Assembly (NCBI GenBank): GCA_008729055.1
Contig: SDUX01000007.1
Coordinates: 5,873,009 to 5,937,008 of the forward strand
Length of the DNA stretch: 64,000 nt
From: Pyropia haitanensis
Lineage: Eukaryota > Rhodophyta > Bangiophyceae > Bangiales > Bangiaceae
Reading direction: 5' to 3'
Shown piece after piece: positions 1 through 64,000 of the stretch. The position numbers and the translations under genes were made by a program. The notes beneath the pieces were generated by a model. The model saw only the letters and a list, made by a program, of their open reading frames with translations, did not search any database and was not told the origin of the DNA. Every line of letters begins with the position of its first letter. The first letter of the stretch is position 1.

Positions 1-2
1 CC

Positions 3-665
3 GTCTCGGGCTGTGGCCGCGTGCGGACGCGCGTCGACGTGCCGCCACCAGCGTCTGAACTCCTCCGTTTTGCGCTGGCGGCAATGGCGGAGCCTGCCGG
101 CGACAACGCGCCACGGGTGCGGCCGGATGTGGTGACGTTTGTGGACGCTGCTACGACGGCAGCGGCGACGCCCGCGCTGACCGCGGTTGGCATTGAGCCG
201 CAGACACTGTCGCTCGCCGATGGCGTCGCTGAGTATGTGGCGTCGCTGTCGGCCAAGATGGTGGAAAAGGACACGGCCGCGGTTGGCGACGCTTCGAACC
301 ACCCGGGGCTGCTCCGCACCCCTGGAATCACCGTGTCCGTGCTGCGGTCGCTCCACGACTCGGCGGCCGCGATGGCCACGGCGCGGCCATGGCGGGTGCT
401 CCCGGAGAGCATCGCGCTGCGGTTCACGACCCTGAACGGCCGCGTGTACTATGTGAGCGTCTTTGGCTCGGACGGCGACGCGACGGGCTTTGTCGCCGCC
501 CCGTCGCTGGTCGCGCTGCAGGCCAAATTCACTCGTGCCACGGGGCGGGGTGTACCCGTCTTTGGCGAGGGGGAGGAGCTGCCTGCGGTGTATGGGGGTG
601 AAGTGGTGACTTGCGCGGCGTGCGGTCGACGGCTGGCGGAGCGAGGGCGGACGCGACGGCTTGCA

Positions 666-698
<33 letters not shown>

Positions 699-1346
699 GC
701 CACCGCCCCCGGCGTTGACGGCGGCAACGTGTCTGACGGCGTCGGCACAGACGGCGCAGATGGCGACCGCGACTCGCTCGTTGACCGCTGCTCCCGCTGC
801 CATGCAGTCTACTATTGCGGCCCGGCGTGCCAGGCACGCGACTGGGCGGCCCGGCACCACGCAGAGTGCACCGACGCGGAGGCAGGCCCGCGGCTAGCCG
901 CCCGCCACGAGGCGGCGTGGACGCGGCGGGAGCTGGCGCTTCTCCTCTGCGACCCGACGGCGGTGCCGTTTGACGACCTCGACGCGGTCGCTGAACACGG
1001 CCTCGCGTCGGTCGTGGGCGACCCGGACAAGCCAGTGTCCGACGGCGGCGGCGTCCTCTACCCCGTCCCGTTTGTCACCGTGGCCCAGGTGGGGGCGGGC
1101 GCCGCCGGGGCGGCTGGGGGACCCGCGCCGTCGTCGGCGGGCAAGGCCAAGCCGGGGGTGGACCGCCCGACGCTGTCCGAGATTGAGTTTCTTGACGCCG
1201 CCGCCCGCGCGCTGGCCGAGCTCGACGCACCCCCGTCGAGGGGGATGGAGGTGGCCGCCCAGGGGCTCCGCATCTGCGTGGAGCGGAACATGGCGGCGGG
1301 GGCGGCACCACCGGTGGTTGAGGAGATTGATGTGACAGGCTCGTGA
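3..1346 (+). CDS. MYND zinc-finger protein, 3' part
   Basis: The frame is open from the window edge, so the 5' end lies outside; the first in-frame GTG at 21 is not a credible start. Counted from there, about 441 residues remain and end at a TGA. Cysteines near residues 198/201, 257/260 and 266/270, then His279/280 and Cys283, match the MYND finger (CxxC...CxxC...YC..xCQ.xDW..H..xC). MYND fingers bind two zinc ions and mediate protein-protein contacts. The finger is unusual: about 55 residues, including a poly-Ala run from a GCG array (665-695), separate the first CxxC pair from the rest. The region before the finger, about 190 residues, is globular-looking but not recognised. No SET domain is visible, so a SMYD methyltransferase is not supported. 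Confidence 0.75.
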
Positions 1347-2299
1347 GCAGCGGGGAGGTGGCACCCGCCGATGGCTTGCCTGGAAGCCGTGTTGAAACTG
1401 TCTTTTTCCGCTGATGCGTTGGGAATGCCGCCGGCTGTCAGTTGCGGCCTTCATTGGGCGCTCGCTGCGCGGCAGCCCCCGCCGACGAGCCCGTCGATCC
1501 TCCTGTGTCGTGCCTCTGGCACGTGACGGACGGGGCATAGAAAAGAGTGACTGGCTGGCACCCCCGTTGGCCCCCCGTCGCGTCATAGGTGTGGTGTCGG
1601 GCCCCCGACACGGTGAGGGTGCCATCCGCCCCTGCGCAAATACGCGCCCGACGGCGGACCATGCCGCGGGCGGGGGCGCTGCCGGCGGTGTGCGCGGTCC
1701 CGTCGGCCAAAGCGCTCACGAAGAGTGCCCGAGGCGCCGCCGCTGCGGACGCCGCCGCTGCGGACGCCGCCGCCGCCGCCGCACCCGCGGCCGCCGCCGC
1801 CGCGCCCGCAGCCGCCGCCGCAGCTGCCGCCGCCGCTGCCACCCACCCACTGCTGCGGCAGGCAGGCCCGCCTCGTCCGCGGCGCGGCTCGAATGGTGCT
1901 TATCCCGTCACAGCGGTCGGCCCCCTTCGCCGCCGCCGCGACGCCGCCGTCCACCTCGTCCTTGTCAGCGTCATTGGCCGCAGCGTCCGCGTGGACAGCC
2001 CGCCGGCGGGCGACCCGCCGGCCGCACCAGCGACGGCGGCAGTCACGCATGGGTGCGGCTCCCCCACCTCCCAGTCATTGTCTTGTTCCTCCGCCTCTTG
2101 TCCCGGGGTGTCGCCCGCCGACGCGCCGACCGACCGCTCCGAGCTCGATGAGCACGTGTGGGGGCGACGGGAGAGCGCTCCCTGCCGAAAAGATCGTCCC
2201 GGGGCTGACCTTGTCTTGCAAAAAAGGCCAATTTCCGGCTGTTTGCAACCTTGATCCTCGCCTGTTTTCATGCGATTCACGTGGACTTGCTCATTGCCT
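1347..2299. other. GC-rich stretch, no firm gene
   Basis: No gene can be supported here. The segment holds a GCC/GCG trinucleotide array (about 1733-1850). Short minus-strand frames with coding-like composition occur between about 1440 and 2230, but they match no family I recognise and the array disrupts them. A decayed or homopolymer-damaged minus-strand gene is possible. Confidence 0.3.
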
Positions 2300-2302
2300 T
2301 AA

Positions 2303-2867
2303 GAGCACATCCAGCAACGTCGGGACCAACGGTTAAATAATTCATTTCAGCGAACACGTGCGCGCTTCTGGTTGGATGCCCATTTCTGTTGGGGCGTGCC
2401 CCAACCGGTCTTGCAGGACTTGTATAGAACGGGGCGCAGACTAGCCGAAAAGGCGGAAGGATGGGTTCACGCCGGTGGGAGAACAAAGACCCAACCCCAT
2501 TCCTCGAATGTAGCTTCAAATCGGGATCAGAGAAGCAGCTGGGATGCGAGCCCGCGATCGTCCACAGCCACGTTTCAGTCACCCCATTGGTCCGATTTCG
2601 TTTCACAGGTCGCCAACAGGATGGGGATGGTCCCGCTCGCTCCCCATTCGCGCACAAAATGGGGCGCAGGAGAGACCAACCCCATCCTGCGATCCGAATA
2701 TGCAGAGTACTTACCAAAAATATATGAATCAGATTCGTCATATATGGCCTGCCGTTGGGGCGTCATGTGGCCGTTTGTATTGACTGCTGAGCGTTCGAAC
2801 CCCATCCAGGAAATATGAGAGCCACGTGTACGTATTCGCGACCATCCTGGCATTGTTGGATGTGCTC
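2303..2867. mobile_element. MITE with 3-bp TAA target duplication (PIF/Harbinger-like)
   Basis: The ends are imperfect terminal inverted repeats of about 20 bp. The left starts GAGCACATCCAGCAACG and the reverse complement of the right starts GAGCACATCCAACAATG. Each end is flanked by TAA (2300-2302 and 2868-2870), matching the TWA target duplication of PIF/Harbinger elements. The 565-bp body has much lower GC than its surroundings and no transposase frame. It sits just beyond the 3' end of the Fanzor-like gene. Confidence 0.8.
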
Positions 2868-3051
2868 TAAGCTTACCGCTGTGGGGGGACCGACCCCTTG
2901 GTAAAAACCCTCGCACTCGCAAAGATTCTCACCCACAGTGATAATGAACCTCCGACGATTGCCCGCGTTGCGGCTCGTCGGAGAGGGAGGGGCCGCTGCA
3001 ACGGCCAGCCGCGGGGGGCGCCCCGCGTGAGTACCGCGGTGTTGAACCGTC

Positions 3052-6000
3052 TCACGCGTGGGGTGCCTCCCCGCCACCAGCCGCCGCCGCGCCGCCCCCC
3101 TCCCCGCTCGCCGCGACCAGCGGGTCCGCCGCTGCCCCGCCCGCGCCGCGCCCATCCGCCGCCCCGCCCGTGCGGCCGTTCCAGTCGATCCGCGGCCACC
3201 GTACGTGGGCCGCGGTCCGGAACGGGTGGCACGGGCGCCCGCGTATCCACTGCCACGTGCGCCAGCCGAGGTTGGCCGCCGCCGTCACGTCGCGGTTCAC
3301 CATCCCTCGGGCACACGTCGGCTCCACGCAAACCTTGACGCACCACACCACTGCCTTGCGGTCCGCCCGAAAGACCGGGCCCGCGTGCGGCCGCGGGTGT
3401 GCAGCCGCCCGTGCCGTCGCGGCGTTCTCCGCCTCGGCGCGGCACGCCGCCCGCCGGCGGGCGTACCGCACCGGCGCGCTGCGGTCCCACCACCCGCGCT
3501 GCACGCCGCTCGGCCGGCCGGTGCGGCCGCGCACGCCACGGCGCCGCCCGCACATGCGCGTGCCGCGGGGCACTTGCGGCGGAGACGCGGGCGTCGGGAA
3601 CACCAGCGCCAGCCGCGTGTGGCAGCCGTCGCAAGCTGCACTCGTGTTGCGCTCGGGCACGTCCACCGTCCAGCACAGGTGGCGCAGGCGCCGCCACAGC
3701 TGCGTCGCCCCGCCGCGTGTCGCCGCGTCGCCCAGCGCCACCGCCACCACCGACCCGTTGACAACCCGCCGCAGACGTCCGCCCGTCAGCTCCCGCGCGA
3801 CGCGCGCCGCAAACCGCCCGCGCTGCAGCACCCCGTACAGCCGCGCCTCGCGCAGCCCGCGCGTCGCCGCCGACCCCCACACCGCCTCATACACGGGCTT
3901 GCAGCGGGCGGCCAGCCACTCGCGTGACGCGACTCGCACCGCTTCCGCGTCGCCCACGCACAACGTCGCGCGCTCCGTCACCTGCTCGGGTGTCCGCACG
4001 CCCGCGGCATCGCCCAGCTCGGCGATGCGCGCCACGGCCGCCGCGCGATGGTCGGCTACCGCCCGCGTCGTCATCCCATTCCCGCTCTCCTCGTGGTACC
4101 GCCCGCGCGACAGGCTGTACACCGCCCCGGGGGGGGGGGGGCGCGCCACCCGCGGCTCGCGCGCGTCGCCGCACGCACTCGCGCCGCCAGTGCCCTAAGC
4201 GCACCGGCGTACGTACCCGCGGCCGCGCGGTCGGCCGTCACTGCTGCCGCGCGGTCCGTCAGATACGCCTCCGCCAGCGGACGCCCGTCGTCCACGTCTG
4301 CCACCGCCATGCCGCGCGTCGCGCGGGGCAGGCACGCCAGCGCAACTCGCACCGCCGCGTGGCGCGGCACCCGCCACCTCCCGCGCCCGGTTGCCGCCAG
4401 CAGCTCGCGTAGCGCCTTGCACAGGTCGACGCGAGCCGTGCGTCGCAGGCGCCGCGCGGCGCCGCGCACGCGCCGCACGCACCGGCGACCTGAACGCGGC
4501 GGCATGACCGCGGCTGCAGCAGCGGGGGGGGGCAACGCGTCTGTGCTGCCGGCGGCCGCCGCTCCGCCGCGTGGCCGCTTCCTGTCCGCGCCAGACCCGG
4601 CACCCACGGCTTGGCGCTTGCCAGCGGCCGCCTTGGTGGCCACGGCGGGGGGCGTCCCAGCTGTCGCCGCGGCCGCCGCTTCAACCTCCGCCATCTGGCC
4701 CTCTGTCAGGCCGGCCGCAGCGGTGACTCCAGCCTCCACCGCCAGCGCAGCGCGCATCAGCGCCTCAACCGCGACCAGCCTCGCTCGCGCGCATCGGGTC
4801 GCCCACACGCGGCTGCGGGCCGCCCACTGAGCGGCCGTCGGGCCGCTTGACACGGCCGTCAGCACCGTGGCTACACCAGGGTCCGCCGACACCACAGTCA
4901 GCCGCGACACGCCAGCCACGGGGCAGCCTTGTTTTTCTAGCTGCGTGGTGGGTGACCCCGCGACCCGCCGCCGCACGCGCGCCCCATCGCGCCGCCGCTT
5001 CGCAGCAGCAATGTCCGCAGCCTCGGCTTCTGCAGGCGTCGCCGGCCGGGACACCGTAAAGGCCACCGCCACGCCGTTGGTAGTCAGGTTCGCCCCGACA
5101 GAACGCGTTCCGCTGCCGATCGGCCGGCCGGGCAGGCGCGCAGCGAACGCGGCCGCGCCACGGTCCCGCACCGCGGCGCGGAAAGCGACGTCACCAACGC
5201 GCAGGGAGTTTACCAAACGGGTCAGGCGCAGCCGCGTAAACGTGCCGTACATGTGCAGCGGCGCGGACTTGGCGGGGACCAACGCGAACGGGCGGCGGAT
5301 GCCCTCGCGTTGCACGGCCACGACAAAGGGGACGTATGCCCACCAACGCGCCACGACAGCGACGTGGCCGCCCGTCGGGAAGAGGCGCGTCGGCCGCTGC
5401 CTCACGGGCTGCACGCGCGCGCGTATCGCAGCGATCGACGCCAGTACCGCCGCGCGCGCCGCGGCGTCCGGCACGGCAGCGACGAACTTTCTTGCGGCTG
5501 CCCCGGTCGGCTCGTCGACGCCACGCGAAAAGCACCTCAGAGCTGCTGCAAACACTCCTCGGCGTCCGTCGCTGCCGCGTGCGCCCACGGCGGGGGGGGC
5601 CGCGTCAGTCACGGCGCCCGCCAGGCCGCGCAGCGCACGCGTCACGCGCTGCGCCGTCGTCTGCGCCAGCCGTGTTACGGTCTGCGTCCACCGCATGCGA
5701 TCGTTATTGCCCGGAAGGTGCTCGTGGCACGGAGAGACGAGGGCAGGTGATAAGTCCCTCAGCGCCATCTCCGCCGCAGCAAGAAGCGTGGGCGCCGCAC
5801 CGCGCGGCGGCTTGGCGGGTGGTGGGGGGGGGGGGTCAGCAGCCGTGTGTATGCAGGGCGACTGAGCCGGTGCTCGCGAGCCCGCCCACACGTTCCGCAC
5901 ACATCCTCCCCGGACAGGCTCCCGCCGAACGCGCCACGGCAGCTGACTGCGTTCGACGCCCAGTTCCAAAAGTCCGTCCACCCCTGCGTCGTTGCCGGCA

Positions 6001-7057
6001 GTGCCGCGTCCCACGCGTCCGCACCAGTCGCCGGCAGCAGTCGGTGAACCGTGTTGACCCACAACAGTCGCAGGCACAGGTCAAAGTGCGTGGCATGGCG
6101 CGCCACCGCCTCAAATGCCGCCGTCAGGCCCGACGCAGCGGCCGCGTCGCCAGGCGCAGGCGCCACCGCGCGCACAACAAACCCCAGCGGCACCGTCACG
6201 GTGTGCGTTACCGTCGCGCGGTTGGCGTACGGATCGGTTGCCGCCACGTCCTCGCCCCGATCGTGCACATGCGGGAGGGACGCGCCACCCCACGCCCTGG
6301 CCGGGCACACCTTGGACCGCCTCGGGTGCGTGCGGCCGCAGCAGTTCTGGCAGGGGGGGGGGGTTGTGGGCCGGCCGGTGCCGCTGCGCGTCGCGGCTCC
6401 GCCTCGACCGAGCGGCGGGCGAGGCCGCGCGCCGTCGGGCCGACCAGCGCAGCCGCCCGCACCGCTCGGGCGGCCAGCCGTGACGCGTCGACGCCGTCCG
6501 GCGCGTGCGCGGCGACCCATTCGGCTGCAGTGGTCACCGCGGCGGTCACAGCTTCCTCGTCGCGGGTGGCCATGTCAACGACCGCCGTGCGATGCGCCAC
6601 GTCCGTGGTGGCGTCGGGGGGGGGGGGGGGGGGGGGGGGCGTCCACCACCGCCGCGGCTGTGCGCAGAGCGGCGACGACCGTGTCGAGGGTGGCATCGCC
6701 TGGGGGGGGGGCGCGCGCCCGTGCCACAGCCTCGACGCGCGCCAGAAGCAGCCGCAGTCGCCAGCGTTTCACGCGCAGCGCGGCCAGCAGCGAGTCTCGC
6801 TCGTCGGGCGGCAGGGGGGGCGCTTCCTGCGCGTCGCCACCCGCCGCGTCCGAGCCCTCGTCGGTCCCAGCAGTTGACGCGTCCGACGCCTCGCTCCACG
6901 CAGCAGCATCCTCGTCGTCGTCGCCGACACGGACGTCGTCCTCTGACGCCGTGGCCGACGCGTCGCCGCACGCATCGTCGGCGTCCAGGTCGGAGCCGTG
7001 CTTACCTGCGGCATCGTCGTCCTCCAGCGTCGCGCTCGACGCCTCTGTGCCGGGCAT
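3052..7057 (-). CDS. Fanzor-type (eukaryotic TnpB-like) RNA-guided nuclease homolog
   Basis: The minus-strand reading runs from ATG at 7057 to TGA at 3052-3054, about 1330 residues. The frame changes at G tracts 6616-6639, 5824-5835 and 4129-4141; a shift at 6353-6363 is also implied. In order: an acidic N-terminus, a CQNC-type cysteine/histidine cluster, a helical region, a PFALVP segment, and RuvC-I as SADPGVAT (Asp codon 4881-4883). A YSLSRGRYHEESG segment follows, then the finger start ERNTSAACDGCH with a conserved Glu, and RuvC-III as NRDVTAAANLG (Asp codon 3289-3291). This order is diagnostic of Fanzor proteins, which descend from transposon TnpB and cut DNA guided by an RNA encoded near the ORF. 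The Glu just before the finger fits the relocated catalytic Glu I recall for Fanzors. Whether the gene is intact depends on the true tract lengths. Confidence 0.82.
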
Positions 7058-7341
7058 GGTGGTCCGAGCCGCGCACCGGCGACGCGGCTCGGCGGGCGGG
7101 GGGGGAGGGGGGTCGCGGCCGGTCGTCCCTGCCCACGCACGCCGCGTGCGCGCGGAGTGGGAGCAGGTGCAGCAAAGCGCGACGCGGCGAGGGCCAGCAT
7201 GCACATCTGAGCATGTGCGGCACCCGCCACGCCTGCCGCCAGCAGCCCCATCGCTGCCCCCGCGACATGCATGCGCGCTGGCCACGGCACGCATGCGTGT
7301 GCTGTGCATCCGCACAGCAGCAACAGCTTTTCTCGATGACT

Positions 7342-7520
7342 CGGGGGGGGGGGGCGACACAAGTTACCGGGCTTGTGAGTGCATGTGACGATTAAGTCGT
7401 CATATTTTTGGCCCACGGGGTGTGCGCGCGAAACGTCCACCAATCGCGCACGCCTGTACGGGGGGGGGGGGGGGCACAAGTAGATGGGCTTGCGAGGGTA
7501 TGTGACGAATAAGGCGCCAT
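7342..7520. repeat. Two copies of a G-tract-headed repeat
   Basis: Copy A (about 7342-7430) and copy B (from about 7460) each have a run of 11 or more G, then a CACAAGT-type start, GGGCTTG(T/C)GAG, and (A)TGTGACGA(A/T)TAAG. Copy A continues through TTTTTGGCCC into a GTG/GCG-rich tail. The matching tail of copy B lies at about 8520, beyond an inserted transposon. A third copy, inverted, is at about 24737-24813. On the minus strand the G-tract end is preceded by a short ACAAG...CTTGT hairpin. This could be the terminus of a transposon family; its identity is unknown. Confidence 0.65.
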
Positions 7521-7521
7521 T

Positions 7522-8517
7522 AGAGAGTTTTTACTGCGCGTCCGTGAGATCGTTTGTGAGAACGATTCAGCTGTAATGGGTTGTCAGCCACGGCGAGGCG
7601 AACCAAGCGTCACACTGGTTTTTACAACGCGACCGTGAGATCTCTTTGTGAGAACTCCTTGGAATGAGGATTGCCTTCAATTTCTCCGCACGCTGGGCCC
7701 CCGCCGGCCCCACCCCTCATGACCACACGCTCCGCGCCAGTATTCCCGCCGCCTGTGTGCACAGCGCCGGCGGCGACAACGATGGTCGCCATCCGCACTC
7801 ACACTCTGCGCTTCTGGCGCGCTCGACGGCGCCGCCTGAGGGTGGCGCTTCTAGCTGGTCATGCGATGGATTTGGCCATGGTCGACATGTCCCCTCTCGT
7901 CGAGGCCTACAGAAGAGCCCATCGGGAAGTCGCGCTCTCTTTGGCCCGGTCTCGACGAGTGACCGCTGTACGCTTCAACATCAACTCGTTCTCTTCGTCG
8001 GAGGCGTTGTCCCTCTTTCGTTTCCTCCCTTCTGACATTGGGCGCTTGGTGGATCTGTTGCACGTGGGAGACGCTGTGAGCTTGACTAGATATGCCATTA
8101 CACCTGTGGAGTGCCTCTGCATTGTTTTGAGACGCCTTGCGTCCCCTGCGCGATGGTTTGACCTGGACTCGAAGCCTAGGCGCGGAGGGTAAGCGCTGCG
8201 TGGAGCACAGCAGGGTGCTGGCATGGACAGGCGCAGAAGAGCGCGGGACAGCGCCACAAGAGGCTGGCCCGGGGCGGCGCAGCCCACAGAGTAAGTGTGC
8301 AACAAATGCCCTCTCAGGCGACACGTGTGCAACTTAGGGCAGTCTAAGAGATCTCACAAATACTCTCGGTCCGTGACAACTCACGCCGTTCTTGTCACGG
8401 ACTCATCTCACGTGAGATCTCTGTGAGATCGTTTTGGAGGTAGTAGCCCCCTTTCTGTAAAGAATTTGGTGCCACGTTGTCACAAACGATCTCACGGACG
8501 GGTTGTAAAAACTCTCT
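7522..8517. mobile_element. Decayed Harbinger-like DNA transposon
   Basis: The inverted ends match over about 38 bp. The left begins AGAGAGTTTTTACTGCG and continues TCCGTGAGATCGTTTGTGA; the right end is its reverse complement with few changes. Flanking ATT (7519-7521 and 8518-8520) is the likely 3-bp target duplication, although a TA reading is also possible. A second copy of the terminal motif lies at 7617-7655, and related GTGAGATCTCTGTGAGATC motifs lie at 8413-8431, as subterminal repeats. The interior keeps only the N-terminal part of a transposase, so the copy is not autonomous. Confidence 0.78.
7779..8192 (+). pseudogene. N-terminal fragment of a Harbinger/DDE_4-type transposase
   Basis: The frame is about 138 residues from an internal ATG and can be extended upstream to 7671. 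Near the end it contains LFRFLPSDIGRLVDLL, then TPVECLCIVLRRLASPARWFDL. That pattern (FRF..di.rL, then a LCILLRRLAYP-like motif) is typical of the helical region before the catalytic domain in PIF/Harbinger-like transposases. No DDE domain follows before the right terminal repeat at about 8476, so the fragment cannot be an active transposase. The start codon is uncertain. Confidence 0.6.
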
Positions 8518-8520
8518 ATT

Positions 8521-10220
8521 TTTTTGGCCCGCGGCGTGGGCGCACGCCAGGAAAAAAACCCGGGGAAAAAAAACCTCTGGCAGTGGCCATCCGCGCGACA
8601 GGGCACCTCCTTCTGCATTTTTCTGATCGTGGGCGCGGCAATCCTCGTCCGAAAGGGCCGCCAGGGCATGGCGTCACGGCCCCCTCCAGGCATTTTTCGG
8701 GCCAGTGTCGGCCGTGCACCACGGGCCAGTCCCTGCCGCCGCACTCCCCCCCTCCGTTTGGCGCCAGCCCCCATCCACCCGTCTGTGTGCTTCGTGCGCG
8801 CCCCCGCCCGGATGCGCCCGCCATCGTCACCCTCGGTCGGGCGCGGGCGCCGCGCGGGCGGCGCCGCCGCTGGCGGTGGCGGAGGCGCCCCCATACTCCA
8901 CTACCGTCGCCGCCCACAGCGACCGCCCGGCGGCGTCCGCGGCGGCGGGCGTCCTCCTCGCCCCCCCCCCCCCCCCGCGCCCGGCACGCCCGCCCGCACC
9001 GCCCGCACTGCCGTGGCGCCGGCGCGGGGGCGGCGGGCGGCGCCGCCCGCCGCCGCCGCCGCAGCGGCGCCCGCGCCACGGGCCGCGTCGGGTGGCGACG
9101 CGGCCGCGCGGCTGCCCGCGACGCTGCGTCGGCCCCCGACGGTGCGCCAGCCGACCGGCAGGTGGGCGGTGGCGGCGCGCGCCGCACGCCTGCGAAGGCG
9201 CACGCGGAGGCGCCTCCACCCGCCCGCTTTCGTCATCTCACCGCCGCCCCCGCCGCGCACGTCGCGGCCGCGCACCCCCGCCACGCCCGTCGCTGCGGCT
9301 GGCCCGCTGCGAGGCGCCGTCGCCGCTGCCCCGCGCCTTCGGGCGACGCGAGTGCGGGCGGCGACGTCCCGCCTGCCACGGTGGCCGCGCCATGCACCCG
9401 CCGCCGCCGCCGCCGCCGGGCGCGCAGTGCTGCCTACCGGCCGCCCCCCCGGCAGTGTCGGGGACCGCTGCGGCAGCGGCGGCGGTGTTTGCGGGGGTGG
9501 CAGCGCACTTCCACGCGCGCGTCGCCCGCGCGCACGCCGCGCGGTCGGCGGGGGCGGGCGGGGGCCGCCCGCAGCGGGGCCGGCGAGGGGCGGCGGCGGG
9601 AGCGGGGGGCGACCCCGCCTCGGCGGCGCCCCCGGCCCGCCCGCCGCCGCCGACGCCGCGGCCGCCGGCGCGCCGGCCAGCCTGGACGCCGCGTCCCGGC
9701 GGCTGCGCCGCTGGCACCCAGACGTGCGGCGGTCGTTGGGCACCCCGTGGGGGCGGCTCTTCTCGGCAGAGGAGGCGCCGGGGTCGGAGAGGGGAGGTGG
9801 GGGGGCTGCTGCCGGCGCGCGCGGCGGGCGACGTCGCACCGCCGCCTCGATGGCGCTTTGTGTGGCTGTGTTCCGGGGGAGCCCTTTCTTTTTTGTCTGT
9901 TGCGCCTCTGATTATGCCGTTGGGGCGGTAGTGTTTCGAGGTTGGGGAGTGAGCCTGGTTTGGAAGTCGCGCACGTGGCGGCCGGCCGGCCCAGCAGCGG
10001 GAGGCGCAGCGGGATGAGGGCAGCGGGATGAGGGCCAGGTCCAGGGCGAGCCCCGGGTCCAGCGCGTGGCCGCCGTCGACCGCGGCAGCGGGGGGGGGGA
10101 GAGAGAGCGCCGCCCCCGTCGCCGCCGCCGCCGCCGCCGCCGTCACGCGGGCCGCCCCGACGCGGGCCGCGGTGCCGCGGGCGGGGCGGCACCGCCGCGA
10201 GCGGGCGACCGGGCGGCCGC
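8521..10220. other. GC-rich region left of the rDNA segment, coding status unclear
   Basis: Long open frames exist on both strands, as expected at this GC content. The most protein-like plus-strand reading starts at ATG 9392, with a proline-rich start and an Ala-rich segment that could be a membrane anchor. It may continue in another frame to about 9830 (SRRLRRWHPDVRRSLGTPW). No family is recognised. The region ends at a GCGGCCGC sequence (10213-10220), directly against the 18S fragment. Confidence 0.25.
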
Positions 10221-11640
10221 ATTGGAAACCAACAAAATAGAGCCCAAGTCCTATTCTATTATTCCATGCTCACATATTCAAGGCATTGACCTGCTTTGAA
10301 CACTTTACTTTCTTCACAGTAAACGGTCGGCCCGCAGGTATAAACGCGCGGAACCAGTCAAGGCCCCACACACCGCGTCCCGACAAAAGGAGACAAACTC
10401 CCACTGGCACAAGGGCAGAAGCCCGGCCCGTGAGGGCGCTCCGAGGTCCGACTACGAGCGTTTTAACTGCAACAACTTTAATATACGCTATTGGAGCTGG
10501 AATTACCGCGGCTGCTGGCCATTCATACCCGACAACGCTGCGCCCATAAGACGCTTGGTCGCCTTCCACAGTCCTCCGGGGCGAGCAAAATCCCGTTACT
10601 CCTGTGGACCTGGTATTTTTCCCAGTGGATTGGACTCTCCTTTAAGCTTGCGCCCACTCCATTAGAGTCTCTGAAGGTTCGCCTTTGCATCTCGCCACGC
10701 GGCCACCAAAAGGAGGCCGCATGGAAAAAGCACTCGCGCTTCCCTGCGGATCAACCCTACCCTTGACGTTTTTACCATCCATGTACCACTACGTACACTG
10801 CTGCGTCCTGAACGATTGCTCGCTCTCACCTTTCGGCGGACCGCGGTAGTCAAAGGCCTGGCGGGCACTCCCCGACAATTTAGAAGTGTATGATGGGGGC
10901 TCATTGATTCTCCCAAAAGAAAATAGGTTCCCATCTTTTGCCTGCTTGCCTTCCACAACTCACCCTGCTTCCGGAAAGAGACATCTGGCGCTGTTTTATT
11001 TTAACGACGGCTTCACGCGGTGCGCCTGTGCATACGATCCGAGCACGAGGCGAGCAACGAGTGGAACTAGGTTCACCAGACTTGCCCTCGAATGGATCCT
11101 CGATAAGGGATTTAAATTGTTCTCATTCCAATTAGAAGGCCCAAAGGGCCCCCTATTGTTATTTTTTGTCACTACCTCCCCGAGTCGGGATTGGGTAATT
11201 TGCGCGCCTGCTGCCTTCCTCGGATGTGGTAGCCGTTTCTCAGGCTCCCTCTCCGGAATCGAACCCTAATTCCCCGTTACCCGTCGACACCATGGTAGAC
11301 CAATACTCTACCATCGAAAGTTGATAGGGCAGAAATTTGAATGAGCAGTCGCCAGCACAAGGCCATGCGATCCGACAAGTTATTGTGAATCATCTCAAAG
11401 CGCTCTGGAAGGAGCACGATGGTTTTTTATCCAATAAATACCACCCTTCGTGAGTCGGGCGTTGCGGCATGTATTAGCTCTAGAATTACTACGGTTATCC
11501 AAGTAGTGTGGTTCTCAAAGGAACTATAACTGTTTTAATGAGCCATTCGCAGTTTCACGTGTATAAAAGTGTTTATACTTAGACATGCATGGCTTAATCT
11601 TTGAGACAAGCATATGACTACTGGCAGGATCAACCAGGTA
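10221..11640 (-). rRNA. 18S (SSU) rRNA, 5' half only, interrupted by a group I intron
   Basis: The minus strand starts with the universal eukaryotic 5' end TACCTGGTTGATCCTGCCAG at 11640. It runs colinear with nuclear 18S through CAGCAGCCGCGGTAATTCC to the segment GGAATAATAGAATAGG and on to TTTGTTGGTTTCC at about 10222. Exon 1 is 11075-11640 (566 nt) and the part of exon 2 present is 10221-10519 (about 300 nt). The remaining half or so of an 18S gene is absent: the sequence switches at 10220 to GC-rich DNA. The remnant cannot make a complete rRNA, so it is a truncated rDNA copy, a break caused by insertion, or an assembly join. Confidence 0.93.
10520..11074 (-). other. Group I (IC1-type) intron in 18S at E. 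coli position 516
   Basis: The 18S text breaks after CAAGTCTGGT and resumes with GCCAGCAGCCGCGG; removing 555 nt restores the conserved rRNA. The 5' exon ends in U and the intron ends in G, as group I introns require. Near the 3' half, TTCAGAGACTCTAATGGAG followed by AAGGAGAGTCC corresponds to the conserved P3/P7 core (R and S elements). No homing-endonuclease frame is visible. Group IC1 introns at this site are well known in Bangiales, which is the main lineage clue in this window. Confidence 0.88.
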
Positions 11641-13934
11641 AATAGGTACATGTACTTTGAGGGAAAAAAAAAAAAAAAGGGCGGGAGAGCCAGCCACGCG
11701 ATGGGCGGAAAATGTCAAAAGGGCAATGCATCAGAGCCATCGCAGGCGGGGCGGCACTTCCCTTGGTTTTTTTTTTTTCTCTTGTACCAAGTCGCTGGCA
11801 AACGGCAGGGATGTGCCTATATTGCAAGGCAATCCACGTGCGCCGTCGCCCGCGGCACATCTGCTCAGGCATTTCCTCCTTGTTGCAGGTGCGTCTTTTT
11901 TCCGTACAAAAATGATGGATCGTGGGGTGGGCCAGCAGAGGCCGTTGTCTTGGAAAATCCGCGCGTGACCCCACGACGGGTTTCGTAACGGCGCACCTTT
12001 GCTCTCTGCTGAGTTTTTCTTGGCGGTTTTTTTTTTCTTCCCGCGCTTTTTTTGCCCCTTTATCCCCCCCCGCGCCATCCCAGCATAGTCAATGCCAACC
12101 GACGAGCGGTCGACAGGTCACTTGTGTGAGGAATCTTCACACTTGTTCGTTATTTTCCTTCCTCTCCAGTCGAACCGGATGGTACTGCGCAGTCCCCCCA
12201 AGTACGAGAGACTGTGCCGACTACTTTGTGAGGACCCCCCCCCTGTACCCCCACCGCCCGTTCCCGCCACCAAAAAAAAGGTAACGGTCGGGTTTGTGTG
12301 TGGGGATGGCGGGAGACAAGCCACTCACTCAGAGACGTTTCTTGAGGAGGCCGCCCTTTTTTTCTTATAAAAAAAAAAACGGGCACTTCCCCAAGGTATG
12401 TATGCGAGGTAAAGGCGCGCGGAGTGAGCGCCAAAACCTCTTCCATTGTTTTGTCATCAACTGGAAGGTGTACCCCCATGGCAAAACGTTTTTCCCCAAA
12501 CAAGGTCGTAGCATGGATAGAGGAGCAAGCAAGGACTTTTTTTTGTCCCCCCCTTGTCCTGTACCTACTCATGCACTCCGCGTATATATGTGCACCTCAT
12601 ATATACTCTTAGAGCCTCAGGCTGTTTTTTTTTTTTGTATCAAAAAAAACACGCCAGGCTTGATACCGTCGAAAAAAAAAAAAAAGAGGCCGCGCGAGTC
12701 TCAGACAGATGATCTTCTCAAGCTTTATCGGCCAGAGCCCAAGCCTGGAAACACTAAATAAGAACAGACAGGAAAAAAAAGGCCCCAGCCGGCGTTCCTC
12801 CCAAGAGTGGAACGTACACAATACATCATGCGGCTTTCAGGCGAACACCCATGTGAGTGGCGAAGCTCACACTCTGCATTCTTACGCAAGGGCCCCGCCT
12901 CAAGAAATCATACGCTCTAGCTAGGAACTTTTGTCCCTGCCTGCCTTGCTTATGCCAGACCCAGCTCTGGTCTTTTGCTTGGGAAAAAAGGGACTTCCCT
13001 CCCTGCTCCCTCTTTCGACATGGAGAAAAACTCCCGTTCGGTGCCCTGGGCTAAGGAGCACCTTGAACCAGGCCGTCCACCCGGGAAAAGAGATGGACGG
13101 CGCCTCAGAAACATAAAAGAAAGGACCCCTTTGCGCTACACGGAGATATGTCCATAGACGGGGCTGCGACGATACGACGCCCTCCAAGGGAAACGTTAAC
13201 GCTTCAATATGCGGATTGATACCACAGCCAAGGACTGTGATAGCGCGCCCGCTACAACAAATGATACCACGCCCCGGTAGGGGGTCGAGCAGAGCTCCAG
13301 AATATTCCCATAGACCGTCACGGGTAAAGATGCCGAACACCACAGGAACGCACAACTTAAGGATTTCGGCATGGCTAAGCAGCCTCCTCAGAGCGGCACT
13401 TGGGGAGGGGACGCCACCCTTCAACCCGCCAGCTCCCCCGTTACAAAAAACGGCACAACGGTGGTACACCTATCCTCCGTATAACAATACCCCGGTTCCT
13501 ATGGAAATAACCCCCTTTCTCATAACGGATAGGCTTATGGCGAATCTCCGCGTTACTAGTATACAGCCTTAGTATACGTTCAGGGGGCAAGCGCTTTTTT
13601 CGCAAACCATCAAGACCGGCTTGTGATATCATAAGGAGACCCGGTTTCCCCAATTCTTTCGTATCGTCCCAACGGACAACCGTCAATGAGGCGAGAAAGG
13701 CAGACGGGTAACCAAACCCCTCCCCCGTTTCTCATTCACGACGGGTGCCCTACCACAGCTTGGGGCATTTCTACAAGAGCCCCCTTTTTTTTTGCCCAAC
13801 GAACCCCAACCCAAGCGCAAAAAAAGGGGGCGCACACGTGCAGTGGTCTGGTACCAGCGTTGCACTCGTATAGGAAGTCAATACGGAACGATACGGACGG
13901 GTCCACAAGGTCATGACGACGGCCTGAGGTATTT
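11641..13934. other. Spacer upstream of 18S (external transcribed spacer/IGS), no gene
   Basis: This lies directly 5' of the minus-strand 18S gene, so its proximal part should be external transcribed spacer. It is rich in A, T, G and C homopolymers of 8-15 bases. The frames present are short and show no protein character. No rRNA promoter can be assigned from sequence alone. Confidence 0.55.
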
Positions 13935-14440
13935 TTTTTTTTCCCACAGCGCCTGGTGGGGAGGTGAGCGGACCAATGGAACCTTACTACCAAACCCGCA
14001 TCCAGACAGTGCGGAAAAAAAAAAAAAAGTACAGGGCGTCCCCAGAGGCTTGCGTCCATCCGAGAAAAAAGGGCACTCATAAGCTGGCGCGAGCGACAGC
14101 GCGCACCCTCTTCCCTTTATCCAACCGACTGGTGGGGAGGTGAGCGGACCAAATATGGAACCTTACTACCAAACCCGCAATCCATGTCGACGGGACAAAA
14201 GTCCAAGGGCGACCCCGCCTTGCGTCCTCATTGGAGTACCCTTTTTTCTATGAAAAAACACTCATAAGCTGCCGCCACCGCGCGCGCCCTCTTGTTCTTA
14301 TCCAACCGACTGGTGGGGAGGTGAGCGGACCAAATATGGAACCTTACTACCAAACCCGCAATCCATGTCGACGGGACCAAATCCAAGGGCGACCTGCGTT
14401 GCGTCCTCATTGGAGTGCCGTTCTATAAAGGCCTTCCGGC
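13935..14440. repeat. About 180-bp tandem repeat, three copies
   Basis: The motif CTGGTGGGGAGGTGAGCGG recurs at 13953, 14129 and 14310 (spacings 176 and 181). Each copy is followed by GGAACCTTACTACCAAACCC, then GCGTCC; in copies 2 and 3 ATTGGAGT also follows. The second and third copies are closer to each other than to the first. Duplicated spacer promoters are known in rDNA spacers and would fit the position, but this is inference. Confidence 0.8.
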
Positions 14441-15133
14441 GTTACTTGCACCACGCGGTTTCCATACCCCGCTGTCCCCCCCCACACCGCTCTTTGTTAT
14501 CCCAAAGAACAAAAAAAAGCGAGGTGGAGGGAGCAGACATCACAAAGGGGAGGTATGCCTTTATGGATTTTCCTCTCAGTATATAGAGAGCACAAAAAAG
14601 GCATACCAACGCATGCCCCAAAGGGGGGGGGGGTTCAGCCACCACACGAGTGGGGCCGAGTCGCCCCCTCCCCCTATGGGAGGACCACACGTACTGTTGA
14701 GGCCAACTCCGGATGGTCAGGCCGGAGAGCAAGGGCATAAAATCCCCTACTACTATGTGCGCCTCTGAGGAGGGGCGGTGGCCATAAAAAGCCGCTACCC
14801 CGCCTCCAATACGGGGCCCCTACTATGGTTGTTTCGGGTCAAGTGGGAGGTCACCCCGTGGCCTAGAAACCATAGTAGAACATGCCAGTAACAGTGGGGT
14901 CCGCCAGGCGGAAAAAAACCCCTATCAAAATCGGCCCAGCGGGCAGGCGGGAAGCCATCCCCGGGCTCCTCCAAGGCGCCCCCTAGGTCGGGAAAATGGA
15001 GGGCATAGCGGTCCCTAGGCTGGTAGCCTACTACCATAGGAAAAAAGCCGGTCTGAAATGGCCCCCTAGGGGCCTGAAACGTATATTCATACTATATCGG
15101 GTAGACGACTGATTACAGCCGACGGCGCTTCAG
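14441..15133. other. Spacer, no gene seen
   Basis: Moderate-GC sequence with scattered GGGG and CCCC runs and no convincing frame or structured RNA. It joins the 180-bp and 153-bp arrays. Confidence 0.5.
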
Positions 15134-16040
15134 AAGCGCAGGTGGGGGGGTCCCCCACCCACCGGTCTTGGACTCCATTCTGATAGAAAAGGGGTCTCTA
15201 GGTCGATACCAAACGGTCCCATACCAAACTTGGCCCTTGGGGCCAAGCTATCGCGGTCTTGGCTTCACCCCCGTATACTCGTATACCAATGAAGCGCCGT
15301 CGGGGGGGTCGGCCGATTTCCGACCTCAGATACGTTTCTGACTAAGAAAGGGTCGCTGAGTCGATACCCGCAGTCCCCGTAGCAAACGGAGCAACAGGGC
15401 CAAAGGTATCGCTCGGTAGGGAACCGGTCGTATTCCTACCAGGAAACACCCGTCAGGGGGGGTATTCCGATTCTTGGGCTCAGATGCGTTTCTGACTAAG
15501 AAAGGGTCGCTGAGTCGATACCCGCAGTCCCCGTAGCAAACGGAGCAACAGGGCCAAAGGTATCGCTCGGTAGGGAACCGGTCATATTCCTACCAGGAAA
15601 CACCCCTCAGGGGGGGTATTCCGATTCTTGGGCTCAGATGCGTTTCTGACTAAGAAAGGGTCGCTGAGTCGATATCTGCAGTCCCCGTCGCAAACGGAGC
15701 AACAGGGCCAAAGATAGCGCTCGGTAGGAATCGCTCATGTTCCTAGAGGAAACACCCGTCAGGGGGGGTATTCCGATTTCCAACCTCGGATGCGTTTCTG
15801 ACTAAGAAAGGGTCGCTGAGTCGATATCTGCAGTCCCCGTCGCAAACGGAGCAACAGGGCCAAAGATATCGCTCTGTAGGAATCGCTCATGCTCCTAGAG
15901 GAAACACCCGTCAGGGGGGGGTCTCCGATTTCCGACCTCAGATACGTTTCTGACTAAGAAAGGGTCGCTGAGTCGATATCTGCAGTCCCCGTCGCAAACG
16001 GAGCACCAGGGCAAAAGATAGCCGGGGTGGAAGAAAACAC
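15134..16040. repeat. About 153-bp tandem repeat, five copies
   Basis: The motif GTTTCTGACTAAGAAAGGG recurs at about 15334, 15488, 15642, 15794 and 15945 (spacings 151-154). Each copy continues with TCGCTGAGTCGATA, a CAGTCCCCGT segment and GGAGCA-CAGGGC. A G-rich CCGTCAGGGGGG or CCCTCAGGGGGG end separates the copies. A diverged sixth copy begins near 15180. Confidence 0.85.
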
Positions 16041-16744
16041 CCCTCAGGGGGGCTCCTGCATATGTGAAACACCATCCTTCGTGATATCGGGTCGCAAGAC
16101 CGATCATCAAAATCTCGTATGAAAACGACCCCCGTAGGGGGGGATACCAGTGAAGCGTATCCCTTATGCCAACATGGTCCTGAGGGGGGGGGGGACATAC
16201 CCCACCCTATGCATACGGGAGCCTACCCCGATGCTCGACTATCGTCCCTGGTACATGCGTTTTCCTGAGGGGGGCACCCTCTCTACTGGCGACCCCCCCC
16301 CTCAGGATGGTGCTGAGGTATAGAAATGAGCTATGCCGCCGAGGCTATGCCGAGGGTGGGTAGCTACGAAAAACCATACCAAAACATGCTCCTGAGGGGG
16401 GGGGCCGCTCCACGACGGCTATGCCCCCAACAGTGAGGCGGGGCGGCCGCGACCACCCCCCCCCCCAAACAGGCCCAGGAACGCAGGTTGACCAGACCAT
16501 GCGTTTCCCGGGCCTGAGGGGGGGTGGGGGCTGCCACGGCAAAGTCGATCCGCCGACCGACCACCACCTGTCCTCATAGTCCTGTGGGCCCGTTCATACA
16601 TGACGCGGCCAAGAGGCACAGTTACCGGTCGCCGGAATGGCGGCCTCTCGTGCGTCCTCAGGACCCCCCCTGACGGGGTCAAAAACGAACCCGGGGATAG
16701 AGAACCGGCGTTACCGGTGTCTTAGCCGTGGAGAGGCCTCGGTC
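16041..16744. other. Spacer with repeated CCTGAGGGGGG motifs
   Basis: CCTGAGGGGG or its complement occurs at about 16171, 16263, 16303, 16391 and 16512; a related TCCTCAGGACCCCCC lies near 16657. No gene is seen. The motif resembles the G-rich end of the neighbouring 153-bp repeat. Confidence 0.55.
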
Positions 16745-18560
16745 GCATTAGCGCCGGGCTGAAATGAAATGGAGCGCATTAAGATGGGATAGGCGTGATC
16801 AGAGTGCAATAGGGGACCATTAGGCCCACTTAAGGCGCATTGAGGGCGATTAGGGACCCATTAGGGGTCATTAGGGGGCCTTAGGGGGTGGTTTAATGAA
16901 TATTAGGGGGGTTAAGAAGTATTAGGGCCACTTAAGGGTGGGTTAGGTGGGTTAAGGGTGGGTTACGGGTGGGTTAAGTTAAATTAGTGTGAGTTAAGAT
17001 GAGATAGGCGTGATCAGAGTGCAATAGGGGCCTATTGAGGGCCGTTTAAGGCAAGTATGCACCAGTTAAGTCGCCCAATTCAACATATTGGGAGGTTTAA
17101 GCCGCATTAGGGGTCATTAGGGGTCATTAGGGGTGGGTTAAGGGTGGGTTAATGAAAATTAGTGGGGGTTAAGATTGCTAAGGGTGGGTTAGGTGGGTTA
17201 AGGGTGGGTTACGGCCACTTAAGGGTGGGTTAATGAAAATTAGGGTGAGTTAAGATGAGATAGGCGTGATCAGAGTGCAATAAGGGCCTATTTAGGGACA
17301 TTAGGGCCAAGTATGTCCCAGTTAAGTCTCCAAATTCAACATATTGGGAGGTTTGGGACCCATTAGGGGTCATTAGGGGTCATTAGGGGTGGGTTAAGGG
17401 TGGGTTAATGAAAATTAGTGAGGGTTAAGGTTGCTAAGGGTGGGTTAGGTGGGTTAAGGGTGGGTTAAGGGTGGGTTAAGGCCACTTAAGGGTGGGTTAA
17501 TGAAAATTAGGGTGAGTTAAGATGAGATAGGCGTGATCAGAGTGCAATAAGGGCCTATTTAGGGACATTAGGGCCAAGTATGTCCCAGTTAAGTCTCCGA
17601 ATTCAACATATTGGGAGGTTTGGGACCCATTAGGGGTCATTAGGGGTCATTAGGGGTGGGTTAAGGGTGGGTTAATGAAAATTAGTGAGGGTTCAGGTTG
17701 CTAAGGGTGGGTTAGGTGGGTTAAGGGTGGGTTAAGGGTGGGTTAGGGCCACTTAAGGGTGGGTTAACGAAAATTAGGGTGAGTTAAGATGAGATAGGCG
17801 TGATCAGAGTGCAATAAGGGCCCATTTAGGGACATTAAGGCCAAGTATGTCCCAGTTAAGTCTCCAAATTCAACATATTGGGAGGTTTGGGACCCATTAG
17901 GGGTCATTAGGGGTCATTAGGGGTGGGTTAAGGGTGGGTTAATGAATATTAGGGAGGGTTAAGGTTGCTAAGGGTGGGTTAGGTGGGTTAAGGGTGGGTT
18001 AAGGGTGGGTTAAGGCCACTTAAGGGTGGGTTAACGAAAATTAGGGTGAGTTAAGATGAGATAGGCGTGATCAGAGTGCAATAAGGGCCCATTTAGGGAC
18101 ATTAGGGCCAAGTATGTCCCAGTTAAGTCTCCGAATTCAACATATTGGGAGGTTTGGGACCCATTAGGGGTCATTAGGGGTCATTAGGGGTGGGTTAAGG
18201 GTGGGTTAATGAATATTAGGGAGGGTTAAGGTTGCTAAGGGTGGGTTAGGTGGGTTAAGGGTGGGTTAAGGGTGGGTTAAGGCCACTTAAGGGTGGGTTA
18301 ACGAAAATTAGGGTGAGTTAAGATGAGATAGGCGTGATCAAAGTGCAATAGGGGCCTATTAAGGCCAATTCCGGATGATCAAGGCCCATTAAAGGCCGTT
18401 CAGGTAGAAGTTAAGATGATTAGGGGCACATTAGGAGAAAGTTAGGTGAGTTAAGGGCCATTAGGGGTCATTAAGGGTGGGTTAAGGCACATTAGGCCGA
18501 GTTAGGGCGCATTAGGGCCACATTAGGGCCATATTAGGGGTGATTAGGGTGATTAAGCCC
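16745..18560. repeat. TTAGGG-like tandem array, 266-bp unit
   Basis: The array is built from degenerate short words such as GGGTTAAGGGTGGGTTA and CATTAGGGGT, organised into higher-order units. The marker GATGAGATAGGCGTGATCAG recurs near 16786, 17000, 17254, 17521, 17789, 18055 and 18321. The inner spacing is 266-268 bp; the leftmost copies are shorter. The G-rich strand is the plus strand. Near 18360 the array frays into irregular TTAGG-like words. Confidence 0.9.
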
Positions 18561-19404
18561 CATTTAGGGCCCTTGGGGCCGTACGAAGGCATTTCGGGGG
18601 CATTATGGGGTCATTTTAGACGTTCTAGACACCCCTGAGGTCGTTTTTCGCGCTCTACAACCCTATAGACCCCTCCCTGGCAGTCCAGTTGGCCCCCACC
18701 TACCCCGCCTTAGGGCTCTACCCGCAAAACCCCCCTCCTAGGGGGGTTCTGGGGGGGGTCCCCAGGGACCCCCAAACGACCGGGGGACCGGTCCAACCGG
18801 GGTTTCCGCCATCGTGCATCCCACTGAGGAGCCCTCCATCGGTTTTGTCGAACCCGACTTTATGGGTTGTGTTGGTACGTGACATGAACGACAACCGTCT
18901 GCCTGTCTTCTGCAATAAGACACCACAAGGCACCATGTCAGGGCTCAGGAGTGACCAATTTACAATATTCAAACCAAAACTTGGTCAGGGCAAGTCGATG
19001 GTGCCCATCCACTGGGAAAGCAAGAAAATCGGTGTGCAAAGGTCTGGAACGCCCGTTATGGCACCGTAAAGGCGTATACCCCCGTTTTTGGCACCTATAC
19101 GGGCCTTGCGTTGCCGCATGATGTCCGATGCTGACCGGATCTGGCATGGAGGTCCGTACAGGTCATGCGCAGAGGGTACAGGCATCAGATCCGGAAACGG
19201 ACACGATCCCGAGTCACTGTGGGTGGAGATATACCGCAAATGGGCCATATTGACGCTTCCACGCCAAGTACTAGACGAGGTGATAACCGTTCGACACGGG
19301 AGTGCGTGCATCGGACGCGCCGTTGGACGAGGATAATTTGATGTCCAGAAAATTTGACTTGGGACGTGTCTTTGAGGCCTAATAGAGCGACTTCTCCTCT
19401 ATTT
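18561..19404. other. Unique segment between two TTAGGG-like arrays
   Basis: About 840 bp of ordinary composition separate the arrays. A strong hairpin sits at 18730-18750 (AACCCCCC and GGGGGGTT arms). Open frames up to 126 codons occur, but none shows a recognisable domain. It could be an insertion or part of the spacer unit. Confidence 0.5.
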
Positions 19405-20957
19405 CCCTTAAATTAAGGGTTTTTAGGGCCATTAAGGGGTCATTAGGGTGCATTAGGGCCGCATTAAGGGTGGGTTAAGGCGACTAAGGGTGGGTTAAGG
19501 GTGGGTTAGGTGAAATGAATGTGGTATAAGGAGCATTAGGGAGGATCAAGAGCCCATTAGGCCTCGTTTTAAGGGCAATTTCACGATTAAGTGCCTGTTT
19601 AGCGTCATTAAGTCTTCAGTAGGGCCTCATTAGGCCACTTAGGGGAGGGTTAAGTAAAAGTTAAGGTGATTAGGGGTATATTAGGGAGATTAGGGGGTGG
19701 TTAGGTGGGTTAAGGGTGGGTTAGGCGTGGGTTAAGGTCGATTAGGTGAAATGAATGTGGTATAAGGATCACTAGGGAGGATCAAGGGCCTATTAGGGCC
19801 GACTTTAAGTCCAAATACGCAACTAAGTGCGTCTTTAAGGCCATTAAGGCCCCATTTGGGCCACATAAGGCCACTTAGGGGGCGATTAGGCTTAACTTTA
19901 AGATATTAGGGGCACATTAGGGTGATTAGGGGGTGGTTAGGTGGGTTAAGGGTGGGTTAGGGGTGGGTTAAGGTCGATTAGGTGAAATGAATGGTGTATA
20001 AGGATCACTAAGGAGGATCAGAGGCCGATTAGGGCGCATTATAAGTCCAAATCCACAACTAAGTGCCCGTTTAGGCTCATTAAGGCCCCATTTGGGCCAC
20101 ATTAGGCCACTTAGGGGGAGATTTGGTTAAAGTTAAGGTGATTAGGGGTACATTAGGGTGATTAGGGGGTGGTTAGGTGGGTTAAGGGTGGGTTAGGGGT
20201 GGGTTAAGGTCGATTAGGTGAAATGAATGGTGTATAAGGATCACTAAGGAGGATCAGAGGCCGATTAGGGCGCATTATAAGTCCAAATCCACAACTAAGT
20301 GCACGTTTTAGGGTCATTAAGGCCCCATTAGGGCCACATTAGGCCACTTAGGGGGAGATTTGGTTAAAGTTAAGGTGATTAGGGGTACATTAGGGAGATT
20401 AGGGGATGGTTAGGTGGGTTAAGGGTGGGTTAGGCGTGGGTTAAGGTCGATTAGGTGAAATGAATGTGGTATAAGGATCACTAGGGAGGATCAAGGGCCT
20501 ATTAGGGCCGACTTTAAGTCCAAATACGCAACTAAGTGCGTCTTTAAGGCCAGTAAGGCCCCATTTGGGCCACATAAGGCCACTTAAGGGGCAATTAGGC
20601 TTAACTTTAAGATATTAGGGGCACATTAGGGTGATTACGGGGTGGTTAGGTGGGTTAAGGGTGGGTTAGGGGTGGGTTAAGGTCGATTAGGTGAAATGAA
20701 TGTGGTATAAGGATCACTAAGGAGGATCAGAGGCCGATTAGGGCGCATTATAAGTCCAAATCCACAACTAAGTGCCCGTTTAGGCTCATTAAGGCCCCAT
20801 TTGGGCCACATTAGGCCACTTAGGGGGAGATTTGGTTAAAGTTAAGGTGATTAGGGGTACATTAGGGAGATTAGGGGATGGTTAGGTGGGTTAAGGGTGG
20901 GTTACGCGTGGGTTAAGGTCGATTAGGTGAAATGAATGTGGTATAAGGATCACTAGG
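19405..20957. repeat. TTAGGG-like tandem array, 236-bp unit
   Basis: The marker GGTGAAATGAATG recurs at 19509, 19745, 19981, 20217, 20454, 20690 and 20926, a regular 236-bp period. The units use the same GGGTTAAGGGTGGGTTAGG vocabulary as the 266-bp array but with a different higher-order sequence. The last unit is cut within CACTAGGGAG at 20957, where very GC-rich coding DNA begins with no transition. Confidence 0.9.
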
Positions 20958-21984
20958 GAGCCTTCCGCGCGACGGCGCGCCACCCGTCGGCGGGGCCCGC
21001 CCCCCCCCCGCCCGCGCGCCCGGCGCCACCCCCGCCTCCAGCGCCGCGAGGCCGGCGGCGGCCAGCGGGCGCCCGCCGACGGCCGCCCCCGCCAGCACGT
21101 CCGCGGCGGCCGCCACCGCCACGCCACCGCCGCCCCGGCCGCCGCCACCGCCGCCGACGCCGCCGCCGCGGGCTGCGACGGCCGCCAGGGCGGCGACCGC
21201 CGCGGCGGCGGCGGCCACCGCGTACGCCCCGTCCGCGGAACCCGCCGCCACCACCGCCGCGACGGCGCGCAGCGACGCCGCCACCGCCGCGGGCGGCGGT
21301 GGGGGCGCCCCCCCCGCCGCCGCCGCCGACCGCGCCACCGCCGCCGGCAGCCGCAGGTCCGCCCCCGCGTAGTACACCACCGGCGCGAGGGCGTCGGCCC
21401 AGGTGGCGGCGGCCGCCGCCGCCGCCGTCGCGCCCTCCCCCCCCCCCCCTTCCCCGCCGCCGCCGCCGCCGCCGCGCGGCGGACCAGCGCAGGCAGCGCG
21501 GCGGCGCCGGCGGCGGCGGTGGCGGCGGCGGCGGCGCCCCCCCGGGGCGCTCGCGCCAGCACCGCGGCGGCGAGCGCCGCCCACGCGGCCCCGTCGGGGG
21601 TGGCGGCGGCGACCGCCACGCGCGGCACCACCGCCGCCACCCGCACGGCGGCGGCGGGCGGCAGCGCCGCCGCCACCGCCGCCGCCGCGGGGGCGGCGTC
21701 GCTTCCACCGCCGCCGCCGCCGCCGACGCCGCCGTCGACGCCGCCACCGCCCGCCGCCGCCCCCGCCGCCCCCGCCCCCGCCCCCGCCGGCAGCAGCAGC
21801 GCCGCGACGAGGCGGCGGCAGGCGGCGCCGCCGGCGGCGGCGGGCGGGGCGGCCGCCCAGGCGGCCGCCCAGGACGCCACCGGCGCCGCGCTCACGAGCG
21901 GCGACAGGTGCGCCCCCGCCGCCACGAGCAGCGCCGCCGCGCGCGCAAGCGGCGGCTCCCCCGCGCCCGCCGCTACCGCCGGTC

Positions 21985-22023
<39 letters not shown>

Positions 22024-22770
22024 TGGGGGTGCGCAGCGCGCGCCCCCCCACCGCCGCCATCACCGACGCGTCCAGCACCGCCACCGCCGACGCGGCCACG
22101 ACCGCCCATGCCGATGGGGCGCGCGCCACCCCCCGCCCACCCCCGCCGCCGCCGCCACCACCGCCGCCCCCGCCCGCCCCCCCCCCCCTGGCCCCACCGG
22201 CGGCCGCCGCCGCAGGCGCTCCCCCCCCCCGCCCCCCCCCCCCCCCCCCCGCCCCGGGGGGCACCGCCCGCAGCCACGCGGCCAGCCCCAGCGCGACCGG
22301 CCCGTCGGCGGCGCGGCGGAGGGCGGGCACCCCCCCCCCCCCCCCCCCCCCCCCGCCCCCCCCCCCCCGGCGGCGCCCCCCGCCAGCGGCGCCGCCGCGA
22401 CCACCGCCGGCAGCAGGGCGGCGCCGACCGCCGCGGCGGCGCCGGGCGGCGCCGCGACCAGCAGCCGCGGCAGCGCCGCAAACGCGTCGGCGGCGGCGGC
22501 GAGGGCGCGCGCGCGGGGGAGGGCGTCGGCGGGGTCCCCGGCGGGCGTCGCCTCCCCCCACACCGTGCGGAGGGTGGCCGCCAGGCCCGCCGCGTCCGCG
22601 ACGGACAGGGCGGCGGCGGCGGGCGGGAGGGCGCCCCCGCCCCCGTCGCCGCCCCCGCCGCCGCCGCACCTACCACCACCACCGCCGCCGCCACCGCCGT
22701 AGCCGCCGCCGCCGCCTCCGTGCCACCGCGCGGCGGCCGTGCGCAGCGTGTACACCACGCGGGATGACGG
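20958..22770 (-). CDS. Alanine-rich, probably helical-repeat protein, 3' end truncated
   Basis: A minus-strand reading threads through several frames that change at G/C tracts. Recognisable pieces include VVYTLRTAAARWHG, LRTVWGEATPAGDPADALPR, WAVVAASAVAVLDASVM, SPLVSAAPVASWAAAWAA, and WADALAPVVYYAGADLRLP. The pieces look like amphipathic helices in tandem, as in HEAT/ARM proteins, but alanine bias makes this weak and no family is recognised. The protein-like reading stops at 20957, where the TTAGGG-like array starts; the few codons beyond belong to the array. The gene has therefore lost its 3' end here. The start is uncertain; an upstream ATG at 22872 is possible. Confidence 0.45.
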
Positions 22771-23090
22771 AGGGTGAGGCAGGCAGGGGGGGCAGCGGGC
22801 GGCAGTGGCGGCGGTGGCGGGGGCCACGCCTGTGAGTCCCGGGGCGCGGTGGGGAGTGGCATGGTGGTGCACGCCAGGGGAGGGTGAGGGGCCGCTAAGC
22901 AGGGGGCAATGGGGGGAGACGCCCCCGCGCTCCGCCCCGCCGCCGCCGCATGCCAGTGGTGATGCCGGCTGCGGCGGCGGCGGCGCGGCGCGAGGTCGTT
23001 CGCGGCGCGGCGTGCGTCGCCGGCTGGGTGGCGGCGCCTGTGGCTGGCGGTGGGGGCGCAGCCGCCGCCGTGAAAGCTCGCGCGGTTGTA
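22771..23090. other. Intergenic GC-rich stretch
   Basis: No gene is recognised. It holds the upstream side of the truncated alanine-rich gene and ends at the TA target site of the mariner element. Confidence 0.4.
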
Positions 23091-23177
23091 CAGTTCGTAC
23101 CCAATATTACTTGCCCACCCTGGCGGGTCACTTTTTGCACCTATTTGACCACGGACGAGATCCAAAAAGCGGCCTCA

Positions 23178-23734
23178 GGGCACGTCCACCAATGTCGGCT
23201 ATCAGTCTTAAATGAGTGGTTTTAAGACGCCACGTGTACATACGTGGCAGCGTCTGGGTGGTCGGGCTATCGGCGAGCTATCAGGCGAAGCACGTGAAGT
23301 GGACTTACGGTGGAGACGGGGGCTACCAACAGGCTACCTTCCAAACCACGGGTCCGTTCGTCGTCTTCGTTCCAGGCCGTTGGTGTTGACAACTCTCCAC
23401 TATCACACTGTCAAAATGATGCCCACACGTGGCACGCTCTCAGCCAATCATCGCCCTGGCAATTGGTAAGGTCTGTTGGCTCCAGGGCTATCGCTCGGCC
23501 AAAACACCCTGTTTTGGCCCGGCGATAGCTCTGGAGCTAACAGACGTCAGGGTACGGAGAGGAAGTTATGTCGTCACTTATATCAAGTCTATTCGCTGAG
23601 GGGGGTTCGTTTTAGGCCGGAATAGCTCGTTGACATTGATGAACGACCGCATCAGTGCCACGTTTGGCCCGACGCGCCACGTTTTTCCTACGTGGCACGA
23701 ATATCGGCGAATATCGACATTGGTGGACGTGCCC
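23178..23734. mobile_element. MITE nested in the mariner element
   Basis: Perfect 20-bp inverted ends begin GGGCACGTCCACCAATGTCG and are flanked by TCA on both sides (23175-23177, 23735-23737). The 557-bp body has no transposase frame. The 3-bp duplication points to a Harbinger-type mobiliser. Its GGCACGTCC core is shared with the separate element at 25727-26376, which suggests a related family. Nesting shows that it inserted after the mariner copy. Confidence 0.8.
23472..23544. repeat. Long hairpin near the centre of the nested MITE
   Basis: Two arms of 35 nt (23472-23506 and 23510-23544) pair with few mismatches around a CCC loop. The loop-side sequence is GGCCAAAACA-CCC-TGTTTTGGCC. Such a structure can fold as RNA or extrude as a cruciform. 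Confidence 0.8.
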
Positions 23735-23794
23735 TCAGCGGTGCCGCTCTGGCCCATTGCAGTCACTTGGGCGCAGCGTCGCGGCGCACGGTGC

Positions 23795-23800
23795 TATAAA
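23795..23800 (+). promoter_or_regulatory. TATA box of the mariner transposase remnant
   Basis: TATAAA lies 50 bp before the ATG at 23850, which leaves room for a 5' leader of about 25 nt. The placement fits a Pol II core promoter carried by the element. Confidence 0.5.
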
Positions 23801-23849
23801 GAAGCGCCCATTGCTTCTCTCCCAGGGGAGAAAAAAAAAAAACAACACC

Positions 23850-24309
23850 ATGGCGGGCAAGGGCAGGACCCCCCTATGCCCCCAGCAAGTCGGCGCCATC
23901 AGAACCATGGTCGATCACAAGAAGTCCAACGGCGCCATCGCCACCGCGCTGGGCATCCCCAAGACGACGGTCTGCTACCACGCGGCCAACGCGCGGCGGA
24001 CCGCCGCCACTGCGCGCCAAGACAACCGGGGCCGTCCCAAGCTCCGCAGCCCTCGAGAGCTGCGTGGGCTCCGCCGGGTGATGGACGACAACCCTTTTGC
24101 CTCAATGGCCGAGATTGCGGAAAAGGTCAACGAGGGCCGCACCAGCACAGCTGGCGGCCCCCCCCTCCGCAAGGTGTCCGTCAGCACGGTCCGGAGGGCC
24201 ATCAAGGGCCTTGGGCTGTCATCCTGCTTATTTCAAGAAGCTGACGGAGAGCATGTGCCGCCGAGTGCGGGGGGTGGTGGCAGCGAACGGATCCGGCACC
24301 AAGTACTGA
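23850..24309 (+). pseudogene. Tc1/mariner transposase lacking its DDE catalytic domain
   Basis: The start MAGKGRTPLCPQQVGAIRTM and the following IATALGIPKTTVCYH form a first helix-turn-helix. After the linker GRPKLRSPREL a second follows, from FASMAEIAEKV to STVRRAIKGLGL. This is the bipartite DNA-binding region of Tc1-like transposases. Immediately afterwards, in another frame, comes YFKKLTESMCRRVRGVVAAN then GSGTKY and TGA at 24307-24309, the usual extreme C-terminus of these enzymes. The catalytic core of roughly 200 residues is missing. The deletion breakpoint is near 24215-24235, and the downstream piece is out of frame, so only a DNA-binding protein could be made. Confidence 0.8.
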
Positions 24310-24407
24310 TGCGTTTCTTGCAGTGGAAACGGACGGTCGCGACGCGTCAAAATAAATATCAGGATCTGACAGTTGGGGTGGGCAAATAATATTGGATACC
24401 AACTGTA

Positions 24408-25724
24408 CGTCTTGCCGACCACCACGAAAGCCACGGACCGCACCCGCAGCACGTCTCCCACCTTTCTTCCCCAGCCCCCGCCCCCCCCCCTGCGCGGTTT
24501 GCCCCATCCCACTGGCCGCCAAATCCAGGCCGCCCAAATACCGCTAAACCGGGGCAGGAGAGAGGGCCGTTCCAAGACTCTGATTGGTCGAAGCCTCGGC
24601 ACGGACGCAGAGCTGCATGTGCGTGCCGTGCCGAGCCTTGAATACGGGCTGGGAACGGGTCGAATGGAGCCCGCATGCGATGGTGGCAGGACCGTGCCGC
24701 GATACATCAGGTATTCCTGGGCCGTACTTGCGACCCCCCTCGCGGGTCAAACATATGACAGCTTATTCGTCACATGCCGTCACAAGCCTGGGTACTTGAA
24801 GACCCCCCCCCGTGCCGGCCGTGGAGGGGGCACTGTCTGCGTTGCTAGCGGTGCCCTGTGCTGTGGGGACGGGACGCTCGCCGCATCCGCCGCAGGCTAG
24901 GCGCGCGCGGTGGCGGAGACCGTTTGGAGCGCTGACTGAAGCGCGGACTGGGCACTCGCGCGGACGCACTCGCCAGCATATGTAACAGAGAATCCGCATT
25001 CGCGGGACTGGGATTATCGAATAGGGCCCTGGGGAAGGACCGCCCTGGCCGGGCTGAGCCGGTACGGAAGGGGAACGCCAAAACGGGGGGGGGGGGGGGC
25101 CGCCTGCCTGGTGCGGGGGGGGAGGGGGGCCGAGGGGCGCAGCGGCGCCAGCCGTGGCGGGGAGAGGGGCGGGAGGCCCCGTGCCGCCACCGCCATCGCC
25201 GCCGTCGCCGCCACCGCCGCCGCCGCGGCCGCCGCCGCTACCGCCGCCGCTTGAACTGCGGCACCGACGCCGGCCGCGCGCCCGCCCCCGCCCGGCGGCT
25301 CATCGCCACTCCACGGCGGCGACGGAGGCGGCGACGGCGGCGGCGGCGGTGGCTGCGGCAGCGGCTCGTGGTTGCGCCGCGGCAGCAGCATGCCGGGCGG
25401 GCACGCCTGGCGCCGCCGCCGCCGCCGCTGCGGCGCCTGCTGCAGGGGGGGACATTCCCCGGCCAGCGCCGCCCGCCGCCGCGGGCGCGTCGCCGGCCGC
25501 CGCCAGGTGTCTCCCGGCGGCGGCGTCCTCCCCCCCCCCCCAAGCGGGCTTCCGCCGCTTCCCCCCCCCCGTCCGCCCGAAGGACGGCAACGACGACGGG
25601 CACAAGCGACGGCACTACGTCGGAGCGGCAGCCGGCAGCCAGTCTCATCCGCACGGTGCACTTCGGAGGGAACAGCAGGCCGCAACTTGTTCTCATAATT
25701 TCCGATGCGGCAGCCCGCGTTAGC
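24408..25724. other. Intergenic, with one inverted copy of the G-tract repeat
   Basis: On the minus strand about 24813-24737 repeats the G-tract-headed sequence seen upstream of the Fanzor gene: G run, CTTCAAGTACCCAGGCTTG, ATGTGACGAATAAG, CATATGTTTGACCCGCGAG. A hairpin lies at about 24594-24636 (CTCGGCACGG and CCGTGCCGAG arms). From about 25100 to 25600 the DNA is CCG-rich, with frames on both strands that I cannot assign to a family. Confidence 0.5.
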
Positions 25725-25726
25725 TA

Positions 25727-26376
25727 TGGCACGTCCGCTAAAAATGGGACACTCAGAGTTTCCTACGACAATCTTTGCCCCAGTGAACTCGCGATGTCAG
25801 GCACCCAATCAATTCTCTGAGGGACGAGCTGCGCTGATCTCCAGATCGAATGATCAGCGCCACGGGAACCTTGGGTGGTCCGATTTGGGACCGGTGTCGG
25901 TCCTTCGGACAATCGATCATCGAGACCAGTCAGATCAAGGTCGATTCCTGTTTGTCAAGCCAATGAGATGCGTCCACGCTGCGCTGTTAGCCTCGCTACT
26001 GATTCTGTGTTCAGAAACAGGCGCCACGTTGGCCACTCGACCGCAATAGTTTCTGAAAAGAATGGCCTCCAGAGCCCTCGATAATGAGCCAGAGTGTGGC
26101 GACCCGCCCCCACGGCCTCTATTCGGGCTCCCCTAGCTCGTCTAGCAAATGGTTTCTCAAAAGTTTGACTCCAAGACTAAAAGCACACCCGAGCCGACCC
26201 CTGAGAGGCACGTCAGGCGCCCTTTGGACGTCAAATTAGGGGCAGTCGGTGTCGTGATCGCACTCGAGTTGGCCGACCAGAGCAGAAGTTTGATTTCATG
26301 CATCGATTGCACCACTCAGATGGGATGGAAGTTTCCCAGACAAACACCGCGTGTCCCATTTTTGGCGGACGTGCCA
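25727..26376. mobile_element. MITE with TA-flanked ends
   Basis: The left end TGGCACGTCCGCTAAAAATG and the reverse complement of the right end TGGCACGTCCGCCAAAAATG match over the first 20 bases with one change, and both go on to GGACAC. TA flanks both ends. The 650-bp body lacks a transposase frame. The shared GGCACGTCC core with the MITE at 23178 suggests a related family. The flanks allow either a 2-bp TA or a degenerate 3-bp duplication, so the superfamily is open. Confidence 0.78.
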
Positions 26377-26676
26377 TAATAAACTCTCACGGTCGTTTCG
26401 AAACTTTGTGGGGGGACCGGGCTAATCCTGGGGGGACCGGGGGGACCCCCCTCAAATGAGCATTCCAGAGGGGTGCCGGTCCCCCCACGTCGAATGAGTG
26501 TAGCTTCTTCACTGGTGCCCCTGCGGAGGCGCACAAACACCGCGCACCCGCTGCGTCGCCGTCGTCTCCGTCCGATCCGTTCCCGAGCCTGCGCACCGCC
26601 TTCCCCCCCCACTCCCCCCCCCCCCCCTCCCCCCACGCCGTCTGTCTTCCCCCGCCGCTAACGGGGGCGTCCATGT

Positions 26677-27969
26677 GTGTTGGCCACCACTCCAAGCGCC
26701 CCCCCCTCCTCCGCTACCGCCCCCCCCCCAGCCGGCGGACGCGGCCCGAGGTCGCCGTCGTCCGCCTGCGGCGGGCCGCCGGCGGCCGCCGCCGCCGCGG
26801 CCATGACGCCGCCGCCGCCGGCAACAACGACGGCGGCAGTGGCAGCGGCAGCGACAGCAGCACTGACGGCGGCCGCGGCGGCGGCGCCCCCCCTCCCCAC
26901 GGCGGCGCCCCCCCCCCCCCCGCCGGCGGCCGCCGCTGCCGGTCGCCACCTGGGCGGCGCTCCCCCCCGACGTCCTCCCCGCCATCGCGGCGCACCTCCC
27001 CCTCCCCGCCCTCCACGCCGCCCGCCTCGCCGGTGCCGACGCTGGCCCCGCCGTCGGCGGCTGGTGGCCACTCGCCGCGGCGGCGCGGCGGCGGCTCGCC
27101 GCGCTCGCCGCCGTCCGGCTGCCGTGGCTCGCCGCGACGGCGGGCGCGGGGGGGGGGCGCAGCGCCGCCGCCGCCAGCCGCGCGGCGCTCGGGCCGGTGG
27201 GGTGGTGTGGCTTGCGGAGTGTGACGCTGCCGGGGGGGGTGCCCGCCGCGGCGGTGGCGGAGCTGGCCGCGTGTGTGCGGCTGACGGTGGTGTGGGGGGG
27301 GGAGTATGGGGGGGGGGGGCGGGCACGCTTGGTGCGTGCTTTACTGCGGGCGTCCCCGCTGCCGGTGCGCCGGCTGCTGCCGCTGGCGGGGCCGCTGCCG
27401 CGGCGGCGGCTGCCGAGGCGGCGGCGGCGGCGGCGGCGGCGGCCGCCGCCACGTTGCCGCCGCCGGCGGTCCCCCCCCCCCCCTGGTGGGCACGCCTCGA
27501 GTCCCTCACGCTCACCGCCTACCCCGCCGCCGCCCTCCCCGGCTGGGTGGTTGGCCTCCCGCGGCTCGCCTCCCTCACCATCACCGCCGCGCCGGCGCTG
27601 ACCACGCTCGGCGCCCCCCCGACGCCACCCCCCCCCGCCGCCCCACCGTCGCGGCGGCGGCCGTTTGCCAAGCGCCCGCCGGCCGGCCGCGACGCTCCCG
27701 CCGGCGGCGGGCCGCTGCTGGCGCTGCGGGAGCTCCGCCTCGACGCCGTCGACGGCCTCGTGTCGCTGCCGCCGCGGGTGCTCGCCGCGCTCGACCGCGC
27801 CGCCGCGGCGCGGGCGGCGCGGCGGTCGCCGCCGCCGCTGACCGCGCCGCCCCGGGGGGGGCTGTGGGCCGCCGTCGCCGCCGCGTGGCGCGACTACCCG
27901 GCGCTTGGGCGGTGCGCGGCGGCGGTGCGGGGGACGGGCATGCCGCCGCTGGCGGCGCGGCCGCCGTGA
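26677..27969 (+). CDS. F-box/leucine-rich-repeat protein
   Basis: From 26936 the reading LPVATWAALPPDVLPAIAAH continues LPLPALHAARLAGAD. This is an F-box-like helix pair, which normally binds SKP1 in SCF ubiquitin ligases. The same frame gives GWCGLRSVTLPGGVPAAAVA. After tracts at 27294-27302 and 27308-27319 the frame changes and leucine-rich repeats appear: WWARLESLTLTAYPAAALPG, LPRLASLTITAAPALTTLG and LLALRELRLDAVDGLVSLPP. Stop is at 27967-27969. LRRs would bind the substrate. The start is uncertain because the N-terminus is low-complexity and contains a 14-C tract (26908-26921); ATGs at 26677 and 26803 are candidates. The F-box is diverged, so LRR content is the firmer call. Confidence 0.6.
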   Translation: MLATTPSAPPSSATAPPPAGGRGPRSPSSACGGPPAAAAAAAMTPPPPATTTAAVAAAATAALTAAAAAAPPLPTAAPPPPPPAAAAAGRHLGGAPPRRPPRHRGAPPPPRPPRRPPRRCRRWPRRRRLVATRRGGAAAARRARRRPAAVARRDGGRGGGAQRRRRQPRGARAGGVVWLAECDAAGGGARRGGGGAGRVCAADGGVGGGVWGGGAGTLGACFTAGVPAAGAPAAAAGGAAAAAAAAEAAAAAAAAAAATLPPPAVPPPPWWARLESLTLTAYPAAALPGWVVGLPRLASLTITAAPALTTLGAPPTPPPPAAPPSRRRPFAKRPPAGRDAPAGGGPLLALRELRLDAVDGLVSLPPRVLAALDRAAAARAARRSPPPLTAPPRGGLWAAVAAAWRDYPALGRCAAAVRGTGMPPLAARPP

Positions 27970-28164
27970 GGGGAGCGCCGGTGCGGTGGGAGGGGGGGGG
28001 GTTGGGGGGGGGGGGGGGAGGAGGGGCGGACAGGTGCGCGTTGGCGCGTCGCGTCGCGGGGTTGGCAGTGTGTGGGCGGGCAGGAGCGGGACGCCCCGTT
28101 TTTATTTTTTTTTTTGTTTCCTCTCGGCGTCCCCCGCGGTGGGCGTCCCGCGGCCGCCGTCGCG

Positions 28165-29307
28165 CTACGTGCCCCGCGGCGGCGGCGCGGCGGCGCCCCC
28201 CCCCCCGCCCCCCCCCCCCGCCAGCGGCGCGCGCTTGCCCGCCCGCCGCACCAGGTCGGCGTGGAGCGACCGGCCGATGCGGGCGAGCGCGTCGAGGCTC
28301 GCCGACGACGCGTAGACGAGCGCGTGGAAGAGCACCGCGTCGTCCGAGCGGAGCAGCGGCGGGTCGTCGAGGGCGGCGAGGTCGTCCGCCAGCGCCCCGC
28401 CGCCGCCGTTGCCGTACGCGTCGTCGTTGCCGTCGGCGGTGGGGGCGGCGGCGGCGGCGGCCGCCGCCGCGGCGGGGGGGGGGGGGCCGCCCGGGGGGAA
28501 GGGGTAGGCGCGGCAGGGGGGCAAGCCCCGCTCGCGGCGCCGCGTCGCCCCCCCCTCCGCCCGCGTGGCCACCGGGCGGGCGGGCGGCCGCGGCGGCTGG
28601 CCGCGGCGGCGCGCCGACCGCCACGCCGCCGCCGCCGCCGCCGCCGTCGGGACGGCCGCCGACGGCGGCGGGCGGCGCGGCCGCGGCCGCCGCCGCGGCG
28701 TCCCCCTCCCCCTCCGCGCCGCCAACCGCCCCCGCCGCCGCGGCGGCCGCCAGCGGCACCGCGCGGCGGGCCGCGGCGGCCGCGACGAGCGCGTCGTCCA
28801 GGGTGGCGGAGCGGCCGACGGGTCGGATGGCGCCCCCCCCCCCCCCCCCCCGCCCCCCCCCCCAGCGGGCGCGCCCCCACCGCGGGCGGCCGCCGCCACC
28901 CGACGGCGGCCGCGCCGCCCGGCCGCGTCTGTCCCCCCCCACCCCCCCCCCCCCCCCCGCCGGCGCCACCGCGGCCGCCCGCGGCCGCGGCCGCCGCGTG
29001 GCGGCTCAGCCCGTCTGGCGCGCTCACCACCCGCGGCGGCGGCCGGCCGACGCGCGGAAAGCCCATCCGCGCGTGCACCCGGCGGCGGGCGCCAACGTAG
29101 CGGGCGCGCCAGCCGGCGCGGGCGGCGGCGAGGCGGCCGAGCGCCGCCGCCACCGCCGCGGCGTGCGCGGCGGCGTGGCGGCGGGAGAGGCGGCGCCACC
29201 AGGGCGTCCACGCGAGGAGGTTGGGGGGGGGGCGCGCGCAGCCGGCGGCGGCGGCGGGGGGGGGGGAGGGGGGGGGGGCGCCCGTGCGCCGTCGGCCGCG
29301 CCCCGCT

Positions 29308-29354
<47 letters not shown>

Positions 29355-32300
29355 ACGACCGGCCCGAGCACCAGCGCCCCCGCGATGGTGTCGGCGAGCG
29401 CCGCGGCGGCCGCGATGGTCGCCGCGTAGTCATCGGCGAGCGGCGCGACAAACAGCGCGTGCGCGGAGCGGCGGTAGGCGCCCGACAGGACCGGCGGCCG
29501 GCCGAGGACGCCCGCCATTTCCGACAGGCCGCCCGCCAGGTTGGCCGTACACGTCAGCAGCGCGGCGGTCGCCGCGTGGGCGGCCGCAAACGGCGCGCCG
29601 CGGAGGCCGCCCGACTCCTTGTCGAGCGTCAGCCGCGCGCGGAGGAGGTGCCGCGTGACGGTGGCGGCGAGGAGGGGGGGAGCGCCGCCGCCGCGGGGGG
29701 GGGGGGGGTGGGGAGGGTAGGCGGACGGCCGTGAAGGGCCGCGCCGGGGGGGGGGGGGGGAGGGGGAGGGAGGGGGCGCGAGCGCCGCGGCGCCGCCAGG
29801 GGGGGAGGGCGGACCGCCCCGTGCCGGCGCCGCCGCGCCGGGCGCGGCGCTGGCGGGGAAGACGCGGCTGGCGGCGTCGTCGCCCACAGCGGCCGCCGCT
29901 GCCGCCGCGGCGTGGCCCGCCCGCGCCGTCCCGGCCGTCCCGCCCGTACCGCCGGCGCCGCCCTCCTCGCAGCACCCCGTCTCGAGGTACACCCGCATGA
30001 TGCGCGCGTACGCGGCGCCCGCCCCCCCAACCGCCCGCGCCAGCTCCCGCCGCGCGTCGGCGCCCGCAAACCGCGGCAGCACCGTCGTCGTGACGGCCAT
30101 GGCCGCCACCACCCCCGCCGCCACATTCGCCGCGCGCGACAGCGCGTAGCGGCCGTCGGGCGCGCACGCGGCGGCGCCCACCTCCCCCCCAAAGACGCAC
30201 CCGCCCCCCCGCGGGCACAGCAGCACAATCCCATTGGTCATGATAAACAGGAAGCCCGCGTAGCGGAGGCGCGCGGGCGTCGCGGCCGCCGCCGCGGCGG
30301 CGACGGCGCCCAGGTAGGCGACGACCGCGGCGTCGTACGCGGCGCGTGGGAGTGGCCGCACGGCCACGTGCACGCCGAGGGCGGTGGCGGCGCCCGCGAC
30401 GGTCGCCGCGACGCGCGTCGCCGAGATGAAGAGCGTCGCCTCGACGCTCACCTGCGCCGCCAGCGCCGCCGAGCTGTACGTCCACGCCACCTCCCCGGGC
30501 GGCACCACCGGCGACGAGCGGAGGGTGGCCGCGCCGAGGACGACCGCCAGGATGGTGTACTGCAACAAAAAGTACTGCAGCGCGTACGCCAGCTGCCACA
30601 GCCGCAGCCGCCGGCGGACGACGGGCGCCGGCGGCACGCCGCCACCTCCCGGCGCGTCGGGCGGCGGCGGCGCCCGCGCCGCGGCCGTGTACAGCGACGG
30701 CCGCAGCAGGGCCAGGTGCGCGGCGGTGTCGCGCAGCGGCGACGTCACCGCCCGCACAATCGCCACCGCCGCGGGGCGGGTGGTCTTGGACACGTGCGCG
30801 ACGCGCGCGGCGGCCGCCTGCGCCGCCTCCACCGCCGTCGCGACGCCGTGCGACGTGACCGCCGCGAACAGCACCGCCCGCACATCGGCGGCGCGGACCC
30901 GCTCCAGCGCGTCCGCGACGTCGGCGACGGCGGCGGCGGCGGCGGCGGCGGCGGCCGGCGCGTGCGCCACCGCGCCGCCGCCGCCACAGCCGGCCGCGCC
31001 GTCGGTGGCGGCGGCCTCGTCGGCAGACGCCGCGGCGGCCGCGTCGGCCGCCGCGACGGCGGCGGCCGCCTCGGCCGCCCCCCCCCCCCGCCGCCAGTAG
31101 CGGCGAAACGCGAGGAGGGTGCCGTGGTACAGCCGCGACCGGAGGTCCCCCCACCCGCGGGCGTCAAGGTCCGGGTCCACCGCCCAGACGCGGTCCGCCG
31201 CGGCGGGCATCCGCTCCACCCACACCGCCAGGCCGTGCGTTGCCGCCGCGCAGCGCGCGTAGAGCGCCGCCCACTGCGGGAGCGCCGCCGCGGAAAAGTA
31301 GTGCCGCAGCGTCGCGGGCGACGCCACGTGCCCGCGGGCGACCGCCTCGAGCGTCGCGGCGCGGGACAGCAGCGCCGTTGCCGCCGCGGGCAGGCCGCCG
31401 TACGCGTGCACCGACAGGCGTCGGCGCCAGTGGCGGAGCGGAGGGGGTTCGTTGCTGCCCACCGCCAGCAGCTCCGCTGCGCGCGCAATGCCCGACGCGC
31501 ACGAGTGGCTCCCGGCGGGCGTCAGGTACACCTCGGCGCCGAGGCCCTCCTCGCTCGACGCGTCGCTGTCCGTGTCGCCCCAGTGGCTGCTGCTGCGGGG
31601 TGTGGCGGACGAGGGGCGCCGCGACAAGTGGCTACTCGTGAGGGTGCTGTCCCAGCTGTCCGCCTCGTCCGCCGACGCGGTGCTCGCATCGTCCAGGAAG
31701 CCCGTCGGGCCGCCGGGCACCCCCCGCAGCGCGGCCGACACGGACAGCTGCAGCAGCCGCGGGGGTGGCGCGGGCGCCGCCGCCGCCCCTGGCGGTGCCC
31801 ACGGCGGCAGCGCCCCCCCCCCATCCAGCTTTGGTGAACCCCGCGGCGACGGCGGCGGCGTGTCAAACGGAAACGGCAGTACCGACGGCGCGACTCGCCG
31901 GTCGACGCCGCGGAGCTTTGGCGACGGCGGCGGCGAGCGGGACGCCGACCGCCCCCGCAGCGCCGCGCGCCCCCCCCCGTCGACGCACGCCGTGTGCTCG
32001 ACGGCGACACCCGCCTCGGCGGTGGCGAGCAGCTCCGACGCGGCCGCCGACAGGCGCCCCCCCACCCGGTCCAGCTGCCGCGCCAGCAGCGACGCGCCCG
32101 CCTCGAGCGCCCCGTCCCGCGCGCAGAGCCCGGTGTTGACGCCCACGACGAGCACCACCGACAGGGCCACGTCAGCGAGGAGGCGGCCAAACGCGGCGGT
32201 GGCGCCGGCGCGCCCCGCCGGCGCGGCCGAGATGAGGAGAAAGCCGACGAGGAAGGTGCCTACCGTCGGCATGGGGTGCAGCCCCGCGTCGGCGCGGGTG

Positions 32301-32647
32301 ATGGCGCCGAGGAGCAGCGGCGGCGCCGCGCCGAGGACCGTCCCGACCACGTGGCCGTCGGTGGCCAGCCGAAGCAGCAGCACCGCCAGAGCGGCCGAGA
32401 CTGCGCCCGTTGCAACGAGTGCGGTCGTACGGAGCTGGTGACCAAGGTACGGCTCGGGAGTGCCCGCCATCATGCTGATGCCGGTGAGCACCAGACAGAG
32501 GCAGCTGATGGGGACGCCGGGGATGACCGCCGCGGCAGTGGCGACGGTGGTGGCCACCGCCAGGCGGGTCGCGTAGCGGAGGTCCGTCGGCGTGCCGGTC
32601 CAGGTGAGGCGGCGGCGGGCGGCGGCGAGAAAGCCACCGCTCACCAT
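28165..32647 (-). CDS. FUSC/ArAE-type membrane transporter
   Basis: The likely start is ATG 32647 (MVSGGFLAAARRRL), just after an apparent 3' splice site with a C/T-rich tract ending TGCAG at about 32655; an upstream exon may exist. Two membrane blocks are visible, one from about residue 30 to 190 (LRYATRLAVATTVATAAAV, ISCLCLVLTGISMMAGTPEP, GTFLVGFLLISAAP). The second is after about residue 680 (LQYFLLQYTILAVVLGAATL, YAGFLFIMTNGIVLLCP). Two such blocks separated by a long cytosolic segment is the layout of the FUSC/ArAE family, which includes bacterial aromatic-acid exporters and plant malate channels. The substrate is unknown. After about 29340 the frame changes at CCG and C runs, but coding-like pieces continue to LHADLVRRAGKRAPLAG and the stop at 28165-28167. 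Expected length is near 1490 residues. Confidence 0.72.
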
Positions 32648-34108
32648 GATGAACTGCAGGGGGGGGGGCAGAGAGGAGGGGGAGGGGGGGAAGGTGGGCG
32701 GAGGGGGGACGGGGAGGAGAAGGGAAGCGGAGGAGGGCAAGTGGGTGAGGTGACGGAGGGGGGAAAGCAGAATGGCTCGGGAGAAAGGCGGATGAAGTGG
32801 GGGTGTCACCACGGCGGAAGCAGTTCAAACGAGGGAACAGCTACATGCAGTCCGTCACAACGGGGGAAGCGAAGGAGGGCGGAGACGGGTGGAAGCAGAT
32901 GCCGACGGCCGCGCACGTCCCGTTGGCGCGGGACCGCCCGCCGCCAGTGCTGCATCGGCGCGGGTGGCAGCGCGCAGCGGCCGCGACGGCGGTCGCGGCG
33001 GCCAATGTCATGGCGGCGGCGGCGGGAACAGCGGCGGTGGCGGCGGCAGGCCAAGTGGAGGCACGGGTCGGCCGGCGGGCCAAAGGACACGGTCACTGGC
33101 CATCGGAACCTCGTGGGCGGATTCGTGGGATATGGAAGCAGAGCCTTGCACGATCGGCCCGGATCGGGGGGGGGGGCCCCGCCCACGCGACGATCCGCCA
33201 CTGCTATTGGATAGGGACCGCCGCCCACGAGCGCGGCCCCGCTCCGCGCGCCGTGGTCGGCCGACAACGCGGCGGCCGGCGGGCTCGTCCCGCTCTCAAA
33301 CGCTGTTGCCCGGCGGCGCCCGCCTGCGCACCCACCGCTGCCGGCCGGCAGAGCCAACGTGCCAGCACCGTCGCTGTCCGGTCACGCCCGCGCGCCATCC
33401 AGCGTCGGCGGCGGTGCGACTGCCGCGGGCGCCCACGCCGCCGCCGCCCGACCACCGCGCCGTGCGACCGCCCACAAGCGGCCGCCCGTCCGTACGGACG
33501 ACGTGGCGCACTGGAACGAGCAGACGCGCGGCTGAGGACAGCCGATGCGTACAGTCACCAAGAACAGGAGTCCGGGGCTGGTTCGGCCGGAACATTCAGC
33601 AGTCGGCATACTCGCCGCGCGTCTTCCTTGTTTATAGGGTTTGCAGAGCACCCAGGACCGTCCTTTGTCACCACGGCGCATCCCCCATCCCGTCTCCCAC
33701 CGGTCTGCCTGGGACCGCAACGCCCCGCTCGCTCCGTGGCCGCTCTTGGTCACGTCTACGAGGTGCGACTTTGGACCATACTGCTGTTTCGGCCCTGCTT
33801 CTCAACCCCTACTGAACCTTCTCCGCCTCGCGGCGACTGTCGAAGATTGAGGACATAACCCCGTCATCTGCCATGTCAAGCCTGAGGCCACTCACGCGTC
33901 CTTGACCCGCTCGGCAGTTGTCACCGCGGGAGAGGATCCCGAGTACAAGACATCTCCAAGCGAGAAGAGCACACAATGCACGCCACACCGGTGCACCAGA
34001 TGAGTTTCCCCAGCATTTCGCGTTTGGCTCAGTTGGCTGCCTACTACCCGTCCCAGTGCTTGTAATCAGTTCGCTGCTGTGGACTGTGGCCGCCATGTCT
34101 TTCGAGGA
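32648..34108. other. Intergenic region, no supported gene
   Basis: It contains the probable upstream intron of the transporter (pyrimidine-rich on the minus strand to about 32760) and GC-rich DNA to 33500. A moderate-GC stretch then runs up to the inverted repeat. Open frames up to about 350 codons occur on the plus strand, but they overlap each other and match nothing I recognise. Confidence 0.4.
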
Positions 34109-34400
34109 AGCCATGAGACAATAGAGGCGGGCTGCGTACGGGCACCTCCAGCTGAACAGGTCGGCATGTGGGAACGCGTGGTCGTTGTTTCCCTAATAGT
34201 TTTGCGCACATGGCCGCGCCATTCAGTCAGCGGCCGCCGTTGTCACCGCTGTGAATGGTCACCCCTCTGCATTGCGCCTTTGTTGACTCTGCCAGGACGG
34301 GTCATTGTGTATTCTCCCTCCACCAGGACTCATAGATCAGGTCGCCGTGTCCGAGGAAAAAGAGTTGAGACGTACGCGCAGTACAGCAGATGTCGACGGG

Positions 34401-34406
34401 AAAAAA
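34401..34406 (-). terminator. Pol III terminator of the left tRNA gene
   Basis: On the minus strand the tRNA is followed within a few bases by a run of six T, the standard RNA polymerase III stop. Confidence 0.7.
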
Positions 34407-34410
34407 TGAG

Positions 34411-34497
34411 TGGATCAGCGGGGGATCGATCCCCGGACCTCTCGCAGGCTTGCACGTTTGATGCTAAGCGAGCACTCTACCACTGAGCTACAAACCC
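34411..34497 (-). tRNA. tRNA-Ala (AGC) with a 15-nt intron, left copy
   Basis: Box A (TAGCTCAGTGG) and a T-arm with GGGGATCGATCCCC are present. The anticodon stem CTCGC/GCGAG encloses loop TTAGCA-T with AGC at 34463-34465. The canonical intron site after base 37 carries a 15-nt insertion (34447-34461). The acceptor stem keeps the G3-U70 identity pair of alanine tRNAs but has a U-U mismatch at 6-67 and a U-G pair at 5-68, so function is likely but not certain. It is identical to the right copy. Confidence 0.85.
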
Positions 34498-34812
34498 ACT
34501 TATTTGCAAGTACTAGGCTTACATCTTCTTGACAAAGTCGACATTGTGACACACTATATAGTCAACAGACAGTCACACCGGCTCGATTGCGTGTTTGTTA
34601 CCTTTGTCCCTCAGACATCGCTCTTTAACCACGTTCCCGTCATCCGCCTCTGCACAATGGACGACGAGAAAGTTATTCCGCCTGATCGTCCACGCAAGGG
34701 CGCGCCTGCGCGGGCGCGCCTGCGCGGGCGCGTGTCGTTGGTAAGGCATGTCGGGGCCGTGTACATTGTTGCGCTCGCCCGTGACCTGTTGGACCGTTCT
34801 GCTGGCGCTCGT

Positions 34813-35617
34813 TCTTATTTGCGTAGCTGGTCGCCTCTGACTCAAGTCCGCGGCATCACATAACTGGCGCCCGTAAGACTGCCAGCCAGTGCGCGGTCGC
34901 ATACAGGTCTTCCTGGAAACGTGCCGTCTTGTTTCTCTGCGCTCCCATACCAAGCTCTCATTGCAGGCAAAGTCGATTGACAGCACCTTGCCGTTCGCCA
35001 TCATGCACTGTTTGCCTGTCTGAGGCAGCAATGCTGCTCACAGTGTGTAATCCTTCCTTTGCGCAGTTCTGTCGGATCTGGACGGCGTCTGACAGCGGAC
35101 TATTTCTGGATGGGTCAGCTGTGGAAGCTTGCGTCATAGCTTCCGGTGGCGATCGATTCTCTTGCCCTCAACGAGGTAGCTTACGCGCACCTGGGCAATG
35201 ATGTATGCTGGCCTACATACCCTACGGCGGAAATAATCGGGATATCCAGCATTTCTAACCCGGATATCACGGAAATTGATTGATATCCCGTTTTTTCTGA
35301 TTCGGTCGGGCGCCGTCTGGGGATCATCAAACCCGGAGATCACGGAAATTGATGGATATCCCGTTTATTTGGATCTCATCGGGCCCGCTCACTGGTTGAG
35401 AGGCTGTCTTCTGGACGCTTCTGGGCGTCACCAGCATGTTCCAGTCGCGACACGAGTGTTCTGGAAGAGTCACGCGCCCTCTGTGAAAGTTCCAGAGTGA
35501 GACCTACACGGCTCCCGATGATTCTGGTTTGGCCTTTCAAAGGAAGCCGAGTGGCTGGGACTGAGAACGCAGAGGGGCTCTGAGTGCGCTGGGGGAGGGG
35601 GGGGGGGGGGCAGACTC
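34813..35617. other. 5' flank of the CACTA-type transposase, with GATATCC repeats
   Basis: No gene is seen. Two related segments of about 54 bp start at 35258 and 35329. Each runs from AACCCGGA(T/G)ATCACGG and AAATTGAT to GATATCCCGTTT and TCGGGC. Similar GGATATCC motifs occur in inverted orientation at about 42048-42080 near the other arm. Arrays of short subterminal motifs are typical transposase-binding regions of CACTA elements. Confidence 0.55.
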
Positions 35618-35624
35618 TATAAAA
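35618..35624 (+). promoter_or_regulatory. TATA box of the CACTA-type transposase gene
   Basis: TATAAAA sits 78 bp upstream of the ATG at 35696, just after a G run. This is a reasonable Pol II core promoter position. Confidence 0.55.
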
Positions 35625-35695
35625 GCGTCGCGACATGTTCCCGGCTGTGACGCCGCAGGTCCCTCCGACGTGCACTGCGTGCTGGACAAGCCACG

Positions 35696-38554
35696 ATGCC
35701 AGGACAAGCAGAAGACGCGAGTCGCCAGTGCCACTGCGTCAGATGTGGCGGGCGGGCCGTGCACAGGTCCACCTGGTTCCGCCACAACCCCCACAAGCGG
35801 AGCAGATTGGCCGATCCCGATGACAGTGGTACATCTATTGGGAGGATTCCTCACGCTCCAGGCCAATCAGCCGTGCAAGCGTCGCCGCCCAACTATTTAT
35901 CTCCGGAAGAGGCTAGCATGACCCCTCCCGAATCGAGTGGGTCAACGAGCTCTGACGATAGTGACCAGGTTGGACCAATTTACGAGTCACAGGCTACTTT
36001 GGATGTGTCTGACCCAGAACAAGGTGGCCTGGAGATTCCAAGAGGACAAGCAGTTGACGATCCTGTGTCGACCCCTGCCTATCAGGAAAACGTGGCAGCC
36101 AATGGCGTGCGTGTACCAGTAGAGACCTTTGTAGCAAGCATACAAGATGTTGTCTTCTACACTTACAAAGTTCAATTTGGTCTAACCAAGGAGGCTACGG
36201 CGGTCATGCTTCGACAGCGCCGACACGACCTTGTCAGTCGCACTCCAGAGGCGCTCGACCAGCTCGTGAACAGCCTGGTTGAGCTTCACACCACCAAGGT
36301 CGATGCATGTCCAGCGGGCTGCCAAGCTTACGCAGGGACTAAGGAGGCCGATTCAGAGTGCCAAGTGTGTGGGGCGCCTAGGCGGACGAGTGCTGGCGCC
36401 CCTATTAAGCAAGTCACATATTGGTCGCTTATCCCTTGGCTCACAGCGATGGTGGTCGATCCTGTACTTGGCAGCGAGATGCTGACGACTATGAAAAGCG
36501 CGCGAGAAGCCGCCACCAAGCCCATTGACCAGATTAGGAATTGGTACGATGGGTCTTCGTTTCGTAAGCTGGTCGCTGACGGCTACTTCACGGCTGACAC
36601 CGACATCGCGCTGAGCCTATCCACCGATGGCTTCGAGGCTTTTAGGCAACAAGGGTTCGACACTTGGCCAATCGTCGTCACGGTCTTAAACCTGGAGCCA
36701 AGTCGGCGGTCGCGGGTCGTATCCCAGCTGATCTTGTGCGTTACGCCGGGACCAGGCCAGCCGGCGGACTTGGAATCGTTTTTCCATCCCGTCATAGCTG
36801 AGCTAAATCAACTTTCGCAAGGAATTTCTGGCGTGAAGGTAGCTGGCCTTGATGAGACCGTCACGCTGAGAGCCTACCTTCTGCAGGTCACGTCAGATAT
36901 GCCGGCAGGAGACAAAGTGCTCAATATGACGGGCAACGGCGGGCGCACGCCTGGTCGGCTACGAAACTTTCAAGGCGTCTACTCAGGTACCAGGTACTAC
37001 TATCCGCCTAAGCATCCTCACACCGGACAGCCGCTATTTTCGATCGGCCAACCATCGCAAGATCGGCGGTCTACCTCTGGCTTTGCCGCAAATGTCAACC
37101 AAGTAGCCCGTCTTCGCAGCGAGCCTGGTCCAAGAAGCGCCGTCGAAGAACTGGTCAAGAATTGTGGCATCAAAGGTCACTCCCTATTGAGCTGCCCCAG
37201 TACAGAAGACGAAGAACGATACCCACACCTCAAGTATTTGCGGTCATTAGGTCCGTCATTGGTGCCATACGATACAATGCACCTCATCTTATCGAATGTT
37301 GTCCCAAGGCTGTGGGACTTGTTTGCAGGGCGATGGACTGTGCCCGGTGGCAGCACAGAAGAGTACGCGCTGACACAAGCCCACGCCGCATTGATCGGTC
37401 GTGAAATTCGGGGTGCTCGCGCAACGGTTCCCAGAGCACAGGCTCGAGCTCTTCGAGACGTCAACCTTCACCACAAGTCGTACAAAGCTGTGGACTGGAT
37501 GTACTTCATCTTGAGCACAGCACAGCCAACCTTGGCGGGGCGACTTCCTGACGCGTACTTCAACATGGTTATGTGTTTAAGTTTGGCGTGCCGACTTCTA
37601 TTCCGACCAACACCGTTAAGCCGAAGCGACGTGTCGTCGATTAGAACCAACCTACGGGACTTCTGTACCACATTTTACGACAAGGTCTACCGGCATCAAC
37701 CAGATCGACTTAGCCTGTGCCGCCTACCTATAGCGATTTTGCTAGACGTAGTTCCGAACCTCATGTCGTGTGGTCCCGCCTGGGTGTGGTGGCAATTCCC
37801 CACTGAGCGAGCGATCGGGACTCTGTCATCGCTGATTCGGTCAAGAAGTCGTCCCCATATGGCTCTGACGAACGCGATAACGAGAAAGTATGAAGCTGAA
37901 CTCTTAACGGCGTTTGGTGAGACAAACTGTCCAAGTCAATGGGCGTTCGCTACTGGCACCCCAGCTAGTGCAGGTCTTGCCAAGGGCAGCTACGCCTTTC
38001 CGTCGAATGACGATATTCAAGTCATGTTGTTGCCTCCAAGTCTTGCTCCAGAGGAACTGTCTGATACGGAATTGGAGCACATGAAGGCTGCCTTGCGTCT
38101 GGAAGACGTTCGCGAATTACCAGATGTCATCCTGGCCAAGAAGTACTTCCGTGTCGAACTGGGCAGTGGCGTCGTCGCGGGGTCAGCGCGGCTTCGATCG
38201 GAGGCGAGACGACGGAATTGGCTCCTCGCAATTGACTCGGAAGATAGGCGGCAAGCGCGCAACGGGGCTGTGGAGGTCTTCCGTCGGACGAGCTACGGCG
38301 AGGCATTGCACTACGCTGTGGTGCTGATGGACCAGCCCATGGTATTCGCATACATTGAGTGTGTCAAGTCGTCGGCTGACCGAAGCGGCAAGTATGGGTT
38401 TGCGGAAAAGTTTCGGGAGATGGAGTGCTTCTCGTCACTAGGGGGTTCACGCAAGTATGTTCCTCTACTCGCAGTGAGTTCACCAGTAGGGACGCTGTTT
38501 AGAGAGGGTAGGCACTTCGTCTTGTTTTCTCGACAGCCCTTTAGCAATTTGTGA
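35696..38554 (+). CDS. CACTA/EnSpm-type (Tnp2-like) transposase
   Basis: A single intact frame of 952 residues. The N-terminus has a cysteine/histidine finger (CHCVRCGG...H). Residues about 200-220 show CPAGCQAYAG...CQVCGAPRR, then a hydrophobic SLIPWLTAMVVDP. SLSTDGFEAFRQQGFDTWPI carries an acidic residue of the Tnp2/Transposase_21 catalytic fold, followed by NLEPSRRSR. The second half has MHLILSNVVPRLWDLF, SYKAVDWMYFILSTAQPTL and WVWWQFPTERAIGTLSSLI, the usual C-terminal block. Such enzymes excise and insert CACTA elements using terminal inverted repeats. GC is lower than in host genes, and the frame has no homopolymer break, which suggests recent activity. No classical CACTA terminus was found; the 704-bp arms are the nearest inverted repeats. 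Confidence 0.85.
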   Translation: MPGQAEDASRQCHCVRCGGRAVHRSTWFRHNPHKRSRLADPDDSGTSIGRIPHAPGQSAVQASPPNYLSPEEASMTPPESSGSTSSDDSDQVGPIYESQATLDVSDPEQGGLEIPRGQAVDDPVSTPAYQENVAANGVRVPVETFVASIQDVVFYTYKVQFGLTKEATAVMLRQRRHDLVSRTPEALDQLVNSLVELHTTKVDACPAGCQAYAGTKEADSECQVCGAPRRTSAGAPIKQVTYWSLIPWLTAMVVDPVLGSEMLTTMKSAREAATKPIDQIRNWYDGSSFRKLVADGYFTADTDIALSLSTDGFEAFRQQGFDTWPIVVTVLNLEPSRRSRVVSQLILCVTPGPGQPADLESFFHPVIAELNQLSQGISGVKVAGLDETVTLRAYLLQVTSDMPAGDKVLNMTGNGGRTPGRLRNFQGVYSGTRYYYPPKHPHTGQPLFSIGQPSQDRRSTSGFAANVNQVARLRSEPGPRSAVEELVKNCGIKGHSLLSCPSTEDEERYPHLKYLRSLGPSLVPYDTMHLILSNVVPRLWDLFAGRWTVPGGSTEEYALTQAHAALIGREIRGARATVPRAQARALRDVNLHHKSYKAVDWMYFILSTAQPTLAGRLPDAYFNMVMCLSLACRLLFRPTPLSRSDVSSIRTNLRDFCTTFYDKVYRHQPDRLSLCRLPIAILLDVVPNLMSCGPAWVWWQFPTERAIGTLSSLIRSRSRPHMALTNAITRKYEAELLTAFGETNCPSQWAFATGTPASAGLAKGSYAFPSNDDIQVMLLPPSLAPEELSDTELEHMKAALRLEDVRELPDVILAKKYFRVELGSGVVAGSARLRSEARRRNWLLAIDSEDRRQARNGAVEVFRRTSYGEALHYAVVLMDQPMVFAYIECVKSSADRSGKYGFAEKFREMECFSSLGGSRKYVPLLAVSSPVGTLFREGRHFVLFSRQPFSNL

Positions 38555-38793
38555 GGGCCTGAGAGCGAATTTTATGGCGCGTTTCCTAAAAATGAGACCT
38601 TCCCACCGCCCACGCGGCGACCCCCGCCACTTTTGCCGCCGCCGCGCCCGCGGTAGCCGCCTCTGCCGCCGCCGTCTTCGCCGCCGCAACCTGTGCCGTC
38701 GCCGCTGCCGCCGCCGCCGCAAACGCGGCGGCGGTGGCCACCCCCACTCCGACGCCCCCCCCCTCCCGCCCACGTCCCGCCCCCGCCGCCCAC
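38555..38793. other. Transition from transposase 3' end to GC-rich insert
   Basis: The first 40 bp after the stop are moderate in GC, then CCG/GCC repeats begin abruptly. CTGAGAGCGAATT at 38562 resembles CTGAGAGCAAATT at 41730, where composition returns to moderate GC. The insert may therefore be bounded by related sequence. Confidence 0.35.
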
Positions 38794-38850
38794 ATGCCCC
38801 CCCCGCCCCCCTTCACACCCCCCCGTCACCGCCCTCCCCCAACGGGCGCC

Positions 38851-39887
38851 ATGCGTCCTCCCCGATCTCCCACTTTGTCGCTGTCTGGAAGCCCTCCCCC
38901 CCTCCCTCCACGCGGGGGCCCACCCCCCACCTTCCCCACCGCCACCTTCCTCACGGCGCTTGCGCCCCTCTCGCGGGCCCTCCCGCATCGGTCCGCGCAG
39001 CTGGCCACCGTCCTGGCCTCCTTCCGCCTGTCGGCGGCGACGACCACATCCCCCCTCCTCCTCGTGGGGGGTCCCGCCACAGGCAAGGCCTGTGCCCTGT
39101 CGGCGGTGGCGGGGTGCGCTGCGATGGCCCGCACCCGCCTGGTGAGTGTGGACGCGGTGCCGGCAGGGACACCGGCGGCGCTGTATGGGGCGGTCCTGTC
39201 GGGGATGGCGTGGCGGGACCCCTCACCCGTGGGGGAGGGGTTCCTTGGTGGGGGGGGATTTGTGCGGGCGGTGGGGGCGCTGCTGGGGCGGCCCGAGCTG
39301 GGGGCTGTGCCGCCGGGGGTGGAGGCGGGCGTGTTTGGGGGGGGGGTGGGAGGGGGGAGGGGGGTGGGCTGCGCCCCACCCTCAACGCGCACGGGAAGCG
39401 GAGGCGGAGCGGGGGGCGGGACGCCACGGCTGCTACCGTCTTGTCTGCCGCCGCCGCCGCTGCCGACGGGGGCGACCTCCCCCCCCTGCGCCGAACGCCT
39501 CCGCCGTGGTGGCCAGCACCCGCCCAGGGTGCTGGCCACGCTGTCCCGGCTCCGCGCCACCGTCAATGGCCACCGCCCCCTGACCGTCGTCTTCCTGTCG
39601 GATGTTGGGTGAATGGGGGCGGGGAGGCCCCGCTGCCGGGGGTGCTCGCCATGACCACGGTGTTTTTTCCAACCTACATGCAGGCGCAGGCCGGCCCCAT
39701 CCTGTGGGGAGTGGGAGTGGGGGCGGTGGGGGGGTGGCGGCGGGGGGAGATGGCCGACGGTGCCACCGGGGGGTGGGGGGGGTGGGGGCGGACGCCGGCG
39801 ACGACGTCGCCACCGCCGTGGCGGCAGGGGCGGCGACGGCGCTCGCCACGGCGGGGCGGCGCGGGGGAAGCGTGCTGTCGACGTAAG
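38851..39887 (+). pseudogene. ORC5-like AAA+ fragment
   Basis: A plus-strand reading has TFLTALAPLSRALPHRSAQL, then PLLLVGGPATGKACALSAVA (Walker A; Ala replaces the usual Thr/Ser after GK). LVSVDAVPAGTPAALYGAVL follows, then CAERLR before VLATLSRLRATVN and TVVFLSDVG. In another frame FFPTYMQAQAGPIL follows at about 39664-39705. This order resembles origin recognition complex subunit 5: an AAA+ module, a weak Walker B and an FP-Y motif. The reading then degrades and ends near 39887 with the winged-helix half missing. With the frame break near 39605, I call it a fragment. Other P-loop ATPases are possible. Confidence 0.45.
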
Positions 39888-40519
39888 GCCCTGCTTGAAC
39901 AGAATACAAAAGAAAAGCAATAATATGAACGCATGACGACTTGCCCTGCTTCGATGCCAACGCTCTCCAACTTGAGGAGCTGAAGTATACGGACAAAACT
40001 AGACGGGCTGTGAGTGCGAAGATCGAAGCGCCCTCTGGCCCTCTTGACCTCACGCCGCTTTACCGACTGGGCTACCGACCACTCCTGTCAAGAGCCTGTT
40101 CTCAAACATATTTAACGTTGCTTGAAGCTATAAACGAGATTTGCACGCAGGGTGCAAAGTGGGCTGATCTCCGTGCCGGTGCGCTCAGCCGACGCTCAAT
40201 CCTGGCCCCACACACGTTCGTCTGGCGAGATCCGCCACCATGACTCACCCTCCAGCACTCCCCCCCCACAGCGCTGCCGAATGGCTGCTCCGGAGCACTC
40301 GCTGAGGGCCCCCACGAACAGGGCACCGGCGACCATGCCTCCACTTCCGCACCCGCGCCCCCGCGCCTACCGTCACATCCACGCAGCGCATGTGCCGGCA
40401 TCCCTACCACACCCCCAACCACGGCGTATTCCCCGTCGCGTCATGCCTTCGCGTCGCCGTGCACAGCGTCGTTTCCTGCCAACCGGACACACTGCGAGTA
40501 TGTTTCTTTTCGTCTTCGC
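39888..40519. other. Moderate-GC stretch, no supported gene
   Basis: An RNA Pol III box-A-like sequence and a weak box-B-like sequence occur on the minus strand at about 40020-40075, but they do not fold as a tRNA. No other feature is seen. Confidence 0.35.
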
Positions 40520-41713
40520 GTGGGTGGGCCTCGTCATTGTCGTGTGGGGAGTATTTCTACTCATGATGAGGCACGTCTTCGTTGTCGCTGCGCGCACGTA
40601 CTAACCCACTCTGTCCTCCCCGTCTCTGCCGTGGATCTGGTCTTCTTCTCTAGACTCTCAACTCCTGCATGCGGCGGCGGCGGCCGCTGCGGCCCTCGTC
40701 CAGGGAGCTTCCCCCGCAGCCTCGCCTACCTCCGCCATCCCGCCCTTTTCCTGCCCGCCACCGACTCCGGCGCGGGGAGCCCTCCCCCCGCCCCCACCAC
40801 CGCAACCAATCCGGGCGCCACCAGCCCTGCCGCCGCGCTCGGCTCAAGGTTCCCTCCCCCCCCCCCCGCCATCCCCGCCAAGGGGGCCGTCACCGGGCCC
40901 ACCGCCGCCCCCGGCTCGTGGTTCCCTCCCCCCCCCCCGTCACCCCCGCCAAGGGGGCCGTCATCGAGCCCACCGCCGCCCCCGGCTCGGGGTTCCCTCT
41001 CCCCCCCCCCGTCACCCCCGCCAAGGGGACTACCGCTGGGCCTGCCGCCGTCTCAGGCGTTGAGGGCACGCCCCCAGCCGCCGCTGGCCCCGCCAAGGCG
41101 GCCGCCGCTTTCGTTGCTGCACAGCGGGGGTGGGGGGGCTGGCCGCCGCCGGACCTGCGGTCGGGGGGGGGTTTTTCTTCCCTCGTCGGCGGCCGGCCGG
41201 ACCGTGCCGGCGCCGGGTCGCGTAATTGGCAAGCTACGGGTGGTGGGGGCTGCGGGGCTCGGGTACGGCCCCGCGGACCGCCTGCGGCTGTTGGCGGCGG
41301 CCCGTAGGGCGGCAGCCCGTTTCCTGGCTCCCGGCGCGACTCTGACACGTCAACCGCCGGGGGCCTTGGAGCGGGCCATCGTGGCCCTGGAGGGAGAGGA
41401 GGTGGGGCTGAGGGTGTGCGTTGGGAGTTGGGGGGCGTGCGCGCTTTTGTCAAAGCACCTATCTAACCGGACGCCTCGTGATACTGTGGTGGGAGGACCG
41501 GCTGGTGTTGTCGGTGTTTCTGGTGGTTGTTGCCCGCGGGCAGGGAGCCGGACCGAGGGGGGCTCCAGCGGTGGTCAGAGAGGTGGGTGCGGGCGGGGCG
41601 AGGGGGGAAGGCGAGGAGGGGGGGGCTCGGTGGGTGGAGTGGCTGCGCGTGGGGTGCTGGTGCGGGGCGGTGCAGTCAGCCGCCAGGCCACGTTTTTGGC
41701 CAGCCTCCCGTAG
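40520..41713 (+). CDS. Hypothetical GC-rich reading frame
   Basis: The 397-codon frame ends at TAG 41711-41713, immediately before an AATAAA. The first half is proline-rich low complexity, including three copies of a 72-bp tandem repeat. The segment from about 41210 to 41460 is more protein-like (GKLRVVGAAGLGYGPADRLR, LLAAARRAAARFLAPG, ALERAIVALEGEEVGLRV). No family is recognised, and high GC makes chance frames likely. It lies inside the inverted-repeat locus, downstream of the ORC5-like fragment. Confidence 0.25.
   Translation: MGGPRHCRVGSISTHDEARLRCRCAHVLTHSVLPVSAVDLVFFSRLSTPACGGGGRCGPRPGSFPRSLAYLRHPALFLPATDSGAGSPPPAPTTATNPGATSPAAALGSRFPPPPPAIPAKGAVTGPTAAPGSWFPPPPPSPPPRGPSSSPPPPPARGSLSPPPSPPPRGLPLGLPPSQALRARPQPPLAPPRRPPLSLLHSGGGGAGRRRTCGRGGVFLPSSAAGRTVPAPGRVIGKLRVVGAAGLGYGPADRLRLLAAARRAAARFLAPGATLTRQPPGALERAIVALEGEEVGLRVCVGSWGACALLSKHLSNRTPRDTVVGGPAGVVGVSGGCCPRAGSRTEGGSSGGQRGGCGRGEGGRRGGGGSVGGVAARGVLVRGGAVSRQATFLASLP
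40848..41061. repeat. 72-bp tandem repeat, three copies
   Basis: GGTTCCCTC followed by a C run, GCCAAGGGG and a CACCGCCGCCCCCGGCTCG segment recurs, with starts at 40848, 40920 and 40991. The third copy decays after GCCAAGGGG. Confidence 0.8.
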
Positions 41714-41719
41714 AATAAA
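41714..41719 (+). promoter_or_regulatory. Candidate polyadenylation signal
   Basis: AATAAA directly follows the stop of the frame ending at 41713. It is the point where GC-rich DNA gives way to AT-richer DNA. Confidence 0.35.
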
Positions 41720-41897
41720 ATGCGGGAGCTGAGAGCAAATTGATTTTTAAGAAACGAATATTAACGTTCCAATTAGGACAGCAACCTAATCGACGTGGAA
41801 CTAGCGCACATTGCTAAAAAAGGCACACTTAACATTACCTTATCCTAGCTAGCCAATTTCAATGACACTGTAATGAAACTCGTTAACGAAGCAGTGG

Positions 41898-41939
41898 CTA
41901 AGCAGCGTAGCGAAGTAGTCGCGTCGCTACGCTGCTTAG
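41898..41939. repeat. Perfect 16-bp-arm hairpin
   Basis: CTAAGCAGCGTAGCGA (41898-41913) is followed after 10 nt by its exact reverse complement (41924-41939). It sits in an AT-richer, gene-free segment between the GC-rich insert and the right arm. Confidence 0.85.
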
Positions 41940-42758
41940 TAGTTACTAAATGTACGTTGCATGCGGACGGTCTGTAAGCAGCACTGATCCAGCCCACTGA
42001 GAGCGAACGACAGCCAACCAAAGTCGCATCTGATCCGGGTTTTTTCCTGGATATCCGGGAAGTGAAGCGGGATATCCGGGAAAACGGGTCGGCGGAGACG
42101 CGACTCCTCCTTCGTTGCGGCACTGCTGTGCCGACCCCCTGTCAAATTCATCCCTTGGGTGTCACTAACACCACAGCGTGCTATCGAAGGAAACTGTACA
42201 TCAGGCAAACCGAACAGTCAGCACAGCGCCCTTGGAAGGTCATCGTGAGGTCGAACCACCGGTCTAGAGCCACGCCGGAAGGTGCTCCAGGACGAGACAA
42301 GAAGACTGCAGAAAATCTTGGAATTTTCGCCGTAGGGCATCCAACGTGCTTGGCGCCTTTATCCAGAGAGGTGAGTGTTTACATTCGACAGGTGAGAAGA
42401 AGTCGATGGTTAGAAAAACGACATACGCACAGACTGACGTTGCACCAGAGAAATCGCAGGCTTAGTGCGCCGGCACACCCCGAGCGTTTGGAACTCAAAA
42501 GCTCTGTGACAGTGCCCCAGGTGTGAGAATCCAAACTGCGCGCCTACCGTTAAGCCAGGTCAAGTGCTCATGCAACGACGCACAGCCGCCAAGTTCACAT
42601 GTCACAGAGCAACATTCACACCCGGAGCAAGCCACATCTCTGCAGACAGCAGATGAACGACACCAGACTTCCGTGACGACACGCTGGGCACACAAAGGGA
42701 GACGAAACATCCGCAGAGAAACACGGAGCGAGAAGGAGTTGACAAGATACGGGGAATG
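41940..42758. other. 3' flank inside the inverted-repeat locus, with GATATCC motifs
   Basis: Two GGATATCCGGGAA motifs (about 42048-42080) mirror the GATATCCCG repeats beyond the left arm. A 154-codon plus-strand frame (42062-42526) has no recognised domain. No further feature is seen up to the right arm. Confidence 0.4.
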
Positions 42759-43073
42759 ACGAGCGCCAGCAGAACGGTCCAACAGGTCACGGGCGAGCGC
42801 AACAATGTACACGGCCCCGACATGCCTTACCAACGACACGCGCCCGCGCAGGCGCGCCCGCGCAGGCGCGCCCTTGCGTGGACGATCAGGCGGAATAACT
42901 TTCTCGTCGTCCATTGTGCAGAGGCGGATGACGGGAACGTGGTTAAAGAGCGATGTCTGAGGGACAAAGGTAACAAACACGCAATCGAGCCGGTGTGACT
43001 GTCTGTTGACTATATAGTGTGTCACAATGTCGACTTTGTCAAGAAGATGTAAGCCTAGTACTTGCAAATAAGT

Positions 43074-43160
43074 GGGTTTGTAGCTCAGTGGTAGAGTGCT
43101 CGCTTAGCATCAAACGTGCAAGCCTGCGAGAGGTCCGGGGATCGATCCCCCGCTGATCCA
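43074..43160 (+). tRNA. tRNA-Ala (AGC) with a 15-nt intron, right copy
   Basis: GGGTTTGTAGCTCAGTGGTA starts the gene. Anticodon AGC is at 43106-43108 and the intron at 43110-43124 lies between bases 37 and 38. The T-arm GGGGATCGATCCCC is of the plant/algal alanine type. The G3-U70 pair is present; the acceptor has one U-U mismatch. CCA is not encoded, as expected for a nuclear gene. Confidence 0.87.
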
Positions 43161-43164
43161 CTCA

Positions 43165-43170
43165 TTTTTT
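43165..43170 (+). terminator. Pol III terminator of the right tRNA gene
   Basis: Six T residues start five bases after the tRNA 3' end. Confidence 0.75.
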
Positions 43171-43456
43171 CCCGTCGACATCTGCTGTACTGCGCGTACG
43201 TCTCAACTCTTTTTCCTCGGACACGGCGACCTGATCTATGAGTCCTGGTGGAGGGAGAATACACAATGACCCGTCCTGGCAGAGTCAACAAAGGCGCAAT
43301 GCAGAGGGGTGACCATTCACAGCGGTGACAACGGCGGCCGCTGACTGAATGGCGCGGCCATGTGCGCAAAACTATTAGGGAAACAACGACCACGCGTTCC
43401 CACATGCCGACCTGTTCAGCTGGAGGTGCCCGTACGCAGCCCGCCTCTATTGTCTC

Positions 43457-44317
43457 ATGGCTCCCTTGTCAGACGTGGCAGTTCCATTGCATCGCACTCC
43501 AATCTTGGGAAGACACACCTGGCTACCAAGCGCTTCATCCGCTTGCAAGAGCGTGTGCGCTATGCATGTGCTCACCATGTGCGAAAAACAGACACGACCT
43601 GATCAAAGTGAGGACCATGCGCAGCCTGCGCTCGTATTTCCTCACCGCGACGCGCTGTCCACGTCCAACCCAGCAGCGACCAGATACGACTGGAGGGCAG
43701 TGGGAGCCACCGTTGCCGCTTCCCGCATTCAACTGACCATGATATACATGCGGTCACAAAAGTCCCAAAAACCGGAGGCCCAGCCCCCGCTCAAGGTCCC
43801 AACGCCTCGCGCCTCACCACCTGGGACAGTCTTGAACGAGAACTTGAACCGCTCATACGCGGGAGACATCGCGCACCTCTATCTTATGCAGATGAGGATG
43901 GCTGGGAACGGCGTCAAGCACCAACATGCCCAACAGAGCGCGACGCGGCGGGGGGCCGCATGGGAGCAGCGCGCGCGCCCGCGGCGACGCTCAAAAAAGA
44001 AGCGAACTTCGTCAAGAACAGAGTCTGCGCGCTGTCAAGTACACAAGTTGATCTTGAAACTGAAGAGCTTTTGTTTGCTCGGTGCATCTGCGAACTGCGA
44101 ACTTTTCTCCGATTGGTCCGCCTTGGTGGCATGCCGGGTATATCTGATGAGGAAACGGGTGCGTTCTTGCAATGACGGCATCGGGAGTGCAGTCCCATAC
44201 AGTCTCTGCACAGAGAGGCCGGTTGCCACTGGTAGCCGTTGTATGTCGCCGTCTGGCTCTTTCCGCGCAATCTCACCATCAATGGGAAGTAACGACTGCG
44301 CACTCCTCTCTACGTAG
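43457..44317 (+). CDS. Hypothetical protein beside the right arm
   Basis: An uninterrupted 286-codon frame in DNA of moderate GC, where a frame this long is unlikely by chance. It starts six bases inside the right arm. The predicted protein is basic, with a KKKRTSSRT stretch that could act as a nuclear signal, and it has no domain I recognise. CACTA elements often carry a second gene encoding an accessory DNA-binding protein, but this one lies outside the arms, so the link is speculative. Introns may exist. Confidence 0.3.
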   Translation: MAPLSDVAVPLHRTPILGRHTWLPSASSACKSVCAMHVLTMCEKQTRPDQSEDHAQPALVFPHRDALSTSNPAATRYDWRAVGATVAASRIQLTMIYMRSQKSQKPEAQPPLKVPTPRASPPGTVLNENLNRSYAGDIAHLYLMQMRMAGNGVKHQHAQQSATRRGAAWEQRARPRRRSKKKRTSSRTESARCQVHKLILKLKSFCLLGASANCELFSDWSALVACRVYLMRKRVRSCNDGIGSAVPYSLCTERPVATGSRCMSPSGSFRAISPSMGSNDCALLST

Positions 44318-45608
44318 CGCGGCCCGGAGACCCCCGTGCCGCCTCGGCAGCCGGTGGATCATGTGACAGATGGTCCGGCGACGCCACGGCTTGAGACCCC
44401 CGCTACGTACGTGGTCTGTGACACTGCAGCGTGGTGGTTTGCAATGTGTCACGGCCTGACAAGCGCACCCAGTGCTGGGAGACGCGGCCGAGATGAGATC
44501 ACACGCCGGCGACCACGCCCGCTCGCGCGGTCGACGGCGGCGGGCGGCGGCCAGCGACGTCGCGGGCGGCGTGCTCCTGGCCGCGACCGCGCAACGCCCC
44601 GCCGTTCCCCTCTGCTCTCTGGCTGTGGGGGAGCCCGGCCGGGCATCGCGCCGGCCGCGCCGACCGCTCCGCACCCCCCGACGGGCGTCACCCGCCGCCC
44701 CCCTCTGTTTCAATGGGCGGCCGCGCCCTGCGTCCCGACAACAGGGCGGGCGGCGAGTCAGGCGAGGGGCTTTGCACGACTGGGGACAAGGCAACTCGCG
44801 GGGGTGGTGGTGGGGTGGGGGGGAGGTTTGGCCTTGCAGCGAGGAAGGCCAGCCCCAGAGTGGTTGGTGCGTCCATACACGGGCACGTAGAGAGGGCGGG
44901 TGGGCGCTCGGGCGAGGTCCCACCGCCCGCCGCCCCCTGCGGTACAGGTGCTGCCGCCTTATCCAAGTCGCGCCTCCTTCTCCCCCGCGGCGGGGCCCTC
45001 GGCCGCCAGTGGACACTGCCGCCCGCCTGACGTCGCGCGCCTCGCGGGCGCAAGCGCTGACGGCCGCGCGGCGACCGCCGCGTCGCATTGGGCCGGCACC
45101 CGCGCGGCGGCGGCGGCGGTGTGTGGTGGGCGGGACGGGGTCTCTCTCGGGCGGGGCCGTCATGGGTGGCGGCGGCGGCCTGCCGGCCGGCGCGACCGCC
45201 GCGGCCACGCCAGGCATGTTGCGTAGGCGCGTCGTTGGGGGGACGGACGAGGACGGGGGAGTGGCCGGCGGACGCAGCGGCTCCCCTGTTGCGCAGCGGG
45301 GTGCCTTGCGGTGTGCCGCCGGCGGGCGGGGCCCTCACCTACTTTGGGCCGTAGGTTCCTCGCGGCGCTCCCCTTCTTTGCTGCGCGGGTTGCGTTGCTC
45401 TTTTAGGGGGGAGGGCTGCCCGTCTGGCTGGATACTGTTCCGCCCACGCGTCCGTAGCGCCGTCGCCATCCTCGGTTGGCTCTCGGGGTGCCCTCTGCGG
45501 TGCATTTGTATGTGACGCAGCCAGCGGTCGAGCGCGGCGCAGTCTCGCGCACTGCCTCGCCGCTGGTGAGTACGTCTTGCCGCCCGCTCCCCCCTTCCTG
45601 GCGTCATC
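44318..45608. other. GC-rich intergenic region and BT1 gene upstream sequence
   Basis: Frames up to about 350 codons occur on the plus strand and others overlap them on the minus strand. None shows domain character. It ends at the ATG of the transporter. Confidence 0.4.
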
Positions 45609-48528
45609 ATGGCGCGCATCGACCTACGCCAGCTCAACCCCATTACGCGGTTGCACAGCTACTTTGTGCGCCTGTCGACCAACTTTGGCTGGCGCTTTGT
45701 GGTCGTCCTCCTGTCGGCGTACATTGGCGTCAAGGGCATCACCTCCCAGCTGACCTACTCGGCGTACCTCCCCTACATGCGCGACTATGTAGGAGTGTCC
45801 AAGCCAACCGAGTACCAGGCGTTCTACACGGTCAGCCGGCTGCCGTGGTCGCTCAAGGCGACCATCGGCATGGTGTCCGACGCGTTTCCCATTGGCGGCT
45901 TCTACAAGCGCTACTACCTGCTTGGCTTTGCGGGGCTCGGCTCCGTCGCGTGCGCCTTGTTGGCGGCGGCGCCCATCCCCAGGCTCGGGGGGGGGTGACG
46001 GCCTCGCTGCTACTGTTCGCGCTGACCCTCGAGCACGCTTCGGGTACGTGCTGGGGTGACGCGGGAGTTTGAAAGGGGGCACTGCTGTGACGCGTTTTTT
46101 GCGGTGCCGGGCGGGAGGCGGCAGCCGCATCAGAGGGAGCTTGGGGGGTAGCACTGGTAGAGGGTAAGGCCAAGCAGCGCGGCGTGACCAGGAGACGCTG
46201 ACTGTCATGTGTCTTTGGTGGGTTGCGCAAGTCGTATCTGTGTGGATGTTCTTGCTACTCCTGGTGTCCCCTCTGGAGCGGCGTGCAGTGGACTTGCTCG
46301 TACAAGGGGTGTACGCGCGCAAGATGGTGGCCCAGCCAGAGACGGGCGCGGACCTGGTGTCCGCCGTGTGGGGCTTCATTATGCTCGGGAACCTGGCCGC
46401 GTCGGCGTTTGTGGGCTTCTTTGCCAACAGCCACCCGCCGATCTTCTTCTGGGCCACCCTCCCGTTTGCGGTGCAGGTGCTGGTGCCCGTCGCGATTGGG
46501 TGGCTCTCTGAAGACCCCGCGCCGCGGGGCTTCCAGCGCGCCAAGGTGCACGCGAACCGCCGCTTCTTCATGCTCGGCGGCCTGATGACGGCGGGCGCGC
46601 TGGGCATGGTGCCGGCGTCCCTCTACGGGTCCCCGATCGTGCAGGCGGCCTACTCCATCGCCGTGAGTGCGGTGCTGTGCGGCTCGTGCCTGGCGCTGCT
46701 GCCTAAGCAAATCGGTACGACAGGGGGAAGGGGGGGGAGGTGGAGTGGGCTCTGCAAGCGGGGGCAGGCTGCGGTGAGAGCAGACGCGTGCGGGACTGTC
46801 GAGGTGTGCGAGCACCATCCGCAGCGCTTCTGGCGGAAGGAAGGAGGCAGCTACGCGTCCACAGGTCTATGCCGTGGTGACTCAGAGACTTACTGTTCTG
46901 TTCTTTTGTGGGACTGCCCCGTTTCCCTTGTACGAATATATTCTTGTCTATCATCTGTCTTTACATTTTCAGGAAGGGCCCAAGTGTACATGTACGTTGC
47001 AGTATCGTCGAAGGAGGCCGTGCAGGTGAAAGAGAGGGTGTAGTGGTCCGACGCGGCACGCGAAGAACGCCTATTGACATTGTTGGTTCGTGCCTGTGGC
47101 TCATGCGCGCACGCTCTGTTTGGTCCCTCTTTGTTTTCTTTTTTGCCCCTCAGGTTCCTCACGAGCGCGATGAATTTGCAGATTCGTGGCGCCATCGACG
47201 TCTTCTTCACGGGCGACGAGGAGTGCCTGCCCGGGGGCCCCCACTTTGACCGGGCCTTTTACCTCGCCTGGACAGCCATCATTGGGTCCATCTTTGGCGT
47301 GCTGGGCGTGTCCCTCTTCCAGATGGTCCTCTCCAAGACGTGGTACCGGTTTGCGTTTTGGAGCACCACTGTGCTGCAGGTCGCCGCGGCGATCATTGAC
47401 ATCACCATTGTCATGCGGTGGAACTTGCGTATTGGCATCAGCGACAAGCTCTTCTACATCCTTGGCGACAGCATGCTACAGGAGGTGGTACGTCTCGGGC
47501 AGGGGCGCGAGGGACAGCGAGATGGGGAGCGGCTGGCTCTCGGGCATTGTCTGGAGAGAGTAGCGGGAGCTCGCATCGGTTTGCGGGCCGTTGCGCCGTT
47601 CCGCAGCAGGAAGACTGCCCACTGCCTGACGTGCGGGCCGCGGAACACGGAGACCTGTGCCAGTATCAGACAAAGGCAGTGGTGCTCACATGCGCCACGT
47701 CCTTCGCTAAGTCGCTTGAGATGGCTGTTCTCCCTGCCTGATGACGGCGTGGTTGTGTCTGTCTTGGTAATGACCGCAGGTGGACATGCTCGACTTTATG
47801 CCAGCCGGTACGTGGCTAGACAGATGGGGAGAGGTGTGGCGAGGTGAACAGCGGGGACGGGAGCTGTCGCGCTTGTATTTGGCTTTTGGGTGCTCTGTCG
47901 CTACCCGCTGGGCAAGATGGGCGTCCTGGGTGTGACGTTGGGACACATGGCTGACCCGTTTTGTGCGTGGCGGTTGACCTCGCTGTCTTCTTGTGGGGTC
48001 TTGATGCTGCCGATGTCCTCCATGGCTGCCACTATGACGCCCCCCCCCCCAGTGGTGCTCACGTCCAAGCTGTGCCCCATCGGCGTCGAGTCCACGGTCT
48101 ACGCGCTGCTCGCGGGCTTTTCCAACTTTGGCCGCTCTGTCGGGTCCAGCCTCGGCGTCCTTGCGCTGGACATTGCGGGCATCAAGACGCCCAAGGAGGG
48201 CGCGTGCAACTTTGACAACCTGCCCCTGCTGCTCATCATTAGCCACGTCGTGCTGCCGCTGCTGACGGTGCCGCTCACGTTTGTGCTCATCCCCAAGGCG
48301 AAGATGACCGACGACCTCGTCGGCGGCCTGCCCATGATGGGCGGCGACGTGGTCGAGGGGAAGGACGGCTCGGACGGTGGCGACGAGGGCAGCACCACCA
48401 GCGACAGCAACGGGGAGGACGGCGGGGAGAGGGGGGGCGCCGAGCCAGGGCACCGTGACGTGCCCCCGCTGGTGGCGCCGGTCACCGCCAGTGCGCCGGC
48501 GGCGGCCGACGGCGAGGTGCTCTTGTGA
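45609..48528 (+). CDS. BT1/folate-biopterin-type MFS transporter, five visible exons
   Basis: Exon 1 is 45609-46043, with a frame change at a 9-G tract (45987-45995). Exon 2 is 46289-46714; exon 3 is about 47154-47487; a 28-nt exon 4 is 47780-47807; exon 5 is 48053-48528. Donors are GTACG(T/A) and acceptors AG. The exon 2/3 joint is off by one base, so a small exon or an indel lies in 46715-47153. The BT1 marks SRLPWSLKATIGMVSDAFPI, DLLVQGVYARKM, PHFDRAFYLAW, MLDFMPA and KLCPIGVESTVYALLAG are present. About 12 membrane helices are expected. BT1 proteins carry folates, biopterin or related compounds in trypanosomatids, plants and algae; the substrate here is unknown. The C-terminal tail is acidic and serine-rich. 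Confidence 0.85.
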
Positions 48529-48826
48529 GCACGACGGATCCGTGAACAGGGTGTCATAGCGCCCCGCAAAGGGTGCGCCCATAAATCCGCTTTTTTTCGA
48601 CGCGTGATCTTTCTTGATCCCAGCGCTCCACGTGGCACCCTCCGGGAGCCACGTTGCTCGTTCGTCGTCGTCGTGGCTTGGTCGAACGGCGGCGGCGTCT
48701 CCCCTGCAACGAATGACGGCATCGCCCGCCCCTCGCCGCGGCCTCCCCCGTCTGCCGTGAGTGCCGCTGCGGCGCGCCCCCCCCTCCCCCCCCCCCCCCC
48801 CCTCCCTCCCCCCACTCCGTTGCACC

Positions 48827-49060
48827 ATGACCACCACCGAAGCGGACGTGCACATTGTCGCGTACCGCACACCATCCCCCCCCTTGCGCGGCGTCGTCAA
48901 GCAGCGGTACGCCGACTTTATCGTCAACGAGGTTGGCCTCGACGGCCGCCTCGCGGTGCTCACCTCCCTCGCTGCCACCGACACGACGGGCGTGTCGGGG
49001 GGAGGGGGGGGGGCGCTGCCGTCGCTCTCGTTTTTGACAGCGGCAGGCGCCGCCGGAAGC

Positions 49061-49091
<31 letters not shown>

Positions 49092-50092
49092 GCGGCGGCG
49101 GCGGCGGCGGTGGTGGTTGTGGTGGTGGTGATGGTGGTGGCGGCGGCGGCTCCGTCGCGGACGCGGCGTGGGCGACGCTTGCCGCGGCGGTGCCGGCCGC
49201 CACGCTGGCCGACCTCCGCGCCTTTGCCGACCGCCTGGCCGCGGACGCGCCGGCGGCGGCGGCGGCGCCCGGCGGCGCGGTGCCGACGCTGCTGCTGCCG
49301 CCAATGGCGGACAAGGCCACTCGCCGGGCGGTGCACGGGGCGCTCAAGGTCGCCCTCCCGCGCGCCGTTGCTGATACGGTCCCGGCGCCCGCCGTGGTCG
49401 TCAATGGCGGCGGTGGTGGGGGGGAGGGCGGCGGCGGCGATGGCGGCGGCGGCGCGCCGGGCGGGGATGACCCCGCGGCGGGTGCACAGGTCGCGGAGGC
49501 GCCCCCACCAGTACCATCGGGCGGGGGCAAGGCCGAGAGGAGGGGGAGGGGCGCCGCTGCCCCGCGGGCCGCCCCTGCCGCCGCCAGCGTTATCCGCCTG
49601 CGCTCCCGTGGGCACTGCACGCCGTGGAAGCGCAAGGCGGCCGACGACGGGGACGCCGGCGGCGGTGGCGGCGGTGGTGGCGGCGGCCGCCGCGGCGACC
49701 GTGGCGGCGCCAAGCGCCCCCGCGGGGGCGCCCGCGGCAGCGGCGACGGCGACGGCGGCGGCGACGCCTCCCGGTCGGCCTCATCGGCGACAACGTACGA
49801 TCCGCGGGAGCACCACCGGCGGCGCCCCCCCCCCGTCGGCCGCCACACGCTCGTCTCGTTTGTGCTGTGGAAGGAGAATGTCGACACGGGCGACGCGCTC
49901 GGCTCGCTCGCGCGGCTGCTGCGGCTGCCGGCGGGCGCGCTCGGCTTTGCGGGGACCAAGGACAAGCGCGCGGTGACGGCGCAGTGGGTGACCGTGCGGG
50001 GGGTGCCGCCGGGTCGGCTCGCCGCGCTCAACGGGGGGATTACGCGCCGCGGGCGGGGCGGCCGCCGCATGGCGGTCGGCAACTTTTGCGTC

Positions 50093-50123
<31 letters not shown>

Positions 50124-52216
50124 GCGCGGCGGCGCGTGGGCTCGGCCTGGGGCTCCTCCGCGGCAACCGCTTCACCGTCGTCCTGCGCGACGTGTCGGTC
50201 GGGGGTGGCGGCGCCGACGACGCGGCCGCGGCCGCAGCCGACGCGCCGACCGACGCGGTCCGGACGGCGGTGGCGGCGGCGGTGGCGGGCCTCCGCGAGC
50301 GGGGCTTTGTCAACTACTTTGGCCTGCAGCGGTTTGGGTCGGGCGCGGTGCCGACGCACGCGGTCGGCTGGCTGCTGCTCCGCCGGCGGTGGCGGGAGGC
50401 GGCGCTCGCGGTGCTCGCGCCGCACGACCCGTCTGGGGGGGCGGGCGGGGGGGGGTTGACGCCCGAGCGCGCGGCGGTGCTTGCCGCGCTGACGGCGTTT
50501 CGGGAGGCGGTCGCGGCGGCTGAGGGGGGGGGTGGGGGTGGCCCCAGCTGTAGGGGGGGGAGAGGTGCTGCGCCGGGTGCTGCTGCTGCCGCCGCCGCCG
50601 CCGCCGCTGACGCGGCGCCGACTGTGGCGGTGGGCGCCCGCGACGCGGCGGGTGCGGCCACGGCGGCGGGGCGTGCGGCGACGGCGGAGGGGTCTGCGGC
50701 GACGGGGGAGGGGTCTGCGGCGACGGGGGAGGGGTCTGCAGACGTCAACGCGGGGCCTGGGGTCGCCACGACGGCGCCCGGTGCGGCAAAGGACGCGGCA
50801 GCAGCCGTCGGGGCCGACGGGTCCCCCGTCGTCGCCGCCACCGCCGCCACCGCCGCCGCATCGCCAGCGGCGGCCCCGTCGGCCACGGCTGCAGGCAAGG
50901 GCGGCGGCGGTCCCCTCCCCCCCACCCCCTCCGCCGGGACCCCCCCTCCCGCGACCCCCCCCCCCACCATCCCCCAGGCGGCGGCCACGGCGCTCGCCGC
51001 CCTCCCCTCCTGGATGACCGTCGAGCGCCTCCTCCTCACGCACCTGTCTGCCGGCCGCGCGGCGGCGGCGGCCGACTGGCGCGGCGCGCTCGCGCGTCTG
51101 CCCGTCCACCTGTGCCGCATGTACGTGCACGCCGTCCAGTCGGTGCTGTTCAACGCGATGGCGTCGGCGCGGCTGGCGGCGGGCGAGGGCGGGCCGGGCG
51201 CGGCCGCCGCCATCGAGGGTGACCTCGTCCTCGTTGCCGAGGATGGCGCCGCCGGCACCGCCGCGCCGGCGGGGGGCGGCGGCGGTGGCGGCGGTGGCGG
51301 CGGCGGTGAGCCACCGCCGGCTGCCGCCGCGCCCGACGAGGCCACGGCGGCGGCGGCCGACGAGCTCCGCGCCACCGCGGCGGTGCGCACAGTGACGGCG
51401 GCCGAGGCGGCGGCGGCGGCCATCCCGCTCACCCGCGTCGTCCTGCCGCTGCCCGGCACGGACGTCCAGTACCCGGCCAACGCGGTCGCGGCGGTCGCGA
51501 CCGACGCGCTCGCCGCGGCGGGGGTGGACCTGGCCGCCGCGCCCGCCGGCTACGCCCTCGCCGGCGCGTACCGGCGGCTGGTGGGCGTGCCGGGGGGGGT
51601 CGAGTGGGCGGTCCGCCGGTACCGCCGGGGGGACCCGTCGCCGCTCATCGTGCCCGCGCTGGACGTGCTGCAGGGGCGGGGGGGGGGGGGGGGGGGCGCG
51701 GCGGACGCGGCTGGCGTGCCCACCCCCACCACCGCCGCGGGGACGCCAGCCACGCCGGTGGCGGCGGACGGTGTGGGCGCGGCGGCTGCCGAGGGGGCTA
51801 CCGGGGGGGCTGCCGCCGACGCCGCAGTGCGGGCAGCGGGGGTGCCCGACGCGGCGGCGGGTGCGGCCGCCGCGCATCCCCCGCCGTCCGCCTCGGCCGC
51901 GACGGCCACCCCCACCCCCACCCCCACCGCCGCGGCTGCCACCGTCGCCCCGGGCGCTGCCGCCGCCGACGCCGGCGGCGGCGACACCACGGGCGGCGGC
52001 GCGCCCCCCCCCCCCCGGCCGACGCGGCCGCCGACGCGGCCGCCGGCTGGGCCACCGCCATCCTCCTCTCCTTTACGCTCCGCCCCGCCGAGTACGCAAC
52101 GATGCTGCTGCGGGAGGTGACCAAGGCGGACTCGTCCGCCGCGGCGCAGCGGCGCGCCCAGGACGCGGCCGCCGCCGAGGCGGCCGCCGCCGCCGCCACC
52201 CCCGCCGCCGTCACCC

Positions 52217-52249
<33 letters not shown>

Positions 52250-52389
52250 GTGCCGCCGCCGCCAAGCCGGCCGCCGCCACGGCCGCCGCCGGCGGGACCG
52301 CCCCGCCCGCCGCGGCGGCGGCGGTGCCCAATGGGGCGCCACCGGCGGCCGCGTCGGCCGCCGCCGACGGCGCGCCGGCGGCAGCGTAG
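48827..52389 (+). CDS. PUS7: TruD/Pus7-family tRNA pseudouridine synthase
   Basis: The gene appears intronless, about 1187 residues from ATG 48827 to TAG 52387-52389; one frame change at a 13-C tract (52004-52016) is needed for the C-terminus. Family marks are, in order, RYADFIVNEVG, HTLVSFVLWKENVDTG, GFAGTKDKRAVTAQWVTVRG with the catalytic Asp codon at 49961-49963, LLRGNRFTVVLRDV, RGFVNYFGLQRFGSG and YVHAVQSVLFNAMAS. Near the end come GAYRRLVGVPGGVEW and LLSFTLRPAEYATMLLREV. TruD/Pus7 enzymes convert uridine to pseudouridine in tRNA (U13 and, for Pus7, other RNAs). The protein is far longer than usual (Pus7 is about 650-700 residues) because of Gly- and Ala-rich insertions, notably in the first 330 residues and in the middle. 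Confidence 0.92.
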
Positions 52390-53386
52390 CGTCGGGGCGG
52401 CCGGCTGAGAGGGGGGGGGGGGCACCGAGCGCGGTGGGTAGGGACGACTGCCGCCGCCGCGCGGCCACGCCGACGGCCGCCACCCCCGTGGGTGACGCGC
52501 GTCTGTCGCGGGCGGGGGGGGGGGGGGTGGGGGCCGCACAACAACGCCCAAAGAAAAAAAAAAGAGACGACCTACGATGGCCAGAGCGCGCGCAGAGGGG
52601 TCGCCCGGCCGGCGTCCGCCGGTGCCCGCGGCCCAGCACGCAACCAACAAGAAAGAAAAGAGGTGGATGCGCGCGGCCCGCACGCGCCGCCGCGCGCCGT
52701 GCCACACGGCACGACGCGGCGGCCGCGGACCCCCCCTCCACCCCCCCCCCCCACGACCGGCACCGCCGGCACCACGCCCCGTGCCGCCGCCGCCGCCGCT
52801 GGCCGCCACCACCCCCCGCACGCGCCACCGGCGGCGGTGCCCCCCCCCCCCCGCAGGCGACCCCCCCCGCCACGCGCCAGCCCATGCCGGCCGCGACGGC
52901 CGCCCCCGCCACCGCCGCCGCCACCGCACGCAGGCGACGCGACGCCCGTCCCAAGACGCCACGCCACACACCCCCCCACGCCCCCCCCAAACCGTGCCGC
53001 CGCTCCCCCCCGCTCCCCCCCGGCGGAACGTTGCCGAGCCGCGCCGTGCCGTCCCGCCCGCACGCCGCCGCCCGCCACCCACGCGCCGGCGGCCACGCCG
53101 GCGGCGGTGGGCGGCGAGCCACACAATGGGCGACAGCCGACGTCGCCGCACGCCGTCACGCCCGCCGTCTGGCGGCTCGGCACCCCCGCCGCCGCCACGC
53201 CCGCCGCGCGCGGCCGCCACCGCCACCGCCGCCGCCACCACCGCCGCCGCCGCCGCCACCACCACCGCGACGCACCGGTCAACGCGTGCGAGCCGGCGCG
53301 GTGCCGCGGGCGCGTGCCGCCAGTGCCGCGTGGGACAGCAGCCCCACCCACGCAAGGCCCCCCTTCCCGCCGCTACCGCCGCCGCA

Positions 53387-53463
<77 letters not shown>

Positions 53464-53537
53464 TACCGCCACCACCGCCGGCGAGGCGCACGGCCGCCAC
53501 CCCCCCCCCCTCCCCCCCCAGACCAGCAGGGGCCCAC
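52390..53537. other. Intergenic CCG-rich DNA
   Basis: No gene is supported. A (CCG)n array lies at about 53380-53466 and C runs are frequent. Overlapping frames on both strands are composition artefacts. Confidence 0.45.
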
Positions 53538-53654
53538 CTAGGCCGCCTTTTCCGTCACCGACGACGCGAGCGCAACGTCGGGCGCGGCGGCGCCCCCCCC
53601 CCCCCGCCGGCCGACGCGGGCGCGCCGGCCGCGGCCGCGCCCGCCCCCACCCCC

Positions 53655-53693
<39 letters not shown>

Positions 53694-54147
53694 GCAGCAG
53701 CAGCGGCGGCGGCGCCCGCCTCCCCCTCCTCCTCCTCCTCCTCATCCCCATACACCTCTGGGTGCGCCACGACACACCCGTGCATGGCGGAAAAGGCCGC
53801 CGCGCACTCCTCCCCCCGGGGCGTCGACTCGGACTCGAGGAAGCAGCGGTAGGCGGTGAGGAAGGCGGGCCCGCACGGGCCGGAGCGCATCGCGTCAATG
53901 CACGGGCAGTCGAGCGCCTCGTCGATGGCGCGCGCCTTGGCCGCCGCCGCGCTCTCCCCGGGCCGGGGGGTGATGTCCAGACCCGCGGGGGGGGGGGGGG
54001 GGAGCCGCCGTCGGCGGCCGCCGCGGGGGGGGGGGACGAGGGGCGGGCGTCCGCCGAGGTACCGTCGGCGGCAGAGGGGGTGGGGGGGGTCGCGTTGGGG
54101 GGGAGGGCGGCGCCCGCGCCACCCGCTGGCCGCGCGGGGGCCTCCAT
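53538..54147 (-). CDS. MIA40: Mia40/CHCHD4 disulfide-relay oxidoreductase
   Basis: The minus-strand reading starts at ATG 54147 (MEAPARPAGGAG) and ends at TAG 53538-53540 after SSVTEKAA, about 200 residues. Frame changes occur at a 16-G tract (53987-54002) and a C tract (53593-53605). The core LDCPCIDAMRSGPCGPAFLT, continued by AYRCFLESES and then ECAAAFSAMHGCVVAHPEVY, has the redox-active CPC motif and the twin Cx9C pairs of Mia40. The acidic EEEEEE run after it is also typical. Mia40 oxidises imported small cysteine-rich proteins in the mitochondrial intermembrane space, together with Erv1/ALR. No presequence or membrane anchor is obvious, as in the soluble animal and plant forms. Confidence 0.9.
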
Positions 54148-57100
54148 GGCGCCGGCGGTCGAGTGGGGCGGGGGAGGGGCGCCGACGGGGGGGGGCGGCA
54201 CCGCCGACGCGCCGATGGGCAACGCACACCTTGTCAAACCGCAGCGACGGGAAGGAGCGCGGAGCGGGCGGGCGCGTCCCAGCGGGGTCAAAGCGCGAGG
54301 CGGGCGCGTGGGCGGCGCCAGTGCAAGCGGCAGAGGGAGCCCGACGTTGCAGGCGCGATGGCGTCGCGGCTGGGTAGCTACGCGGGAGAGGCGGGGCGGC
54401 GTCGCTGCCGCGGTGGAGGCCGAGGCGCTGGCGTCGGCGTGGCGGGACGCCGCGGTGGGGGTGACGTCGCCGGTGCATCCCGCCGATCCAAAGTAGTACC
54501 CCAACTGTATGTTTTCGCGCAATTGTTGGGTGAATGTTTGTCTTTCTGTTGAATGGACGGCTCAAGCACCACGCGGACGCACCTCTGCGTCTCGCGGCGG
54601 CGCGACCGTGGCTTGACGACACCGACGGATGCGCTCCGCGTGGTAGCTCCGCTACCTTGTGCTGCACGCCTGTGTGCTCCCCACATCACATGATGGGCTC
54701 CACGTCCATGTGCTTTTTGTACGAAAAAAGACACAGTGACTGGGGTGGCGTGAGCCAGACGCAACTCGTGGTACCGCGCCGACGCGTCGCTTGCTCTGCG
54801 CGCCGAGCACGGCGGTCCGCTGCCACCGCCCACGCGAGGTCTCACGCCCGCCATCGCGGTCACGCGCCCGCCACCCGCACGATAGGACTCGCCCAGAGCT
54901 TGACCGCCTCGCGCCAAGCCGCCCCATGCGCTCTCCTTGCCGCCCGAGCAGCTGCACGCGTGTCGTCAGGCGTCGCCGAGAAGAGACCCCAGCTTCCGAA
55001 CAAGGTTCTGAAACAAGCCGAGCGGGTGCTCCAGGGGGGGGTGGAGAGCCTCTGTCCGCCGCTATCCCGACACTGGCCTCCCCCGTGGTCGTGCAGTGAT
55101 GAGATTGGACTCGACGCAAGACTTGCTCTATTACGGCCCCTTCCCAGCAAGGCGGCGCCGTTGTTGTACACACGCTTCATCTGTGCACCGCGACCTACCT
55201 CCCCCGTCGTAACCCCCTTCGCTCCCGGTCACTCAACGGTCACACCGCGCCGGCTGCAAACCCCCCCACCGCCCCCTCCCCCACCGCGGTGGCGGCCTTC
55301 CACAGCGGGCGGGATGCCACTGCCGGAGGCGGCGGTGGTGGTGGCGGCGTTGCCATCCCGCCACCTGTCGTCGGGGCTGAGAGGCCCCGCTACCCTGCGC
55401 GTAGCCGTCCTGCCAGCGCCACCTTGCTCGTCAGACACACCCCGCAGCGGCCGCCTTCATCGATGCCGCCGCCGTCGCCGCTGCTGCCACCGCCGCTACC
55501 GGTGCTCTCCGGGTGCTGGTGCGCTGGCGCCGCCGTCGGTTGTGCCCGCGCTGCCCCTGGCCGCTCCGCTTCTGCCGCTGGGACGGGGCGTCCGCGGCTT
55601 GGCGGCGCGCCACCCCAGCCGGCTGGCGCACGTCGCCGGGGCGGGCGCTCGTCGTGATGGATGCTGATCGCCTCAGCGGCGGCGGCAGACGCGGTGGCAG
55701 CCGCATCGGCAGCGACAGCGGCGGCGTCGGCGGAAGCGACAGCGGCGGCGGCGGCGGCTCATGGACACGGGCGGGAAGTTGCGGCGGCTGCCGCAGACTC
55801 CGCGGGAGGGGCGGGGGGGGGGCGGGGGGGGGGGGGGCGATTCCATCCAATCCCGGCGGCCGCGATGGCCCGCCACGGCCGTCCTGTCCCCAGCGGGCCC
55901 ACGCCGCGCTCCGCTCCGCCGTCCTGCCTGCCTCATGAGGGGCGTCGATCGGGGGCGCGCGGCGGGCGCCGCCAATGCCCGCCCGCCTCCTACACGCGCC
56001 CGCCCCGCCGGCGCACGCGCTTACGGGTGGCCGCCCCCGCTGACGCATGCGGCCGACGCGGCGGCATGGCCGCCGCCGCCGGGTTGCGCGCGCCACGCGC
56101 GTGTGGCCGCGACAGCGGGGGAGGTGGTGGCGGATACGCGCTCCGCGCGTGGGCGGCAGGCGAGGGGAGGGGACGCGGCAGGGAGTGAAAGTGGGGATGC
56201 TTTGCACGTTGTCAGAGGGAGGTACATCGGTGCAAAGCGTGTGGGGGGGAGGGGGTGTGGACCTGCGGCAGGGGGGTGGGGCGCGGCAGGGCGGCTGGCC
56301 GCCCGCGCATGGCCCTGCCTGTCCCGTTGTAAGCGCCAGCGCCGATGGCAGCCACCGCCGCCTGTGATGGAAGCGCCTCAGCCAGACATCGCCGTTGCTG
56401 CCGACCGCCCGGGTCGGCTATGGGGCGGGGGCCCGGAGGGAGGGAGGGCGTGGGGGGGGAGACGTCGTGCTTGGCAGTGCGGAAGGGATAGCGCACGGGC
56501 TGGCGGGCGGAACGGGCCGCGCTTGTCCAGCTGCCGTCGATAGTGGCGGCTGCCCCGTGGTGTCTGGGGCGGCAAGTCGGGTGGGCAAAGGCTTGTGCAG
56601 ACTCCCCTGGTAGGCTCTGCGCCGTCGGCGGCGGGCCGCGGCAGCCGCAGGGGCGCCCCACCGTCGAGGCCGCCTACTTGAGCGCCGCTTCCGCCGGTGC
56701 CGGTGGGGGCGGCGGCGGCGCAGTCTCTTCACCACCCTCACCGCCACTGCCGCCAAACCCGACGCCGCCGCCGCCGACTACTCCCCCCCCCGCCACCAGT
56801 CACATCAGCACCGCTGCTGCTGCTGTCGCGTCGGCTCTCCCCTGTTCCCGCCGGGCGCCTGAGCTCCCTCGCAGAAGGATCATTACCCGCGACGGTCGCT
56901 GGGGTGGGCCCATCGCAACAAGGCAGGTCGGATGCGCGCCCTCATTGCGCCGCCGTCCCGCTGCCGCCATGGCCGATCGTGTCGCCGGCGCTATTGCCGC
57001 CGTTGAACTCCCCCCGCCGTCTCTCATGACTGAGACCGCGACCGGCGGCGCCGCCGCCGCGGCCGCGCCCGTCGACCCGTCGGTGACCATTGCCGTCGAT

Positions 57101-58211
57101 GGTGGCCGCGGCGGTAGCGTTGACGCTGTCGCCGCCGTCGCCGCCACCTTTACCGACGCCGTCACGTCCACCGCCGCCGCCGCCGCCGCTGCTGCCGCCG
57201 CCACCGGTCGGGAACGCGGCCGCTGCGCTACGCACCCCCGCAGGTCGTTGGGCGGCGGCGGCGGCGCACGGCGGCAGGCGCGGTGGGGCCACCCGTCGGC
57301 GCTGCCGTCGAGCTGCGTCTTTTTGGAGCGGCTGCCCCTCCGATGATGTGCCCCCGTGGGCGGGAGGGCGTCGGAGGTGGGGGTGGCAGGCAGGCGGCGC
57401 GGCTTGAGGGGAGCGCTCGCCGGGCAGGTGCCATCCTTCTCTCGTTGACTGTGGCGGCGCCGCGGCCGATCCGTGCGTAGGTGTACAGTATCATCCTTGA
57501 TGAAGTTGGTGTTGGAGTATGGGATAGAATGCGCTTGTGAGCGCCGCTCATGGGTGTCGCCCGTTGCCACACCAAGTGCAACCCTGGGATCGCATCTCCT
57601 CTCGCTCCCACTGTAGCATGTGGGGGTCCCCCCGGCTGCGGGATGACTTTTTTGGTATTGCAGAAATATCTCCCGCCGTTGCATCAGTCACGCAAAGAAA
57701 GCACCAATCACGAACTCGAGCGTGCTATCCGAAGTTTCATTGTGCCTTCTCATTGGACACGACCCAGGGAGGGCGGCTGAACCGAGTCTGCGAGATTGTT
57801 GTTACACGAGACCCAAGAGCCTTTTGTAGGGTGCTCGAGATGGCAACTGCTTGCACGGCACGTCCTCGGACCACTCGTCCGACCGGTTTGCTGTGCAAGC
57901 TGTATGGTCGAAGTCGGGCCAGGACCCATCTTCCACGCGGACATGGTTTAGCTGACACAGCGCAGGGGTCCATGGGTTTGGTAGTGCTGCGTCGTGGTCA
58001 AGGCAGGCGCCCTCCACGGCGCCCCCCAGCGTCGCCCTCGTCACTAGCCGTTCTGGGTGCCTGCTGGGTTGGTGACCAGCGGCAAGCGCTCCCCGCTTCC
58101 TGCTTCTAGTCTAGTTGTCCAGTACCCTTCACCCCCCCTCCCCCCCTTCCTCCCCGCCCCCGTCCACGCCCTTTCCCTCCTCCCTGCGTGTGTGACTGAC
58201 CCGCTCCCACC
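54148..58211. other. Four-kilobase stretch without a firmly supported gene
   Basis: About 54480-55250 and 57440-58110 are of moderate GC and gene-free as far as I can see. Between 55260 and 57440 the DNA is GC-rich. A plus-strand reading from 56968 (MADRVAGAIAAVELPPPSLM, MTETATGG, SVTIAVDGGRGGSVDAVAAV) looks partly coding but matches no family, and G tracts break it. Small or intron-rich genes could be hidden. The far right holds the acyl-CoA oxidase promoter, with a C-rich tract just before the ATG. Confidence 0.35.
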
Positions 58212-60743
58212 ATGGTGCGGCCGACGGTGGACGCCCAGCCCCCCCCCCCAGCCCCCGTGGCATGCCCCCCGGCTGGGCGCCCGCCGCGGCGGCGGCGGCG
58301 TGGGCCCGGGCGCATCCCCCCCCCTTTTCGGTCGCCGCGCTGGGCGCCGCCCTGGACGGCGACGAGCACGCCCTCCGCCGCCGCCTGCGCGCCTTCCTCG
58401 TCGCCCGCCCGGCGCTGTACGCGCCCGTCTATAACGCGCCGCTGCCGCGGTTTCGGGAGCTGTCGCTCGCGCGGCTGGTGGCCATCTGTCGGGCGGGGGA
58501 GGGAGGGGGTGCAGGGGGGGTGGTCGGGCCTGGGGGAGGCGGTGGCGGCGGTGGCGGCAGTAGTGGCGGCGGCGACGACGGGCGCTTCCTCTCCGTGCGC
58601 GACTTTGCCGCTGGCCGCGCGTCGCGGGTGCTGGCCGCCCACGAGATTGCGGGCCTGGCGGACGGGTCCATGGCCACCAAAATGACCGTCCAGTTCAACC
58701 TCTTTGGCGGCACCGTCGCGCGGCTCGGCACCGCCACCCACCACGACGCGGGCGGGCCACCGGGGGCGGGCGCCTTCCTCGACGCCATCGACTCGTGCCG
58801 TGAGGTTGGCTGCTTTGCGCTCACCGAGGCGGCGTACGGCAACAACGCGGTGGAGATGGAGACGACCGCCACGTTTGTAGGGGGGGGTGGCGCCGGCGGC
58901 GGCAGCACGGGCGGGGGGGCCGGCCGGGGGGAGCCCGGCTGGGTCATCCACACCCCGCGCGCGGCGGCGGCCAAGCTGTGGATTACCAACGGCGCGTGCC
59001 ACGCGGGCTGGGCGGTTGTGTTTGCGCAGCTGCACACGGCCGGCCGGCGGGAGGGCGTGCACGCCTTTTTGGTGCGCATCCGCGATGCGGGCGGGCGGGT
59101 GCTGCGGGGCGTCACGATTGAGGACATGGGCATGAAGATGGGTACGTGCGGGGGGGGGGGGAGCGTGGGGGGCGGAATAGGGTACCAGAGGGGGGAGCGC
59201 ACACGGGCAGGCGTGCGTCAGCTCGTGGTTGGGGCGATACGTGCGGGGAGCAGCGGTTGGCGTTGCCGGGTGCACGTCTGTGACCGTCCGCTCGACCCGG
59301 GATGACGCGCTGGAAGGGCCAGCCGCTAACTGACGGACTCGGTGGTGGCGGGGTGCACGTCCGCACGCCGCTCCAATGTCTGGACTGGGTGCGGTCGCTC
59401 CCGGTCCACTCACTTCTCTCTTTCTTCTCCCCTCGTCGCCTGTCTCCTCCATTCTCGCTCGTCTCACAGGCAACAACGGGGTCGACAACGCCCGGCTGAC
59501 GTTTGATCATCTGTGGGCGCCCCGGACGGCCCTTCTGGACCGCTTCTCTTCCGTCTCCCCCACTGGGGTGTACTTTTCGCCCATCCCCACCCCCCGCGCA
59601 CGCTTCCTTGCCGTCGCCGACCAGCTGCTGTCGGGCCGCCTGTGCATCGCGGCGATGATCCTCGGCACGGCCAAGCTGGTGCTGACGCTCACCACCACGT
59701 ACGCCACCACCCGCCTGTCGGTGGGCCCGACGGGCGCGTCCGACACGCCGCTGCTCTCCTACCAGCTGCAGCAGCGCGCGCTGGCGCCGCTCGTCGCGCG
59801 CACGTACGCGGCCAACGTGCTCAACAACTTTGTGAAGCGGCGGTACTCGGCGGCGCTGGCGGCGGGTGGTGCGGGCCTGTCGTGGACGGCAGTCGTGGCG
59901 CTGTGCTGTGCGGTCAAGCCCTATACCGTCGCAGTCGCTGCCGATGCGGTGACGGTGTGCCGGGAGCGGGTGGGTGGCGCGGGCTTCCTTGCCGCGAACC
60001 GGTTTGGCGACGCAGTCGGCTTTGTGCACGCGGGCATGACCGCCGAGGGCGACAACGCGGTGCTGCGCGCCAAGTGCGCGGGGGTGGTGGTGGAGCTGAT
60101 GGCCAAGGGCCAGGCCGGCCGCCTGTACGAGGGCAGCGGCGCGGACTGGTCTGGCGCCGCCGCGGGTGCGCGCTTCTCTCCCGTCGCGCCTCTCCCGGCG
60201 GGCGACGTGACGTCCGCCGCGGGCCAGGCCGCCGCGTTTGCCGCGCGGGAGCGGCATCTATTTGCCACCGCCGCAGCGGGCGTGGCCGCCGCCGCGGGCT
60301 CCCGTACCGCCCTCTACGCGACGCTCATGCACACGCACGCGCTCGTGCTGCAGCGCGCGGCGGTGGCGCTCGCCGAGCGCCTGGCGCTCGCTGCGCTCCT
60401 CGCTGCCGAGGCCGCCGCCACCTCTGCGGCCGACCGGGGTGCGTGGGCGGCCATCCGCAGCCTCTACGCGCTCGACGCGATGGCCCGCGACGCGCCGGGC
60501 TTTCTTGCTGCGGGCCTGCCGTCCGCGGCGGTGCTGAGCCTCGACGCGGCCATTGACCGGGTGGTGCGTGGGGGGGAGGAGGGGGGAGGCGGGCCCCCCG
60601 GGGTGGGACCCTGCCTGGCGTCGTACGTGGACGCGTTTGGGGTGGGCGAGCTGACAATGGCGCCCATTGGGGGGGACTGGCTCGCCTACTCTGCCGCGGG
60701 CACGGACGGGGAGCTGCCGCCGGGGGGGGTGGCCCGCCTGTGA
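58212..60743 (+). CDS. ACX: Peroxisomal acyl-CoA oxidase, two exons
   Basis: Exon 1 is 58212-59141 and exon 2 is 59470-60743; the 328-bp intron has GTACGT and CACAG ends and restores MKMGNNGVDNARLTFDHLW. The frame shifts once at an 11-C tract (58239-58249), after MVRPTVDAQ. Marks of the family include FALTEAAYGNNAVEMETTAT, LLDRFSSVSPTGVYFSPI, LSGRLCIAAMILGTAKLVLT and CRERVGGAGFLAANRFGDA. EGDNAVL contains the expected catalytic Glu. The enzyme oxidises fatty acyl-CoA to trans-2-enoyl-CoA, passing electrons to O2 and making H2O2, the first step of peroxisomal beta-oxidation. The protein ends in ARL, a PTS1 tripeptide, which supports peroxisomal import. Chain-length preference cannot be judged. 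Confidence 0.92.
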
Positions 60744-61526
60744 CACAGGGGACATCGGTGACCCCATGACACCCGGGGTCCGTAGCGCCGGGGTGCGCCG
60801 CGCGGTTGGCGGCGGACGCGTCATGGGCGGGTGATGGGGACGCACGACCGGCACGCGCGGCGCCGTAGCGAGGAAGGGACGGCGCGGCGGTCGCGGGCTG
60901 GTTGCGGCGCGCCGCGGGGCCGTCTTAGTAAGCTGACCACGCGCACCCCACGCGGGTATCTACTGAGCGAGGGGGCGGCACTGCCCGTGACCCGCCGCCG
61001 CGTGCGCGGGCAACGCGACGTGTGTGACGACGGCGGGTGGTGGGCGGGTGCCACCGTGCCCCTGCGCGGGCCGCCCGCGCCCTACCGTCGGGAAAGGGGA
61101 GACACCCGTCGATGCCACCAAAACGAAAGAATAAAGCAAACGTCAAGAACGGGACCACCGTGGCCCCTTGCCTTGTGTTTTACGTCCCCGGAGCGGCGGG
61201 TGCAGCGCCCGCACGCAACCGCGACGGGCCGTCGCTACGAAAGAAGGCGGGGGTGTGCAGTTGCGGCGGCCGCCACCTCCGTGTCCACTACGCTGGCGCC
61301 GTCGCGGGCGGGCATGTGGGCGGACGGGCTGCCGGCCGGCCAGACGGGCGGCCGCGCCCGCGTCGGCCACGTCGGCGCGCCGCCGCCGCCGCCACCGCCG
61401 CCCCTAGATCGGCCGCCCGCCCGACCGGCGCGGCGACACCCACGCGCCACCGCGCCACGCCGCTGCGCTCACTCCCCGCTCCCCGCCCCCCCGCGTCCCC
61501 CCCAGGCCGCAGCGGCCACCCGCGCT
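60744..61526. other. Intergenic between two convergent genes
   Basis: It lies between the acyl-CoA oxidase stop and the minus-strand hydrolase stop. Moderately GC-rich; frames present are not recognisable. AATAAA occurs at about 61130, but it is not clearly tied to either gene. Confidence 0.4.
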
Positions 61527-63084
61527 TCAGGCGCCCGCAGCTGCTGCGGCGGCGGCGGTGGTACGGGCGGTGGAGGCGGCAGTGGGGGCGGCAGGCGCGG
61601 TGGCGGCGGCACGCCCTGCACCGGCGGCAGCAGCTTCTTCCAAAAACGGGTTGAGCACCGCGCAAAAGTCGGCCGGCGAGTCGGCCTGCAGCCAGTGCCC
61701 GCCACGCACCGCCACGACCGCCGCGCGCGGGAAGGCGCGGCGGATGGCGGGCCCGTCGCGGTCCGCGTCCACGTACCCACTGTCGGTGCCGCGCACAAAC
61801 AGCGTGGGGCCGTCGTACACGGCGGCCGCTGGGGCTTCCTCTCCTGCCCCCCCACCGTCAGCGGCAGGCGGCCATGCCCACCCCGACAGCTCCCGCCGTG
61901 CCGCGGCGAGCGCGGGCAGGTTGACCCGCCACGCGTAGTGGGCCGTGCCGCCGCCGCTGCCGCCGCGGACGGCGCGGAGGTTCGTGAGCACAAACGCGCG
62001 GGTGCGGGCGCAGCCGACGCCCGCGGCGGCGAGGCGGCTATCGACGGCGGCGCGGGTGGTGGGCGCGTCGAGGGGGATGCCCCGGAGGAGGTCGACGATT
62101 TCAAACGGGCTCGGCGACCGCGCCGCCGTGCGCGGGCGGGGGGGGCCCGCCCCGTCGGTGGGCCCAGGGGAGTGGGGGGGGGTAGGAGGGGAGGGGAGCG
62201 CGTACGCCCGCGGTGCAATGTCCACCACCGTCAGGGCGGCGACGCGGGCGGGGGCGGTGAGGGCGAGGTGCATGGCCACCTGCGGGGGAGGGCGAAGAGG
62301 GGGGGGGGGGAGGGGGCCGGGACAGCAGCGCGCCCGGCAGCAGCAGAGCCAGAGCAGCACCGCGCCCAGTGACAGCAGAGCCAGAGCAGGGGGGCGTGGT
62401 GAGCCCGTCAGGCCACCCGGCGAGCGCGCGCCACCCACCGTCGTCCGCCGCACCACCACAGGCGCCAGGAGCGCACGACCCTGCCCAGACATGGCACCGC
62501 GGGGGCGGCCGCTGTCGCCCACGGCGGCCAGACGACCGACCCCCTCCCCCCCGACCCCTCCCTGCGTTGCCCCCCCCCCCTCCCCTACCTTCTTACCTTG
62601 CCACCCAACGAGTGCCCCACGACCGCCGCCGACGGCAGCCCCAACTCGTCCATCAGCCGCAGCACGTCCGCGGCGAGCACGTCCCAGCCCATCCGTCCCG
62701 CCACGTGCGGGGACCGCCCATGGTTGCGCAGGTCCACCGCCACCACCGGCCGGGGTGGCACAAAGTCGGACCGCGTGATGAGCGAGCGGTACGTACTCGC
62801 CGCGCCGAGGAGGCCGTGGAGGAGCACCACGGGCGGGGGGGGGAGGCGCCAGAGGGGGGGGGGGTCTTGGGGGGGAGGCGGGCGTAGGCGAGGCGGACCG
62901 CGTCCGCCGAGGGGAGCCCCGCTGGGGGCGTTGCCGCCGCCGCTGCTGATGCCGCCGCCGCTGACGCGGTGGCGCGACGGGCCGCCGCCGACGCGGCGCC
63001 GCCCGTGGTGGTCGCCGCGGCGGCCGCGGCGGCCGCGGCGGTGGCGGCGGCGGCGCGGCGGGGCCAAGCCCAGCGGGCGAGCAT
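61527..63084 (-). CDS. ABHD11-type alpha/beta hydrolase, two exons
   Basis: Exon 1 runs from ATG 63084 to 62597 and exon 2 from 62279 to TGA 61527-61529; the 317-bp intron begins GTAAGA, ends GCAG and joins GHSLGGK to VAMHLAL. The frame changes at a G tract (62854-62864). PPVVLLHGLLGAASTYRSL, VVAVDLRNHGRSPHVAGRM, GHSLGG (nucleophile Ser codon 62609-62611), LTVVDIAPRAY and RGGHWLQADSP (catalytic His) match ABHD11 and bacterial YbfF esterases. The N-terminus (MLARWAWPRRAAAATAA), basic then Ala-rich, looks like a mitochondrial or plastid transit peptide; ABHD11 is mitochondrial in animals. The natural substrate is unknown. Confidence 0.85.
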
Positions 63085-63400
63085 GGCCACCAGGCCGGGG
63101 GGAGACAGCCGCGGGGGGGTGGTGAACGTGATGGCTTTGGGGTGAGGGCGGAGGGGGGGGGGAGGAGAGGGGGGGAAGCGGACGCGGTCGCCACCGTGGC
63201 GCGACCGGCGCCGCGCCGCTGCCGACAGGCACGATGGGGACGGGTCGGCCGTGAGTGGGGACACACGACCGCGCTCGACGCGCCGGCGGCTCCTTCCAGT
63301 GGCGGACGTTGCGACGTGCACCAACACTTGTCAGTGGAACAGTCGACCTCTCTCGCTCGAGTGGACGGCCCCCGTTCCGCAAGGACTGGTCCGTGTATAC
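63085..63400. other. Upstream region of the hydrolase gene
   Basis: GC-rich to about 63250, then moderate GC up to the hAT element. No gene is seen. The gap should contain the promoter of the minus-strand hydrolase. Confidence 0.4.
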
Positions 63401-63931
63401 CAGGGGATGTCAAGCGACCATAATTTCGGCAAGCGTAGGTCGGATTGGCGTCTTCATTGACGAGCGACCGCGTATGTGGCGAGTGCCAAGCGTATATTTT
63501 CAGCATGAGTCACCATGCGTACTTTTCCGGGTACTATTCTTGTCCTCGTACCAGTCGAGCGTAACATCCCGAGGCAGCCCGTGAGCGTACTTTTAAGCGT
63601 AGATCTCGTACTGACACTGCACTTAAGATCGATATCAACAAGTAATTGCGTCTCCCCTCATCCTCGCCCGACGACAAGTGGTCCCCTTCCCCAACGACTT
63701 GTGGACGACCGGCGGCTGAAACGTACTTCTCGAAGGTCTAGCGCTTTTGCGTACTCATGAGTCGTACTTCGCGATTTTTCGCGCCAGACCCGACTTCAAG
63801 CGTAAATTGTTCGGGTCTGGTGGGGCGGCGCGTATTTTTCTGCTTAGGCGAAGAAGAGACAAGCAACCGCGTATATACGCTTAAATTCTATGCGCGACTA
63901 CGCTTGATGGAAGTACGCTTGACAACCCCTG
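63401..63931. mobile_element. Non-autonomous hAT element
   Basis: The left end begins CAGGGGATGTCAAGCG and the reverse complement of the right end begins CAGGGGTTGTCAAGCG. Eight-bp duplications flank it, GTGTATAC (63393-63400) and GTGTACAC (63932-63939), differing at one base. CAGGGG ends and 8-bp duplications are hAT features. The 531-bp interior has no transposase but carries a dozen or so (A)GCGTA motifs in both orientations, as expected for transposase-binding subterminal repeats. A CCAGACCCGA/TCGGGTCTGG hairpin lies at 63785-63821. Confidence 0.88.
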
Positions 63932-64000
63932 GTGTACACCACTTTCGGGGTGCGGTGGGGACGGCGTCGAGAGAGCGCACCGAAGTGGATTGGGCCGTCT

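Follow-up and report, generated by a model that had tools for sequence, protein, structure and literature searches.

The window, the whole 64,000-nt stretch of Pyropia haitanensis DNA analysed here, contains on its minus strand a gene that reads as a divergent Fanzor-like nuclease and that forms the 3' cargo of a two-ended transposon. The features of this locus, in window coordinates, are as follows.

2852..2871, minus strand: predicted guide stretch in the flank of the right end, 4 nt followed by the terminus of a MITE (predicted from Fanzor/TnpB biology)
2872..2897, minus strand: right (3') end of the transposon, GGGGTCGGTCCCCCCACAGCGGTAAG, a hairpin plus an inverted repeat of the left end (copy comparison)
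2872..3057, minus strand: candidate omega-RNA scaffold, running from the stop codon to the element's final base (comparative structure)
2872..26507, minus strand: whole transposon copy, nested insertions included, right end at 2872 and left end at 26507 (sharp ends, differing flanks)
3052..7057, minus strand: gene for a Fanzor-like nuclease, continuous only when four frame shifts at C-tracts are read through
3289..3330, minus strand: second cysteine pair and RuvC-III NRD, CVEPTCARGMVNRD (motif reading)
3622..3660, minus strand: RuvC-II glutamate and first CxxC of a TNB-type zinc finger, VPERNTSAACDGC (motif; sub-threshold PF07282 matches in relatives)
4875..4889, minus strand: RuvC-I motif SADPG with the catalytic D (motif reading)
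6305..6352, minus strand: N-terminal CCHC-like cluster CxxC...H...C, CQNCCGRTHPRRSKVC (pattern only)
7521..8518, no strand: 998-bp insertion whose inverted terminal repeats are 44 bp long (sister copy C11 lacks it)
10220..11637, minus strand: incomplete 18S rRNA gene, 5' part only, with its break at 10220 (Rfam at 10480-11637; similarity to other rDNA copies)
10221..20965, minus strand: rDNA fragment, the 5' part of 18S and then upstream rDNA with tandem repeats (copy comparison, Rfam)
23092..24403, no strand: 1.3-kb insertion (absent from copy C40)
26470..26507, minus strand: left (5') end, GAAGCTACACTCATTCGACGTGGGGGGACCGGCACCCC, apparently able to form a hairpin (judged by eye; each of the 12 copies compared has its own flank)

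An earlier note on this DNA had described a protein of about 1330 residues at 3052-7057. That length was reached only by reading through five frame pieces across four C-tracts with frame shifts (joins at 6639-6616, 6363-6353, 5835-5824 and 4141-4129); no single frame of 1,330 aa exists in the window, and the frame of this copy is broken as assembled. All four frame changes sit in tracts of 11 or more C. When tract lengths were compared in four copies (window, C11, C9 and C40, in this order), three of the four break tracts were variable (24/29/17/24, 11/12/11/12 and 12/13/12/11), the fourth had 13 C in every copy, and four shorter tracts of 7-10 C were constant; a fifth short tract, at 7105-7098 in the window, was not located in C11, C9 or C40. 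Further, pieces 1-4 share one open frame of 1,108 aa in C11, and P0004, a separate database protein of 733 aa that is 99.0% identical over its full length to the window read-through, has an open frame across the fourth and last break tract. Because the tract lengths vary, and because C11 is open over pieces 1-4 and P0004 at the last break, the breaks at the window locus may be assembly or copy-specific errors, and the gene need not be dead. Introns were rejected as the source of the frame changes, each of which lies inside a C-tract at a place where relatives are open.

The C-terminal piece of the protein was found in at least 40 places in the 52.9-Mb genome, the window included (a lower bound, only the best candidates having been scored). 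The window, C11, C40 and C9 copies constitute family A, at 99-100% identity; in the C-terminal search the other families followed at 84-89% (A2), ~75% (some places), 56-57% (B) and ~40% (C). Five relatives are open from stop to stop: L039 (1,531 aa), L040 (1,396 aa), L041 (1,556 aa), L043 (1,440 aa) and L031 (1,381 aa). By the NG86 method, dN/dS came to 0.22-0.26 between A and A2, to 0.43-0.47 when either was compared with B, to 0.44 within A2 and to 0.61 between B and C; the one pair within family C (L033/L032) gave 1.12, a value that counts against the nuclease interpretation given below. In A, A2 and B, sequence comparison indicates that the catalytic and zinc-finger motifs are under purifying selection. 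Searches of a large protein database, each scoring the 8,000 candidates that share most words with the query, returned matches with Pyropia yezoensis as the sole named source, which suggests a Bangiales red alga.

The motifs reported in the earlier note, SADPG, the finger and the NRD on the minus strand, were all present, in order and where it had placed them. The D of SADPG, the E of PERNTS (or DEHNSS) and the D of VNRD are conserved in A, A2 and B, at 408-449 residues between D and E and 120-121 residues between E and the second D, and family C has the same three catalytic motifs, split over two frames in L033. A and B carry the cysteine pairs CxxC and CxxxxC, the second of which P0002 and family C do not have in this form. 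At the N-terminus, where the earlier note had recognized a CxxC-type cluster, CxxC...H...C was indeed found at 6352-6305 on the minus strand; the pattern C-x2-C-x4-H-x6-C recurs in A, A2 and B, two CCHC-like clusters are present in family C, and a single Pfam zinc-knuckle match was obtained, in P0007 (E 4.8). A loose TNB plus RuvC-III pattern, picked after the sequence was seen, matched once in the six-frame window; the reversed window gave no match, and neither did any of 100,000 shuffles of the C-terminal piece. As to the spacing, which the earlier note had called correct, the distance from D to [TS][TS], ~410-451 residues, is above the range of the published Fanzor motif D-X(125,275)-[TS][TS], as given in the available part of PMC3627910, because of a low-complexity stretch after RuvC-I. 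The catalytic residues of SpuFz1 are listed as D383, E541 and D606 in the accessible text of PMC10432273. According to PMC11423790, in the portion available, the E of Fz, TnpB and Cas12a is placed after the fifth strand and before the TNB domain, and the E of the window protein agrees with this placement.

A profile search and a structure prediction, two of the checks that the earlier note had proposed, gave weak profile matches and no confident fold. The best match to PF07282 (Cas12f1-like TNB) was that of P0002 (E 0.001, 19.6 bits against a cut-off of 26.3), followed, also below the cut-off, by family C (E 0.023), family B (0.044), P0005 (0.073) and two of the seven members of set A1 (best E 0.16); the window piece, P0004 and P0007 had no PF07282 match, a search of the whole genome with this profile gave 0 matches, and no Pfam family exceeded its cut-off in the window piece or the relatives searched. 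Single pieces gave no useful match in Pfam and NCBIfam, a PHROGs search returned nothing informative, and sequence searches of the PDB with the pieces, A1, A3 and P0002 returned no match or unrelated chains (best E 0.45). A typed TnpB consensus matched TnpB, Cas12f and similar PDB chains, with no Fanzor-named chain among the matches listed. In viral_contigs, 58 stretches fit a pattern and 0 were confirmed. AlphaFold2 modelling of P0004 from a seven-sequence alignment did not resolve the fold (pLDDT 37.5, pTM 0.27).

The transposon around the gene is delimited by sharp ends. A-type right ends terminate at GGTAAG, beyond which the flanks differ between copies; C follows in 16 of the 20 right ends that fit the end pattern, and outside that pattern lie L054 and L061 (C next in both) and L024 (ending in GGTATG), with L028 absent from this tally. 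Of the 18 places that bear the left-end form of the repeat, 12 were read at the left end, GAAGCTACACTCATTCGACGTGGGGGGACCGGCACCCC: 11 of these 12 copies match at GAAGCTACACTC, L082 deviates in some bases, and a purine precedes the end in all 12. The left-end sequence contains repeated GGTCCCCCC. Both ends have hairpin sequences and share GTGGGGGGACCG as an inverted repeat, located ~20 nt inside the left end. The joint end pattern gave 55 listed matches, some of them repeat listings of one place, and the control gave 0. By our count ten pairs of left and right ends face each other, 3.7 to 131 kb apart and including the window pair. Target-site duplications were not seen by eye in nine copies with both flanks, nor in the tenth pair (L073 with L056), and no left end was found for family B. 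No Pfam domains were present in the upstream frames examined. Helitron_like_N occurs in two places in the genome, and no exact end motif lies near either, although diverged ends would escape the pattern.

After removal of the nested insertions and rDNA, the core of the element comes to ~10.6 kb by arithmetic. A 5' truncation of the element at 8758 or 10220 was considered and rejected, since C40 continues past a large insertion and matches window 20965-26507. The rDNA fragment within the element measures 10.7 kb, and we infer that its part beyond 18S is spacer. Resemblance to other rDNA copies extends as far as 10220, the point at which element sequence starts; at the position of the rDNA, C40 has 373 bp instead. 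C11 has the same 18S-side junction and remains similar to window 21129, the end of the stretch compared, with gaps in the tandem repeats, and both flanks of the C11 element are unlike those of the window. Because C11 and the window share the rDNA junction yet differ in both flanks, the results fit movement of the element with rDNA inside. A distance of 131 kb separates the two ends at C9:4233623-4364394, and several rDNA matches fall in this interval. The 18S gene as a target choice of the element was rejected, as the window rDNA lies between two element parts.

The last 186 nt of the element, which begin at the stop codon and finish exactly at the right end, constitute a strong candidate for an omega-RNA scaffold, as judged by comparison of its copies. 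Over the sequence that starts with GCGTGAG (stop codon TGA included) and continues to the element's final base, A and B have long conserved blocks in common, although their proteins are only 46-57% identical. Compared with shuffles, window 2872-3060 folded with a z of -3.76, and the last 101-114 nt of five distinct 3' ends gave -6.71, -2.49, -3.41, -4.91 and -1.89; two of these five are weakly structured, 4 and 9 of 200 shuffles folding as well. A hairpin followed by a three-way junction was predicted for three of the five ends (window, L012 type and B), and other shapes for the last 101-114 nt of L024 and L057. A consensus structure from an alignment of ten of the 20 distinct 3' sequences had 47 counted pairs, with 95.0% of 462 cells paired and 11 of the 47 pairs changed on both sides, figures that are flattered because the structure was derived from the same alignment. 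Eight RNAalifold pairs in columns 40-67 were omitted before this count; the full RNAalifold structure has 55 pairs, 13 with double changes. None of 500 shuffles reached any of the five measures, and slid versions were 39.5-51.8% paired. The motif TCTCCGACGAGCCGC...GTCGGATGTTCA was found in 34 further places (backward control 0), a count outside which the window's own copy falls with one mismatch; ~10 of the 34 are without a match to the C-terminal piece apart from fragments, and ten of these were read. For the 3' RNA, the single Rfam match fell short of the gathering score (E 0.035) and lay on the opposite strand.

Because the catalytic and zinc motifs stand in order, the gene lies in a transposon and an RNA-like structure is conserved at the element end, the best reading of the protein is a Fanzor/TnpB-like nuclease of a red alga. 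The Fanzor homology proposed in the earlier note is supported in part; the profile matches are weak and the PDB matches unrelated. Because the TNB matches remain below the cut-off, no confident fold was obtained and the distance from D to TS exceeds that of the published motif, the protein, as far as its sequence tells, is Fanzor-like and divergent. Overall, it is very probable that these copies represent a large red-algal DNA transposon family with a 3'-terminal gene for a divergent Fanzor-like RNA-guided nuclease. It is very unlikely that the protein is a RuvC-containing transposon protein that does not belong to the TnpB/Fanzor clade, or that it is no longer active as a nuclease: such a protein would account for the weak scores, the failed fold and the long low-complexity stretch between RuvC-I and the rest, but not readily for all three catalytic positions being kept in A, A2 and B, nor for the TNB position, the NRDxxAAxN context and the neighbouring 3' structured RNA. 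We also regard it as improbable that the 3' structure is a mere transposon end, with DNA hairpins for a rolling-circle or Y1-type enzyme and no guide RNA. Hairpins and inverted repeats do occur at both ends, and Helitron2 and IS200/605 ends use hairpins according to the part of PMC3627910 available; however, the conserved part, at 186 nt, is longer than a hairpin at an end would be and overlaps the stop codon, and in about nine pairs G-U alternates with G-C or A-U, an exchange that favours selection on RNA.

Two further alternatives concern the history of the window copy rather than the identity of the family. It is quite possible that this copy is a decayed relic with real frame shifts, as its four shifts as assembled, its nested insertions and the equal length of the last break tract in four copies would suggest; the other three break tracts, however, vary between near-identical copies, and the open frames of C11 over pieces 1-4 and of P0004 at the last break also speak against it. 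Somewhat more doubtful, but possible, is that the rDNA entered the element by ordinary recombination at rDNA and that the shared copies are segmental duplications instead of transposed cargo. Other rDNA copies in the genome are interrupted too, at other 18S positions, and the several rDNA matches between the ends at C9:4233623-4364394 point the same way, whereas the 18S-side junction and the rDNA to ~21129 that the window and C11 share, between flanks that differ at both ends, argue for transposition with the rDNA.

TnpB and Fanzor nucleases use RNA made from the element and its flank as a guide. By analogy, the 3' RNA of the present element would be transcribed and bound by the nuclease as omega-RNA, the flank next to the right end would be read as the guide, and the nuclease would cut matching DNA, for example the empty site left after excision. 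Cutting of matching sites could favour retention or spread of the element, and transposition itself might depend on a separate helper enzyme, perhaps of Helitron type. At the window copy, a 567-bp MITE at 2302-2868, with what reads by eye as a TTA duplication, starts at a distance of 4 nt from the right end, and because of this the predicted guide consists mostly of the MITE terminus. The pattern of this terminus occurs 90 times in the genome (control 0), a number in which both ends of one MITE copy can be counted. We speculate that the MITE insertion redirects the nuclease. If so, insertion of a small transposon would have rewritten the guide to a sequence present in dozens of places and thereby reprogrammed the nuclease. 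The most elaborate form of the proposal, a double-sized Fanzor lineage so far confined to Bangiales, with an added nucleic-acid-binding N-terminus, a 186-nt omega-RNA, an rDNA-capturing transposon and a MITE-reprogrammed guide, is rather unlikely to hold as a whole. With open relatives, a supported RNA scaffold, exact ends and a predicted guide for each copy, activity is directly testable; and the element would widen the range of size and architecture of the Fanzor-like group and tie it to an rDNA-containing element.

A Fanzor in a red alga is already known from Cyanidioschyzon merolae (2013; PMC3627910, in the part available), as are algal Fanzor elements with Helitron2 ends (section 8 of the same source). 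The available text of PMC10711439 contains no occurrence of red-algal terms, and we found no literature linking Fanzor with Porphyra. The earlier note had presented the protein, if intact, as a new large member from a lineage with few known examples; its size does appear new, but the presence of a Fanzor in red algae is not. Within the incomplete literature searched, what appears to be new is this size, the CCHC-like N-terminus, the anatomy of the element with its rDNA and the comparatively supported RNA.

Among described systems, CMe-1A of C. merolae, a Fanzor1 element of ~3 kb according to section 12 of PMC3627910, is likewise a red-algal Fanzor1-type element with many copies and without classic TIRs; our element, with a core of ~10.6 kb, is set apart from it by description only. 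CRe-1, 2 and 3 of Chlamydomonas reinhardtii are Fanzor1 elements of Helitron2 type (Bao and Jurka 2013; PMC3627910, available part). Like these, the present element has a Fanzor-like gene in an algal genome, hairpin-like terminal sequences with inverted repeats, many partial copies and no transposase of its own that was found. Unlike them, it has five intron-free open relatives and a protein about twice the usual size, no TTTT target or target-site duplication was seen, and the two Helitron_like_N places have no exact end motif nearby. With SpuFz1 of Spizellomyces and other Fz1 proteins, as described in the available portions of PMC10432273 and PMC11423790, our protein shares the order D, E before the zinc finger, D, a zinc finger, putative in our protein, at the TNB position and an RNA, a candidate in our case, from the transposon end. 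It differs from them in its spacings (158 and 65 residues in SpuFz1, from what is accessible of PMC10432273, against 408 and 121 here), in length (most Fz1 have 600-700 aa in the accessible parts of both sources, against the ~1,330 aa of the read-through) and in its N-terminal CCHC-like motif, which sets it apart from SpuFz1 and the other studied Fz1 as these parts describe them. Finally, as in PpFz1 with its Fanzor RuvC Insertion domain, an insertion lies inside the RuvC domain, a putative one in our protein; that of PpFz1 comprises ~100 ordered residues (PMC11423790, in the portion available), whereas the insertion in our protein is a longer, low-complexity stretch.

The transposon (2872-26507, minus strand), which carries the Fanzor-like nuclease gene, contains part of an rDNA unit and has a MITE beside its right end. 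These and further features of the window are as follows.

2302-2868: MITE of 567 bp with the TIR GAGCACATCC and a TTA duplication
10221-20965: partial rDNA unit, internal to the transposon
3-1346 (+): open frame
34411-34497 (-): tRNA match
43074-43160 (+): tRNA match

Because the 1,158 nt of the 18S part (10480-11637) cover only ∼600 model positions, this part probably contains an intron. The MITE is separated by 4 nt from the right end of the transposon, and the same MITE also sits within 18S-like sequence on contigs C11 and C9 of this genome. A pattern search with its terminus returned 90 matches genome-wide, with both ends of copies counted.

Elsewhere in the window, the open frame holds what we take, at the pattern level, to be a MYND-type zinc finger. 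The two tRNA matches have equal scores and opposite orientations. The segment at 35220-40000 is probably a recently active element; three further full copies at 100% identity were seen among the matches listed. The C-terminal tail of P0008, a database record, resembles a translated sequencing adapter.

In two copies of family B, the nuclease relatives on contigs C131 (L045) and C11 (L047), the upstream side is likewise joined to 18S, at a position within 18S different from that in the window copy. At a further place (L049, C40:150500-153500), GC-rich sequence breaks 18S after ACACACCGCCCG; by eye, this insert could encode C2H2-like fingers, a possible likeness to rDNA-specific LINEs, of which such fingers are a feature.
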